From assembly GCA_949152475.1 (NCBI GenBank), contig OX424562.1, positions 41,588,157-41,652,156 on the forward strand: a stretch of 64,000 nt of DNA, given 5' to 3'. The notes beneath the pieces were generated by a model. That model saw nothing but the letters and a program-made list of their open reading frames with translations, was not told the origin of the DNA and did not search any database. A program made the translations under genes and the position numbers. Numbering within the stretch: position 1 is the stretch's first letter; each line of letters begins with the position of its first letter. Shown in pieces: positions 1 to 64,000 of the stretch. Origin of the DNA: Terebella lapidaria (lineage: Eukaryota > Annelida > Polychaeta > Terebellida > Terebellidae).

Positions 1-3000
1 GTTCTTAGTGCATATATTGCACATGCCGGCGATGAGGTGGCGCCGAATAGGTGAACTGTGAATCTGTATTCTGTGACTTTGTCATTCTTCCACCACAGGA
101 ATCTGAGGTAGTCTCTGTATGGTTCACTCACACCCACTTGGTGGAACATACCTTCAATATCGCATGTTACACCGACGTGATTCTGTCTAAATCTACAGAT
201 TATACCAATAAGGTTCTTGATCTGATCAGGACCACTCAGCAAGTTGTTGTTGAGGCACTGACCCCTGTATTCTATACTACAGTTGTAAACGATCCTCAGT
301 TTGCCGGGCTTCTGAGGGTGGTACACCCCATGGTGTGGGATGTACCACACACTATCATCTAGGGCGTCAGCAGCGGGAACTTCTTCTACATAACCCTTCT
401 CTATCATTGTCTCCATTGCTACATGGTAGTCTTCTTGATACTGTGTTTCTCGGCTGAACTTTCTCTGTAATTGTTCCAATCGTTTCTCTGCAACTACTCT
501 ATTGTTCTGTAACTTGAGTGGCTTGTTTCTGAGTGGCAAGGGAAGTTCTATATGTCCATCTCTTCTGATGTGCATCCCTTGGTCCATGATTTGCAGGAAC
601 TTCCTATCTTCAGCTGATAGTCTTTCATCAGACGGCTGTTCCGCAAAGTCCATCTCAAACATTTGTTTCACTGCTAGCGGACAGACTTCTTTAGTTTGAG
701 TACGAAATGAAAAGTGGCACTGGCGTTCAGGTCTTGTTCTCACTAGCTGACAAGAACTGTGGTAATTCTCTGTCTCTGTCGTACACTTCATCATACCTAT
801 GATACCCCATCCTAGGTTGGTATGCACTGCATAAGGATCGTCTTCTTTTCCAGCCACTATAGTTCTAGGACGTATGGCACGGGGACAATTCATGCCAATC
901 AACAACCCCACTTCTGTGTCCGGTATACAAGGATGTATCTTCCTTGCTACTTCTTTGAGATGTGGCCACTGCTCTGCAGTTTCTCTTCTGGGGATCTGGT
1001 TAAGTTTGGCTGGGATAGCACTTCGGCTGTACACACTTGGCAAATTCACTTCCACGTCCTCTTGTAAACCTTTCACCACCAGGTCGTTTACCTTCATACA
1101 GTCAATCACATCCTCTGCCAAAACAGTGGACAATTTCAAACGTACTGTTTCTCCTGTCATTGATAGTTTCTCGAGCACTGAGTCAGTGATGAAGCTGGCA
1201 TCAGACTGATCATCGAGTAGAGCATATACTACCACTTTTTTCTCTGGTGAATCCTTGTGATATATCATGACTGGTAGTATCAGTGAGTGGGAACAGTTAT
1301 TTTCTGAGTGTCCATCGACATCAACACAATATGATGATACGTTTTGATGTTGCTGACTGTCATCTGGAATAGCTGAAGTGTCAGGTTTCTTTGTGTAGGC
1401 ATAGTCATGCAAGATTGTTGGATGGTGGAGTTGACAGATTTTACACTGTTTTTTGTGTTTGCATTCCAGGCGCCGGTGACCCCAACGGAGACACCCGAAA
1501 CACAGTGCATTCTTCCTGATGAACTCCTGTCTGTTCGTGAGAGTCATTGCCTTGAATTTACTACAGTCTTCTAGTGGATGTGCATCCTTGCACAGACGAC
1601 ATTTCTGTTTATTATGATCTGGAGATGTTGTCTTCTCGACTGTGGTCTTGTCAGTTGCGTTCTTAGATTCTCTGGCATTGGAGGCAAAACTCCTGGCACT
1701 GTTTGCCTTTCCACTTGATGGTTTCTTGTCATCTGCGATGGTAATATTCAATGGACTGCTCATTATTCTTGCTTGTTTGCTAATGAATTCACAGAGTTTA
1801 GAGAATGGCGGGTATGTTTCTTCTCTTCCTGACTCATATATCCATGAGTCAACCAGACTCAACCATTTATCCTGGACTCGTTTAGGCAACTTGCCCAAAA
1901 TCTTTCTGTGCTCAGTTGGGTCATTCAACACTTCGAGCTGGCCCAGGGTAAGCATAGCAGTCTCACATTGATTCAGAAAGTCAGAGAGATCACGCATCGT
2001 TTTGCCATCACCAGATTTCACTTGTGGCCACTTGTCTAGTTTTTCTCTGTAAGCTGTGGTTAGTAACAACTTATCACCATACCTTCGTTGCAATGTTTCC
2101 TTAGCTTTGTTGTAGGCAGTTTCATTATTCAGAGCCAGAAGACCCTTTATGCATTTCTTAGCTTCTCCGTCGGTGTACCTGCCTAGGTAGTACACTCTAT
2201 CTGTGACCCTCGGGTAATACTCTTCTACTAAAACATTGTAAGTGTTCAGCCATATTGGAAAATCGAAGATATCTCCCTTGAACACTTCAGGTTCCTTCCT
2301 GGGTAGCCGCGTCTCCTCTCTATTCACCAGAGCATCTGCTAAGGAGGATATAGCTGAAGGCCAACTCATGTTGTTTCTGGAATCTGCAAAAACTGGGCTT
2401 AATCCTGCTGACTTCACTTCATCACCTTTAGGAGGCCCGGCGGGAGTTGATGTGTACTGTGGAATTTCAAATGGCTTCATATTGGCTGCTGCTTGCTTCT
2501 CTTCATCATCATTATTATTTGTGTCAGTCTTGACAGTCATACTTTGTCTCATATAATCGATAACATCATTTTGTTCAGTGTTCTCTGATGGTTGAGAATT
2601 GTTTTCAAAGTTGTCTATGACCTCCATTCTAGCTTTGGTGGCTTGGAGTTCTGTCTGTAATTTTAACATTTCCTCTTCTCTTCTCAACTTCGACATTGAC
2701 ACTCTCAACTCTTCTTCTAGCCTTCTATTTTCTGTTTCTATTTTGTACATAGATTCTTCTATCTCATGTTGTTTTTGGAGTGCTCCTGCACGTGCCTCCA
2801 ATTCCGCTTTTTTCTGCTCTTCTTCAAGTCTCATCATTTTGGCTTTTGTCTGTGAACTTAGTGATGTACGAGTCCGCCGACTGTAGTGAGAGGCTGTATC
2901 ACACTTTTGACCTACCAGAAAATCTTCTACTTTCGCCTTGAATGTCATCATCTTTTGTTTGTTCTCTTCTAGCTTGATCACATCTTCTTCTTCTAACACA

Positions 3001-3173
3001 GACCGTAACTGGACGTCAGCATGTATAAATTCTTCATACTTGGTCAACCAGTATCTGTAATGTTCCTGCACCAACCTGGGAGATTCTACTTCTATATGGC
3101 CTTGTATTATTTCTTCTTCCTCTTTTAGCTGTTTCAGGCACTTTCTGTAGGATTCTACCCTTCTTTCTGTCAT
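1..3173 (-). CDS. BEL/Pao retrotransposon Gag-protease-reverse transcriptase polyprotein, partial
   Basis: I read this minus-strand frame codon by codon: it has no stop from 3407 down to the left edge, so the polyprotein continues outside the window. Counting from the first ATG (3171-3173): a charged coiled-coil-like region at about residues 90-190, a Gag (DUF1759-type) region from about residue 295 (FKGDIFDFPIWLNTYNVL), three Cys/His clusters at about 525, 558 and 576 (CRLC..., CFGCLRWGHRRLEC, CKIC...H), an aspartic protease at about 650 (ALLDDQSDASFI, the DUF1758-type DDQS active site), and the RT from about 860 with RIVYNCS and CDIEGMFHQV, ending at the edge. Conserved-looking sequence (TASGRDVKLSERGLEW) lies upstream of the first ATG, and a splice-acceptor-like pyrimidine tract plus CAG is at 3360-3356, so the true start may be in an upstream exon. 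RNase H and integrase are outside the window. Family assignment is firm; the start is not. Confidence 0.93.
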   Translation of the reverse strand, partial: MTERRVESYRKCLKQLKEEEEIIQGHIEVESPRLVQEHYRYWLTKYEEFIHADVQLRSVLEEEDVIKLEENKQKMMTFKAKVEDFLVGQKCDTASHYSRRTRTSLSSQTKAKMMRLEEEQKKAELEARAGALQKQHEIEESMYKIETENRRLEEELRVSMSKLRREEEMLKLQTELQATKARMEVIDNFENNSQPSENTEQNDVIDYMRQSMTVKTDTNNNDDEEKQAAANMKPFEIPQYTSTPAGPPKGDEVKSAGLSPVFADSRNNMSWPSAISSLADALVNREETRLPRKEPEVFKGDIFDFPIWLNTYNVLVEEYYPRVTDRVYYLGRYTDGEAKKCIKGLLALNNETAYNKAKETLQRRYGDKLLLTTAYREKLDKWPQVKSGDGKTMRDLSDFLNQCETAMLTLGQLEVLNDPTEHRKILGKLPKRVQDKWLSLVDSWIYESGREETYPPFSKLCEFISKQARIMSSPLNITIADDKKPSSGKANSARSFASNARESKNATDKTTVEKTTSPDHNKQKCRLCKDAHPLEDCSKFKAMTLTNRQEFIRKNALCFGCLRWGHRRLECKHKKQCKICQLHHPTILHDYAYTKKPDTSAIPDDSQQHQNVSSYCVDVDGHSENNCSHSLILPVMIYHKDSPEKKVVVYALLDDQSDASFITDSVLEKLSMTGETVRLKLSTVLAEDVIDCMKVNDLVVKGLQEDVEVNLPSVYSRSAIPAKLNQIPRRETAEQWPHLKEVARKIHPCIPDTEVGLLIGMNCPRAIRPRTIVAGKEDDPYAVHTNLGWGIIGMMKCTTETENYHSSCQLVRTRPERQCHFSFRTQTKEVCPLAVKQMFEMDFAEQPSDERLSAEDRKFLQIMDQGMHIRRDGHIELPLPLRNKPLKLQNNRVVAEKRLEQLQRKFSRETQYQEDYHVAMETMIEKGYVEEVPAADALDDSVWYIPHHGVYHPQKPGKLRIVYNCSIEYRGQCLNNNLLSGPDQIKNLIGIICRFRQNHVGVTCDIEGMFHQVGVSEPYRDYLRFLWWKNDKVTEYRFTVHLFGATSSPACAIYALR

Positions 3174-3407
3174 CCATTCTAGGCCTCTTTCAGACAGCTT
3201 CACATCTCGACCACTCGCAGTTTGCAGTTTACAATCGTCACTGGTCGTATCTTGGTCGGGAAATACACACGCATAGAGTTTTACTGTTGTAGTTGGGGAA
3301 TCTTGTTTATTGACATAATCGTAATCGTTTTCTCCACTCTTGTATATACGTAAAACTGAAATACAAAAATAAAGCCCTATGAATATGTGGTCATACTTAT
3401 ATGCGTG

Positions 3408-4048
3408 CTACAACAAACAACGTACTTTCTCTACGACCAACCTATGACTGTGCCTATACTATGGCGAGTACGGTACCGAACGATAAAACAGATCTAGATT
3501 CAACTGTTACTTCACAACAACTACAAAACACATATCATCTACAGGTTACCAAGTTTATAAAACAATATTCATCCACAATAACATACCTCTGTGATGTACG
3601 TGTATCTTAAAAGAATACAAATCATTTTGCGACAAAAACTTTGACCTATTTTGCCGAAACGTAAACAATGTGCGAATCTGCGGACTGTAGTTTTTTCGTA
3701 GGCCCTTACACACAAAAATCATCATTATAGCGTGATAAGAACTGAGGTTATGACAGAAACTTGATTTACTTTATTCATGGCGGCCATCTTGGATTTTGAA
3801 GAGGTTACAGGCGTCTGATCAAATGTATCCTAATCGATTTGAAATCAACATATATTAAAACCCCTGTATGCGAATTTTCATGCTTTCTTCCAAAAAGTAA
3901 ACATGTTTAATGATATTTGTCCCTTATCCGCCCTACTATTACGTTACAATGACGTTCATAAACGATAAGCTCCGTTGGACATACGTTCACCATTGACAGT
4001 TCTATCACCAGCGTTCTTCAACGCGGGCCAGCTTAGGCGAACTTAGTG
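3408..4048. other. Non-coding flank of the BEL element
   Basis: By orientation this should hold the BEL 5' untranslated region and perhaps its 5' LTR (the element reads right to left). I could not delimit an LTR or a primer-binding site. From about 3930 the sequence becomes rich in CGTT/ACG words (ACGTTCACC, CAGCGTTC), the same texture as 5200-5420, so the Harbinger-like element between them appears to have split one older repeat. A splice-donor-like AGAG/GTATGT occurs on the minus strand near 3585-3592, but joining it to the acceptor at 3356 from the nearest ATG does not preserve the gag frame. Confidence 0.4.
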
Positions 4049-4051
4049 TAA
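4049..4051. repeat. Target-site duplication TAA, left
   Basis: TAA directly abuts the left inverted repeat and is repeated at 5197-5199 directly after the right one. Confidence 0.75.
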
Positions 4052-5196
4052 AGGCGGTTACACACCGAAGCCGCGCGACTGTTTACGGCGACGTCAACGT
4101 TTCTTGACGGCCGTGTCAGTTTAGGAACGGTACCGAGTACTGACGTTTGTTTTTAGCACTTAAGTCATGTCCGTAAAAAATATGTACGTCCTCAACGTGC
4201 AATTTCAACTCGCCGTCATAGACTATTTAAAGAAATATCTGATAAAAAAGGATGATGATAAGACCAATAGAGTTACAAGAACACACCAATTTTTGGCTCT
4301 GTGGATCCTGATCAGTTCTTTGTATCCATCCACTAAACCACCTTGGTGTATATAGGCTGCTACGGGAACTGGAAGAATAACCGCACAAAGACCAGAACTA
4401 TTTTAGCATATCAAAAGAGCAATTTGACAAAGTTTAATGTGATTTTTACATTGTTTGTTATTGTTTACATGTACCACAAAATATATACCTACATAGGCCT
4501 TTTTGCAACCGTGAAGTACGTGTTACCGTCTGTCTATGCAGAATGTATGAAATAGAGGCATTTGTGTGGATTTCCATGTACAATAAAATGAGGCATCAAG
4601 GTAGCCTTCATTTGTGAAAAAGCATTGTTTTGCCACAAAATTAAGATTCAAGATGGCTGAGTGACCACTTTTGGAAGTCATATTGTATTCCAGAATAATA
4701 ATGCAATTGCTAGCAAATTACATAGGATTCAGCAATAGCTGTGGGAAACCTGAAACACAACTTTATTTATACATGACATATAAAAAAAGAGCAACAATTA
4801 ATATTATGAAGACTCTAAGTAATTTGGCCATTACCGTACCTTTGCTTGACATTGTGCATGCAGTTGCAGTCCAGAAAGGTCACAATAAACTACCCGTGAT
4901 CTGGCGGACAGACCAGACAGTTGTCTCTGCATATATGTGGACAATTTATGCAACATATAGCGATATTTTAACCTCTAAATGCATTTTTCACTCATATCAT
5001 GCGCTGGCGTTTCGGACGTAAGGCGTAAAAATTAGAACACTGTTCTATTTTTCAGAAAGCGGAACGCTAGAACGGAACATGTGTGCACACTCCCCTTTGG
5101 AAAACTGAGTTCTATCATAGCTTGCGCGGCCTTAAAAAACGGACAGCACAAAACGGTTCCGTAAAACGGTCGCGCGGCTTCGGTGTGTAACCGCCT
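4052..5196. mobile_element. PIF/Harbinger-like inverted-repeat element, non-autonomous
   Basis: The ends are a perfect 28-bp terminal inverted repeat, 4052-4079 (AGGCGGTTACACACCGAAGC...) and 5169-5196, flanked on both sides by TAA (4049-4051 and 5197-5199). A 3-bp TWA-type duplication is the hallmark of PIF/Harbinger. Beyond the perfect part the ends stay similar for another dozen bases. The 1,145-bp interior has only short open frames; the longest near the left end (4167-4355, 62 aa) is not recognisable as a transposase. I infer a decayed or non-autonomous copy. Confidence 0.82.
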
Positions 5197-5199
5197 TAA

Positions 5200-5420
5200 C
5201 TTAGCACAACTTACGTGAGCGTTTCATAGCGTTGCATAACGCAGCCTAACTTTCAATAACGTACTTTTCCAAACGTCGAGAATTTTTCCACATGTTCAAA
5301 ATTTCCGACGAACTTTAATTTCCCAAGCGTTCACCAGCGTACACCGACTTTCACCAACATTTACCAACGTTTGCCAATACATCGGTAAACGTCGGCCCAA
5401 ACGCTATAGTGTGAATCCAC
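5200..5420. repeat. Subterminal-repeat-like region of an older element
   Basis: The stretch is packed with degenerate ACCAACGTT / CACCAGCGTNC words (for example CGTTCACCAGCGTACACCGA, then TTTACCAACGTTTGCCAA). It continues the texture seen at 3930-4040 across the inserted Harbinger-like element. Such arrays are typical of the ends of DNA transposons. A matching outer inverted repeat (ending near GTGTGAATCCACCTT at 5410-5424) was not found to the left, so the boundary is unknown. Confidence 0.35.
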
Positions 5421-5424
5421 CTTT

Positions 5425-6539
5425 GCTGTGTATACTGTTAAAATCACGGGGAAATAAATCAGAATAAATCACAACGCGGTTCCTCTTTTTTTCTTGTCTA
5501 GATTCAAATGTGTCAATGCACCGAGCCGGTCGTGCACAAGTTGTTGCTGGGCAATTGAGGTCAGGAGTGATTTGTGCAATGTAATACTTCTGTTTGCATG
5601 AAACACTAGTAAAAACATCAAAGTTGAATCGGCCCCAGCTTGGGTGATGTTCCAATTTCGAGAACGAGATGTGTCTATGTGACTGCAGAAAAATTAGTTC
5701 ATACCAACTGTTCTCATTTTTCACCTCGATGCAACCTTTTTAGTGCGTATTTCTCTTTGTATTTATATTCATAAATTATTAATACATTCCACCTATTAAA
5801 AGTTATTACGACAAGAAATATTGGCAACAATTCTTGTGAGATGTTTATTTCTTCATAACTGTCTTTCCGGGCCAATATTACGGCAGTCTTTCTTACAGTT
5901 ACAACAAAAGGGTGTTGCCAAATAAGGTGTTGTGAAATAAGTTTGGGTATGCGTCCATGCCGAAGCCCATTCCGTTGTTGATGACAGAATAACAAAAATG
6001 ACTCCAAAGGTTTAGCTTATCAGGTCGTGTTTGAATGAGTAGATATATTATGTTGACTCCCTTCAAATCGCAAGTGAATTCTGCTTTTGGTGGCCAACAG
6101 TTTTGGGTCTGAACATGATTTACGACGAATATGTGTTTTGAGCCATTTCCAGCCAAAAAAAAGTTGTATTTGAAAAACAAAGTTGTCATTTAATCGGAAA
6201 ATATTACGATTCGGGCTATGTCAGCTGAACACTTCTCATTTTCGCGGCAATCTTTCTAGCCCTTTCCTTGTCCAGCATATCTCGGACAATGCCTCCTCTG
6301 ATACAAAGTTTCAGTTGCACCGAAATGGCATTGTGCATTAAAGTCATAGTAGTAAGGTACCATTATATGGTTTTATTCCTGATCACATAAAAACATTGTG
6401 GACATTTGGTGATAAAAAAGGTGTTCGCGTTAATTGGTAACTACAGACAGCGACATATAATGGAGTATATTGAGCCAGTATTACAATCGCCTTCTCATGC
6501 CGATGAAAAAACTAGCTTCGGCAGTTTCCGTAATCGTGA
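5425..6539. other. No supported feature
   Basis: Three overlapping minus-strand open frames (5404-5724, 5714-6007, 5899-6189; about 100 aa each) lie here, but they are in different frames, have no recognisable motifs and read like chance translation. I see no gene, RNA or repeat structure I can support. Confidence 0.4.
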
Positions 6540-8031
6540 GGGGCCGGTCATTATTTATCAGGTGGGGGGGGGGGGGGGGAGGGGTCACACTTTCAATTTC
6601 AACATTAGTATCATACTTTTATGTTCGATGGGACTGGGGGGGGGGGGGGGTCGGAGTTTGAAATTGAGTTGTTTTGGGAAAATCTGAATGGTAAAATAGT
6701 TAAATAATTAGGTGGAAACAATCCACTCAATATCAGTACATGGACTCATAGTAAGCGATGGAATTTCATAACATTTTCAGTCAAAACCATTATCTCACTA
6801 AAACCGGATCCTGCAGAGGACCACCCATGAGCATCAAGAGATGCCGCAATCCGTGTGCATCAGGGCTCAAAATTTATAATTTTATCCAGGAGCCAAAGTC
6901 TCCTATTTCGCTCCCATTCAACAATTTTCAGGAGACAATATGCTCATAGAAGCATATTTCAATATCACTTTACAGATTTTCATCAGCCAATTGGCTCGTG
7001 AGCTCTATTACCTTGGAGCAAATCTGAAATGTTATGAGCCTATGGCTACCCACAAGTGGCAATTCTGAGCAATGATGTACATTGATTAACGCTCATCACT
7101 CAGATTGAAACATTGTCACCAAGAATCAACTTTGGACCTAACGGAGCAGCACTACAGCTGAACACGGTGCCAGCAAGGACGAACCCAGATCAGCAGGGTC
7201 CTGTCACAAACAAACCACGGATCAACCAGTCCATACCACTCTGAGCAACATATCATCCCTCCGATGAACCCGAACTAGCATGTCAGAACCACAGACCGGT
7301 TTTCCACTCAAAATTTTTTCAGGAGTATCACAAACCACCATGTAAAAGACATGGACCTTTCCACACAGAATGGCAAAATAGTTCTGGATCGCCTCAGATG
7401 ACCCGGATAGTGAATCTGACTCACATGATTTGGATGGTGGCAGAACATTATGAGCCCATCATGGAGCCAACACAGACCTGATTCAAGACAAGAAAAAACA
7501 CAGTTCTGAATGGCCTGATTCACCAATTCTTCCCTGCTCATCAATGATATGTGGAAGAGCCCTTTTATATTTTGTGAGTTCGCTATGGTGTCCAGTAAAA
7601 ATACAGTGAAAATCCGTAAGGGTTTTCATACATTTTTCCCATTCCATCAACAATATCGGAGTCAAGGAATCAACTGTATGATCTTTGACCTAGGTCTCGA
7701 GTGTTTTGAGTGGACTCCGAAACGATGGGCTGTTAAGCCCATATATAGTATACATACAAGTAATAATTGTTGTCATGGAATTCACACTTGAAGCGAACGA
7801 ATGGTGGATACACGAAGAGCACGAAGAGTGAATATCATGATATTCACTGACCTTATAGTATCATACATTTGCGACAAAAGTCACAATTGTTTCATTAGAA
7901 ATGGGGATGGGGGGAGGGGGTGGGTGGGGGTCATAGATTGGTTTTTGAAAACGGTGGGGGGGGGGGGGGGGTCAAACTCATTTCTCGGAAAAACCATCCA
8001 ACCCCCCACCCAGTAAATAATGACCAGCCCC
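6540..8031. mobile_element. Inverted-repeat element with subterminal poly-G tracts
   Basis: Left end GGGGCCGGTCATTATTTATC (from 6540) and, read on the other strand, right end GGGGCTGGTCATTATTTACT (from 8031) form an imperfect ~28-bp terminal inverted repeat that continues into GGTGGGG on both sides. TGA flanks both ends (6537-6539, 8032-8034). Just inside each end are long G runs: about 6562-6579 and 6636-6650 on the left, about 7900-7930 and 7957-7972 on the right, all on the plus strand. The interior has no recognisable coding region. I call it a non-autonomous DNA transposon of unassigned superfamily; the 3-bp flank is suggestive only. Confidence 0.6.
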
Positions 8032-8062
8032 TGACGTCAGTTGAGGCAAAATGTGCTTTGAT

Positions 8063-8090
8063 CAGAGAGTGTAGAATTCTACACTCTCTG
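8063..8090. mobile_element. Minimal hAT-like element: two fused terminal inverted repeats
   Basis: A perfect 28-bp palindrome, CAGAGAGTGTAGAA joined to its own reverse complement. It is flanked by GCTTTGAT at 8055-8062 and GCTTTGAT at 8090-8097 (the last palindrome base is shared), an 8-bp direct repeat as made by hAT transposases, and the end starts with CAGAG as hAT ends often do. The half-site matches the ends of the element at 8427-8717. Confidence 0.6.
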
Positions 8091-8426
8091 CTTTGATGGC
8101 TCGCCAAAAACGTAAAACACGTAATTTGGTGGCCAGCTCAAAGATGGAAAATGTCTTCAAAATGCATGTGATTCAACAGAAAACACGCTGAAACGAGCAA
8201 ATACTGGACATCTTGCAGTTCACCAAACCTCACCTTCTGGGTGAACAAATAGTACTGATTCTAAATACCAAGACACGAAATGCCATATTTCTGCCATCTC
8301 ACCCGTTCACCTGAATTATCATACATCAGGGGAATGAATATGCGACAGGCAGTTTATCTTGCTGGCTACATGTACTTTCAGGCCTGCCTCAACTCACGTC
8401 ACCAACCACGTGACCCACACTAAAAT

Positions 8427-8717
8427 CATAGAGTGTAGAATAGAGAGGTGTCACTCCACTGGCACCATTTTGTATTTTGAACTGGTGGCACTCCTGGCAG
8501 ATGAAGGCGCCTTATGAATGTGTTTACTACTATTGCTACGACACAAATTTATGAATGAAAGAATATGTTAGCAAAACGAAATGACGTGACTCACAATAGT
8601 TCCTTTGGACGACAAACTACAACACCGCATTCAGCCGCCAGGATTACAGGGCTCCATGAGACAAAATGGTGGACAATGAATATTTGCAGACTGACATCTC
8701 TCTATTCTACACTCCCT
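8427..8717. mobile_element. hAT-like MITE
   Basis: Inverted ends CATAGAGTGTAGAATAGAGA (left) and CAGGGAGTGTAGAATAGAGA (right, other strand); the core arms at 8431-8456 and 8689-8714 match at 24 of 26 positions by eye. Flanks ACTAAAAT (8419-8426) and GCTAAAAC (8718-8725) match at 6 of 8 positions, consistent with an aged 8-bp duplication. About 290 bp, no coding capacity. Confidence 0.6.
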
Positions 8718-8934
8718 GCTAAAACCTGGATCAAAATCTTCGGCAATTTACGGAAGGAATACCTATTTGATTCAATATCTCGAACCCAATTGATTGTAAT
8801 TGTAAAATTCGTTTGAATTTATTAAGAACTATTCATAATAGACTGAATGAGAAGCACTTTCATCGGCGTGCTAATTGGTCTGTAAAAATCTCAACACCAT
8901 TTCCCTCCTCTTACCCCTATCTGATCAGTCACTT

Positions 8935-9677
8935 GCAGGAGAGAAGTTTGCTATTTTGTTACCGATGAATATTTCATCACGTAAAGTTCTACACGATATG
9001 ATTGGAATTCTCTCAGCAAAGGTGATAATCGCTTTTTGAGAATCGCTGAGCAAACAAAAATTCCCACAGAGGCTGACATTACAGTCTGACACGTTGACTG
9101 GAAGAGGAGAGTTCTCGAGGACTTTTCATGTCTCTGGTCTCAGGACGAGGGGAACACGACTGACAGTTCACACCTCGGGTGAAACCCTGGATTTGTAACG
9201 TAGAGATGAGGGATGATGATGGCTAGACCCTCGCTGTTCTCATATAAATGATAGCTTTTCTCATTTGTCGCCCATCTGCGAAATCTGACACGCGTGAGTA
9301 GAAAAAAATCTGCACTTGGTATCAAACGTACCCAATTACGACATGGTTTTAAATTTTTCCTCAAGGGCAAAATGTCCAACGGCGTCGCATGATATATAAG
9401 CTATCAAGGAATGTAAAATTTGCACCTGAGTAATCAATGAAAAATGATGTCTATAAACAATTTACAACGTAAACCTTCATCGGTAAAAACAGACGAACTG
9501 AGGTCATGGTCTGTTGTGTGCTCGACAACAATGCTGAATGCTCGAATTTGAGCAATTTACCTGTACATAGCACACATTTCCATTGAGCCAATGGCCGAGA
9601 GTAATTCGCCATTTTGTGGAACTAATGTTCTGAACACTGAAGCATGCCAAGCACTGATCAAACAATGTTTATAGAAC
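8935..9677 (+). repeat. Anonymous repeat X, copy 1, left part
   Basis: Begins around GAGAAGTTTGCTATTTTGTT and aligns through its length with 31818-33290 (copy 2) and, inverted, with 44480-45615 (copy 3). It is cut at 9677 by the gypsy insertion and resumes at 28146. Non-coding; family unknown to me. Confidence 0.75.
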
Positions 9678-9973
9678 TGTAGTGAAAATGACGTAACTTA
9701 ACTTGAGTAAGCTGTATACGGGGTAGTGTGGCACCGCGCAACCCAATTGGATTAATGGGAGGCTGCACGTGACCTGCTGGTGCCTGGGAGGGAGCTTCGA
9801 CTGGGCAAGAGCGTCAGTTGACCGTTGGCTTTCACCGAGTACAGAGGCATTGGACCCTGACATCGACACACACACCGGCGGCCGTCAACTCACCTGTCTG
9901 CTGGATCGGCCGACGATCAGCAGAGAGACCAACGCAATACAGCACAGAATTAAGGTAAACGGATTTCACTTCA
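9678..9973 (+). repeat. 5' LTR of the gypsy element
   Basis: 296 bp, TG...CA bounded, matching 27849-28145 except for 5 substitutions and 1 single-base indel counted by eye. It should carry promoter and polyadenylation functions; I could not place them. Confidence 0.95.
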
Positions 9974-9974
9974 T

Positions 9975-9992
9975 TGGCGCTGCGAGCAGGGT
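9975..9992 (+). other. Primer-binding-site-like sequence
   Basis: TGGCGCTGCGAGCAGGGT starts one base after the LTR. TGG is the complement of a tRNA 3' CCA, as expected for a minus-strand primer site. I did not identify the tRNA. Confidence 0.6.
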
Positions 9993-12681
9993 GAAAAAGT
10001 AGTGGAAATCCGTTAGAATCTGTCATCAAACGAACTAAATTTCGCGGGCAATAGGCGAGAGATTGACGGAAAATTTGAGCCAGTAGATCACACGCTAGTG
10101 GAATTTTCCGAGGCTTGAATTGAGGTCAAGTCAAGGACGTTGGGTGACGTGATCACTTGTCAAGAATTTCCTGGAAATACAGTTGTAAATACAGTTGATT
10201 AATCGAAAAAATTCTACATTGTTATGCAGTTCTAGAATAAAATTCTCTGCTAAAATCTGTGCTAAGATTGCAGATAGCCTACTGCGTAGTCTAGTTTATA
10301 AACTTTTTACTTTGTGTTGAGGACAAGCTGTATTGTAGGCACTGGGGTTAAATAGCCACTGCTTTGAGTGTCCCTCGGAGTTCTCTCAGTAGTGAACTAA
10401 TATTCTAAATCGACCGGTTCATAATAAATTCTGAACAATAGATTCCAGTTTAAATATATTTTCCTGTAGTGGACTTAGACTCTAAATAGATTATATAAAT
10501 ATCACCTTAGATTATAGTGACTAGGTTGTATATTCTGTCGTGAGTTTCTGTTGGAATTCTCGCATCAGTATTCGGTAAACGTGTATTTCATAGCCCAGAT
10601 TATGTGTTAGATTAAATTGGCGAGATTCTGAATTTAATAGTACTCAACTGGGAATTGTAGTTATTGAGTAAAATAATTTATAGTAAACGCGGAGTAGTGA
10701 GTTTCCATAGAAATTCTCTCTGCTCAGTCAAATAGGTTTCACTAATTATTCCGCTAACCAGGAAAGTAAACTTTGACAAAATATTTGATTGGTTAAGTTG
10801 TTGCACTAGGAATTAAATACTTAGCACTTTGTGATCAAAGTTAGGCAAACAATGCAAATAAATTCTACGCATTGAGTTTCCGTTGGAATTCTCATTGCGA
10901 ACTTAATTAGTTATTTTCGGCTTGTAAACTTCAGGTCTTTCCGCTTGAATATTAGAGGCAATTAGTTATCAATTTTTGGTAATAGTAGCTGTTGTGAGTG
11001 TCCGTTGGACTTCTCATCGCGATATAAAATTATTAATTAGTCATTGGAAATTGACAGTGACGTAAGCCGTCAGGTTGAGCTGATGTGGTACTGGTAGGCA
11101 ACTCTCAACTACATTTTAGGCTTTAGTTGTATTTATTTATCATTTCAAATTTATCATTTAACCACTCTAGTCAATGTGTTAGTCATTTAGATTGCTGTAG
11201 TATAGTATACACCGCCTTTTGGTAACGTCAGTTATTACTAAACCATTTATTACATCTAGCCAGCCGTTTAGTTGTCAACCTTTAATGGTTTGAATGTAAG
11301 ACTTACTCGAGTTTTCAATTGACAACTAGGACGGGAGGTTATTTGTGCATTGTTCTTGTAAACTCTATGTCTTAGTATGTAACAGCTGGATGTTGGCTAA
11401 ATTGTGTGTATTGTCAGTAAATCTTACTCGTGTACGGTAACTGGTGGTCGGCCAGTATGTTTTCAAAATTGACAGCTGTTACATAACACGTTAACCCGTT
11501 TGCTTCCAGTTGAAGTCAATGCTTTTAGCATTTTCTGTAACAGTTTAGCTGTTAAGTGTTCTCTGGTGTAGGCCTGGTTTGATGTGGGTTATTCCTGTGT
11601 GATTGTTGTGTGAATCAGGTTTAGCACCTGGCCAGGGTTGGACAAAAGGCAGCCTATTGGTCACGCGCTATATTGAGTGAATGAGTTATTTGTAGGTTTA
11701 TACACACTTTGCTACATTTCCATACACTACAAAAAACAAATAAACAAAAAAATATTTTGGGGTTTATGCTTGTCTAGGTTTAGTCAGTGTTGTGTGTTTG
11801 TGTGAGTGATTGATTAGATCACAAGCTTCGATTGTGCACCACGGAAATCTTAGCATTCGTTGGAAAATCTTAGAGAATTCATGAAACATTGGCAACGGGC
11901 GTCGACTGGATGAACCAGCATCAAGGATCGGGTGTACGCCTTGATTGACGAGAGCCAGCCAGAAGACCAACTGGAAACCAGCTGAGAATTTCATTAATAG
12001 GTCTTGAGCTTACATCAATGGTTTAAACTTAGTTAGGCTAGCACCTAGTGATAAATTTCTGGATAGGATTTAATAGGTGTCGTTGACAGCCTATTGTCCA
12101 ACCTAGTGCCTAAATTAAATTAATAGTAACTGGGATTCTATTAAGGGGCAGTTGTTGGTGACATTCTGTTCTCTTGATTGAGTCTGGATAATATTAAATA
12201 TATTTAGTAGATTTGTGTGGTGGTTTGTGCAGCTGCCGTCGGCATTCTTCACACTCCAGCATACGGATTAGGTTTAGTTTGTAGTGGGTAAATAGGAGTA
12301 ATCAGCCAATTGGTAACTGAATATCTGGCACAGTAAATCAAAATTTAATGTTTTAAATTTGACAATACAGAGTGAGGACTAGAAGTCTAATTTCAGGCTT
12401 CAGGCATCAGCTAATTAGGGTTGGCAGTTACTTTTGTGGTGGTGCTACTTCCATGAACTTCGGATTGGACTGTACAGTTGTCATAGATATTTTGTGTCCA
12501 TTGCGGAGGGTGTGGCAGTGCGTGCTCCTGATAAACGACTGAGCTCTAACTGTAGTATAGGCCACTGTTATAGTTGGGTCAAATCCGGCAGTTGTCTAAG
12601 ACATTCTGTGGGTCTGGCTTAAACAATATATCAGTGCACCTGTCACCAGAAGTAAGACAAGAGATTGAGATAGCTACCAAG
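9993..12681 (+). promoter_or_regulatory. Long structured leader of the gypsy RNA
   Basis: About 2.7 kb between the primer site and gag, with no supportable open frame (the short frames at 11764-11994 and 12434-12622 look like chance). It contains five spaced hairpins (10357-10394, 10535-10568, 10692-10725, 10868-10899, 10990-11021), each with a GAG...CTC stem and an inner NUCC/GGAN-type stem with a 3-nt loop. Such a leader could serve packaging, dimerisation or internal initiation; that is inference. Confidence 0.6.
10357..11021 (+). repeat. Five recurring RNA hairpins in the gypsy leader
   Basis: The core is GAGTKTCC-NNN-GGAMTTCTC. Copies: GAGTGTCCCTCGGAGTTCTC, GAGTTTCTGTTGGAATTCTC, GAGTTTCCATAGAAATTCTC, GAGTTTCCGTTGGAATTCTC, GAGTGTCCGTTGGACTTCTC. 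Between copies 4 and 5 a T to G change on one side is matched by A to C on the other (TTCC/GGAA becomes GTCC/GGAC), and the outer arms (for example CACTGCT/AGTAGTG in copy 1, CGCATTGAG/CTCATTGCG in copy 4) pair although their sequences differ. Spacing is 122-178 nt. Confidence 0.7.
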
Positions 12682-12829
12682 ATGGCTCTCAACACAGCCA
12701 CCCTGGAGGAGCTCAGGACCTTGCCTTCTATTGGGGAGAAGCGGGCAAGGGAGATCCAGCAGCTACAAAACTCTGCACTACCCATTAGCATGGAGGCTCT
12801 AGTGATGGCCACCAACTTGCCAGCTGAGC
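12682..12829 (+). CDS. gypsy Gag, N-terminal part with helix-hairpin-helix motif (gene split by LINE)
   Basis: ATG at 12682 opens a frame whose first 49 codons include NTATLEELRTLPSIGEKRA (about residues 4-22), a clear match to the helix-hairpin-helix pattern of ComEA-like DNA-binding proteins (N-T-A-x-x-E-E-L-x-x-L-P-x-I-G-x-x-x-A). The frame is interrupted at 12829 by the LINE and continues in register at 19949, so the two pieces were one gag gene of about 660 codons. An in-frame ATG at 12574 could add 36 residues; I prefer 12682 because the motif follows directly. A DNA- or RNA-contacting role for the motif in Gag is inference. Confidence 0.8.
12814..12829. repeat. LINE target-site duplication, left copy
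   Basis: AACTTGCCAGCTGAGC, repeated exactly at 19933-19948 after the LINE's A-rich tail. A 16-bp duplication is typical of target-primed reverse transcription. Confidence 0.93.
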
Positions 12830-12906
12830 TTCGGTGTTTAGCATGGAGAGGTGAACGCATGTGAAAATTTCTCTCCACATCTTTGCATAGAACAAACATA
12901 GTTTAA

Positions 12907-13110
12907 ATGAGTTATGACGAAGTTAAAGCAAAGATAAGTATATCAATTGAAGTGCAAAAGACTAAATATTCTTTTCGTGTGGTTCTGCTCGAGAAAGAAG
13001 TCGCTCAGCAACTTGAACGGAGGTCTGCAACTGACACCCTCTGGCTCGACACGTGCGCGGCCACGGTCAACAATGTAGATCTAGACATATGCAGCAAGAA
13101 AAATGACTGA
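12907..13110 (+). CDS. Small open frame upstream of and overlapping LINE ORF1
   Basis: 67 codons with no recognised domain. Its stop overlaps the ORF1 start in ATGACTGA (13103-13110), an arrangement compatible with stop-start reinitiation. It could instead be the old ORF1 N-terminus in a shifted frame, or chance. Confidence 0.35.
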   Translation: MSYDEVKAKISISIEVQKTKYSFRVVLLEKEVAQQLERRSATDTLWLDTCAATVNNVDLDICSKKND

Positions 13111-13918
13111 ACGTGCTGAATGTGTGATGCAAGTGAACCAACCGCTGATGACAGAATTCCTAAAGGAACGCTCTGAAGTGAGTTCATGGACACCAACTTC
13201 AACCGATACAAACAGAAAAAGAAACAGGTCTGAAGTGTCTCCACTAGCTGACAACGAGAACAAGATGCCGAGAGAGGAGGTATGCTTGCCAGTGTTACCA
13301 GAAGACTCACCAACATGGGCGCTCACTATGTACAGCGGTCTACAGCTAGCTATCGGCAAGCGTTATGATGAACTGTCGACAAAAATAAATGACGTGAGTA
13401 CCAGCATGAGCATACAGCAGAATCAAATTAGAGCCCTGGAGCATGAAACCACAGTACTCAGCCAGAAAATACAACAGCTGGAAGATATACAGAAGAAAAC
13501 GCATGATAAGGTACTCAACCAAGACATGTACTCTAGAAGAGATAACCTACTGTTCCACGGACTGACAGAATCAACCTGGGAGACCCCTGAACAATGCTTA
13601 GCCAAAGTGAGTCAGTATATTGCAAACCTAGGAGTTACTATCGACAATAACAAGATCGCGGTGGCACACAGTATTGTGCGACCACTGGGAAAAAAGAACT
13701 CGAAACCACGCACAATCATCGTCAGGTTTGCCAACTACACAGTCAGGCAACAGGTCTGGCAAGCGAGACCGAAAACAGCAGAAAATGAATACATCACTCA
13801 ACACATCCCAGAAGAAATACAAGTTGAACGCCGCATACTGAGCCCAATTCTTCAGGCAGCAAAATCTATGGACATTACAAGGACAAGTGTCACATTCGAG
13901 GAGACAAATTGGTGTTGA
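13103..13918 (+). CDS. LINE ORF1 protein (L1 ORF1p / Transposase_22-like), frameshifted at its end
   Basis: A nucleic-acid-binding chaperone-type protein of L1 elements. Residues about 85-140 form a coiled coil (heptad-rich IQQNQIRALEHETTVLSQKI), followed by an RRM-like domain (YSRRDNLLFHGL, RTIIVRFANYTVRQQVW) and the start of the C-terminal domain (HIPEEIQVERRILSPIL). In this family the chain continues with a DKLVxNxxxYTxxTLHTLP-type segment; that segment is present here one frame over (from about 13893), so a single-base frameshift near 13890 separates the end of ORF1 from the NADAR domain. The stop at 13918 is therefore secondary. Confidence 0.88.
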   Translation: MTERAECVMQVNQPLMTEFLKERSEVSSWTPTSTDTNRKRNRSEVSPLADNENKMPREEVCLPVLPEDSPTWALTMYSGLQLAIGKRYDELSTKINDVSTSMSIQQNQIRALEHETTVLSQKIQQLEDIQKKTHDKVLNQDMYSRRDNLLFHGLTESTWETPEQCLAKVSQYIANLGVTIDNNKIAVAHSIVRPLGKKNSKPRTIIVRFANYTVRQQVWQARPKTAENEYITQHIPEEIQVERRILSPILQAAKSMDITRTSVTFEETNWC

Positions 13919-14478
13919 ACAACACTGTCTACACAACAGAAACACTGCATACTCTGCCGGTCGATCTGGACCCCCGTACAATATCAACACCAAGGAAAGG
14001 GGGCTGTGTGTTCTTTTGGGGGCGCAACTCGCCGCTCTCAAACCACCATCCAAGCCCATTCGTGATAGATGACATGAAGTTCAGTTGTGTTGAACAATAT
14101 CATCTGTATCACAAAGCCAAATTCATCGGAGATCAATCAATAGCCCAGGCTATTATGGAAGAACCAGACCCAGCCAAACAAAAGCAGATTTCCAAGGGCA
14201 TCAAGATAGAGAAACAGAACAAGACTAGCTGGAATACGATCGCACTACAGCAAATGGAAACAGCGTTACGAGCCAAATTCGCCCAGAACCCTGCACTCAA
14301 GTCATTTCTCCTAGAGTACACTGGATCTGACGAAATCGTCGAAGCGTCACCATACGACAAGTTCTGGGGCTGTGGTCTCGGCCTGGACGATGCGAAACTT
14401 GAGGACAAAGAAAACTGGTCGGGAAAGAATCACCTTGGAGAGACAATGATGCATGTCAGGAGAGAGTTAATGAAGTGA
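13893..14478 (+). CDS. NADAR domain, C-terminal part of the LINE ORF1 fusion
   Basis: After the end of the ORF1 C-terminal domain (DKLVLNNTVYTTETLHTLP) the same frame runs directly into a complete NADAR (YbiA-like) domain: FFWGRNSPLSNHHPSPF, FSCVEQYHLYHKAKFIGD, SPYDKFWGCGLGLDD and NWSGKNHLGETMMHVRREL, in the family order and spacing, stop at 14478. NADAR proteins act on ADP-ribose/NAD-derived or riboflavin-pathway N-glycosides; the VEQ glutamate and the WG motif of the family are kept. There is no intron and no separate promoter, and the frame is continuous with ORF1 apart from one frameshift, so I read it as an ORF1-NADAR fusion. What it does for the element is unknown. Confidence 0.9.
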
Positions 14479-14930
14479 GGAAGTGAAAATGAGAATGTTT
14501 GTGACAAAAAAAAAAAAAAAAAAAAAATGTGTGATGTATTCTTATGATGAAAATATAAAAGTAAAGGTTATTATACCATGAATGTCAGGACTGATTGCTG
14601 TTTAATTTGAGAACATTGTTCTAATTATGTTTGTAAATAGGGCAGGTGTAAGTTGTTGGAAGGTAGAATATGGAATGATATAATGGATGTGAAACGTTCA
14701 AATATGATATGTGGACAAATCACGAGTTACCATGATTAGGCAGGTTCATGTGATTTATGACAAATGTACCTCAGGCATATGTTTTGTGTCCACTGATTTA
14801 CACCTGAAAGGTCACGACCGACTGCTGGCTAATGGTTACAAGGAAATTAAAATGTCAATGTCGTGCATTATAATGCAGTATTATATACTAGTATGCAGTA
14901 GAAAAACAAGATGAATCATTGCATCCAATT

Positions 14931-14969
<39 letters not shown>

Positions 14970-15969
14970 AATAAGTTAAAAAAAAAAAAAGTTTGTGTTC
15001 AGAAAATATTCTATGTTCAGAAAATATTTTCATGAAGATGTGCTGTAAAAAAAAAAAAAAATAAATAAATAAATAAAAAAAAAAAAAAAAAAGTGTATGG
15101 AATCATACTTACATGTATTATTGTATATCTAGCTATGAATGGTATGGCTACGATGTGAATAGGTACATACAATAGTATGGGAAACTATGTTATCCAATCT
15201 ATGTAGTGTGTACTCATATTTACCTATGTTCAGAGAACTTTTTTTTCTGAAGTTGTAATGTTAAGAGAAATTATATATACATGTATGCACATCACTCCTA
15301 CTGTATATCTAGCCGGAATGGTAAGACTACAATGTGAATATGTGGTTAGAAGCTTATACTGATTCGGACCCTATGACCTGGCAACCCACGTGTACGTTAT
15401 GGCTGTAATTAATCAAAAATTGTCTACTCTCTTGATGAGACACTGTGTACTTCAAAATGTACTAGACCGGACAATGTACGAATGTTTTGGAAAACCATAT
15501 CAGTGGTCTAGGTTTTGTTTCATTGGTTGGAGAATCCAATGAATCATGAATGTTTATGTGTGCTCGAGAGTTGTCTATAGGTATATGTTTAGCTCAAGAC
15601 ATAGGAGGTAAAGACCGATATTAATTTACATGTATAATGGTTGGAATAAGTTCATATCAATTTAACGATATAAGGTTTAGTAATAAGGAGTATTTAAGGA
15701 CTCATTTTTGAACTTGATGAAAAAGAAAAATGAAATATTGCAAAAGCTGGGAGAAAGTCACTTGTTGCGTTCAATTATCCGTCAAATGTCATGTCATTTG
15801 TTTCAAGTGTAGATACAACACTGTGTCTATACTACAACTTATCTTTACCATTTTTGCAGAAAATATTCCAATGTCCCACATGTTTTATTGTTCCACGGAT
15901 TCAGGAAAGACAATTATATAGTACATGTGTATTTGAAAACAACGTCTGTTATTATAATATATTGTATAC
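14479..15969 (+). other. Inter-ORF region of the LINE with poly-A tracts
   Basis: An unusually long gap between ORF1 and ORF2. Homopolymer A runs lie at 14506-14527, 14935-14967, 14978-14990 and 15047-15092 (the last with TAAA units). Two diverged direct copies of a roughly 170-bp unit follow: GTATATCTAGCTATGAATGG near 15124 and GTATATCTAGCCGGAATGG near 15303, each with GTTCAGA(A/G)AA nearby. No convincing open frame. Confidence 0.6.
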
Positions 15970-17583
15970 ATGCAGTCATATATGGATACTAACTATGTGA
16001 AATGCATATCAATGAATGTACGGGGGCTACGTGATAAGACAAAACGTAGAAAGGTGTTTCAATGGATTCAATTACATGAACACGATATAATTTGTGTCCA
16101 GGAATCTCACTCAAGTCCTGATATGGAGACAGTATGGAAAAAAGAATTTGAAGGAACAAATATTGTATTCTCACATGGTGCAAAAAATGCTAGAGGTGTA
16201 ATGATCATGTTTAAGAGAACTGTATCTATTGATATTCATGAAACTATAACTGATGGTGATGGAAGATATATCATAATGGATGTCACAATTGGTGAAAAAA
16301 GGTTTACCCTGGCTAATGTGTATGGCCCTAATAGGGATGATAGGGAGTTTTTTATGAAAGTTTATACAGATGTTGAAGGTCTCCCGAATGACAATAGAAT
16401 AATTGTAGGTGATTTCAATCATATTTTAAATCCATTATTAGACAAAAAAGGGGGACGTTATGACCATGCAAATATTGGAGCTAGAGAGGTAACTATGAAA
16501 TACTTAGAGGAATGTGAAATGGTGGATATTTTTAGGAGGCAAAAACCAAATATTAAAAAGTTTTCTTATCATACCACAGGCCCAGATATTGTGTTCACTA
16601 GATTAGATTTAGCCTTGGTATCATCTGGGCTTGTATCTTTATGTGAACAATGTGACATTATTCCAGGTTATTGTAGTGATCATTCATTTGTGACTTTAAA
16701 GATACTTTGTCATGAGCTAGAGAGGGGTAAGGGATTTTGGAAAATGAACTGTTCCTTTTTAAAAGATAAAGACTATATTACTGAAATCAGGGATGAAATA
16801 AAATATATAGTAGAATTTAATAGCAAATCTAATCCCCAGTTACTTTGGGATACAATAAAAATGGCGGTACGAGGACGTAGTATTCAGTATTGTGCTAGGA
16901 AAAAAAGAAGCCGTAAAAACTTATTAGAAAAATTAGAAGAAAAATTAGCAAAGTTACAACTTGATTATGCACAAAAAAAACAAGATGAGGTTTTGAATAA
17001 TATCCAAGCAATAAAACAAGAAATTGATCAACTTATAACGGAACAAACAAATGGTGCTATTTTAAGATGTAAACTAAAATGGCATGAAGACGGCGAACGG
17101 GCAACAAAATATTTCTTGAATTTGGAGAAAAGACAATATAATAAAAAGAATTTGACAATCTTGAAGGATAATGATGGAAATATCATCACAGGAAATGAAT
17201 CAATTTTAAATGAGGAGGTTACATTCTATTCTAAACTTTATACAGGAAAATACCCTTTAGAGACCACTGCAAATGATGAAAAACCTTTTTTAGATGAAAG
17301 TATTGAACGGAGGACTTTAACAGATGAGGAACAAACTTGTATAGATGACTCAATCATTGGAGAATCTGAATTAGTAGAAGCTCTAAAAAATATGAAAAGG
17401 GGAAAAACTCCTGGTAATGATGGGTTGCCAAAAGAATTTTATGTTGTGTTCTGGTCAGATATAAAAACTTATTTGCTGAATTCTATAAATTATGCTTTAC
17501 AAACAGGTTCCATGGGTTTAACACAACGACAGGGGGTAATCACCTTGCTCCCAAAACAAGGAAAAGATCCTTGTTACTACTAA
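15970..17583 (+). pseudogene. LINE ORF2, endonuclease and start of reverse transcriptase (frameshifted)
   Basis: The apurinic/apyrimidinic-type endonuclease is at about residues 10-245: MNVRGLRDKTKR, the catalytic QES (residues about 44-46), YGPN, GDFNHI (nt about 16408) and SDHSFV (nt about 16675) are all present, so the catalytic set looks intact. The reverse transcriptase follows, starting with GKTPGNDGLPKEFY. A single-base deletion near 17570 (the KDP/LLLL junction) moves the frame, and the remainder is in 17571-18704. The QES/GDFN/SDH set and the later NWRPISLLNTDYK place it in the L1/Tx1 superfamily. ATG at 15970 is the first in frame. Confidence 0.9.
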
Positions 17584-18704
17584 AAAACTGGCGCCCCATT
17601 TCACTACTTAATACCGATTACAAATTATTGTCAACTGCCATTGCAATGAGATTAAAAAAATTCTTTAAAAAAATCATAAGCACTGACCAAACAGGGTTTA
17701 TTTCAGGGAGATATATCGGTGAAAATATAGTTAATATACTTGAAATAATGAACTATTGTGACAAGAACGATGTTTCCGGTATTTTTGTAACCATCGATTT
17801 TGAGAAAGCGTTCGATATGCTTGAGTGGTCTTATGTGCAAAAAAGTTTGGACTTCTTTAATTTTGGTCCTGGGCTTAAAAAATGGGTTAAAATAATTTAT
17901 AACAATATAACAAGTTGTGTGCTTAATAATGGTTGGTTCTCGCCCCAGTTTCTGTTGACATGTGGAATGCGGCAAGGTTGCCCATTATCACCATATCTGT
18001 TTATTATTAGTGTGGAAGTTTTGTCAATATATTTAAAACAAAACAAGAAAATAAAGGGCATCATTATAAATGAAGTGGAACATAAAGTAAATCAGTATGC
18101 GGACGACACGGCCCTGACCTTACAGTACGATATAGATTCCCTCAAGATGTTATTTGATAGCTTCAATACATTTGAAAAAATATCTGGTTTAAAAATAAAT
18201 AAATCCAAAACAAATATAATCCCACTAGGCCCTTTAAAAAATGACTATCACCATACTCCTTTATTAGATCAAGTTACCTGGTGTGAGGAACCAATACGTT
18301 ATCTTGGCATAACATTGTCTCATAATGTAAGAGATATTTTTGAATTAAATTTCAACCCAATAACTGCAAAAATGAAGTTGTTGATGAACATATGGCACCA
18401 GAGAGAATTAACATTATATGGTAAAACTACAGTAATAAAATCACTGTTGGTACCTAAACTAATATTCCTTTTTTCAGTTATACCAGATCCACCTGTTTAT
18501 TACATAGAAAACGTGACCAAACTCCTATTTAAATTTCTTTGGGCAAACAAACCAGATAAGATAAAAAGGAATGTTATTTATAATAATGAGGATCAAGGGG
18601 GGGTAAATATGGTGCATTTAGAAACTCAGTGTAAAGCATTGAAAATAGCATGGGTTAAAAGATTTTTGGATGAACCGTCTGCAAGGTGGAAAATTTTTTT
18701 TTAA
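17571..18704 (+). pseudogene. LINE ORF2, reverse transcriptase core
   Basis: Continues ORF2 after the frameshift: NWRPISLLNTDYK, DQTGFISGRY, FVTIDFEKAFDMLEW, GMRQGCPLSPYLFIIS and the catalytic QYADDTAL (about nt 18095), then the thumb (GLKINKSKT, LGITLS). All RT motifs are readable. It ends at an in-frame TAA (18702-18704) within a T-run; the same frame then continues to 19775, so this is one stop, not the natural end. Confidence 0.9.
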
Positions 18705-19775
18705 GTAAATTGTACTATAGATTTTAGTGATTTTTTACAGTGTAATTTAGTTGCAGAAGACGTCCAATATGTATGTAATAGTGTACAATCCGAATTTATC
18801 AAAGATATTCTGAAAGCTTGGTTTTCATACACTTATCGACCTGTAGAAAAAGACGATCCTGTGGAATACATAGTAAACCAATTTTTGTGGTTCAATTCAA
18901 ACTTGAAAATTGAAGGAAAAGTAACGTATTATAATGATTGGTACAATAGCGGAATTAAATGTATTCGAGACCTGCTATGTGAAGACCACATAATGCCATA
19001 TGAACAATTTGTTGACAAATATGATGTATCAACACATTTTCTGATATATTATGGTGTTGTGGATGCTATACCAATTGTCTGGAAACAAAAACTTCGTGGT
19101 GCACCTGCTATTCTTGGTAACGATGTACCTGTATATAATAGTGCTATAACAAGTTTGATCAAAATGAAGAAAGTGTGTCGTACAGTGTATCCACATTTAC
19201 TGAAAACAATTGTTCAGAAACCAACAAAGGCAAGACAATCATGGTCAACTTTATTTTCTGTTGAGATAAGTGAGTCCGACTGGGTAGAACATTTTTCACT
19301 CTTGTATCAATTGACAATATCCACAGAACTGTTATATTTACAATTCAGGTTGTTACATAATATATTACCAACAAATGCGTACCTATTTAAGATAAAACTC
19401 AAAGATTCCCCTATGTGTAATTTGTGCAAAGAGCATAAAGAAACAGTAGAACATTTATTTATACATTGCAAATTTGTAAAGATATTTTGGGTAGAATTTG
19501 AAACTTATATTAGAAGATATTTTCCAGATTTTTGTAACTACCAGCCAAATCAGCTATTGTTGTTGAATATAGAAAGTACAAATATTTTGTATGATCTGTT
19601 GTTTCTAATAGCAAAAAGATATATATATACATGTAAGTTATACTCTGTGCCACCTGTCATGAATAATTTTGTTAAAAAATTGAAAAATTACAGATCTCAA
19701 GAGGAGGACATTGCTGTAAGGAAAAATAGGGAATGTGACTATTTAGAGAAATGGAGAGGCTTTACCGAAATGTAA
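18705..19775 (+). pseudogene. LINE ORF2, C-terminal region with CCHC motif
   Basis: In frame with 17571-18704 after the single stop. It carries the L1/Tx1-type C-terminal zinc motif CNLCKEHKETVEHLFIHC (about nt 19414-19470) followed by FVKIFWVEF, and ends naturally at 19775. About 157 bp of 3' untranslated sequence and an A-rich tail follow. Confidence 0.85.
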
Positions 19776-19932
19776 CTTAACCGTATCGTACATTCATAAG
19801 GTTGTATTATTCATTTTTGTATAGGCTGCATATGTACTTAAAAAAACCGTATAATTGTAACTCAATGCGAGTCTGTGGAATATGTTGTACTGCGGAATAT
19901 TGGATTTAAAAAAAAAATAAAAAAAACAAAAA

Positions 19933-19948
19933 AACTTGCCAGCTGAGC
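19933..19948. repeat. LINE target-site duplication, right copy
   Basis: Exact copy of 12814-12829 directly after the A-rich tail. Confidence 0.93.
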
Positions 19949-21795
19949 ATTTTGCCAATCTGATCAATGACGATCTGATAATGAGCGTTGCACAAAGCTG
20001 TAGCTACAAGCCACCCGGTAAGGATGAAAGCAGCATTGGTGCTACATGCGACTCCAGGAACCCTGAGTCCGATGCTCAGGCCAAACTCCAACGTCTGAGG
20101 GCAGAGCTGGCGTATTATAAGAACCAGGAGGAAGTAGCTCTTCGAAAGCAAGATCTGCACTGTTCGAGAGACCAGAGGAAGTCAGGAAAGGCGAAGTATG
20201 AGTCAAACACCGGGTACGAAGACTTCAGATCATCATTAGAAATGGAACCATCAGGAGGATCAGCTTTTCCGACAGACAAGATGAGGGGCTGTTACCCGAT
20301 AGGTAATGTCTACCGCCGTCAGCCTCAGTTTCCCTCAGAATCAGGGTCATCAGGACAGGAGGAAAAGCATGTTCCAGGTCGTTCCATGGGAGCGCCATCA
20401 TTGTCTAGGGACCGAAAACCACTTCACGGCATGTTTCCAGGGCAGGGCCAGTTCCAGCGGCCCACACGTGACTATTCTGCTGAGTGGGGAAGGCTGTACC
20501 AGTCGCCCACTGGACGACGACAGCAGGACAACGGTTCGGGGCCATTGCAACGAAGACCGAGACAAAACCCTCCACTGGAGCGGGAAGATTGTCGGGGAAG
20601 ACCTGAGCCACAACGTCCAGGGCGCCAGCATTCACCACCAGCAAGACGACGACCAAGAGGATGCTACTCCTCTGCAGAGAGTGACTCCAGTGACGAGGAG
20701 TTGGTTAGCTCAGAGTCCAGCACGGAGGAATCCGAGGATGACATGGAACATGCGGTGGGACATCAGCACCGAAGACGGAGGAGGAGTCCTCCCGCGCCAA
20801 AGATGGTTACATTCAATGGTGATTCCTCACAGTGGAGGGCCTTTAGCTTTCAATTCAAGCAGACTGTCAGAGCGCACCATCTGCCCGACAGAGCCCGCCT
20901 TGAATACCTGATGGCATGTCTGAGAGACAAAGCGATAGCATTTGTCAGCACACGACCACGTCATGTCCGCCATGACTATCACCTGCTATTGAGGGCACTG
21001 AAGAAGAGATACGGACATGGTGACACGGCGAAGAATCTCAGGAAGCAGCTGCATCATGTTAAGCAGGAAGAACAGGAGTCCCTCGATGATTTTGCGGACC
21101 GAGTGTATCGTCTTACTCTGGATGGATACCCAGGGATCGGTACAAGGATGATGAACGAGTTTGCTGTGGACGCTTTTCTGAGGGGTTGCCGAGATCGATC
21201 AGCAGCATTCCATGCTGGGGACAAGGATCCCAAGAGCATAAGCAAGGCATTGGCTCATGTGAAGAAGGCTATCTGTAACCATAAAATCTTCGGTTACTCT
21301 ACCAAGGGGTCAGCCTCGACCCGACAGGTTCATTTTGAACAGGAGTATGAGGAAGTGCCAGTCCGCCAAGCGGTGACAAGGGACCGTTCAGGACGGGAAC
21401 GTCTGGTAGCTACTGATAAGAGTGTTCATCAGGAGAATCTGCCATCATTTGGAGAAGATGCATTCTGTGAGAAGCTGTCAAAAGCTCTGGCATCAAGCAT
21501 GAAGGATATGTTTGTGACAAACATGCAAGAGATCCAGAATGTTCTGAGACAAAATAGGGTCACCTTCAGGTCACCTACTCCAAGAGGATGTTTCCGTTGT
21601 GGGAAGCGAGATCATATGCAAGCCGACGGTCCTTTGAAATCTGAGAAATCGGGGTCACTAGTTTGTTTCAACTGTGGTGAGGAAGGTCATTTCCGAAGAG
21701 ATTGTAACAAAGGATGTCGGGGGTCGACTTCACCAAACAGAGGGGGTCATTTAAACTCGAGCGGGGCGAGTCCACTGGCCAAGACTCAGCCCTAG
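19949..21795 (+). CDS. gypsy Gag, main part (capsid and zinc knuckles)
   Basis: Same frame as the N-terminal piece at 12682-12829. It has a short coiled coil (AKLQRLRAELAYYKNQEEVA), a long Arg/Pro/Ser-rich linker, a Ty3-type capsid region (about nt 20800-21290: FNGDSSQWRAFSFQFKQTV, LMACLRDKAIAF, YGHGDTAKNLRKQL, ESLDDFADRVYRLTLDGYPG) and two zinc knuckles: a degenerate CFRCGKRDHMQADGP that lacks its last Cys, and a canonical CFNCGEEGHFRRDC (about nt 21665-21706). Stop at 21795. This assembles and packages the element's RNA. No internal lesion other than the LINE was seen. Confidence 0.92.
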
Positions 21796-22196
21796 ATCTC
21801 AACCTCGTGGCCAGAAGCAAAGAAATCGTAAACGTGGGAACGACGAAGTCTAAGCGTGTAGGAGATGGCAAGTCACCTCAAGCACCAGACCATTTTGACC
21901 AGCTTTGCACCTCATTCCGGAAGCACTCTTTGACTGGGGATAGTCCGGGCAACAGGGAAATCCAGGAAGGGTCCATATCTGAGCAGGGGGAGGCATCAAG
22001 TGAATCCGGATTCCAAGCAGTTGGAATAGACAAGAGTGTTGACAATGGGGGTAGAATTCCGGATGGAGTTATCTGCCTGGAACCACATCACTTGGTTCAG
22101 CCTCCGGACAGTCAGAGTGCCGAAGGCATTGTTGTAGGGTGTAATGGGAGCCCAGGAACTCCACCCCAATTGGATGGCACCTGCACCTGCAGATGA
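21714..22196 (+). CDS. Open frame bridging gag and protease
   Basis: 160 codons in a different frame from gag, overlapping its end by 82 nt and overlapping the protease frame by 53 nt. The composition (Ser/Gly/Glu-rich linker) has no domain. The overlaps fit frameshift-mediated Gag-Pol expression, but the frame could equally be a product of decay. Confidence 0.4.
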   Translation: MSGVDFTKQRGSFKLERGESTGQDSALDLNLVARSKEIVNVGTTKSKRVGDGKSPQAPDHFDQLCTSFRKHSLTGDSPGNREIQEGSISEQGEASSESGFQAVGIDKSVDNGGRIPDGVICLEPHHLVQPPDSQSAEGIVVGCNGSPGTPPQLDGTCTCR

Positions 22197-23061
22197 GACT
22201 GAACAAGTACTTGAAGAGCAAGGGGTACCTGGGAAGGTCCAGCCAGTGGAAATGAAGGCAGGCATATCAATTCACATTCCAGTCATGGTAGGAGGTCACT
22301 GCTTGAGGGGCACAGTTGATACTGGGGCCCAGGCGACTATCATTAGCACTAGGATAGCGGCTGTATGTGGACTGATTATTACGGCAAATACTCCAAGAAT
22401 TAAACTTAGTGGAGCATTTCAGGGCCCAGGCACGATGGGTATGCTGTTATGCAATGTGAAGATGACCATTGGTCAGAGCAGCTTCGACTGGGATTTGATA
22501 GCATCCGATATCACAGATGATATATTGTTGGGCAACTATCTGCTTACAGCAAGAGAAGCAATAATCAATCTCAATAATGCAACAATCCAGTTTAGAAAAG
22601 ACTTGGTGAGCTTCCAGTCTTCCGGTGAGAATTCATCTTGTGTACATAGAGTGACGGTGGCTAAGCGAACAGTGATACCACCGTGGAGTCATAAGCTCGT
22701 TCCTTGCACGGTTGCAGGTACTTGCAACCAAGGTCCTGATCATGTGATAGAAACCATCTCGTTGAATGATCCACTGATGGCATCCAGGTCGCTGGTCAGT
22801 AACAATTCGGAAGCAACCTTGGATTTTTGTAATCTTTCTGATCGATTCGTGACGATGAAGAGAGGCCGATGGGTAGGAAATGCCATGGAAGTAATGCAAG
22901 TAGCGGGTACGGAACCTGTGGCGCCAGTTGAAGAAGTACTGGTGGGCCAAGTCACCAATGCTGAAGAATTGTTGGATGTTGAGGCGGTGCGGTCACAGCT
23001 ACCAGAGCATCTCGTGCAATTGTGGGAAAGTAGTAGCCAACAGCTAAGTGATGACCAGTAG
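22144..23061 (+). CDS. gypsy protease and connecting region
   Basis: A retropepsin-type aspartic protease: GTVDTGAQATIIST holds the catalytic DTGA at about nt 22318, with the flap/second half ending in DDILLGNYLL. It matures Gag and Pol. A TAG at 23059-23061 ends the frame; the same frame resumes immediately (23065-23262, MLGNLLSQYGDVFAQH, HRIDTRDAKP), which is the usual lead-in to a Ty3-type RT, so the stop is a lesion. Confidence 0.85.
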   Translation: MGAQELHPNWMAPAPADETEQVLEEQGVPGKVQPVEMKAGISIHIPVMVGGHCLRGTVDTGAQATIISTRIAAVCGLIITANTPRIKLSGAFQGPGTMGMLLCNVKMTIGQSSFDWDLIASDITDDILLGNYLLTAREAIINLNNATIQFRKDLVSFQSSGENSSCVHRVTVAKRTVIPPWSHKLVPCTVAGTCNQGPDHVIETISLNDPLMASRSLVSNNSEATLDFCNLSDRFVTMKRGRWVGNAMEVMQVAGTEPVAPVEEVLVGQVTNAEELLDVEAVRSQLPEHLVQLWESSSQQLSDDQ

Positions 23062-23064
23062 GTC

Positions 23065-24275
23065 ATGCTGGGCAACTTATTGTCACAGTATGGTGATGTT
23101 TTCGCACAACATGATTTCGATTTGGGTAGCTTTGCTGGGACGCAACACCGAATTGATACCCGCGATGCGAAGCCAGTTCATCATCGTATGCGCCGAACAT
23201 CAATTGGTTTTGAAGGGGAAGAAGCAGCTCATCTACAAAAAATGTTGAAGACATTTTGTTGACAGACAAAAATGTTGGAGTCATTGAAGAATCGCAATCA
23301 GAGTGGGCGTCGGCTCCCGTGTTGGTACGAAAAAAAGATGGTTCCGTCCGGTACTGCGTCGATTTTCGTGATTTGAATGCCAGAACGGTGAAGGATGCCT
23401 TCCCGTTACCATTGAATAGTCAGTGTTTGGATACGCTGCATGGCTCACAGTGGTTCACCACGCTTGACCTAGCCAGTGGATACTGGCAGATAGAGGTCCA
23501 CCTGGATGATCGGCATAAGACGGCATTCATTACGAAGCAAGGGTTGTTCCAACACCGACGTATGGCGTTTGGGCTTTGTAACGCGCCCGCTACGTTTCAG
23601 AGAGCCATGAACACGGTGCTAAAGGGTCTTACTTGGGATAGGGTGTTGGCGTATCTAGACGATGTGATAATACTGGCCAAGACATTCGAAGAGGGGATTG
23701 ACAATCTACAGGAAGTATTTGACCGATTTCGACATTTTAACTTGAAACTGAAACCAAAGAAGTGCTGCCTATTTCGCACTGAAGTGGATTTCCTAGGCAA
23801 AAAGGTTAACCGCGAAGGTATCACTATCACAGATCAGAAAATCAGTACGATACAGTCTTGGCCAGTCCCCGCCAACAAGAAAGAGCTGGAATCATTCCTG
23901 GGGTACATGAATTACCATCGGGAGTTTATCCCAAGGTATGCAGAGATCACAGAAGTGTTATACAAGCGAATTCATGCCAAGGACAAGTTCGTCTGGAACC
24001 AAGATCATCAGGCAGCTTTTGAGAAGCTGAAAAAGATAACCAGCTGTCATCCGTTCCTAGCCTTTCCGAACAAAGATGATGTGTTCATCCTGGATATAGA
24101 TGCCAGTGACTGGGCTATTGGGGCAGAGTTGTCTCAACTTCAAGAAGGTGTAGAAAGGACGATAGCATACTCCAGTAAAAGTTTCTCCAGCACAGAGGAA
24201 GTACTGTACGACGAGGAAAGAACTCCTTGCATTGGTCGCTTTTACAAGACAGTTTCGGTATTACCTGTTGGGTAG
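23065..24275 (+). pseudogene. gypsy reverse transcriptase and start of RNase H, frameshifted
   Basis: Starts in frame with the protease, then shifts by about 23250 (a short duplicated ACAAAAATGTTG region); the RT continues in the frame of 23256-24275: SEWASAPVLVRKKDGSVRYC, FTTLDLASGYWQI, AFGLCNAPATFQRAM and the catalytic YLDDVIILA (about nt 23650). RNase H begins with FILDIDASDWAIGAELSQ. A second single-base lesion near 24203 throws the frame; the true continuation (a TTRKELLALVAF-type segment) is in the next entry. All catalytic residues I can check are present. Confidence 0.88.
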
Positions 24276-26247
24276 ACGTTTCATCATTCGCACGGATCAC
24301 AGTAGTCTAGTGTGGTTGACGAGGTTTGAAAGCCCTGAAGGTCAACTTGCGAGATGGTTGGAAGAGATAAGTCAATATGACATGCAAATTGTTCATAGGA
24401 AGGGGGCTAAGCATGCCAATGCTGATGCCTTGTCACGGAAACCAGAAAATGACTTTTGTAGCTGTTACGAAGCTGGTGTGCATCTAGAATCGCTACCATG
24501 TGGAGGTTGTGCTTATTGTAGCAGAGTTCACAGACAGTGGGAAAGGTTTGAGTTAGATGTGGATGACGTTGTTCCGATTTCCATCAGAAGCGTGTCAGGG
24601 ACAGCGGAGTGCTTGTCGTTGGGTGTCTATTCTAAGGCCGAGCTAGCATCTTTTCAGAGAGAAGATCCAGATTTGTCTGTGATCATGAAGTGGTTGGAGA
24701 CGGGCACAGAGCCCCAACAAGCGGAACTCAGTCTGCAAGGTCCTTTTGTGAAGCGTCTATGGCGGGATCGAGCACAATTGGTTCTAAATGAAGCTTTGTA
24801 TTACCAGTGGGAGGAGAGCGGGACACCAAATCGTCTGAAACTGGTAATGCCAGAAAGTCTGAATAAGGAAGCGCTGAAGTTGGCTCATGACCACAAGACA
24901 TCGGGCCATTATGGAGTTGGCAGGACCAGAGAGCGACTGAAGTACAGTTTTTATTGGCCGCAATTGTATCTTGCCGTTCAAAATTATGTTGGGACCTGTG
25001 CTGTGTGCAGCATGAGTAAAAGGGCGAATCGAAAAGCAAGGGCAGCATTGGGAAGTTATCATGCTGGCATGCCGATGCAGAGGATCCACATCGATATGTT
25101 AGGACCATTCGTGGTAAGTAATCGTGGGAATCGGTATGTGCTTATGATCACAGATCAATTTACGAAGTGGATAGAATGTCATGCAGTACCCCATCAATCA
25201 GCTGAGCAGGTGTGTAGGACTTTGATCGACAACTTCATCAGCCGTTTTGGGATTCCGTACCAGATACACACTGACCAGGGAAGGAATTTCGATGGTAACC
25301 TCTTTCGAGAGCTGTGTGATGCCTTAGAAATCACCAAAACACGTACGACTCCTTACCACCCCAGCTCAAATGGTCAGGTTGAACGGTATAATAGAACGCT
25401 ACTTCAGGCGATTCGTAGTTACATTGGAGATGACCAGAAGTTATGGGATGTCCATCTTCCTTTACTGGGGATGGCGATGCGTAGTATGATTAATAGGAAC
25501 ACTGGGTATACACCGAACTACTTGATGCTTGGTCGGGAGGTGTCATTGCCAGATCATCTGTTCGGCGTGGCATTGGAAAATGATGGTCATAGTGGGATAC
25601 CAGAGTACGTCGTGTCATTGACGGCTAACATGAAGAAAGCTCATGATGAGGCTCGTAAACACATTAGGCAGAGCCAACAGAGACAACAGTCCACCTACAA
25701 TGAACGGCTCAATTTCCGACAGTATGATGTAGGCGACTTAGTGTATAAAATCGATTCTGCAACAAAAGTGGGTCATAGCAACAAACTACGTCCGGTCTGC
25801 ATAGGGCCCTATATAGTTCTGGAAAGGTTGTCACCAGCCCTGTATCGAATACAAGGTCGCAAGAAGTCTCGAGTAGTTCATCACGATCGGCTGAGGCTTT
25901 GCAGAGACCGAGATATCCCTCTGTGGGTCCGCCGTAAGCGACACCAACTGCAGTTGCTGGATAATCAGGACATTGAGACGAAAGATAGAGAGAACGCCTT
26001 AGACGAACTGGGATTGACAGATTTGTTTTTCTTGCCACCCATTCCTCCCGGGAATCCTACCGAGAGTCCTTCCGAGAGTCGACCTCCCGACAAGGAACAA
26101 GTGGAAGGAGCCAGGACGGAGTCGTCTTCACAAAATCCAGACAATGGTGTGGAGGAGTCGAAGAGTGTTACTCAGACTCCGAAGCGGAGCCGGAGTGGCC
26201 GAAATCTGAAGACCCCAGCGTTTTTAAAAGATTTTGTTCGGGATTAG
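24204..26247 (+). CDS. gypsy RNase H end and integrase
   Basis: Reads on from the frameshift near 24203: LLGRRFIIRTDHSSLVWL completes RNase H. The integrase has an HHCC zinc domain (H...SGHYGVGR...FYWPQL...CAVC, about nt 24889-25012), the catalytic core with D in HIDMLGPF (about 25089), D in HTDQGRNF (about 25270) and E in SSNGQVERYNRTL (about 25380), a GPY-type C-terminal module (GPYIVLERLSPALYRIQ) and a basic tail ending RSGRNLKTPAFLKDFV. It inserts the cDNA; the observed 4-bp duplication fits. Stop at 26247. No chromodomain seen. Confidence 0.92.
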
Positions 26248-26301
26248 GGCCATTCCTAATTAAGTAGGGGGAGGGGGAAGGACTATATTAAAAACTATGA
26301 A

Positions 26302-27183
26302 TTGTTTTCTCCTAGGAATATGAGCGAGTCGGAGGGTGATTTTGTGCCGGATTATGAAGAGGCTCAGGAGGAAGAGGTGGAGGAGTCAGGATTGGGAGTG
26401 GCTAGGGAGCCGAGGGAAGTGGTGGTGAAGAAAGGAGAGGAGCTGCGAGTGACTGTGGCGGGTGGCAACGAGACACGGACTGTGTCATGTGAGAAGATGG
26501 TTGCCATCGGAGGGGTGGCGAGCACTGTAGAAGCAGGAAAAGCAGGCAATGATGGAGCGGTCGCGAGCGAGGAGCCGGAGGAGCGTCGGACCGTTCAAGT
26601 TGTTCCCTGGTCAGAGGGAAGCAAAAGGAAGCGGGAAGTGTCTCCACCCGGTGTCCCGGGTCCGTCTAAGAAGAACCCGAAGGCTTGTCGCCTGTGCGGT
26701 GTAATCGTGGCGGAGAAGATGCGGCGCCACGTGAGCTCGGAGCACCTGCTGTGGTACACCAGCCCTGATCGGTGTTGCTGGACTTGCCACGTGGTGGAGG
26801 ACTCAAGCGTTTACATTGTAAACCAGCATAGTTGGGAGGTTCCTGGGCATGATCGCCATAGTGGATTCGACAACTACAACCTCCGGAAGTGGTTGGGTTT
26901 AATGAGGGGCGTGATGGAGTTTGTGATGGAATGTTTGGGATGTGGTCATGATGATGAGTTGCTCGCCTACGTGGTGGAGAAGAAGTTGTTTCCTCGAGAT
27001 CCAACTTTCGTGCTCAGCCCTCTGCAGCAAGCGTTGATGAGCTCTTACGACCGAGCGTGGGGAGTGGTTCCCCGGGTTGATTACACACTGAGGCCACCCA
27101 ACTCCGTGAGTGTTTTCACTCACTGGGCAGCATTGGCATCACTAATGGAGGGTCTCAGGAGGCAGTGCGGGTTTCCTCAGTAG
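26302..27183 (+). CDS. gypsy accessory gene: acidic/zinc-finger part, frameshifted before TatD domain
   Basis: A third gene downstream of integrase, not part of a standard Ty3 element. It has an acidic N-terminus (residues 8-30), a basic nuclear-localisation-like patch (KRKREVSPPGVPGPSKKNPK, about 108-127), a C2H2 finger CRLCGVIVAEKMRRHVSSEH (about 129-148, C-x2-C-x10-H-x4-H) and a second Cys/His cluster CCWTCHVV...NQH (about 158-176), then a helical region. The frame ends at 27183, but the next frame (27165 on) starts a TatD domain, so the intact gene probably made one zinc-finger/TatD protein similar in layout to TATDN2-like proteins. ATG at 26302 or 26320 could be the start. Confidence 0.75.
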   Translation: MFSPRNMSESEGDFVPDYEEAQEEEVEESGLGVAREPREVVVKKGEELRVTVAGGNETRTVSCEKMVAIGGVASTVEAGKAGNDGAVASEEPEERRTVQVVPWSEGSKRKREVSPPGVPGPSKKNPKACRLCGVIVAEKMRRHVSSEHLLWYTSPDRCCWTCHVVEDSSVYIVNQHSWEVPGHDRHSGFDNYNLRKWLGLMRGVMEFVMECLGCGHDDELLAYVVEKKLFPRDPTFVLSPLQQALMSSYDRAWGVVPRVDYTLRPPNSVSVFTHWAALASLMEGLRRQCGFPQ

Positions 27184-27773
27184 ACCAAGAAGTTGCATCA
27201 CCTGAGGAAGTCGTCATCGACGCCCACTGCCATGTGGACCAGATTCTGCAGAAGCGGCACCTGCTACTGGTAGAGGACAATCAGTCAGTCATGGCAGAGC
27301 TCGGGGCGATGTGCCAGTGGCAAAATTCACTACCCCTCCGTCACATCGTGTGCTCGCTGAACTTCAGGAAATCGCAGCATTGGCTGGGACGATTGATGAA
27401 GGAGGAGAGGATAGTTTTCACCATGGGCTTGCATCCTCATGAAGCCAGCATCTGCAGGACGGAGGCAGAGACCGGACAGGCCATAATGGAACTGCGTCAA
27501 TATCTGCAAGAGCCACGCTTCGTCGCTGTGGGTGAAATCGGCCTGGACTACAAGTCGCATCATTCGCAAGAGGAGAGGACAGCACAGCCTTGGGTGGTTT
27601 TTGCACCCGTGGTCGTAGTAACCGTTGGTTTTCTGCAGCTACTGGTGCTGAATCCATTTGACGCCAAGAACTCTAAATCGTTTTCATGTCCCACTTTCAC
27701 GATAAAGAATTTTATCTGGGTTTTATACATATTTGGCATTTGCTTGTACCTGGTGGTTCGCAGTTGCTGTTAG
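27165..27773 (+). pseudogene. Truncated TatD-nuclease (TATDN2-like) domain of the gypsy accessory gene
   Basis: TatD metal-dependent nuclease signatures occur in order: VIDAHCHVDQ (first metal-binding HxH, about nt 27214-27240), FTMGLHPHEA (about 27418) and FVAVGEIGLDYKSHHSQEER (about 27520-27580, with the metal-bridging Glu). The domain then stops: the second half, with its later His and Asp ligands, is missing and is replaced by a hydrophobic stretch (PVVVVTVGFLQLLVL and WVLYIFGICLYLVV) up to 27773. One frame shift separates it from the zinc-finger part. It lies between integrase and the polypurine tract, inside the LTRs, so it travels with the element. This copy cannot be an active TatD nuclease. 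Confidence 0.85.
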
Positions 27774-27834
27774 CATTCTGCGGCTATTGGGTATCGGAAT
27801 TATCGGGAGGAGTTCTTAACATGTGGGGCTCTTT

Positions 27835-27848
27835 AAAACAGGGGAGGA
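27835..27848 (+). other. Polypurine tract
   Basis: AAAACAGGGGAGGA directly precedes the 3' LTR; plus-strand DNA synthesis of LTR elements primes from such a tract. Confidence 0.8.
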
Positions 27849-28145
27849 TGTAGTGAAAATGACGTAACTTAACTTGAGTAAGCTGTATACGTGGTAGTGT
27901 GGTACCGTGCAACCCAATTGGATTAATGGGAGGCTGCACGTGACCTGCTGGTGCCTGGGAGGAAGCTTCGACTGGGCAAGAGCGTCAGTTGACCGTTGGC
28001 TTTCACCGAGTACAGAGGCATTGGACCCTGACATCGACACACACACCGGCGGCCGTCAACTCACCTGTCTGCTGGATCGGCCGACGATCAGCAGAGAGAT
28101 CAACGCAAATACAGCACAGAATTAAGGTAAACGGATTTCACTTCA
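27849..28145 (+). repeat. 3' LTR of the gypsy element
   Basis: 297 bp, differing from 9678-9973 by 5 substitutions (such as C/T near 27904, G/A near 27963, C/T near 28100) and one extra A. Followed by the GAAC duplication at 28146-28149. Confidence 0.95.
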
Positions 28146-28885
28146 GAACTATAAACTAAAAATTGTTATAACCCAGTATGTTTCTCACATACACATGTAT
28201 TGAAACGGTATGTGTTCCCTTGTCGAACTTTTCTCCTACAATCCTCGATTTTGCAAGAACTTGGAGAAAATTTGTAAATGTGTGGTGTATTGACTTCTGA
28301 TAGACAATGATTTTGATCAATTGAGTATGTTCTATTTTTGTTTGATACTATACATGTCAATAGTGTGTCTGTCTGATTGGCTGCATTCACAAGTGCTTTT
28401 GGGAAAATGTATTCTGGAGAAACTGGATCAGATCTGGACTGGTAAAAGCAATGTTTTATGTTAAAATATCCAGAAGAACAACGAGTGAGCACAACCAACA
28501 TGAAATTATGCGATCTGTTGAGCTCCGATTTGTTTTTATCTTGTTTCTTGCCTGATATACAATATGTAACTGTGAGAGCTTTACATACGAAACAAAATAT
28601 TCCTGCGGTTATGGGCGACCACCACATTGAGTGTATAACCTAGTTATACACACAACTTCATGCATGTAACTTGCATATTTGTAATGATATACCGATCATC
28701 CTAGATTCCACTAAACAAGATGTGATCTCGTATCACATATTTTCGATTGAAACTATGGATGAAGAGTGAAATATGTTATTAATCTTGGAATTAAGTAATG
28801 AAGGGATGATATAGACACATCGTGCACATTTATGGATGACACTTGCTACAAAGTGGGCGTGGGAGTTACATGTTTGAACATTGTG
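28146..28885 (+). repeat. Anonymous repeat X, copy 1, right part
   Basis: Resumes the repeat broken at 9677; AACTATAAACTAAA...TTATAACCCAGTATG aligns with ATACAACTAAATTTTATAAC (about 32620) in copy 2. Ends near the match GTTACATGTTTGAACATTG / GTTATATGCATGTTTAAGATTG (33270). No coding signal. Confidence 0.7.
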
Positions 28886-31817
28886 TTTGCTGATTGACTA
28901 GATAACGTTTATCTGCTGTATGTGTTACCTTGCCTGACAACTGCATGTGTATTGATTGATGACAACATGCTGACAACACTCTTCTGATACAATAATTCAA
29001 GTTGTCATACAATCCGGACGGTGTGCGCTCCTGTCTCCCAGACAAGAATTGGTCGGTGTTTAAAAGGGATGACACGATAACGTCCCACTCTGCTAGTTCA
29101 GGAGTTCAGGCTTTGTGCCACAGCTACGATCACTCAATCAAATCAACTTTATCCCATTCTAACAATAGAATCATCCCTTTCAGCCACATTCGCAGGCTAA
29201 CAAACATTAAGCCGTGGATTTAAAGAATCAAATCCACATAACAAAGGGCGGTAGGTTGATTATATATAACAATGGTGTAGTAAGTCTCTCTGCCCTGGGA
29301 GAGCCACAAAGCCATTCTATGTGTATTTAGCCTGGTGTCAGATGATCAGCACACAGGATATTGATAATACATCATTCCATCCTATTAGGGGGTTTAAAAA
29401 TTATATGGTTATGCTCAGGTGATCAGTAGGTGCAATTAATATCGAAATACGTACACCGCTTTGTTCAGTATTTTTTTTAAATTGCCTTCACAAACGCCTA
29501 TGCCCCTACCAGATATTATACATTCAGAGTCAACCCGATTAACTGTAGCACTACATGACTAACGCAGTAAGATTATCAAGAATAGTCTGACCAAAAATAC
29601 TAACCAGGATGATCGTCCAACAATTAACCGACGAGTCCATCCTTGAGTGGTAGAGGGTGTGCTGTGTGAACCCTGGTAAAACACGAGGTAGAGATGTACC
29701 GGTATAATTTGGACACTTCAATCTCTATTACATGCTAAGAGGAAGCGGAGAGGTTCTGTTGTTCACCTTGCAAGTAACATCCGTTGGTCCCACTGAAAAC
29801 ATTGGATAGGATATGTAAACAAGCAAACGAGCCAAACCTATATGAACGGTTCAATATGCGATAAAAATCAGAAACGGAACTGAACTGATCAATGGGGGAA
29901 CAACAAGGGAGGAAAAGAGTATAAGTTGCTCTCAGACAGTAATAAAACCATAAAGTCATTCTTACATGAATTACTGTTTGTTGCTCAAGGTGGATCAATT
30001 TGGATGGTGTAGGTTTTATGAAATATGGCTAAAAAAAGTATATAAATATATATTGTGATCACGCCATCACTCATCATAATTCTAACTGATAACACACGTG
30101 TATGTACAAGTATAGTCCTGCAGCGGAAAATTGGAAATACACAGTTGGTGCAATCTGTAATGGACAGCAATGTTCTATCGCTAAATCTATCAGTAATAGT
30201 CACAGCTTAATTATCCGCACCTGTAGTTGTGTGCCTTATATTGTCGTGGACACGACTTCTCCTTGAGGCATGGCTGATATAAATGAAATGGTTCCTCTCT
30301 TCAATGGCACTTGATTGTATATGATACAAACGGGAGGACATGTAATCAATGGAAGTAATCAACAGATGACTGAATCTTGTCCTTTTTACTACACACAATC
30401 TATCATAATGTACCTGTGCAGAGATTGCTGGGAAGTGATAGAAACTGGATACTACCTATGCTGTATATATATATATCTTCTTCAATGCGTTTCAATGCCT
30501 TTCACACAAATGAACCTAGTACTACTGAGGTCTGGTCTGACAAGCTGTGGCAGACGTTTGTCACAGCGGGCGATATAGCTACACATTGACTTCTTCACGT
30601 CGGAGTGCAGTATAGAGCTCTCTGTAAATGATCATTGTCTGTTTGGTTCACTGTATTCATGCGATGGGTGAAGGAGTCCGATTGTAATACTTACCCAAGA
30701 CTGTCACTAAAATACTTATAAAAGTGTACATGTATACCTAATTTAATTTAATTTGACCTAATATTAATGGTTGTATTAGCAGTATCGCTGAGATACATTT
30801 GGTGGCATCATGGTATGAGTTATATACTCATGTTTAACTTGCGAGTGATAACATAACCATTTTCATGGTATTCTATATGGGGGTCGTATTTACTACAATA
30901 ACCTACACGCTACATGCTCCCAGCCTAATGAGGATTCCAGAACCATATCACATTGTGACAATATTACTAGGGAATGACACGGACATGAGTTGATGATACC
31001 TTGGTAAAGTACAAGACAAAGAGGAATATTAATCAAGCCCTGATATTCACGGCTCATAGGGCGAGTATTTCCTCAACTTCACTGACATTCGCATGTAATT
31101 GATATAAATAAAAATATCTTGAGGGTGAAAATTCTGCGTTATAAGCGTTCCAATGCCATTTACACTAATGGATACTGCTGAATGGAAGAGTGATCTGGAG
31201 CAACTTAGCTGGAAACAATCAGAATATGGTATACTTGTTAGGAATCTGACCTTCCCAGTGTTATTAACATGTACTTCTCATCCAGAGCATGAAACATCGT
31301 GATCAATAACAATTAGACGGATTTGTTTTACCCGGTATGCAAAATTTTCGTTTCTTGTTCATCAGATTTGCCTATAATATTCCACCAGAGTCAATTCTTC
31401 AGATATATCATAAAAAGTTGCTAAAAAAGCCTGACAGAAATAATTCAGTGAAAATAGTCATAAATTAGAGACAAAGGCCGTATCCTCACGAGTTTCCAAG
31501 CATTATACAACGGCGCCACATTATTGGTCGTAATTAATTTTGAATTTTGCAAACAGGGTCTATTAAAGTAGACCCAGGCATAATTTTGATATATAATTTT
31601 CATCTTGCAACACACATTCAATGTAATGCTGCATCGTGCAAAGCGAAACTCAGTGGAACTATTCTGTGTAATCCGAAACGCTAGAAATCACTGAAACATC
31701 AACTAGATGTGTAACACGCCTCATCTCTCGACAGGGCTTGGCTTTCACGACATTTACCTCGACCATGAAGAGTACTGATGCCACAATATCTGGAATAAAG
31801 CTAGTCAATCAATCTCC
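28886..31817 (+). repeat. Mosaic of anonymous repeat Y, copy 1
   Basis: No gene. It holds three blocks that recur elsewhere: 29630-30000 (CCTTGCAAGTAACATCCGTT; again at 34960-35360 and inverted at 38000-38360 and 56100-56330); 30200-30320 (TGTCGTGGACACGACTTCTC; again at 46690-46760 and inverted at 44150-44280); and 30970-31110 (GATATTCACGGCTCA...CTGACATTCGCATGTAATTG; again at 36640-36785, 47470-47615 and 52600-52715). Confidence 0.6.
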
Positions 31818-33290
31818 TGTAGGAGGAAAGTTTGCTATTTTGTTGCCGAAGAATATTTATTACATGACTACATGATATGATTGAAATTCTCGAAGGAATT
31901 ACCGGTAGTGAGAATCGCCATTTGAGAATCTCCGAGCAAAAAACAAAACAAAGACTGGCATTAAAGTCTCACACATTAATTTTGAGGAGAGTTCTGGCGG
32001 AATTTTCAGGGTTCAGATCTCAGGAAGTGAGTAACACAATCTCAATCCACACTCCGGGTAAAAACCCCGGCTTTGTTACATAGAAATGATGAACATTGAT
32101 GTCTGGAATATCGTTGTCATCTAAATGGTAGCGTGTTCATGTTCGTCTGCGAAATTTGACACGCATGAGAAAAAGTCGGCACTAGGTGTCATCAGTAATC
32201 ATTTGCGATATGGTTTTATGTACGTTCGGTTTTCTTCCTCACAGCTAAAAATAATCCAAGTTCGTGGTGTGACTTATAAGTCATCCAGAAGTGTGAACTG
32301 TTCACTGCCGTCGATGAACATAGCTGTCTATGAACATTTTACAACGTAAACCGCTTCACGGTAAAATCCTATTGAGATAGTCCGTTGCTTGTCGGACATC
32401 AAAATGGAATGCTCTTATTCGATGTTGGATATAGTTTGCAAAAGCACGCACGATTACTTGCCTCTGATATTGACAGATTTGTCCTAACGCAAATATGAAC
32501 AATGTATATGCAGCACACATTTTTTTCTGGAGCAAATGGCGGAGACCAGTTCACCATTTCCTGAACCTAATGTACTCGACACTCAAGCATGTCAGGCATT
32601 GATGAAGCACATGTTTATACAACTAAATTTTATAACCCAATATTTTTCACACAAGTGGAACGGTTTGTATTCCCATGTCAGACTTTCCTCCCTGCAATTT
32701 CAGATTTTGTAAGAACAGCAAGGAATCTGTAAATATGTGGTATATGGAACTATAGTCGTAAATCACTTTGATCAATTGCTAACGTTGTGTTGCTGAAGTT
32801 AGTCTTTTAACTTTTGTGAGAAATTCATCTGTCTGATTCTTTATGTGGTCTGGAGTTTTACGAGTATTCATGGAGAAATGTATTTTGGAGAAACGGGAAT
32901 GTTTCTGTAAAATATTTAAAAGAAAAATGAGACACAAAATGAAAAAAACACAACAACAAAAAAATACTTCAAATATCCCACGCCAAAACAAAATGTTAGA
33001 ATGTTCGAAATTCTGGTATTTGAGAAGATTCAACTTGTATTTGTTATCTTGTCTGATATTTTTTTGTCAAACATTCATGTGGTTATACGTGAACACCACG
33101 AATCCATTTACTTCATACATATAATTTGTATCTTTGTTTGCTATTTCGTATCAATGTATATATTCTCCAAAATATATTTTTCTCAAAATTTCGGGTGAAA
33201 CCATTGATTGACAGTGAAATATGTTATCAAAACGAATCCTACAAGGATGTAACTTGTTACAAATTGGAAGTTATATGCATGTTTAAGATT
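31818..33290 (+). repeat. Anonymous repeat X, copy 2 (uninterrupted)
   Basis: About 1.47 kb, aligning end to end with X1 once the gypsy insertion is removed. It serves as the empty-site reference. Short frames in it are not conserved between copies. Confidence 0.7.
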
Positions 33291-34954
33291 GCGTATCGAG
33301 TACGACCCAGGTAATCTCAATGGTTTCATACCATGTGCAATTTGGTTCATATCTCGGCCGTTTCATAACAAACTTACATGAAATTTGGAATATATATTCT
33401 CTATATATCCATAAAGCTGACGCAAATATGAGATTGATTTCATTGATAAATTAGTATATAAATGGAGTTGAATGTCGCTTGAACAAATGTAACTTACGTT
33501 GCGTACACGAAGCATTACGGTGTAGTTGGTGTAGTTTCTTAACTACAACGAGTGCACCTATCCGTGATCAATAACCTACCCTTAAATTTCAAGTATCCCA
33601 TCGATAGTCATGTCAAATTGATGTGCAAATGTGTATATCTATTGCGATCCCCTGAAAATGTCTTGTGCCGCTGGTCAGTGAAGCGCTAAGTACAGATCAG
33701 CGGATTATTCGTATGGCAAATACCGTTAATGCTCAGCTTTCGAGAACGTTGTACTCAGGAGTGAGATGTTGTTGTGATTTTGGTTTTATACTGCACTTAG
33801 AAATATTAGAGTCGCTGAATTCTTGATGTAGTTTGCGGTTGAGTTTACAATGCCAACGGATATAGACGTTATTAATGCGATTGACAATCAATTTCTTTTG
33901 CCCAGTGTATCTTCGATGCGGATGATATAGAACATGCTATTTTGACCATCAAATTCCCATCAAGTGTTGAGGTAAATCCCAAAACGGGCAGTAGGTTACT
34001 AGTATTGTTCTATGATATGTAGTCTAACCATAGTCAAGAAACTGTACCCTAAAACGCTGTCTGTTTTCTATGTAAGTTACATTTGATTGGCGCTGTATAA
34101 CGTTCAGGATCTGTATGTATATCGACTGAGTCTTCAATCTGGCCATTGGACAAGCCTTGTAGTCATGGATAGAACCTACGCAACAATTTTCAGCGCAATC
34201 CATTATCAAACTGCAGAGTTACAGGTCAAACAAAACATACCAAAATTCTGCTGATAAGGCATGGATCCTGACTGATAAGCATCCTTAAGCACACTGTAAG
34301 AACCGCATCTCATGGAAAACTCACTGATTCTTTGCTGCTGAACTAATTTATGGATGTATAATGGGTTATGTCGCTTGATAACTGTTCTCAGAGCAGCTGT
34401 ACAGTGCAAAAGTTCCATAGGCACACGAATTCGTCTAAATTTGATATTGAAAATCGGAATTTAAAAATAGTTTCACACGGAACTGTTCCCATACAATAAT
34501 GCTAAATTAACAAAACTAGCTGATAATATAGAAACATACATCACAGCCCTATCACTTGAAACTCGTATATGAATGGTATGTTATAGTGATGGTGTCCCAA
34601 ATATTCAATTTCATCCTTTTGTTTTGCAAATAACGAGAATATAGGGACATTAATGTGTTTGTTTATGTTGGCGCGGACGTACACAATGCGTTCACATCGT
34701 GCGTTTTACGGTATGTTCAAACTCCACGGCAGGGTCATGCGGACGTATATTGGGGGTTTTTGACGGTGCAATATCACCTAATATATGCTAGCCAATTGAC
34801 TGATAACGAAGTTCAAAAACCGATTATACCACTTTAAATGAACAGGTTTTGCCATGTACATTACAATACAATACAACACAGTACAATACAATTACACCAC
34901 ATGATACCCAAATCTGGTTTTTAGTACAGAATATATCACCGTGTGGGGTGTGAC
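33291..34954. other. No supported feature
   Basis: AT-rich, only short unrelated open frames. A simple AATAC/ACAAT run lies at about 34862-34895. I see no gene or structured repeat. Confidence 0.5.
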
Positions 34955-37785
34955 AAATACGTGAGTACATCCTTGAGCAGTGGAGGGTGTGTCTACAAGG
35001 AATATGCCACGTTCTGGGCTACAGTAGTGGGTGGTGGTAACCATGGTACAACATACGATAGAATACGGCAATTTGGACACTTCAATCTCTGGTATATGCA
35101 AAGAGGTAGCGGAGAGGTCCATTGTTTGCCTTGCAAGTAACATCCGTTGATCCCAGGAAAACATTGGCTTGAATAGGTAAACAGGCGAACGGACTAAACC
35201 TTTACGGTTCAATATGTGATAAAAATCAGATATTGAACTGATCCGATCGACGGTGGAATAACAAGAGGAGAGAAGAGTACAATTTGCTGTTAGACATCAT
35301 AAAACCATTTATAGTTATTGCTACATGAACTACTATGAGTAACTCAAGGTCAATCAATATTGATTGTGCAAATCTTATGAGGGCAAAAACAAAATGAAAA
35401 GACATCTGAGAATATATATGGTAAAGAGGGCACGACTCCCACTCATTCTCTCAGTCATTGCACCAGTTTTCACAAATGTAGGTTTTGGAAATAAACAAAC
35501 AAACAAACAAACAGTGTAAACAACAACATAGTAATCCACCAACAAAAACATAGTAAATTGGAAGTTCACGTAGATCATGTTTGTCTGTAATTTTTAAAAG
35601 AGGCATTCGTTTCAATCTACATTATCAATATATATATACACTAGGCAAAAACAATTCTGTCACCAGCACGAAATTTAGGAAGTTTCTTTGTTAAATATGA
35701 CTTCATATATTGAACTGATATGTAAAATTCTAGCAGAACATATTCCTCAATAGAGTGAAGCTAAAAAATGGTTAATTGTTTTACTCTTGAGAGTCAGGCC
35801 AGTTCAATAGCTATGGTTGGAGCAGGCGGATTTATAAAGTGTAGTGCATTCTTCATCTAGACCCTACACTCTTGTTCCTTATATCATGAGTGAATATGTA
35901 TCAACTCCATATGTCAAATCGCATTGAACATAAAATTCCCCAAAACATTTCTGTTTTGGGCCTAGTGTACTTTGTGTATGTTAGGACCGATTGCGGCAGT
36001 CATACTCTCGTTTAAAGTATCACTTTGGAAATGATAAATATACATAACAGAAGTGACATTTTAGTCCAAAGTATGAGTTCCTAGAAGGCGTTTGAGACAA
36101 TGATACAAATGAGCGAATGCCATATTGGGTATGACGACTGGATGTGATGTTGATTGTACACGTACTTTACCCTCATGTTACATCATGTAATCATGTATCT
36201 GTGTATAGATTATCGGAGATGGATTGGAGGTGGATGTAGGCCACATGTATATCATATGCCATTACTACTAGGACCTGGTCTGGTCCAGATGTGAGGGCAA
36301 TATCGAACTCTGTGTAAATGACTCTTGTCTGCCAGTTCATGTTGCCGTGTTCATCGAAGTGGTGGCAGTGTGCATCACCGGCCGAAGGATGTCACTGTAA
36401 ATTATTACTAATAATAGTGTAAACTCAAACCAGCAAATATCGGAAATCGTTTTATTTGGTGATATGTCATTACTGGTTGTATCACTGCATCAACACTGGT
36501 TTACATCCATGATTAACATATCACTGTGAGTGACAACATACTCAGTGCTTCATCGTATTGTCATATATCCAAAAATAACTTGCAAATTATAGTTTTCCAG
36601 TCTCTCGAGGATTAATTAATTACAACTCTGACAAGGTTACCAGTCAAATGACACATACATGGTGTGAGAGTGCCTTGGTACAGCACAAGACGACTTGGAA
36701 GAGTAATCAAACCATGATATTCACGGCTCACGAAACAATTATTCAATTAACTCCACTGAAATTCGCATGTATTTAGTATGAATTATGAGACTCCGGTGCC
36801 AATAACATTCTCACATACATGTATGCGGTGCAATGATTATTTACATACATGAATACCGCTGAGGTTTTCTGGAGCAACGACAATGACATCTATCGATTAT
36901 TTAGTGTGGACAAATCGTGATAGTCATGGAACTTTCCTATGAAGTTACAAGAGAATCATAGAAGAAATACATCAACATTGTATTGGCATGGACATGAATG
37001 GGACTAGACGTTGTTGGGAGTACATATTCAGGGTTCTCGTATCGAGGGATATGCTGGATGCTGCAAGCTGAGCCATATTAACAGATGGACCATACTATCC
37101 GGATAAAATTCTCCGTTGTTTTACCTTACATGATATTTTTGTACTTGACACTGAGGAGTGTCTTCTTTGACCAACAAGCACTTGACTATGGACGAGAACA
37201 CCCTGAACTAGCTTGTGCTTCAAGGTTAGATGTAACAGTGGCTATTGCAGGAACGGGAGTGTATCTGTGAAAGGCCTCGAAGTAAAAATAAAACAAAAGT
37301 ATCAGTAATTCGAGGTGGCATTTTTGTTTTATCATTGTAGACATCCCTACCACTATGCAAAAATATTATCTATCACATTTGACTATTGCTAACATAATCC
37401 AATATCCAAGCATAAATTAACATGGCTATATATATGGACATCACATCATAATACATCATAGACATATGAAATACATTATACATCAGTTATATTCCGTGCA
37501 TATTCTATTATTTTAATGGTATAAATCTAACCCGAGGCGACGTGGATATCTTGAAGTAGTCCTAAGGCGAGTTGGTAAGAAAGTAATGCGGAAACTGTGT
37601 TGACATATATTGGATGAAGGAATTCCGTGGAGGAAGGCATTATCTCGTTGGTTTTCCCGATAGTTATCGATCACAAACAGACAAAAGTCTCAGATTCTTT
37701 CAAATGCTGTACTGTGTTCCTAAATTTGACGTGAATACCGTATTCATTTTGTGTGTCAGAGATATTTTTTATTAATCTTTATTCT
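34955..37785 (+). repeat. Mosaic of anonymous repeat Y, copy 2
   Basis: Starts with GTACATCCTTGAGCAGTGGA (matching 29635-29655) and carries the CCTTGCAAGTAACATCCGTT block (35132 on) and the GATATTCACGGCTCA block (36717 on) in the same order and orientation as copy 1, then a block (about 37150-37290, TTGACTATGGACGAGAACAC) that resembles 48115-48180 and 53930-54040. A (AAAC)n run is at about 35490-35513. Non-coding. Confidence 0.6.
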
Positions 37786-38365
37786 GATGATTGATTTTTT
37801 TTGGTTGGTTGTGAATAGTTTACATGTGTTTGTTTGTTTGCATTGTGGTGCTTCAAAGGTATAAATAAAAGTGTGTTTCCCGTGATAACGATTAAAGGTT
37901 GCACCAAATATATTGTTTTGTTGAGATATTTGCATTTTCCTTGTTTTACTCTACAAACTTTGCACCATTCAAATTGATCGACCTCGAACGCCACAAACTT
38001 TGCCATGTAACAATCATCATGAATGGTTGTGAGTTATGGCTTGAGTTTTGTCTAACAATAAAGTATGCTCTTATCTATCCCTTGTTATTCCACCGTCTAT
38101 CAAATCGATTCAATGTTTGATTTTCCCCTGGCATTGAACAGTAACGACTTTTGGCACGTTTGCTTGTTTACTTGTTCTACACAAGGCTTTCCATGGATCA
38201 ACGGATGTTACTCTCTAAGGCAAACAACGGACCTCAACAATCCTTCAGACCCATAGTTACCATTTGCTGCATACAGCTAAACAAATATATGTGTGTAGAC
38301 CGATTTGCATTACTAAATGATGATGTGTGTGTTGTAAATGCCAGAATGGATATCTGTTTGCCATA
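37786..38365 (-). repeat. Anonymous repeat Y end, inverted copy
   Basis: Aligns in the same orientation with 55900-56330 (TTTACATGTGTTTGTTTGTT, TTGTTATTCCACCGTCTATC, CATTGAACAGTAACGACTTT) and inverted with 29700-30000 and 35110-35360. Confidence 0.6.
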
Positions 38366-39047
38366 AACCTGGATCACAGATGTCTTTTGTCCAGTAAACT
38401 AACAATAGATGGGCCAATTTCATAAAAACAGTCGCGAAAATAGGTGAATTTACAGGGTGGTAGGTCTGCTTGGTACATGTTTACTCTTTGAATAATGATA
38501 CTAGACTAAAACTTTTTTCACCTATGAGTGCCTAATACATAATTATGTGGAATGCGCATATCAGGAAAGTGTGTTTTTTCCATGTTAATACCGATAGTTC
38601 ACCATATTTGGCAAAACTAATAATTTATTGCCCATTTCTTTGGCTATTTGCTGCGTATACATACGGGTAGTTTATTAGCTTTCAATGTCGTACGCAGCAA
38701 ATAGATTACCTTAGTGCTTGTGGGATCAGGTACCTGAAAATCACCTGAGTTTTTTCCTCTCCCAGTTCACGTCTCAGACTGTAATGTCCGCGTAAATAAC
38801 GTTACACTCACCTTTGGAAAAACGGTCATAAAAGATGACATTTTTGATAACATAACCACATTTGATAGAATTAGGTACGAGTCCGTCACATTCTGGTTGC
38901 GGCTCTGTACTGCCACTGGGATGTTCTACAAGGTGTAGTAACTTTTACAATCTTTTACAATCATTTATAAGAAAATAAATGATGTTATAAATATGTCTGT
39001 TCAAACCTGTCCAAGATTTCTTTGGATAAACGGTCCGCTTTTTATGA
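38366..39047. other. No supported feature
   Basis: Only a short inverted pair, TATTTGCTGCGTATAC (from about 38645) and GTACGCAGCAAATA (to about 38704), stands out. Confidence 0.4.
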
Positions 39048-39055
39048 CGTAAACT

Positions 39056-40159
39056 CAAGGATCCTCTATAATAGGATATCCAACTCTGCCTAAAAATGCG
39101 TGATTACGTAATATTACGTAATTCTGATTTGAGCGTGTTGAAGCGGTGCCGGGCACTAAAAATCAGAATGGGCACATCGATTTGTAATGGACATGAGCAG
39201 AGTTGTGAATCATATATTGAAATAAATGATAGGTGATTGCATTGAGTGGGGGTACGGCCTAAATTTCTTCAACAATATTCAGCATTCGCCTTACCGATGA
39301 TGTGGTATTGGGGTCGGGATTTGTGAGTGTCCGTTTATATGTTTGTGTGTGAATCGAAGGCTGTAACTCGAACGGGTTTGATCCAATCGTCTTTGAATTT
39401 GAGCAATGGGATGAATAACCTCTCGGCTTGAAAATATTCAGTTTCCATGGAAATCGGTTGATTTTTGTTGCCATGGCAACCGTTCAGAGTCCTGAAATGC
39501 CATTTTATTGCCACCGAAAACGCCTGTAGAACCGACCCACCCATGATGACAATAAAATTGGCGCCTCATAAAGAAAAAACCCACATAATAGAGAGCAAGT
39601 TCTGATGTAACTCTGGTGGTATTTTTCAGGTGAAAGATTCATTTCAGAGTTATGAGACAGAACATTTACCTCCAAATTTAGTGAAAGTTGAGTATTGCAA
39701 TGATATTAGAATGGTTCTCATACCGACAGTTTTCATCGGATTTCCTTGGAAACGGGATATTTCGGAGGCAATGGATAATGCTTCTCAATCCTGAATTTTT
39801 GAAAAGATGGAATGGTAACTTTTTTATTTATTGACGTGGATGTGCTCAAAAACACGCATACAGACATGCACGTGTTTGGACCACATCAAAAATATTTTTG
39901 CGAGCGGGAAGAGAGACAAACTGTGGATGACAATGAGGCTCCACCCCACACGCGTGCCCTCCCAGATCACTGAGCTCAATCACAGGGCCCGATTCTATAT
40001 GTTCTCACTATGAGTGAACTGATAAGCAGTATGAAAAACTCAATTTCGGGCACCTGTCAACGTTTTGACACGCTCAAATGAAATTTCGTCATTTTACGTA
40101 ATCACGTTTTTTACGTCCACATTGAGCAGAGTTGGACATCCTATTATAGACGATCCTTG
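39056..40159. mobile_element. hAT-like inverted-repeat element, non-autonomous
   Basis: Termini CAAGGATCCTCTATAATAGG (left) and CAAGGATCGTCTATAATAGG (right, other strand), with similarity continuing for about 90 bp through ATATCCAACTCTG, GTGATTACGTAA and TTTGAGCGTGT. GTAAACT abuts both ends (39049-39055, 40160-40166). A CARRG-type end with a 7-8 bp duplication points to hAT. The ~1.1-kb interior has no transposase. Confidence 0.7.
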
Positions 40160-40167
40160 GTAAACTC

Positions 40168-41089
40168 ACGAGGAGGAACAACGTCTTTTCACGTAAAATG
40201 CACGGGTATATGTTATAGTACGCCATAGGCCATACCATTTTACCATTAGCCATGCCATACATGAATAGTATGATGGGTGTACATGTTCTTCAAGCAAACA
40301 TGTGAGAGTTGCCTTTCATGGGTCGTCAATGTTTCATAATCAATTTGAATGAAATAAAATAAACAGCAAACAAATCTATCTTCTGTCATCACAAGCCGCT
40401 AGTCAGTGCAGAATGTTTATACATGGAAATAAAGTATTACGCTGCATGCGCTATGACGTCATTGATTAGTTAACCAATCACAAAGGAGTATCACATCATG
40501 GTATAGGGATCACGACATCACGAGGCACTATGTCATCAATAGACCTAGCAAAAAAAATATTCGATTTGTTGACTTGGTAGCCAGTAAATCTCTGTGTACT
40601 AGTTAGTATTTGAGAAAAAGAAATGCTGCGCATGAAAATTAAAATTTTGGAGGGGTGATCAAAGGATATCATGGATACAAGGTGAAACCCGATTGGCATT
40701 TGTACCGCATCGCCTTACAATTCTCCCCAATCACCAATAAATATATTTTTTGCCTTGCCATTTTCATGCCACATCCATCACTTTCCACGATAAAATGTCC
40801 TCAGGAATCAATGTAAACAAACCCAATTATCGTTCACGTCATAATGTGAATGCTCGTGACAAAACGTAATTTTTAATACTTTAGGACCATTTATCCAGTT
40901 GGGACCGCTGGAATGTAGATGAGTGTATTTCTGCGTAAAGAACTTTGTTCACACGGAGAAAACGTTACTCATGGGTAAATAACTTTATTTACGTGTAAAT
41001 AACATTATTTATTCGGAAATACATTATTTACAGGTAAATTATGTTGATTATGTATCGGTCATGATTACTTCGAGAAATAAGTATTTTTT
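40168..41089. other. No gene; palindromic TAAATAA array at the end
   Basis: Only unrelated short frames. At about 40965-41045 the motif GTAAATAAC / GTTATTTAC recurs four or so times with alternating orientation (TGGGTAAATAACTTTATTTA, CGTGTAAATAACATTATTTA, ATTATTTACAGGTAAAT), a small locally repetitive, hairpin-prone patch. Confidence 0.45.
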
Positions 41090-41181
41090 TTTTTACAATG
41101 TCACTTATCAGCCACCTTTCCTGGTATACCGTAACTTCAATCATATCGTGTAGTTTTGTAATGAAATATTCATCGTCTATA

Positions 41182-41742
41182 CTCGAGTTCAGCACAAAAC
41201 CTCATATGATTTTTGGCGATAACTTCTTTTAGGATGGTCGGATCAATTTGAAATTTCATAAGCGTCCATTTCGCACAAAACCATATTTTTTAACCAAATT
41301 TCAGACTTATATCTTGAAAACTAAAAAAGTTGGCAATCTACCCCAATGTTAAATGTTGGGCACTAATCGGATCACAGGAATTCAAGCAAATTTGGGGATT
41401 TCATGATCTTTATTCCGCTAAGAAATGTAATATGAGGAAAGTTTTTGAGTTAGAAGAATCATACAGGTGTATTCTAATAGAATATCATTCTTACAAAGTA
41501 CTGTGCAGTGTGAACATCGAACAACATGCCAAATTCTGTTCAAACTTGCAAATTTCAAGTTATATGAAATTTACCATTGGAGTAGATTGCCAACTTTTTG
41601 AATTTTTAAGATAGAAGTCTGAAATTTGGTGAAAAAATATGGTTTTATGCCAAATGGAACCAAATAAAATTTCAAATTGATCCGACCATTCTAAACGAAG
41701 TTATCGCCAAAGATCATACGAGGTTTTGTGTTGAACTTGAGT
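41182..41742. mobile_element. Long hairpin (foldback) element inside a repeat X fragment
   Basis: Arms 41182-41350 and about 41585-41742 are inverted copies (left: CTCGAGTTCAGCACAAAACC, GGCGATAACTTC, ATTTCAGACTT, TTGGCAATCTAC; right: the same on the other strand) around a ~230-bp loop. The flanks 41090-41181 and 41743-41800 together resemble the start of repeat X in minus orientation (ATCATATCGTGTAG, AATATTCATC, then ATAGCAAA), so the hairpin appears inserted into X. No clear duplication was defined. Confidence 0.65.
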
Positions 41743-41799
41743 TTACAACATAGCAAATCTCCCTTCTACAAGTGATAGATCGACTGGCATTACGTCAGG

Positions 41800-42905
41800 T
41801 ATTGCGGCACTACTAGTATATAACCGACTACCAGTAGATTGATGTCGAGGGGACCAATTCCTGTCGGAATCGGGGCGTGTTACAGATTTAGTTGCTGTTT
41901 AAGGGAATGGAAACCCTTCCACAGGGTAGTCTCAAATATTCCAGAAGAGTTACGCTGGGCGGAGCCAATTTTGTTCCGACAAATTTTCATTATATAATGC
42001 GTTATTATTATAGCATAAGGGCACAAATATGTTTGAGCAATACCCATTGTTTAGAAAAGACAGCAACATAGAAATCAATGTTGGAAAAATGATACAACAA
42101 TAGTAGCTACCGTCCAATACGATTGTTGATAAAATGAATAATTTTATTACTCGTTTTAGTGACATCCAATAACATGTTATACAAAATCATACAAACTGCC
42201 TCCTCGACACATTTGCGTTCACTGCCACATTTATCCTTTACAGGCTGCCATGTCCTACACGTCACAACTGAAGTAAACACTACTTCACTGATCAAGTCTA
42301 GACAACAACAGTATCAGGCTCATTATTTCACAGTCAAGATCATTGACGAAGACACCCAACGGTTATATTGCTTACAACTATGAATGACGGTATTCCTATG
42401 GCATAGTTAGTTTCCGGCTTCCATCACTTCCCCCTATTAAATCTCGGTACATGTCGGCATTATGATAGGTTGTGTGTATTACAGGGGACAAGCTACACTC
42501 ATCCGTTGATTACATCCAATGTCTTCCCATTTTTATCACATGCTATGAATTTATCCTGAACTACAAACAGTAGGAACACACAGTGATTTCCGACAGTGGG
42601 ATAACCTTTGCCAGAAACATCATGTTTGAGCTATTTTTCTTCTTCATATTTTTGCTTCACATGTCACATATTCACATGCACTTGTCTTGTCGTGAAATAA
42701 CAATGAAAGCACGAGTGTTTTATGACGTCACAATGAAACATCGCGCGCTTCAGCCCTGGTAACTTGAAACTATGCAAAAAAACATACAACCACTCTGACG
42801 TCATAATACAAAGGACTTGACGACCGGGTGATCTGCATTGTTTAAACTGTTCCCTAGCAACGAATATGTTCACGCGGGTCTTCTACTCAGTAGAAGGGGT
42901 CCTCG
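41800..42905. other. No supported feature
   Basis: Short, unrelated open frames only; no motif or repeat structure recognised. Confidence 0.4.
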
Positions 42906-42922
42906 GGTACAATCAAAGGTTT

Positions 42923-43322
42923 TCTATACCAAGATAGCCCACTCAGGCCAAAACGGAAGCGAACAATCCCCCTGGCGGTGAAACTGAGGAATTACTACGT
43001 TTGCGTTTTTATGAATGAATGTAGGTATCAATCTATTACCACAAATACAGTAGAGTTTGATGATGCCAATAACAAACGTAAAATACAACATTTTGCAATA
43101 GAAACAAAGCCCGACCAAAAAGTTAATCCAAAGACACACTGGCGTCATCAGGGGCAGACAGTGTTTTAAATGTAGTTTTTAATCTGTGACCAATACGTCA
43201 TTTTATAAATGAAAACCGCCGTCACTATTGGAAATACGTCCGACTTTCAGTCTCACCGCCAGGATCAACACTGTTCAAATGTTCGCTCCCGTTTTGGCCT
43301 GAGTGGGCTATCTTGGTATAGA
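42923..43322. mobile_element. MITE with 42-bp terminal inverted repeats
   Basis: Left arm 42923-42964 and right arm 43281-43322 match at 41 of 42 positions (TCTATACCAAGATAGCCCAC...GCGAAC). The word GGTACAATCAAAG occurs just outside both ends (about 42906 and 43331), possibly part of a target duplication or of a longer end. The interior (42990-43170) is homologous, inverted, to the unit tandemly duplicated at 52901-53620. Non-coding. Confidence 0.7.
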
Positions 43323-44479
43323 CAATCTTTGGTACAATCAAAGATTGTACGAAGTTCGTAAATCTTTGGAACAATATCTCTTTAAAGGAGGACTTCCTAT
43401 CAATGTGTATTGGCTTCGACCAATGATTTTACGGTTAAAACTTCCATATAGCAAATATATCTCAATGCATTTGAATGGAGAAGACTTTAAGCTTTGTTCA
43501 CATATGGAATATGTATATATTTGTTCAGTACAAACAAATCGTACTGAGGATATAACATCAAAAACACCGAAAATCTGCAAGTTTTTTCCACTCGGCAGTG
43601 CATGGCTGACAGAAACGTTATACATGACGTAAATTTCTGTGACGTCATTGTTTTGATAGAAGCCTCGACAGGCGGCACATTTCACTGGAACCAAAGATGC
43701 TGGAAGTGCTCCGTCACCCGAGGCATCATCAAAACAATGACGTCATCGTTTTGACTCATTCATTCTCCCCAGTTGGTGCTAGTTTAGTTTCTTCTCGATT
43801 TTACATTCGATAGTAGTTTAAAAAATATGATCTCTTCGATTTTGAAGTCATCTGAATGAATACTCCATGTGCGTGAAACTCATATGTTACCGAATTGTGT
43901 TTGAATTTGATAGGAAGTCCTCCTTTAATTTACAGGTGTTGGGTTTTCAAATATTTCAGAATTATAAATTCATAACACGTGATAAAAACAAAACCTGCTT
44001 CCTGTGTTTTCGAACACGCGGGAAATATCTCGTTTGAACTGGCGGAAGAACATCAGAAAGCACTCGACCTTCGGTCTCGTGCTCTCTTGTATTCTTCCAC
44101 CAGTCCAAACTCGATCTTTCCCGCGTGCTGGAACACAAACTCAACTAGTTTTGTCATTGTATCATATACAATCAAGTGCCATTGAAGAGAGGAACCATTT
44201 CTTTTATATCACACATGCGTCAAGGAGAGGGCATGCCAGAGACAATATATGGCAAACAACTACAGGTGCAAATGATTAAGATGTGACAAATAGCGATGGA
44301 AAACTATTGCCCATTATCACTGAACCATCCGTGCAAAAATTAGCGGTTGTGGGCATATGCATCAAAATCATCATATGTTGCACATTGAATTAAGTTAGAT
44401 AATAGACAACGCGCGTTATAGTGTGTATTTGTCACCCCCACGGCGATTCGTGGTGTATTCTATACTAAAACTAGACTTC
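43323..44479. other. No gene; contains an inverted Y block
   Basis: A 109-codon plus-strand frame (43303-43632) and its antisense partner are not recognisable. 44150-44280 (AATCAAGTGCCATTGAAGAG, inverted) matches 30200-30320 and more weakly 46690-46760. Confidence 0.5.
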
Positions 44480-45615
44480 GCGATGATTTATTGTTTTGTG
44501 TTGACAAAACCTGTTCATATTAATTTGTTGAATGAGTTAATTGTTATCCAATTATTTTTGTTTCTTTGATCTCTCATTGTTCTTCTAGATATTTCAACAC
44601 AAAACTTCGCCAGTCCAGAAATGATCCAATTTTTTTTTCACAATACATCTCCCTATAAATACTCGTACTTTCCAATACATTCCATCAAACATATTCTTTT
44701 TTGGGATGCATATTATCAAACAAAACAACACTTTGATATTCCCGCAGGAATCAAAAGACTAACTTCAGCAAAACGTGTTCAATTTATCGAAGTCATTGAC
44801 GATAGACATTCCATATACCACACAATTACAGATATTCTTGTTGTTCATGCAAAATATGGGAAAAGACCGAAACGTCTGACAAGGGAATGAAACCCACTTG
44901 TGCGAAACATACTGGGTTATAAAAAATTGTTTTATAAACATTTGTTTTATCAGTGCCTGACATGCTTGAGTGTCGAGTACATTACTTACAGGAAATGGCG
45001 AATTGTTCTCGGCCATTTGCTCAACATCAATATTTACTTCATATACTTTGCCCATGTTTGTCTTTTTTTACACATCTGCAGTGATCGCAGACAAGTAATC
45101 GTGCGTGCGCTTGCATAACATTTTCCATGAAAATGTTGTAAATTGTTGTAATATAAAGGGTAAGTTGTACATTCCTGGATGGCTGACAGATCATACGACG
45201 TCGTTTTCCCGTGAGGAGAAATCATATAAAATCACGATTCCGATATAAATTCATTATTTCTCACGCGTGTCAAATTTTGTAGAAGGTCGGCGAACAAGAA
45301 TAAACCAAATCATCAGCATAGCGACAGTCCAGCCGTGGTCATCTATCGTCTATATTTCAAATAAAGAAAAATCGGGGTTCGTACCTGGGGTGTAAGTTGA
45401 GATCGTTTCACCCTACTCCTGAGATCAGAAATCTGAAAACTCCTCCAAAACTCCTCTTATCCGATTGAACTCAAGACTTTAATGTCAGCTTTCGGTCGTT
45501 TTTGTTCTGCTCGGCGATCACCAACTGACAATTCTCACCTTGGAGAAAATATATCGTACAAATTCACAATAAAATATTCATCAACTACAAAATAGCAAAT
45601 TAATCTCCTGCTTGA
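44480..45615 (-). repeat. Anonymous repeat X, copy 3 (inverted, partial)
   Basis: Minus-strand counterpart of X1/X2: AACATACTGGGTTATAAAAA (44906 on), GTGCCTGACATGCTTGAGTG (44954 on), TCTCACGCGTGTCAAATTTT (45258 on) and AATATTCATCAACTACAAAA...AGCAAATTAATCTCCTG (45573 on). Non-coding. Confidence 0.7.
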
Positions 45616-46248
45616 TTGCCTGACTTTGTACCTTTGGATCACACTGGGCAATCGTCTTCCAGAAGAGTTACGCTTTTAGAAGAATTCAAACTATACGGTG
45701 GGCGTTAAATGTGTGTTGCCAGAAGATTTTTTCGATTGAAAAATCCTGAATGAAAAAAAAACAATTACCGCAATGACTATTTGAAGCCTCAGTATCATCA
45801 TTCCGCTCGAGGTTATGGTTTTTGCACCTAATTTATGATTGAATTTAATCACCAATGTATTGGTTCCGGGTTTGTTTCTGATAACTGCCTGTATTCAATA
45901 TGCAACAAAATTGAACTTCAAGAACATGAACTTGAAACAATGACCCTTAACACAATTGTATGACATTTGTGCCATTATACCATTTTGTCGTTATTGGAAC
46001 TTTTAAAGAAATTCAGCATTGTAATCATGCACATGACACAATATTCTGACACTGACAGATAGACAGTTATGGACAAATAGCAGCTACAACTGCTATTTTG
46101 ATGTTCTTATAGTAAAACTTCTGATATCAGGACTGCTTCCATGTCTTGGGTAAGAATATAAACACAGAGAGCTATACCTACAAGGGAATGTGTGCATCGA
46201 AGGGAATAAATGATTTTTCTGCTGCTTTGATGATCACATCTCATACTG

Positions 46249-46414
46249 GAATCTGGAATGTCCCCCAGGCTGAACAATCAGTCAAGCTTAGCGCCAGGCC
46301 AATCCAACTTTCATGCTCAAACTAAAAGACTTGAATCTGGAATGTCCCCAGGCTGAACAATCAGTCAAGCTTAGCGCCAGGCCAATCCAACTTTCATGCT
46401 CAAATAAAAAAGAC
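46249..46414. repeat. 84-bp tandem duplication
   Basis: Two near-identical units starting GAATCTGGAATGTCCC at 46249 and 46333, each containing CAATCAGTCAAGCTTAGCGC and ending in TTTCATGCTCAAA. Confidence 0.85.
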
Positions 46415-49400
46415 TAATACAATGTACAAATAACTCCCAGCCCAAATGGCCCAGCAATAACAACCTGTGCATGAAAGTTCGGTATACTGACGCATCTGTG
46501 ACTGGACCAGTAAATGGGAGAAGTGCATGGTAGTTTTCCCCACGTTTTTATCAGAATAATATGTATGTTTCAGTGTGCAATAGATACTGATCCCGTTGCT
46601 TCCTGCACAGTTGATTCGCGATGATGGACACGGACAGTCTATCACCATTTGTCACAAATTAATCAATTATGTTCGGTTGCGAAGGTGATACATTGTCGTG
46701 GACGGGTTTCCTCCTTGACGCATGTCTGATGTTAATGAACTGGTCTTTTCCTCAATAGCACCAATTCTAATCTATGCACATGTGATCAAATGGTGATTGT
46801 GTTCCATCCATATGCCACACACCACCCATTTTGCCCATGTGCCTAGATTACCAGGAACGAGACTGGAGTTAGATACCATCTGACCTACAACCAGGTCGTC
46901 ATCCTACTGATGCAATGTCTGACAGTTATAAACACCGTCGTGTGTCTTCATCAATAATCCTGACTTTGTATGAGTAAACCTGACACTACCTGGGCCTGCG
47001 CTTGATCAATGTAAAACAGAGGTGTGATGTGTAGGACAGAGAGTATGCGAATGACCCTCGTCTTTCATGGCTCGATGTAACGGTTTTCATGTGAGTGGTT
47101 CAGTGGGTGCAGTTTGTATAAAAATGCCTGAGATGTCACCATCATAAATATGTATTAGATTCATCAAATATATCATGAATATGTATTAAATTAATTTATT
47201 AACAACTGTATTGAATGGATGCCTTACTACCAGTACGTTAGCATCGATTTCCAAGCTTGTCTTTATGAGCGATATACGATGATTGTAAGAATCAATCTAT
47301 TACCACCAATATATTCAGATTGTTGAAATATTCTGAGTAATTCTGTCGTAATTATAAAAACGCATAAGTGGCTTGAAATGGTGAATGGCAATCTGTAAGT
47401 TGTTACACTTGCTACACAACGTACACAGTACACACGTCCAGGCTACTGAAGATCAGACTCGTTGTAACAATATTAACAGACAAATGACACATACATGGAT
47501 TGAGGGTACATTGGTGCAGCACAAGACAATGAGGAAGATTAATCAAACCACGATATTCATGGCTCACGGGACAATTATTCCCTCAACTCCACTGACATTC
47601 GCATGTATTAGGACTTTGAGTGCCGAAGACATTCTCACAGTAACACTTCAGTGATTATTCACACACATGAATACCGCTGAATGGTAAGTGGGATATTGGA
47701 ATATTGATGACTCAGTCTGAAACAATCATACAATAGGGTCATGGAACTTTCTTATACTTAAAATAAACACGGAACGCATACTCAAGTACAGAATATTCCG
47801 AGCGAGCAAAAACGAATCTATTATTCAGTCTCAAACTTCGGTGTCAGTCAAAATCGAGAAAATAGTATGAAACTTCATGAATCCCCATATATGGCCATGA
47901 ATACTATTAGGAAATAATCGTGAAACAAATGAACACTCTATATATTTTAAATAGGGACAATACCAGACGTCGTTGAGGTTAATATACAATTCAAATGCTA
48001 TGTTTGGAGGGATATCCTGGGCGCTGGACCATACTACCCAGATGCGTTCCCTATACTTTCGTTATGGAATAGAAGATTGTACTCAACATTGGTGAGTGTC
48101 TTTCGTGATGACCAATCACTTGACTACGGACTAGAACACTGGAACTAGCAGGTGACCGAGGTCAATTATATAAGTGGCTGGGGCCTATTTCACAAACAAT
48201 CCACATTTTTTTTAGCTGACTAAGTTGGACATTAGCATGGTGTCTAGTAGGCTACACCTAACTCAGTAGGCTGAAGTATTTTCAGATCCTTTGTGAAATA
48301 GGCCTCTGATGGTCTGTGAATGGCTCTTGTGTGTTTCAGTAATTCACAATGACATATTGTGGCTTTGGAATAGCAAGGATATAAATAACACGATGTGAAA
48401 CACTTATATGACCGACGTGGATGTAAACCTATGTACCTGTGACATTTTGTTCAATCCGGGTATCCAGGATGGTGTACATATCGCACCGAAGTGAAATCGT
48501 AAGAAACATGGCGATAAAGTAATGACTTGTATTTTCATGGAAGAAGGCATTATCATGTGGGCTTTCCAAAAGCTAATTTGTAATACAAACTTCGATCGAT
48601 TGGGTTTCGGTGACATACAGTATCGCTCCAGTGGGAGCTGACAAGTACATATATTTTTTGTATTACATATGCGCTAATAACACCCCCGTAATGGTCTTGC
48701 TATCTCACACACGAGTATTGACCATACATGATCTGCTGAAGTTTCAATGATATTACTGGCAATGATTCTGGAGTTGTAACATTTGGAAGGAGGGTAAACA
48801 TCATCTCAAACAAAAATATGTACTGCTGTATATTTAAAATCTAGATAATAAAAACTCACCAAGTCACATTGACATAATCTGGTATTGAAGTTGTAATGTT
48901 CCCAGTGTTTGTCATGTCTCTACACATTGATCATATTTCTGTCCACGTAATTTCTACAGAACTGGAACCAAGCTGCCAGAGGATGGCTGACAAAGTATGA
49001 TTGCCACGATATAGCCGGGTTAATGGCATATACATAACATATCCAGGATACACCATAACACAGCTGTGACATTTATTTGTGAGTCCGGATATGAACTGTT
49101 CTTTTCTCTAGCTAGTGAATTCTTATACGTGTGTTTGTTTCGTGGCTAAGTTACAAATGGATCCATGACTGCCGAGATATTTGTTCCATTAACATTGCCG
49201 GCATCGACAACAAATAATTACAATATTTTGAACAAAAACGTATTTATTTTTATTTGTGCTCTACAGCATTCAAGTATTAAATTACGAATAGCAGTACCAC
49301 ATACGAGAGAAGTGGCGTGAATGAACGCCATCATTATTGCGGACGGAGCCACAGCTATGAAATAATCTACAACAAAGAAACAAACACACAATGCTGGAAT

Positions 49401-52400
49401 ACGATCTGGAAGGCGCATGGATACAAACGAACACTATTGAAACAATTGAGCAAAATAAACAAAGCGTTGGTTCAATGAACATTATTTTTTTTACACGAAA
49501 TAAATTGAAGCACTTTATAGTACTTCAAAAGTTAAAAAATTAAAGCAATCCATTCTCTACTCCTGAATTATGTGGATCAAAAGCACGGTCGATTAAGGAC
49601 CTTCCATGAACTAACGTTAAAATATTTTGATTGTGCTAGTTTGCACATACGTATTGCATACCACTTAAAACACTTTTAATAGTACACGTATTGAATCTTT
49701 GAATTGTATGCATGGATACTGATTTGAAAGGATCAATAACTTCTGTTATCAATAACATTTTTCATATTAAATATGAAATTAATATAAATGCAATATTAAC
49801 GGTGATACCCTTATGAAACATATCTCTTTCAGATAAAAATGGGAATAAGACAGTCATTAAATATGGGTCTCAAAGCATTGTCAAAATTTTCAAATACATT
49901 TGTCCGAGGAATGAACAGGTATTTGAAAACAGGTGTCGATTAATATTTATGCAAAATTATATATTTTTTTATCATTGCTCATTTCTTGGGAATGAAATAG
50001 GTGAGGGATATAGTATAAACACATAAACTGAAAACAATACATCTTGTTGCAAAAAAATATAATGCACGAGGTCTGATTGTGTGCTGGTGTCTCTTACATA
50101 ACATTGTGTGTATCCATTTCTCTCCTGACAATTTCAAGATATTATTGACCCCATTTGTACAAAGATGCATGGAATTGCCATACAAATGTTACATTTAAGT
50201 TTATATATTTGCCGACATATGACACAAGATAAAATATAAAGCCCAGAAAGGTAAACGTGAGCACAGCAGCAGTGTTTATACTAGTATATGCATGAGTTGG
50301 GCATAAGTGACAGTTCTATGTAATATTATGTAATATTGTAATATATGTAATATTATGTAATATATGTAATATTGTGATCCGAATAAAATGACATATTGCT
50401 CATTCAAGATATGAATTAAATTCGGTTTGACAAATTTACCAAATAATGGAACACTACGCTACAAGCCTATTACGATGAAGAGTGATGACGCCATAACCAT
50501 GGCTCTTGAAACAATTATTCCTGAAACATTAACGATATTCATATTGTGCCAGATTAGAATCCATGGAATGACAAAAACATATGACTTGTATCTCGACAGT
50601 GATTTACACGTACCTACACGATAACTGCTCAAAGTGCAGCAGAAAGAACATCTCGTAACAATGAGCGATTGATCATCAAGTGTGAAACCATTCTCGGGAA
50701 ATAGGGGTGTGGAAGTACATTAAAAGCAATACACAACGAATGCTCCCAATCAAAACCCTCACCAGACGCCGACTACCAGAGACTCTCGCTTTCATTAGGT
50801 GCTGTCTGTATGTCAACTTTGGAGCTTTGGAGGATATTCCCTATAGGGCTGGATACGTATACAATAATAGAAGAAGCTCTGAAAAGATCTGTAATTTCAG
50901 ACGAGTAGGAGGGTCCAACCATTCGATGAACATCCTGAAGATATCCACACGCGTAATTAGCGATACTTGGACGAGTTAGAAACCCGACCATCCACCTAGC
51001 ATTTAGTTCTTGTCAAGTGCTCACTCCAGTAACTGGGATCAATAAAATGTGGGATCAGTTCGACAGTTCACAGCATCAAATAACGGTAAAGAAAATGTAC
51101 CATAAACAGCTGATCGAAGATTCTAGGGGATTCACGTGGTTTTATTATTCTCATTTATTACAAGTGATATATAGCGTGGCTTAGAAACCTTTCTAGCATG
51201 GCACAATCTGTTATTTATGACTGAGTTAAGAGTAGTTTTGAAATTAGTTTCTCAGTTAAAAAACAATTATTTTCAGCTATGAAACTCTTAAAAATGCACA
51301 ATTTTTCCTAGTGGGGGCATTTGTGCCGTATTGATAAGATTTGTGCCATCCTAGAAAAGCTTGTGCGCTGCTCGAAAGGTTTGCACGATGCTGAAAAGGT
51401 ATGTGTCATGGTCACCATGGCAACTATTCTCTACATACGGCCCATAGCAACGTGGTTGCTGGGAGGAGGGGCGGGTATGCAAATTGAGGTTTTAAATTAT
51501 TGAATGGATTTCAGAAAACGTTCTCATACTCATTTTCGACAGTTTTGGTTTCACCCAATTCAATATTCAAGGCGTTGAGCCCCTAGCAGTCACGGCTGCT
51601 GTGGGTTATATGTTGAGAATAGTCACCTTGGAAACCAATCTCGGTAATTGAAGACTGGTTGTTTCTAACGTCAAACAGAGTACATGCCAAATAAAGCACA
51701 TTACCTCATCATATTGGGATAAAATAGAAGTTTCATTAGCTCAGTTAACTTGCTTTACCCTTTTACATCACGAATACTCATTATTGTAGTTAATCAGGTA
51801 ATAATAATTAGCCCAAAATTTCCACTAAAACTATATTTTCATAAATAATCGAGATATTGACATGCTGTAAATAATTTGCTCTATCATCTATCGAAAAATA
51901 AGTATCCTGCCTTTAGGTGGAGTTTAAACTGTAGAATGACACTCTTGTCTGTGACACACTTGAACCATTCGTGAAAGAGCAAAAATCAATAAATGTGTAA
52001 TTGACCAGTGTGATCCACTAGAACCTCAAATATCTGAGGATATCATCTCCGCCACACAATACCTGACATACTAGCCGAATGACCAGTCACCCAAACCGTC
52101 TAGTGCCTCTCCGGCCGTTAACGAGAAGAGCTGAACCAGCTCCTGTTTGCCATCTGAGTTTTGGTGCGGGTGAAATGTTGGAAATGGTTCAATCGAATCA
52201 GTGGATCAGGTTTAACATTGTTTAAAGGGAACAACCGGTGAAGATTGTCGGCTGCTTTCTGTCTCTCTGTTGAACTTCCTCTCCCAATAAGAGTCTCTAA
52301 CTTGATAAGGTTATTTAAGATCAATATGTTACCTCTCGGCTGGCTCAATCTTGGATTAGTCAAGAAGTTCTTTCAAACTGTATGCTATTTGATCTTTTGT

Positions 52401-52900
52401 GGGTTGCATGAAAGTGAAGAAAAAGCCACATAAATTAAAATATTTTTCACACTTCCCATAATTCTGATGCTGGTGATTTTTGTAGAAAGTTTTATAGATT
52501 AAAAATAACGCTGACCGAATGCGCTGACCTGATACGAATGAACCCGTGACATACTCAACATCCAGAAACATGTTTTCTACATAACATATTATTGTCAGGG
52601 CATGACACAGATAGAGACTGAAGATACCTCGGGTTCAACATCTGAGAACGAGGCAATTGGCTCATGAGGCAATTATTATCTAACGCCATTGATATTCACA
52701 TGTATTTGATATAAATCAGAGGGCTTTGATTGCAAATTGCAAAAAACAGGAACAATATACATTCAAATATCATTTACATTTACTGAAAGGAAATTGATCT
52801 GCAACAACGACTGTGATATGTTGATTCAGACTCAATTTTGGCGGCTATTGTGAGCTCCACATTATTGGCGGTTTCAGAATCACATATATTTCTTAACCGA
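46415..52900. repeat. Gene-less mosaic of repeat Y blocks, copy 3
   Basis: Y blocks at 46690-46760, 47470-47615 and 48115-48180; 48830-49030 (ATTGATCATATTTCTGTCCA, GATTGCCACGATATA) recurs at 54570-54790; 52600-52715 is another copy of the GATATTCAC/CGCATGTATT block. A TGTAATATTA microsatellite lies at 50316-50375. No open frame over 90 codons and none recognisable. Confidence 0.55.
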
Positions 52901-53620
52901 CTGAGTCGGTGTCACTGCTGGCGGACGTTAAATCTGTCCCCGAGGATACCATCAACTCAGTAGCCTTCGGGCTTGTGATTGGGTACTTATGTACTTGTCA
53001 TATATCTGTTTCATGGGGTTTGTTTCGGATTTCTAAATTATTTTCATAGGTTGTTGGACAGTTGTATACTAATTCCATCAGGTGTACAGTAGAAACAACT
53101 ACATTTAACACACTGTCTGCCCCTGATGACGCCAGTGTGTCTTTGGATAAACTATTTGGTAGGGCTTTGTTTCTATTGCAAAATGTTGTATTTTACGTTT
53201 GTTATTGGTATCATCAAAATCTGACGGTATTGGTGGTAACAGATTGATACTTACATTCATACCACTGAGTCGGTGTCACTGCTGGCGGACGTAAATCTGT
53301 CCCCGAGGATACCATCAACTCAATAGCCTTTTGGCTTGTGATTAGGTACTTATGTACTTGTCATATATCTATTTCATAGGGTTTGTATTGGATTTATAAT
53401 TTTTTCGTAGGTTGTTGGGCAGTTGTATACTAATTCCATCAGGTGTACAGTAGAAACAACTACATTTAACACACTGTCTGCCCCTGATGACGCCAGTGTG
53501 TCTTTGGATAAACTATTTGGTAGGGCTTTGTTTCTATTGCAAAATGTTGTATTTTACGTTTGTTATTGGTATCATCAAAATCTGACGGTATCGGTGGTAA
53601 CAGATTGATACTTACATATA
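52901..53620. repeat. ~361-bp tandem direct duplication
   Basis: Two near-identical units, starting CTGAGTCGGTGTCACTGCTG at 52901 and 53265 and ending TAACAGATTGATACTTACAT at about 53257 and 53618. The 61-codon frames inside them (53062, 53423) are by-products. An inverted relative is inside the MITE at 42990-43170. Confidence 0.9.
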
Positions 53621-55899
53621 TCCAGTTATTTTGGTGTACGATCTAAATAGGCATTTTTCCCCTTCCGCCAAATCCGCCAGATAAATATTCCGCAAAAATT
53701 AGTCCTTTAACAGTAATACAATAGGGCGTGGAATATCCCTATAAAATTACATACACTCTTCAAACAAATACAGTCTGACCAGGTTGAGACTAGATGCCAT
53801 TGGAACTAATGGACGACTCAAGAGCCTCGTCTAGCCTCGTGAACTGGGCAATACAACTTCGATATAGATCCCCCCCTTGTTATGGAATATAAAGTCACTG
53901 GTGAGCCTCGTCCTTGGTGATCATTCACTTGACTAGGAACGAGCAAACCTGACGCCCGGGGGTCAGGTGTACGCCCGGGGGTCAGGTGTATAAGTGGCTA
54001 CTGCATGTGTGAGTGCACCTCCTGAGGATCTGTGAAAGGGTCTTGTGTCATGGAAATGCATCTTGATTCAAGGTGACATTTTGTGGCTTAAGAATTACTG
54101 TGTGCTATCAATAAAACAATGAAATGCGATTATGTAAATAATATTGCCATTGTAGTAATACTCATCTACTAATGTTCGTACCTGAGCGTATATTCAGCTC
54201 TGGTAAACTCGCTATCTTAATGCTATCAGTTTCACCATAGCAATTGTGAAATTGTTTTCTTAAAGTTGTCTCTAAGGCAGAATGGTAAGAAACATTTGAT
54301 GAGACATATTGAATGAAGTCTTCTCATTGAAGGAGGCATTGTCTTTGACATAATCATTCATGCTGCAATTGAGTGTGATTTGTGATTTAATTCTCAGGAT
54401 TATAGTTCATCATTTTCTCACATATTATTGTGACATTCATAATACACAACCAATGGTATTGTTCTCTCGCACACAACAAGTTAGCATCCAAGTGCCTGTT
54501 GACATATTAGATTATTACTGACGATGATTTCAGTTTATGAAGAGTTGAACAGCGTCTCAAACAAAGATATTTACTGTTGTATATTTTTAATATAGACAAT
54601 AAAAACTTAATGAGTCACCTTGCTATCGAATCGAGTTGTTATGTTTCCAGTGTTTGTCAAGTTTCTACATATTGATCATATTTCTGTCCACGTAATTTCT
54701 ACAGAACTGGGATCAAACTGCCACAAGACGACTGACAAAGTATGATTGCCACGATATAACCGGGTTGAAGGCATATACATAACATAACATATTTGGACAC
54801 AGCGAGGATTATTCCAAGGCCCTACATGAGGGTTCCTTCGCCTATACCATATCGTCTCTGAGAAAGTTATTTGGCAGTTAGTGGATTACATGTATTGTTA
54901 ATTGATATAATACAAAGTATTTAATCTTTGAATTGTGTAATGTTTGACGCCCTCAAAATCGCCACAATTGTAAAGGTGGATATTCATCAGATTAGATCAT
55001 AAAAAGTCCGAAACTGGTCCTCAATTTATATATCTTTTCATTCATGTCATAATAATGAGTCTAAAGATGACAATGACAGGTACTTGATGGACCCGACTGC
55101 TTAGTGTTTTGAATTAGTTTCTGTGGAACGTAGAATCCTAGGGCACATTCTTAGTTCTCCGCAATCAATAAGTATTTTGTTGTCGTATTTGATCAATCAT
55201 GGTGACAATGAAGAAATGGCGAAAAGAAACCGATACCGATGCCATTTTTGTGAGGGAATACCTTATTGAGAATATTTTGTATACGAGTAATATTCACAAT
55301 ACCAAATAGTGAAAAAAATGTTTTGTGGGCAGTGAAAATTTGAACCCAAATCGGGATATAATTTTTTGTGATATTTGGATATGAAGTATATATTTGATAA
55401 ATATGAAATATTTCTCACGGTGATACTGTAAACAAAAATTCCCCTAGATATTCTAGACCATTCGAGCAAGCGTTTTTTCCCAGTATGTGATAGTTTCAAA
55501 CACTTGAATTAGTATTGCTTATCAAATACGTACTTATCAGTCACTTTTCAGACATCTTTTTCCGCAAAATGGACCCTTGCTGGTACATGCACTTGTTGGT
55601 GACATCCTGATGACACCTCACAGCCAAACCCACGCACAATTTTAGAGGCCGAGCGGCTGTGCTACCCCGAGTGATAGGCGTCTGTTCTTTAAAGGACATT
55701 TTGTTCTTGTCAGGCAACCAACATTTCATTTGTCATTTCTCGCATATAACCCATTTTACTTTGCTGTTCTTTTTGTCTGTAGAAGATACATACGCCTTAA
55801 CACATTGTCCGGCATATGAATTCTGACGAATTTTGGTAGGCATCAAAGACGATTCACGGGCGATTAAGTCTCATCTGCTTCGTATTAATATGTAGATAT
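53621..55899. repeat. Gene-less Y-repeat mosaic, copy 4
   Basis: 54570-54790 matches 48830-49030, including ATTGATCATATTTCTGTCCA and AGTATGATTGCCACGATATA. At 53950-53992 a 20-bp unit ACGCCCGGGGGTCAGGTGTA is repeated twice in tandem. No supportable coding region. Confidence 0.55.
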
Positions 55900-56330
55900 A
55901 TTCATATATTTCTTGTAGGCTATGTATATGTTTTACATGTGTTTGTTTGTTTCGACAGCCGTTCTACATATATAAATAAATAAGTATTTTCTGTGATAAC
56001 GCTAAGGAGGTTGCACTCCTCATCGTTATTTTGTAATCTAGTTTACAAAATTTGCACCATCTTTATTTATCGACCTCGAATGCCAGAAATTATATCATGT
56101 GCCAATCCTAGTGAATGTTTGAGTTTTGTCTAACAACGTCTCTGCGTTGTTATTCCACCGTCTATCAAGTCGATTCAGAATTTGGTTTTCTACACGCATT
56201 GAACAGTAACGACTTTCGGTACGTTTGGCTGTTCACAGTTTTAGACAAGGTTTTCCGAGCGTTACTCTCTAAGGCAAACAATGGAACTCGCCATTTCCTC
56301 GGACCATATAACATATATGAAAGTGTCCGT
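55900..56330 (-). repeat. Anonymous repeat Y end, second inverted copy
   Basis: Aligns with 37786-38365 in the same orientation (TTTACATGTGTTTGTTTGTT, TTATTCCACCGTCTATCAAG, TTACTCTCTAAGGCAAACAA). Confidence 0.6.
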
Positions 56331-58850
56331 AGTTGTACCTGTGCGTCACGAATGTTGGTAGAAACTAGGTTTGGAGTTAAAATGCGCTTTATTCATCGTG
56401 GGTGACCATAATAGTTAGCCTAATAACATAATCCTTACCAGTTAGTCCCTCTCTTTCTGAATAGGACGATCATATTATTTTTTTTGCAGTCTGTATATTT
56501 TATATACATCGTATTGCTATTTTCGTACAACTATTTTGCTAACTTTCCCGCGGAGAAAAATGCGAATGTTCAAAATTGCACGATCATCTCAACATAATAG
56601 TTTGTTGTCTTTCAAGATTCTAAAAAAGAACAATTGCTTAATAGGGCTGGAATTAGTTTTTAAAACAACCCATGTGCCAATTATCTCACAGCCGGCTAAT
56701 GCTCATCGACTGAGTCTGATGCACTTTCAGACATCACACCATTGATATATAAGCCTAAAATACTGCACACTGTCATTTGGATTTGATTTTATAAATCCTC
56801 GGCTTGATGCCTATTACACTGTGAATATGGCTGTAAGGTTTGATGCTATTCTAGGACGGAATATAGTTTATATGATTCAGTAATTGTAGCTGTGGCCTGA
56901 AGCCTGAAATTCTGCCCTTGTGGGGTCAGAGCTGGGCTCCTTCGTGTCTCATCGAGTAAATACCGACCAATACTTGGTGGACACAAAGGCCAACAGTAGG
57001 CATCGCTCTATTTCAGCTCAAGCTAGGAACAATATTGCCAGCAAATTTGTTTGATTAATCCATAGTTATCAGGTATGGCCACAGATATAAACAACGCGAT
57101 TTGTTTATGATTTAAACAAAGAAAATAGCTAAAGTCCAGAAGATGTGGTTTCCATAGAGTATTCAGTCATGTTCATAACACTGACGTTCTATCAATTGAC
57201 CCCAGACATTGCTTTTCCGGTATTGCTTTAAGTTAGTATTGAGTGTCATGTGTATATTAACAATCGTGCTCATATTTCCTGCATTTTCAAATAACAGGAT
57301 TCAAAAACATGTTCAAATATGTCAAAGTTCTCATCCGAAGGATGCTTGTTAAACAATGAGATCATGCGGGAATATATGTAGATAAATCTCTTCAAAAAGT
57401 TCTAGCATTCTGTTTGGAAGAGCGAGATGTTTGCGAATGAGGTGTTCCCATTGCTCATTATATGTTTCTTCTCAAGATAGTTTAACATAAAAGCTTGCCA
57501 TTGCCAGTGCACACCTGATCTAGTTTTTTCAAGGTAGATTTGTACAGAATTTATTGTGTCGAACATATGGACTTTTAAAGCAGCTGCCTGCTTTAAAAGC
57601 AACTGCAATATTTTTTTTTCAAAACTAAATTTCATTTCAAATCATCTCATACGATATAACAAAACATATGTACAGTGATTTTGACGATTACAGCCCGTCC
57701 GAGTCGTTTTTCCATCCGTTTTAACACACATTGTATGCCAGTTCTGTATATAAACAAACGAGATGTATCCATCAAGCCCGAATGTAAACATATGTCCGAA
57801 TTGCCTTTGAAAGTCCAAATCGAGCACATTTTCCAGTTTGTATCTGCATATATAGTGAAGTTATGAGAAGATAATCAGTGATATACGATGGTGTGCATGG
57901 AATTGTCAGTCCATTTTGCACTTTTATGCTTTGTTTCCATATACAGTTCCTATATTGACGCGTGAACTACCTGCTCAAATGAGCAAAATCCCCCCCCCCC
58001 CCCCCGAAAAAAAGACTGGTTGTAACCATAACATTTGATGTGAGTACGTTTCATTCAGTTAATTTCACATGTTGATTATAATATTCAAAACATATTGCCT
58101 GTTTTCGAAGGCACCAGCGTTAATATGTGTTTATTCTGTCACAACAGATATATTAACTCCCAGAGTTGAAATACTTGAGCTTCATTTAAATGATTTCAAT
58201 AATACAACCTTATCAACTGATAACACGTGAATGACGATGTTGATCAATAGAATACACATTTAGCAATTCCTCTGCTGTAACTGCAATGTCTGGGGAAGAG
58301 TTTGATGTCCAGAAAAACAGGGGATGAAAACCATTTCCACGTTTATGGAGACATTCAAGGTTTGAAAAATATATTTGAATTATCAGTTCTTGAGGGTCGA
58401 GCACACTAATTTCATATGGTGTCAAATTGCTCGGCAATTGGCTTCGTGTGTGCTGAATAATTGTTTACAATGGATCTGCTAATGCCGAATTATGAGCGCG
58501 TTATTGAACCAAATCCAATGTCAAAATGAGGGCTCAGTGTTGTAGTTATGACAACAACATACTACAAGGAAAATTCAACAACCCTTCTCTGAAAACGTTT
58601 CATTGTAAACTTTTTCACTGACAGTAAGTATTAATCAATCACAACATTCCCTAATGGTTTACTGACCCTAAGACCCCAGTGAGCATATCCCCCGGTGAAA
58701 TATAACGTGGGACGTGTTTTTTCTCGTATGTGTAAAAGTTTGCAGATGGGTACGAATGAGAAAACGTCCTCGAGTAGATCGACACAGGGAGAGTCTGACC
58801 ATCATCCATCGCATCTTCCTTACAAAGATTCTCATCTTTTCATATCGTGT
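56331..58850. other. No supported feature
   Basis: Short unrelated open frames. A run of about 18 C lies at 57990-58007. Nothing else recognised. Confidence 0.45.
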
Positions 58851-58857
58851 GTTATGT

Positions 58858-59109
58858 ATGGGATAGTGACCCAGGTTGAGTGATTCGCCCAGTTAGTAAC
58901 CTCCCACGAGCGCGAGCGCGAGGGGGGGGGGGGTATTAACTGTGCGAATCACGAAACCGTGGTCACTATCCTATATAGTGCATGATTTCGTTTAAGGTGC
59001 GGTATGAGCACATTAGTGAGCTATGGTATATTTGAGTTGGTGCTAGGGTCCTATCTAACCAATGAGGGGGGTTAGATCACCATGGTGAAAGTCGAATACC
59101 GCACCTTAC
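58858..59109. repeat. Two adjacent inverted-repeat structures
   Basis: First pair: GGGATAGTGACCCAGG...GTGATTCGCCCAGTTAG (58860-58902) against CTAACTGTGCGAATCAC...GTGGTCACTATCC on the right (58935-58973), around a GAGCGCGAGCGCGA and G12 loop. Second pair: TAAGGTGCGGTAT (about 58994) and ATACCGCACCTTA (to about 59109), bounding a 116-bp unit. They look like small inverted-repeat elements. Confidence 0.55.
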
Positions 59110-59693
59110 TCATGATTTCACCCCCTAGAATTTCCCCCATAACGCTACAGTTCGACCAGGCATGTACATAAATGGTCACACTTGAATGGACACAATAACT
59201 GAAAATACTTGAATGAAAATTACAGTGAATACATAACTCCTTGTATATGATGCCGATTGATGTATTGCAAAAACCATGTTTTCAAAATGCGGTCAAGTGG
59301 AACCAAGATCAACAGTAACATGCAACTGACGGCTTCGGCTCAACTCAGATATTTTCATGGCGACATTCAACTCCAGAGAGCATTCTGTTGTTATGGCTAT
59401 TATGTACATAGTCCAACCGAACATGTTTCTAGTGGGTGTGTTTACCTGTTTCCCTAGTAATTTGTTTGTGTGTATTAAAGCGAACGCGGCAAGAGGCGCG
59501 CTCATTTTACCACGGAAAACACTGCAATAACGTTCAATGGTGCGAAAATGCAGAACATTGATTTTAACACAGGGGATTTCAATTCGTATTCAAACATGTT
59601 GTTATTGGCGGAATACAATAATTGCGAAACGTTATTTCTTCAAATGATGAGAACGATTGTGTGACCGGATATCAGCAAGATTTAGTGGGTGAG
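59110..59693. other. No supported feature
   Basis: Flank of the LINE to the right; no recognisable gene. Confidence 0.4.
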
Positions 59694-59880
59694 CTTTTTT
59701 TTACCCATTTTTATTTATTTTATTTTTTATTTTTTTATAAAATCATTTATTTTCACACATGTGGATGGTACACGCCGGGTATTCCCGAGCACGAGGCACT
59801 CTCCACATCTTTTTCACTGGGGACAGGGTGATAATACATACATATACATACATGTTATAATTCAATGAGTACTAGAGAAA

Positions 59881-60933
59881 TTACATGAATCTTTTTGTTT
59901 GCACAATATACTGGTGTACAGATATCATGATATCATTATTGGTAGTAACGGTACTTGTAGGATGGCCGTGCATTATGATCGAAAAAAGTTGTTTCCTGGT
60001 TAGCTCTGGATTTGATAAATATGTTTTTATTTTTTCAATCATAGCATCCCTGACCATTAGATAAGCAGGGCAATCAAGGAAATAATGGATTGGATCTTCA
60101 GTACGATGTTCGCATTTGGGACAAATGGCATTTTCGACAAAATTATAACTGAATCGTTGGGAGTTAAGGGCACTCAGCCCCATACGTATTCGGCTGAGAT
60201 TTACTTCGCCGTGTCCGTAGCCATGTGACCGTACCTTGGTTCGTTTTGCAGGAAAAATCGATTGCTTAGTTTTCTTTTTAAAATGAAGTAGAGTAGGAAG
60301 GTTTCGAATATTGGGGGCCGTTATATTCCATAACCGAATTGATGATGGGAAAAATGACATTAACGATCTCGCAAAAGGAGCGCGCAAATGGTCGTTGTTC
60401 CTCAAGACGTATCTATGATTCCGAGGAACCTCGTCAATGATTATATACAAATATTGTGGTACTTGCCTGTTAACGATTTTATAAAACAGAGATAGTTTGT
60501 AGTATTTTCTCCTCTCGCAGAGGAGCGGCCATCCAACCTCATCCATCAGAGCGCGATGACTCGTGTGTCTGTATGCTCCAGTACATAATATAGCGGCATT
60601 TCTTTGAGATTTTTCCAAAAGGTTAGACAAAAAGTTCGTGCAGTTGTCGTACAGAAGACGCCCATATTCAAGAACTGGTCTGATGAAAGATATATACATT
60701 TTTTCTTTGCAGTCACGAGGCAGTGTCCGTGAACATTGCATCAATAAATTCATCATCGGTGCCGCCTTGTGGATACGAGAACGAATATGAGCCTCCCACG
60801 ACATATTGTGGGTAAGTATTACACCAAGGTGGTTATGCTCCTGTACACGGTTTGTACACATAAAATATTGTAGGTCTATATCTAATCTCATTGCGTTTCC
60901 CTGAGATAACGATATATCCAGACTTAGGCGCAC
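59881..60933 (-). pseudogene. LINE ORF2: RT thumb and C-terminal domain
   Basis: Continues the RT after a frameshift near 60900 (the KRN/AMRLD junction): HNHLGVILTHNMSWEAHI, then SFIRPVLEYGRLLYDN (thumb), a long C-terminal helical region and a zinc-binding motif CPKCEHRTEDPIHYFLDC. Natural stop at 59881. About the first 13 residues of this open frame are out of register with the element's protein. Confidence 0.85.
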
Positions 60934-61228
60934 TAAATTTCACTGCCCATTGCTTAGCCCAAAATTCGATTTTGAGTAAGTCATCGTTCAATTCATATAT
61001 ACTCTGAACTGGATCGCGAATTATTTTCATCAATGAGCAATCATCAGCATATAAATACATATCAGTGCCAATGTCTTGTACAATATCATTCACAAAAATT
61101 AGAAAAAGTAAGGGCCCCAAGATTGAGCCCTGGGGCACACCTGCTTTTATAGCCAACCATTCAGAGTGTTGTCCGTTGATTAGCACTCGCTGCTTACGTT
61201 CCAATAAATAACTTTCCAACCAGTTCAA
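60833..61228 (-). pseudogene. LINE ORF2: RT palm
   Basis: LLNWLESYLLERKQRVLING, AGVPQGSILGPLLFLIFVND and the catalytic YLYADDCSL are all present. The upstream in-frame TGA (61244-61246, in place of a probable Gly codon between LRSF and IHGNLLNW) separates it from the previous piece; it then loses frame near 60900. Confidence 0.88.
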
Positions 61229-61243
61229 TAGATTGCCGTGTAT

Positions 61244-61432
61244 TCAAAAGCTGCGCAACTCGTGTAACAAACAGACGTGCCAGACTCTGTCAAACGCCTT
61301 TGAAATATCGAGATATACCATACAAATATCTGAACCATTGTCCAGTGCTTGGTATATTTTATGTGTAATAAGGACAAGCTGATTTATAGCAGAGTCCGAC
61401 GGTTTGAAACCTGAATTTCTCCAAGTTAGCAA
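61244..61432 (-). pseudogene. LINE ORF2: RT fingers
   Basis: WRNSGFKPSDSAINQLVLI and VYLDISKAFDRVWH (first catalytic Asp). It is joined to the upstream part through a frameshift that falls in a TATATATA run at about 61453-61462, a likely slippage lesion, and ends in the TGA noted above. Confidence 0.87.
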
Positions 61433-63057
61433 ATCGTGTTGTTTACAAAATTTATATATATATGTACAAATACGATTTTTCCTAAAACTTTACCAACAAC
61501 TGGCAGTAAAGAAATTGGTCGATAACTTGATTTCATATGTCGATCGCCTTTTTTAAAGACGGGTGTAACATTAGCTTGTTTCCATAGTGTGGGAACTCTG
61601 CCAGATGACAGTGACTCATTGTACATTTCCGCAAGCGGGTGGCAAATAGTTTCTGCCGTCTGTTTCAACAATCTCGCGCTGATCCCGTCGGGTCCATTCG
61701 ACTTATTTATGTTCAAAGTTTTCAGCATCTTATTAACACTTTCGGGTTCCACATTAATATCAGACAAGCGATTCTCTGTCATGAAATATAAGGGTGGTAA
61801 AGCGGTGGGAAGTTCGTGTAATACACCCTGAGATGCAAAAAACGTATTTAGTACATTAGCCTTTTCCACAGCTGTACAGTATGTGGCGTCATCATCAGTT
61901 AGTGACGGAACTCCCCCGTTAACCTTCATACCTGTCAGTGATTTCATCAGTTTCCAGTATTCTCTTCCCGTCGTACAGTCGCTCGCAAGTTTGTCGCGCA
62001 TTCTTTCATTATAGAGTTTTTTTGCATGTTGTCTCGTTTTTTTCGCCTCACGCCGCTTAACTTCGTAGTGTTCGTGGTTTCGCGTTCTTTGGTAGCGTTT
62101 ATGGGCACGATTGCGAATTCTATCTGCATGTTTGCATGCATTCGTTATATATGGTTTATCACGTGGGCGAACAGTGATTGTTTTGTTTGGAATGCATGTT
62201 TCTGCAGTTGAGAGCATGATATCTCTGAAGCGGATTGATGCATCTTCTATATTGAAACCAATGAAATTATTGCACTCGTTAAATTTCGCTTTTAACAATT
62301 CCATAAGAAGTTCATAATCGGCCGAGTTGTAATGCCATATCCGGCGTTTGTATGACTTGTCATTGTTGTAACAATATGACAATTCGCAAGCTATCGTACA
62401 GTGATCAAGATTCGCGAGAGGTGGCAATACCTCGACGTTTTGGATAAAACCAGGGGAGTCTGTGATTAACAGATCTAAGATGTTTGCACAATTTTCTGTG
62501 TATCGTGTAGGCTCGTCAATTAGCTGGTATAAATGACATGACTCGACCATGTCGTAAAGTTTGCAACCAACTTCACTGCGCTCGTGTTTGGACTTCCAGG
62601 TAATGCACCGGTCATTAAATTCGCCCAGAATTATCAGGTTGTCGGGATGTTCAGATAGTGATTGCATGACTGAGGACTGAAAGTCTTCGATGAAATTATC
62701 AACATCAGCGACGGATTGTTCGTGATTCAAAGGAGCTCGATAGTAAGTGGCACAGATAACTTTTTTGGAGCCAACAGATATTTCGCACCATAGGCTCTCT
62801 GTATTATCCTGATGAAGATCAGGGCGTTCTTTGAATGACAAACAATCATCAATAAACATGAGAACGCCACCACCATGTCGATTTCGATCGTTACGGATGG
62901 TGCTGTAACCTTCGATTTGCAACATATCATTGCTAATACTATTATCGAGCCATGACTCACTTATAGCAATGATGTCAAAACACTGGTCATGAACGAGACT
63001 AGATTTGATCTCGTCGAATTTCAAGTGACATTTCGTAACGGGATCTTCCGCAAGCAA
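61426..63057 (-). pseudogene. LINE ORF2: AP-type endonuclease and RT start
   Basis: Endonuclease at about residues 1-230: FDIIAISESWLDN (catalytic Glu), GGGVLMFI, CATYYRAP, LIILGEFNDRCITW, ILDLLITDSPG and NLDHCTIACEL. The usual GDFN reads GEFN here, an Asp-to-Glu change at a metal/catalytic position. A basic linker (KHADRIRNRAHKRYQRTRNH) and RT motif SSYRPISLLPVVGKVLGKI follow. It is in the same frame as the 2A leader, split from it only by a TAA at 63082-63084; the conserved-looking ICHTNARSLLAED precedes the first ATG, so ATG 63057 is not the real start. Confidence 0.88.
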
Positions 63058-63081
63058 ACTACGAGCGTTTGTATGGCATAT

Positions 63082-63297
63082 TTAAAGTTTTTTAGTTGCA
63101 GGAGGCCCTGGATTCGGTTCAATATCACCTGCAACTAACAACAGAATTGAAATATACAGTGCAATACAATGAGATGATAAAAAATATAGTGATCCAAATA
63201 TGTCGTAAGTTTTTTTGCAATTAAACTTCAATAATAAACCAGCACATGCGCTACACCAATTACCAATAGACGCTCGGTATTGCTGAAGTGAGATCAT
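63082..63297 (-). pseudogene. 2A-type leader peptide of the LINE ORF2
   Basis: 71 codons with a strongly hydrophobic stretch (YFLSSHCIALYISILLLVA) immediately followed by GDIEPNPGP, which matches the 2A consensus D-(V/I)-E-x-N-P-G-P that makes ribosomes skip a peptide bond before the last Pro. 2A-like sequences are known at the N-terminus of CR1/L2-type non-LTR elements in marine invertebrates. The endonuclease frame continues in register after a single TAA nine codons past the 2A (63082-63084), so the intact product was leader-2A-EN-RT. Confidence 0.88.
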
Positions 63298-63630
63298 TCG
63301 GCAACTAAATACAGACTTCTGTCTGATTTTCCAGTACAGTTATTATGAACAATTGAAATGTAATCGTGAAACAGAATGTGTAAAAATGAACACGTATGGT
63401 TGAAAAAAAAACAATGCAAAATTAAAAAAACCCTGCCCCAAAACCTTGAGCAACCAATCAACATGAAATACTATCTGCAATTGGCTAGATTTAGTTACAG
63501 TGGATGCGTGGATTCGCACGGGCACCTCAGTCATACTTTTGGTTGAAAAAAAGGAAGATCAATATCTTTCTATGAAGCAATTAGTTAGATGAACTGTTCA
63601 ATCAAGCACTTAAATAGTCTTAGCTAGGAC
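63298..63630. other. Spacer between NADAR piece and 2A leader
   Basis: A 63-codon minus-strand frame (63343-63534) is unrecognised. Otherwise AT-rich, non-coding in appearance; a probable inter-ORF or 5' region of the LINE. Confidence 0.4.
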
Positions 63631-64000
63631 TTAGCTCCATCTTGTCTTGGCGTCGATGTTGTGAGTATCCAGGAATTCGGATCGCAGCGACATCAGCATA
63701 TTTCCAAGCTTGTTTTGGCCTGTCCAGTTGCGTCTATCGTGAAGTTTCTTGTCATCGAGTGAAAGACCACAGCCCCATGTTTTGTCGAACGGATTTGCCT
63801 CATCGAGTATGTCACTACCAGTTTCCAGAAGCACGGTCTTGAGAAAGTTGTTCTGAGAAACATTTGCTCGGAGTCACAGGTACATAGCATCTGAGGCGAC
63901 ATCGCTCTCGCTCCATTCCTTGTCGGTCCCACTGATACTTCTACCAATTTTTTTTACGTCTGGGTTCTAGAGCAGAAAGTATGGAGGTCGCAGCTTTGGT
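63631..64000 (-). pseudogene. NADAR domain, C-terminal part (cut by window edge)
   Basis: Minus-strand frame ending at TAA (63631-63633). It shows the NADAR C-terminal half: QNNFLKTVLLETGSDILDE, ANPFDKTWGCGLSLDDKKL, NWTGQNKLGNMLMSLRSEF. These correspond line by line to the NADAR of the L1-type LINE (EASPYDKFWGCGLGLDD, NWSGKNHLGETMMHVRREL). Upstream in the same frame KKIGRSISGTDKEWSES resembles the family's middle part, separated by an in-frame TGA at about 63884; another stop occurs near the edge. The N-terminal half is outside the window. It lies in the same orientation 333 bp upstream of the 2A-EN-RT frame, so it may be the end of that LINE's ORF1. Confidence 0.8.

What the first reader, a model, noticed from the sequence alone, without database searches (positions are those of the whole stretch)
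13103..14478. L1-type LINE whose ORF1 ends in a NADAR domain
ORF1 (coiled coil, RRM-like, C-terminal domain) runs into a full NADAR domain with only one frameshift in between, and the whole is inside a LINE bounded by a perfect 16-bp target duplication. NADAR enzymes act on NAD/ADP-ribose-linked or riboflavin-pathway substrates and appear in genomic conflict systems. A retrotransposon carrying one as part of its RNA-binding protein suggests it counters or exploits ADP-ribosylation (for example of DNA, RNA or repair factors at nicks). The fusion is seen; the role is inference.
Basis: partly seen in the sequence, partly recalled or inferred. Interest (0 to 1): 0.88.

Follow-up and report, generated by a model that had tools for sequence, protein, structure and literature searches.

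The report
Retrotransposon ORF1 protein carrying NADAR domain
A jumping gene in this animal genome makes an RNA-binding protein that ends in an enzyme-like domain of the kind that strips ADP-ribose off DNA; the join is kept by natural selection and recurs in many copies and in a second, different class of jumping gene in the same genome.

Summary
A full-length L1-superfamily LINE (12830-19932; 16-bp target duplication) encodes ORF1 (coiled coil, RRM, CTD) ending in a complete NADAR domain (Pfam 6e-41; the model matches ADP-ribose-bound NADAR 8bau). The frameshift is private to this copy: two 99% identical copies read ORF1-NADAR in one 464-aa frame.

Of 39 closely related ORF1 cores in the genome that reach the core's end, 35 run straight into NADAR. 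NADAR is under purifying selection: dN/dS 0.08 and 0.19 in the two unsaturated pairs, both outside the window's own family. Two active-site glutamates are invariant in 63 of 63 LINE NADARs compared.

From chosen loci, 42 distinct single-frame ORF1-NADAR proteins were read.

NADAR in Tx1 LINE ORF1s of Pacific oyster is already noted in one passage in print (PMC12477816); the second LINE class and the selection, co-divergence and active-site results add to it. Likely role: an ADP-ribose eraser carried on the LINE particle. The activity is inferred, not shown.

The parts
12814..12829 (.). left target-site duplication AACTTGCCAGCTGAGC
   Evidence: longest shared word of the two flanking stretches
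12830..19932 (+). whole L1-superfamily LINE, nested in the gag frame of an LTR retrotransposon
   Evidence: TSD; four other copies begin at window 12831; gag reading ..ATNLPAE / NLPAEHFAN.. on either side, each flank read apart
12830..13102 (+). 5' untranslated region, with a 67-aa frame (12907-13110) overlapping the ORF1 start
   Evidence: no evidence that the small frame is a gene
13103..13900 (+). ORF1, first part: N end, coiled coil, RRM-like domain, most of the CTD (joined residues 1-266)
   Evidence: frame 13085-13918; homologues; the model of relative P0011 matches the human L1 ORF1p trimer
13898..13900 (+). place of the 1-nt loss that splits ORF1 in this copy
   Evidence: absent from the two 99% identical copies
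13900..14478 (+). ORF1, second part: end of CTD, linker, NADAR domain, stop
   Evidence: frame 13828-14478; Pfam NADAR match at 14011-14469; AF2 mean pLDDT 92.0; 8bau E 6e-10
14092..14094 (+). Glu equivalent to E43 of the Phytophthora NADAR
   Evidence: E in 63 of 63
14113..14115 (+). Lys equivalent to K50
   Evidence: K or R in 52 of 63
14341..14343 (+). Glu equivalent to E125, the YbiA-subfamily mark
   Evidence: E in 63 of 63
14479..15969 (+). A/T-rich spacer between ORF1 and ORF2 with several A runs
15970..19775 (+). ORF2 (endonuclease, reverse transcriptase, zf-RVT), broken into frames 15958-17583, 17421-18704 and 18705-19775
   Evidence: closest solved structure human L1 ORF2p, 191 bits against 57 for R2
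19909..19932 (+). A-rich 3' tail
19933..19948 (.). right target-site duplication
63631..64000 (-). second LINE: C-terminal half of its ORF1 NADAR domain and stop (broken here); the ORF1 core lies beyond the window in L019:1101-2143 (-)
   Evidence: PF08719 62.8 bits on the 80-aa piece; 225 aa of the core and first NADAR half 97-99% identical to the single-frame ORF1-NADAR proteins L046 and L056
63103..63129 (-). 2A-like peptide GDIEPNPGP at the start of the second LINE's ORF2
   Evidence: similar motifs in L025, L029, L031
59881..63081 (-). second LINE: CR1/L2-like ORF2, broken into several frames
   Evidence: Exo_endo_phos_2 and RVT_1; RT falls with the non-L1 RTs

Best explanation
Shown: in this genome LINEs of two classes (L1-superfamily, and a CR1/L2-like class with a 2A peptide in several members) encode a Type II ORF1 protein (coiled coil, RRM, CTD) with a YbiA-type NADAR domain at its C end, and this fused protein is kept by purifying selection. 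Inferred: the ORF1 part makes a trimer that coats the LINE RNA, as human ORF1p does, so NADAR is carried on the retrotransposition particle. There it removes ADP-ribose from the LINE's own RNA, its cDNA or the target-site DNA, most likely from guanine bases, and so lets reverse transcription and integration go on where host ADP-ribosyltransferases mark foreign or nicked nucleic acid. The anatomy I hold at about 0.97, catalytic ADP-ribose removal at about 0.55, and nucleic-acid guanine as the main substrate at about 0.35.
For: Fusion in one frame in two 99% copies, in 42 distinct ORFs of this genome and in 11 public proteins. 35 of 39 closely related ORF1 cores are followed directly by NADAR. 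dN/dS of the NADAR part 0.078 (L001-L004) and 0.185 (L053-L050), and pN well below pS in all 11 pairs that I chose to test. ORF1 core and NADAR co-diverge (Mantel r 0.90, p 1e-4, 26 own-genome rows). E43 and E125 equivalents 63 of 63 (also all 45 left when near-copies are dropped), D130 56 of 63, W133 55 of 63. The fused relative P0011 folds confidently and matches both ADP-ribose-bound NADAR 8bau and the human L1 ORF1p trimer 2ykp. From papers: NADARs hydrolyse N2-guanine ADP-ribose on DNA, with residues equivalent to E43, K50 and E125 mechanistically involved (PMC11543638, section 12 read); a guanine-specific DNA ADP-ribosyltransferase, CARP-1, exists in shellfish and was proposed to act in innate immunity to DNA viruses and/or in NAD regulation (PMC8053099, passages).
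Against: No activity is measured. The K50 equivalent is Q, M, L, E or A in 11 of 63, and that lysine was essential for efficient hydrolysis in one bacterial NADAR, Arg being tolerated in vitro. In the same enzyme the Glu-to-Ala mutant at the E43 position had only a minor effect in vitro, so an invariant Glu there does not by itself prove catalysis. NADARs outside DarT operons were active in vitro but did not protect cells efficiently against DarT1 (PMC11125620, passages), so guanine in DNA may be the wrong substrate. No DarT match in the genome. The unsaturated dN/dS values come from pairs outside the window's L1 class. NADAR may not be universal: of the 83 weaker ORF1-core hits, 31 have one of the 150 listed NADARs directly downstream and 52 do not; of 23 CR1/L2-like ORF2s matched from near their N end, 7 have one upstream (read by eye). 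The 823 unscored NADAR candidates leave open how many of these lack it.
Confidence: 0.55

Rival explanations
1. Reader, not eraser: NADAR binds ADP-ribose without needing to cut it and steers the LINE particle to nicked, PARP-marked DNA or to ADP-ribosylated proteins, helping it find insertion sites.
For: The K50 equivalent is lost in 11 of 63 LINE NADARs; the same active-site residues also contact ADP-ribose in 8bau, and Glu-to-Ala at the E43 position had little effect in vitro (PMC11543638); LINEs integrate at nicks (recalled).
Against: E43 and E125 equivalents are invariant in 63 of 63, as expected if hydrolysis matters, though both also contact the distal ribose.
Confidence: 0.2
2. RNA-end processing: NADAR trims NAD- or ADP-ribose-type caps or repair products from the LINE RNA, with no host immunity involved.
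For: The Ectocarpus paper suggests processing of RNA intermediates for retrotransposon NADARs (PMC12477816, passages); the nematode NADAR protein SNA-3 works in RNA trans-splicing with the cap-binding complex and needs NADAR residues (PMC9303266, passages).
Against: No cap-processing activity of a NADAR was seen in any passage that I read.
Confidence: 0.15
3. Small-molecule enzyme: it clears soluble ADP-ribose signals or riboflavin-pathway intermediates in the cell, as YbiA does.
For: The YbiA subfamily mark (Glu, not Asp or His, at the E125 position) in 63 of 63; N-glycosidase activity of YbiA on riboflavin intermediates, and the view that phage NADARs act mainly on soluble signals (passages).
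Against: The domain is joined to the RNA-binding ORF1 core by a short linker and co-diverges with it, which a freely acting metabolic enzyme would not need.
Confidence: 0.08
4. Accident: a host NADAR fragment happens to lie behind ORF1 in this copy.
For: In this copy ORF1 and NADAR lie in different frames.
Against: Single-frame fusions in two 99% copies, 42 distinct ORFs and 11 public proteins, with purifying selection.
Confidence: 0.01

Closest known systems
[quoted passage not shown]
   Same: L1-superfamily LINE (Tx1 as a branch of it is recalled), NADAR in the ORF1 protein
   Different: The paper reports it as divergent Repbase hits. The passages that I saw give no junction with the coiled coil/RRM/CTD, no selection or active-site test and no second LINE class. 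I could not compare sequences: Repbase is not held here.
Gypsy lineage of Ectocarpus with NADAR at the N end of Pol (PMC12477816, passages)
   Same: A retrotransposon that has taken up a NADAR domain
   Different: LTR element, brown alga, domain in Pol rather than in the RNA-binding protein
Human LINE-1 ORF1p (PDB 2ykp, 2yko, 2w7a)
   Same: Coiled coil, RRM and CTD in the same order (on relative P0011)
   Different: The human protein ends after the CTD (recalled); here about 160 residues of NADAR follow
DarT1-associated and stand-alone NADAR/YbiA proteins (PDB 8bau, 2b3w; phage NADARs)
   Same: Fold; two of three mechanistic residues in 63 of 63, the third in 52; best phage records 42% identical to the window NADAR
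   Different: Free-standing or toxin-linked enzymes; in the trees they fall apart from the LINE NADARs, two long-branch rows excepted
CR1 and L2 LINEs with PHD or esterase domains in ORF1 (PMC4120745, abstract and passages)
   Same: ORF1 with an added domain, and reticulate exchange of ORF1 domains between LINE lineages
   Different: The added domain here is NADAR, a word that paper does not hold (0 occurrences), and it is shared between the L1 superfamily and a CR1/L2-like class

Membership tests
NADAR superfamily (PF08719), YbiA subfamily | profile match over the whole domain above the curated cut-off | tested here: met
   140.8 bits against 35.1, positions 1-162 of 163
NADAR superfamily (PF08719), YbiA subfamily | NADAR fold | tested here: met
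   AF2 mean pLDDT 92.0; 8bau TM 0.66/0.74, E 6e-10; 2b3w TM 0.59/0.74
NADAR superfamily (PF08719), YbiA subfamily | Glu in the last strand (E125), not Asp or His | tested here: met
   E in the window copy and in 63 of 63
NADAR superfamily (PF08719), YbiA subfamily | active-site Lys/Arg (K50) | tested here: met
   K in the window copy; not met in 11 of the 63 LINE NADARs
NADAR superfamily (PF08719), YbiA subfamily | removal of ADP-ribose or N-glycosidase activity | not testable with these tools
   needs protein
L1-superfamily LINE (L1/Tx1) | reverse transcriptase closest to L1 ORF2p | tested here: met
   191 bits to L1 ORF2p, 57 to R2 among solved structures; Tx1 versus L1 proper not tested (no named references held)
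L1-superfamily LINE (L1/Tx1) | apurinic-type endonuclease, RT, target duplication, A-rich tail | tested here: met
L1-superfamily LINE (L1/Tx1) | Type II ORF1: coiled coil, RRM, CTD | tested here: met
   by homology to P0011, whose model shows them and matches 2ykp; the window's own ORF1 core gave no Pfam match
CR1/L2 LINE (second element) | RT of the CR1/L2 lineage | tested here: inconclusive
   RT clearly outside the L1 class and L031 ORF2 about equally far from L1 (59 bits) and R2 (53 bits) in PDB; the clade name rests on recalled motifs
CR1/L2 LINE (second element) | 2A peptide at the ORF2 N end (known for some such LINEs, recalled) | tested here: met
   GDIEPNPGP in the window; similar motifs in L025, L029, L031; not seen in the other CR1/L2-like loci listed there

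The most novel reading that the evidence does not exclude
ADP-ribosylation of nucleic acid is a standing defence against retrotransposons in this group of animals, and LINEs of two superfamilies answer it with a shared ORF1-NADAR module: a retrotransposon-borne counter-defence enzyme carried on its own RNA particle, exchanged between LINE classes much as phages and RNA viruses exchange NADAR and macro domains.
Probability: 0.3. Interest if true: 0.92.

Novelty: new variant of a known kind. Interest (0 to 1): 0.72.

Why it matters
NADARs occur in many animals with few known roles, and nucleic-acid ADP-ribosylation in animals has few known users. An abundant, selected LINE ORF1-NADAR, with unbroken frames to express, makes a direct test possible: does a retrotransposon need to erase ADP-ribose to jump? 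A yes would put ADP-ribosylation among the defences against transposons and give NADAR a further animal-side function.

Tried and rejected
Chance or chimera: rejected by the copies. Neutral decay: rejected. Of 861 pairs computed, 18 with measurable dS in both parts were listed. The 12 near-identical ones gave NADAR dN/dS of 0.27 to 1.0 where it could be computed (8; the other 4 had no synonymous change), on seven or fewer nonsynonymous changes, and were set aside as uninformative. I then chose 11 pairs; in only two of them (L001-L004, L053-L050) is synonymous change unsaturated in both parts. Both belong to the CR1/L2-like side; for the L1 class there is only pN against saturated pS.

Co-divergence on the 12 fusions first in hand (11 public proteins and the window): r 0.72, but 0.28 (p 0.11) once one of a near-identical pair was removed, so not shown there. 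On 26 own-genome rows it holds (r 0.90), with two near-alike pairs (window with L010, L001 with L004) still in; on all 36 rows r is 0.81.

Single origin: (67 rows after dropping six fragments), two long-branch stand-alone NADARs (P0067, P0068) fall among LINE rows, and the main CR1/L2-like group joins the other stand-alones (97/95; the root is arbitrary). The clean split (16 stand-alone against 32 LINE rows, 100/97) used 7 of the 20 public LINE-type NADARs, left out those two long-branch rows and dropped 18 near-copies. One origin is therefore allowed, not proved; two captures are not excluded.

NADAR-less relatives: three 2-kb stretches upstream of L1-type ORF2s held no recognisable ORF1 at all, so they say nothing. 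Four of 39 cores lack one of the 150 listed NADARs; one has a known internal deletion of about 220 bp. Target duplication of L031: not found (only 10-base words). Relatives in viral contigs by peptide patterns: none confirmed. DarT in the host genome: none.
Full report
WHAT IS THERE. The window holds an L1-superfamily LINE at 12830-19932. It is bounded by a perfect 16-bp target duplication and ends in an A-rich tail. Four other copies in the genome begin their similarity at the same base, window 12831, so the 5' end is complete. It lies inside the gag frame of an LTR retrotransposon; the two repeats taken as its LTRs (9678-9973, 27849-28145) are 98% identical over 297 columns, from which I infer that the insertion is young. 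ORF2 has an endonuclease, a reverse transcriptase closest to human L1 ORF2p among solved structures (191 bits against 57 for R2) and a zf-RVT domain, in three frames in this copy.

ORF1 AND NADAR. ORF1 (13103-14478) runs, with one 1-nt loss near 13898-13900, from a coiled-coil/RRM/CTD protein into a whole NADAR domain (Pfam 6.3e-41). The window's NADAR frame alone folds at mean pLDDT 92.0 and finds the ADP-ribose-bound Phytophthora NADAR 8bau (E 6e-10) and YbiA 2b3w. An intact public relative, P0011 (426 aa), folds at mean pLDDT 92.5 with a long helix (25-117), an RRM-like and a CTD-like part and then NADAR (from about residue 277). In PDB it matches 8bau and the human L1 ORF1p trimer 2ykp. 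So the protein is L1 ORF1p plus NADAR, in structure as in sequence.

OTHER COPIES. A DNA search of the window's own genome (G000, 761.6 Mb) with the ORF1 sequence scored nine candidates and gave ten matches, the window itself included. The two other full-length copies (C3 and C6, 99% identical) are 1377 bases with single 464-aa frames through NADAR, so the frameshift is private to the window. Two copies that lack the 5' part of ORF1 and two more distant relatives (86% and 67%) keep NADAR. One copy (two of the matches) has lost about 220 bp inside NADAR, and one has lost the stretch from the RRM to past NADAR. No copy was seen with an intact ORF1 end but no NADAR. One copy has ORF1 and the downstream part in opposite orientation, as expected of twin priming (the mechanism is recalled).

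HOW COMMON. The NADAR family search of the genome had 973 first-look candidates. It scored 150, all over the cut-off, 144 of them without a stop in the match and 88 in open frames of 400 aa or more. From the 58 loci L001-L058, chosen mostly for high scores and long frames and so not a random sample, 42 distinct single-frame ORF1-NADAR proteins were read. With a different ORF1 core (L035, L1 class) as query, 128 hits were scored of 11,515 candidates. Of the 45 hits of 84 bits or more, 39 reached the end of the core, and 35 of these 39 have a NADAR directly downstream on the same strand. The four exceptions are one known internal deletion, one frame of 232 aa with a stop in the match and two frames of 320 and 440 aa whose NADAR, if any, is not among the 150 listed. 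Of the 83 weaker hits, 31 have a listed NADAR directly downstream and 52 do not; whether those 52 have a lower-scoring NADAR or none is unknown. In public protein sets, 11 of the 13 proteins returned by two searches are single-frame fusions (one of them, P0012, lacks most of the coiled coil; of the other two, P0006 is a NADAR with a PF03747 domain and P0007 an ORF1 fragment). Of the 59 from a third search, 10 keep an ORF1 stretch before NADAR at E of 1.1e-5 or better.

A SECOND LINE CLASS. A six-frame comparison found NADAR again at the window's right end, minus strand (63900-63670, E 5e-20; Pfam 62.8 bits). It is the end of the ORF1 of a second LINE whose ORF2 (59881-63081, minus) opens with a 2A-like peptide, GDIEPNPGP (63129-63103), and carries the Exo_endo_phos_2 and RVT_1 domains. 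Beyond the window, 225 aa of its ORF1 core and first NADAR half are 97-99% identical to two single-frame ORF1-NADAR proteins of 452 and 451 aa, L046 and L056. Its reverse transcriptase, and those of L021-L023, L026, L028, L029, L031, L032 and L033, which lie behind ORF1-NADAR, fall together and far from the L1-class ones (window, L036, L037; 100/100; 13 rows; L035 and L038 did not pass the motif filter). L031 has ORF1-NADAR (424 aa) and an unbroken 1212-aa ORF2 with 2A, though I found no target duplication for it. The name CR1/L2-like is recalled from motifs; no named reference was on hand. Of 23 places where the L031 ORF2 match begins by query residue 104, 7 have one of the 150 listed NADARs upstream (read by eye), so in this class the domain may be far from universal.

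SELECTION AND ACTIVE SITE. For the two pairs with unsaturated change, NADAR dN/dS is 0.078 (L001-L004: 25.5 nonsynonymous and 53.5 synonymous changes, p 8e-24) and 0.185 (L053-L050: 11 and 16, p 3e-5), a little below the ORF1 core of the same pairs (0.108, 0.210). Both pairs lie outside the window's L1 class. In all 11 pairs chosen, pN is far below pS for both parts, among them the window's family against L048 (NADAR pN 0.36, pS 0.83). The counterparts of E43 and E125, which bind the distal ribose in 8bau, are Glu in 63 of 63 LINE NADARs (43 own, 20 public; not independent, but also in all 45 left without near-copies). D130 is kept in 56 of 63, W133 in 55 of 63, and K50 is Lys or Arg in 52 of 63 (rank 51 of 160 columns by conservation); the window copy has all five. 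In a bacterial NADAR the E125-position mutants lost efficient hydrolysis, the K50-position Lys was essential with Arg tolerated in vitro, and at the E43 position Gln inactivated while Ala had only a minor effect in vitro; substitutions at the E43 and E125 positions did not rescue cells (PMC11543638, section 12). The Glu at E125 puts the LINE domains in the YbiA subfamily as described in PMC11125620 (passages).

DESCENT. NADAR trees place the LINE domains apart from stand-alone NADARs (100/99, 100/97, with the exceptions and omissions told under Tried and rejected). The main CR1/L2-like group (100/99) lies between the stand-alones and the other LINE domains. In the ORF1-core tree the same NADAR groups come back as clades, and distances agree (r 0.90). 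ORF1 and NADAR therefore have long travelled as one unit. Whether one capture passed between LINE classes, as ORF1 types seem to do in CR1 and L2 (PMC4120745, abstract and passages), or two captures happened, is open. By tblastn 703 of 50,697 phage records match the window NADAR, the best listed at 42% identity, and 45 viral structures match its model at E 0.001 or better, phages, giant viruses and an RNA-virus polymerase protein among them.

WHAT IT LIKELY DOES. ORF1p coats LINE RNA as a trimer (established for human L1, recalled). A NADAR at its end would sit on the particle. NADARs remove ADP-ribose from the N2 of guanine in DNA (PMC11543638), and a guanine-specific ADP-ribosyltransferase, CARP-1, occurs in shellfish with a proposed immune or NAD-regulating role (PMC8053099, passages). 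RNA viruses of bivalves and other invertebrates carry NADAR too, read as countering host ADP-ribosylation (PMC9503650, passages). Hence the eraser hypothesis. Each step from the domain to its substrate is inference. The missing Lys in 11 of 63 and the poor protection by NADARs from other genetic contexts in E. coli (PMC11125620) count against the simplest form. That this host is a mollusc is itself a guess from the oyster elements.

WHAT IS KNOWN. PMC12477816 (passages) states that ORF1 proteins of several Tx1 LINEs of the Pacific oyster in Repbase appear to contain NADAR domains, and that an Ectocarpus Gypsy lineage has one in Pol. Full-text searches for YbiA with retrotransposon (1 paper, that one), NADAR domain (15 papers), DUF1768 (6), NADAR with retrotransposon (104, 20 listed) and at least three of NADAR, LINE, ORF1, mollusc (24, 8 listed) listed no other report that I recognised as retrotransposon NADAR; I judged from titles and abstract starts and opened only the seven papers named in this report, in passages, one abstract (PMC4120745) and one section (PMC11543638). 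The L1-class case is thus a new member of a known, barely described kind. The CR1/L2-like class with 2A, and the tests of selection, active site and co-divergence, make the whole a new variant.

Noticed in passing
window 63100-64000 (-), continuing in L019: Second NADAR-bearing LINE of another class with a 2A peptide at the start of ORF2.
   Followed up: yes
window 9678-9973 and 27849-28145: Direct repeat pair, 98% identical, taken as the LTRs of an LTR retrotransposon (gag about 12682-12829 plus 19933-21795; pol about 22138-26247 by eye) that holds the LINE in its gag frame.
   Followed up: partly
window 3-3407 (-): 1135-aa open frame running off the window; by eye a BEL/Pao-type retroelement polyprotein (recalled, not tested).
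   Followed up: no
window 12907-13110: 67-aa frame ending on the ORF1 start codon (ATGA overlap).
   Followed up: no
window 14479-15969: Unusually long A/T-rich spacer with several long A runs between ORF1 and ORF2; ORF2 frames also begin about 1.2-1.5 kb after ORF1 in L035, L036 and L037.
   Followed up: partly
G000:C8:827568-828002 (-): NADAR in an 812-aa open frame, about twice the usual length, upstream of a CR1/L2-like ORF2; what else that frame encodes is unknown.
   Followed up: no
P0005 (601 aa): An ORF1-NADAR relative with a further Q/P-rich tail of about 190 residues after NADAR.
   Followed up: no
G000:C3:50904740-50908929: Copy of the window's LINE with ORF1 inverted against ORF2, as in twin priming.
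   Followed up: partly
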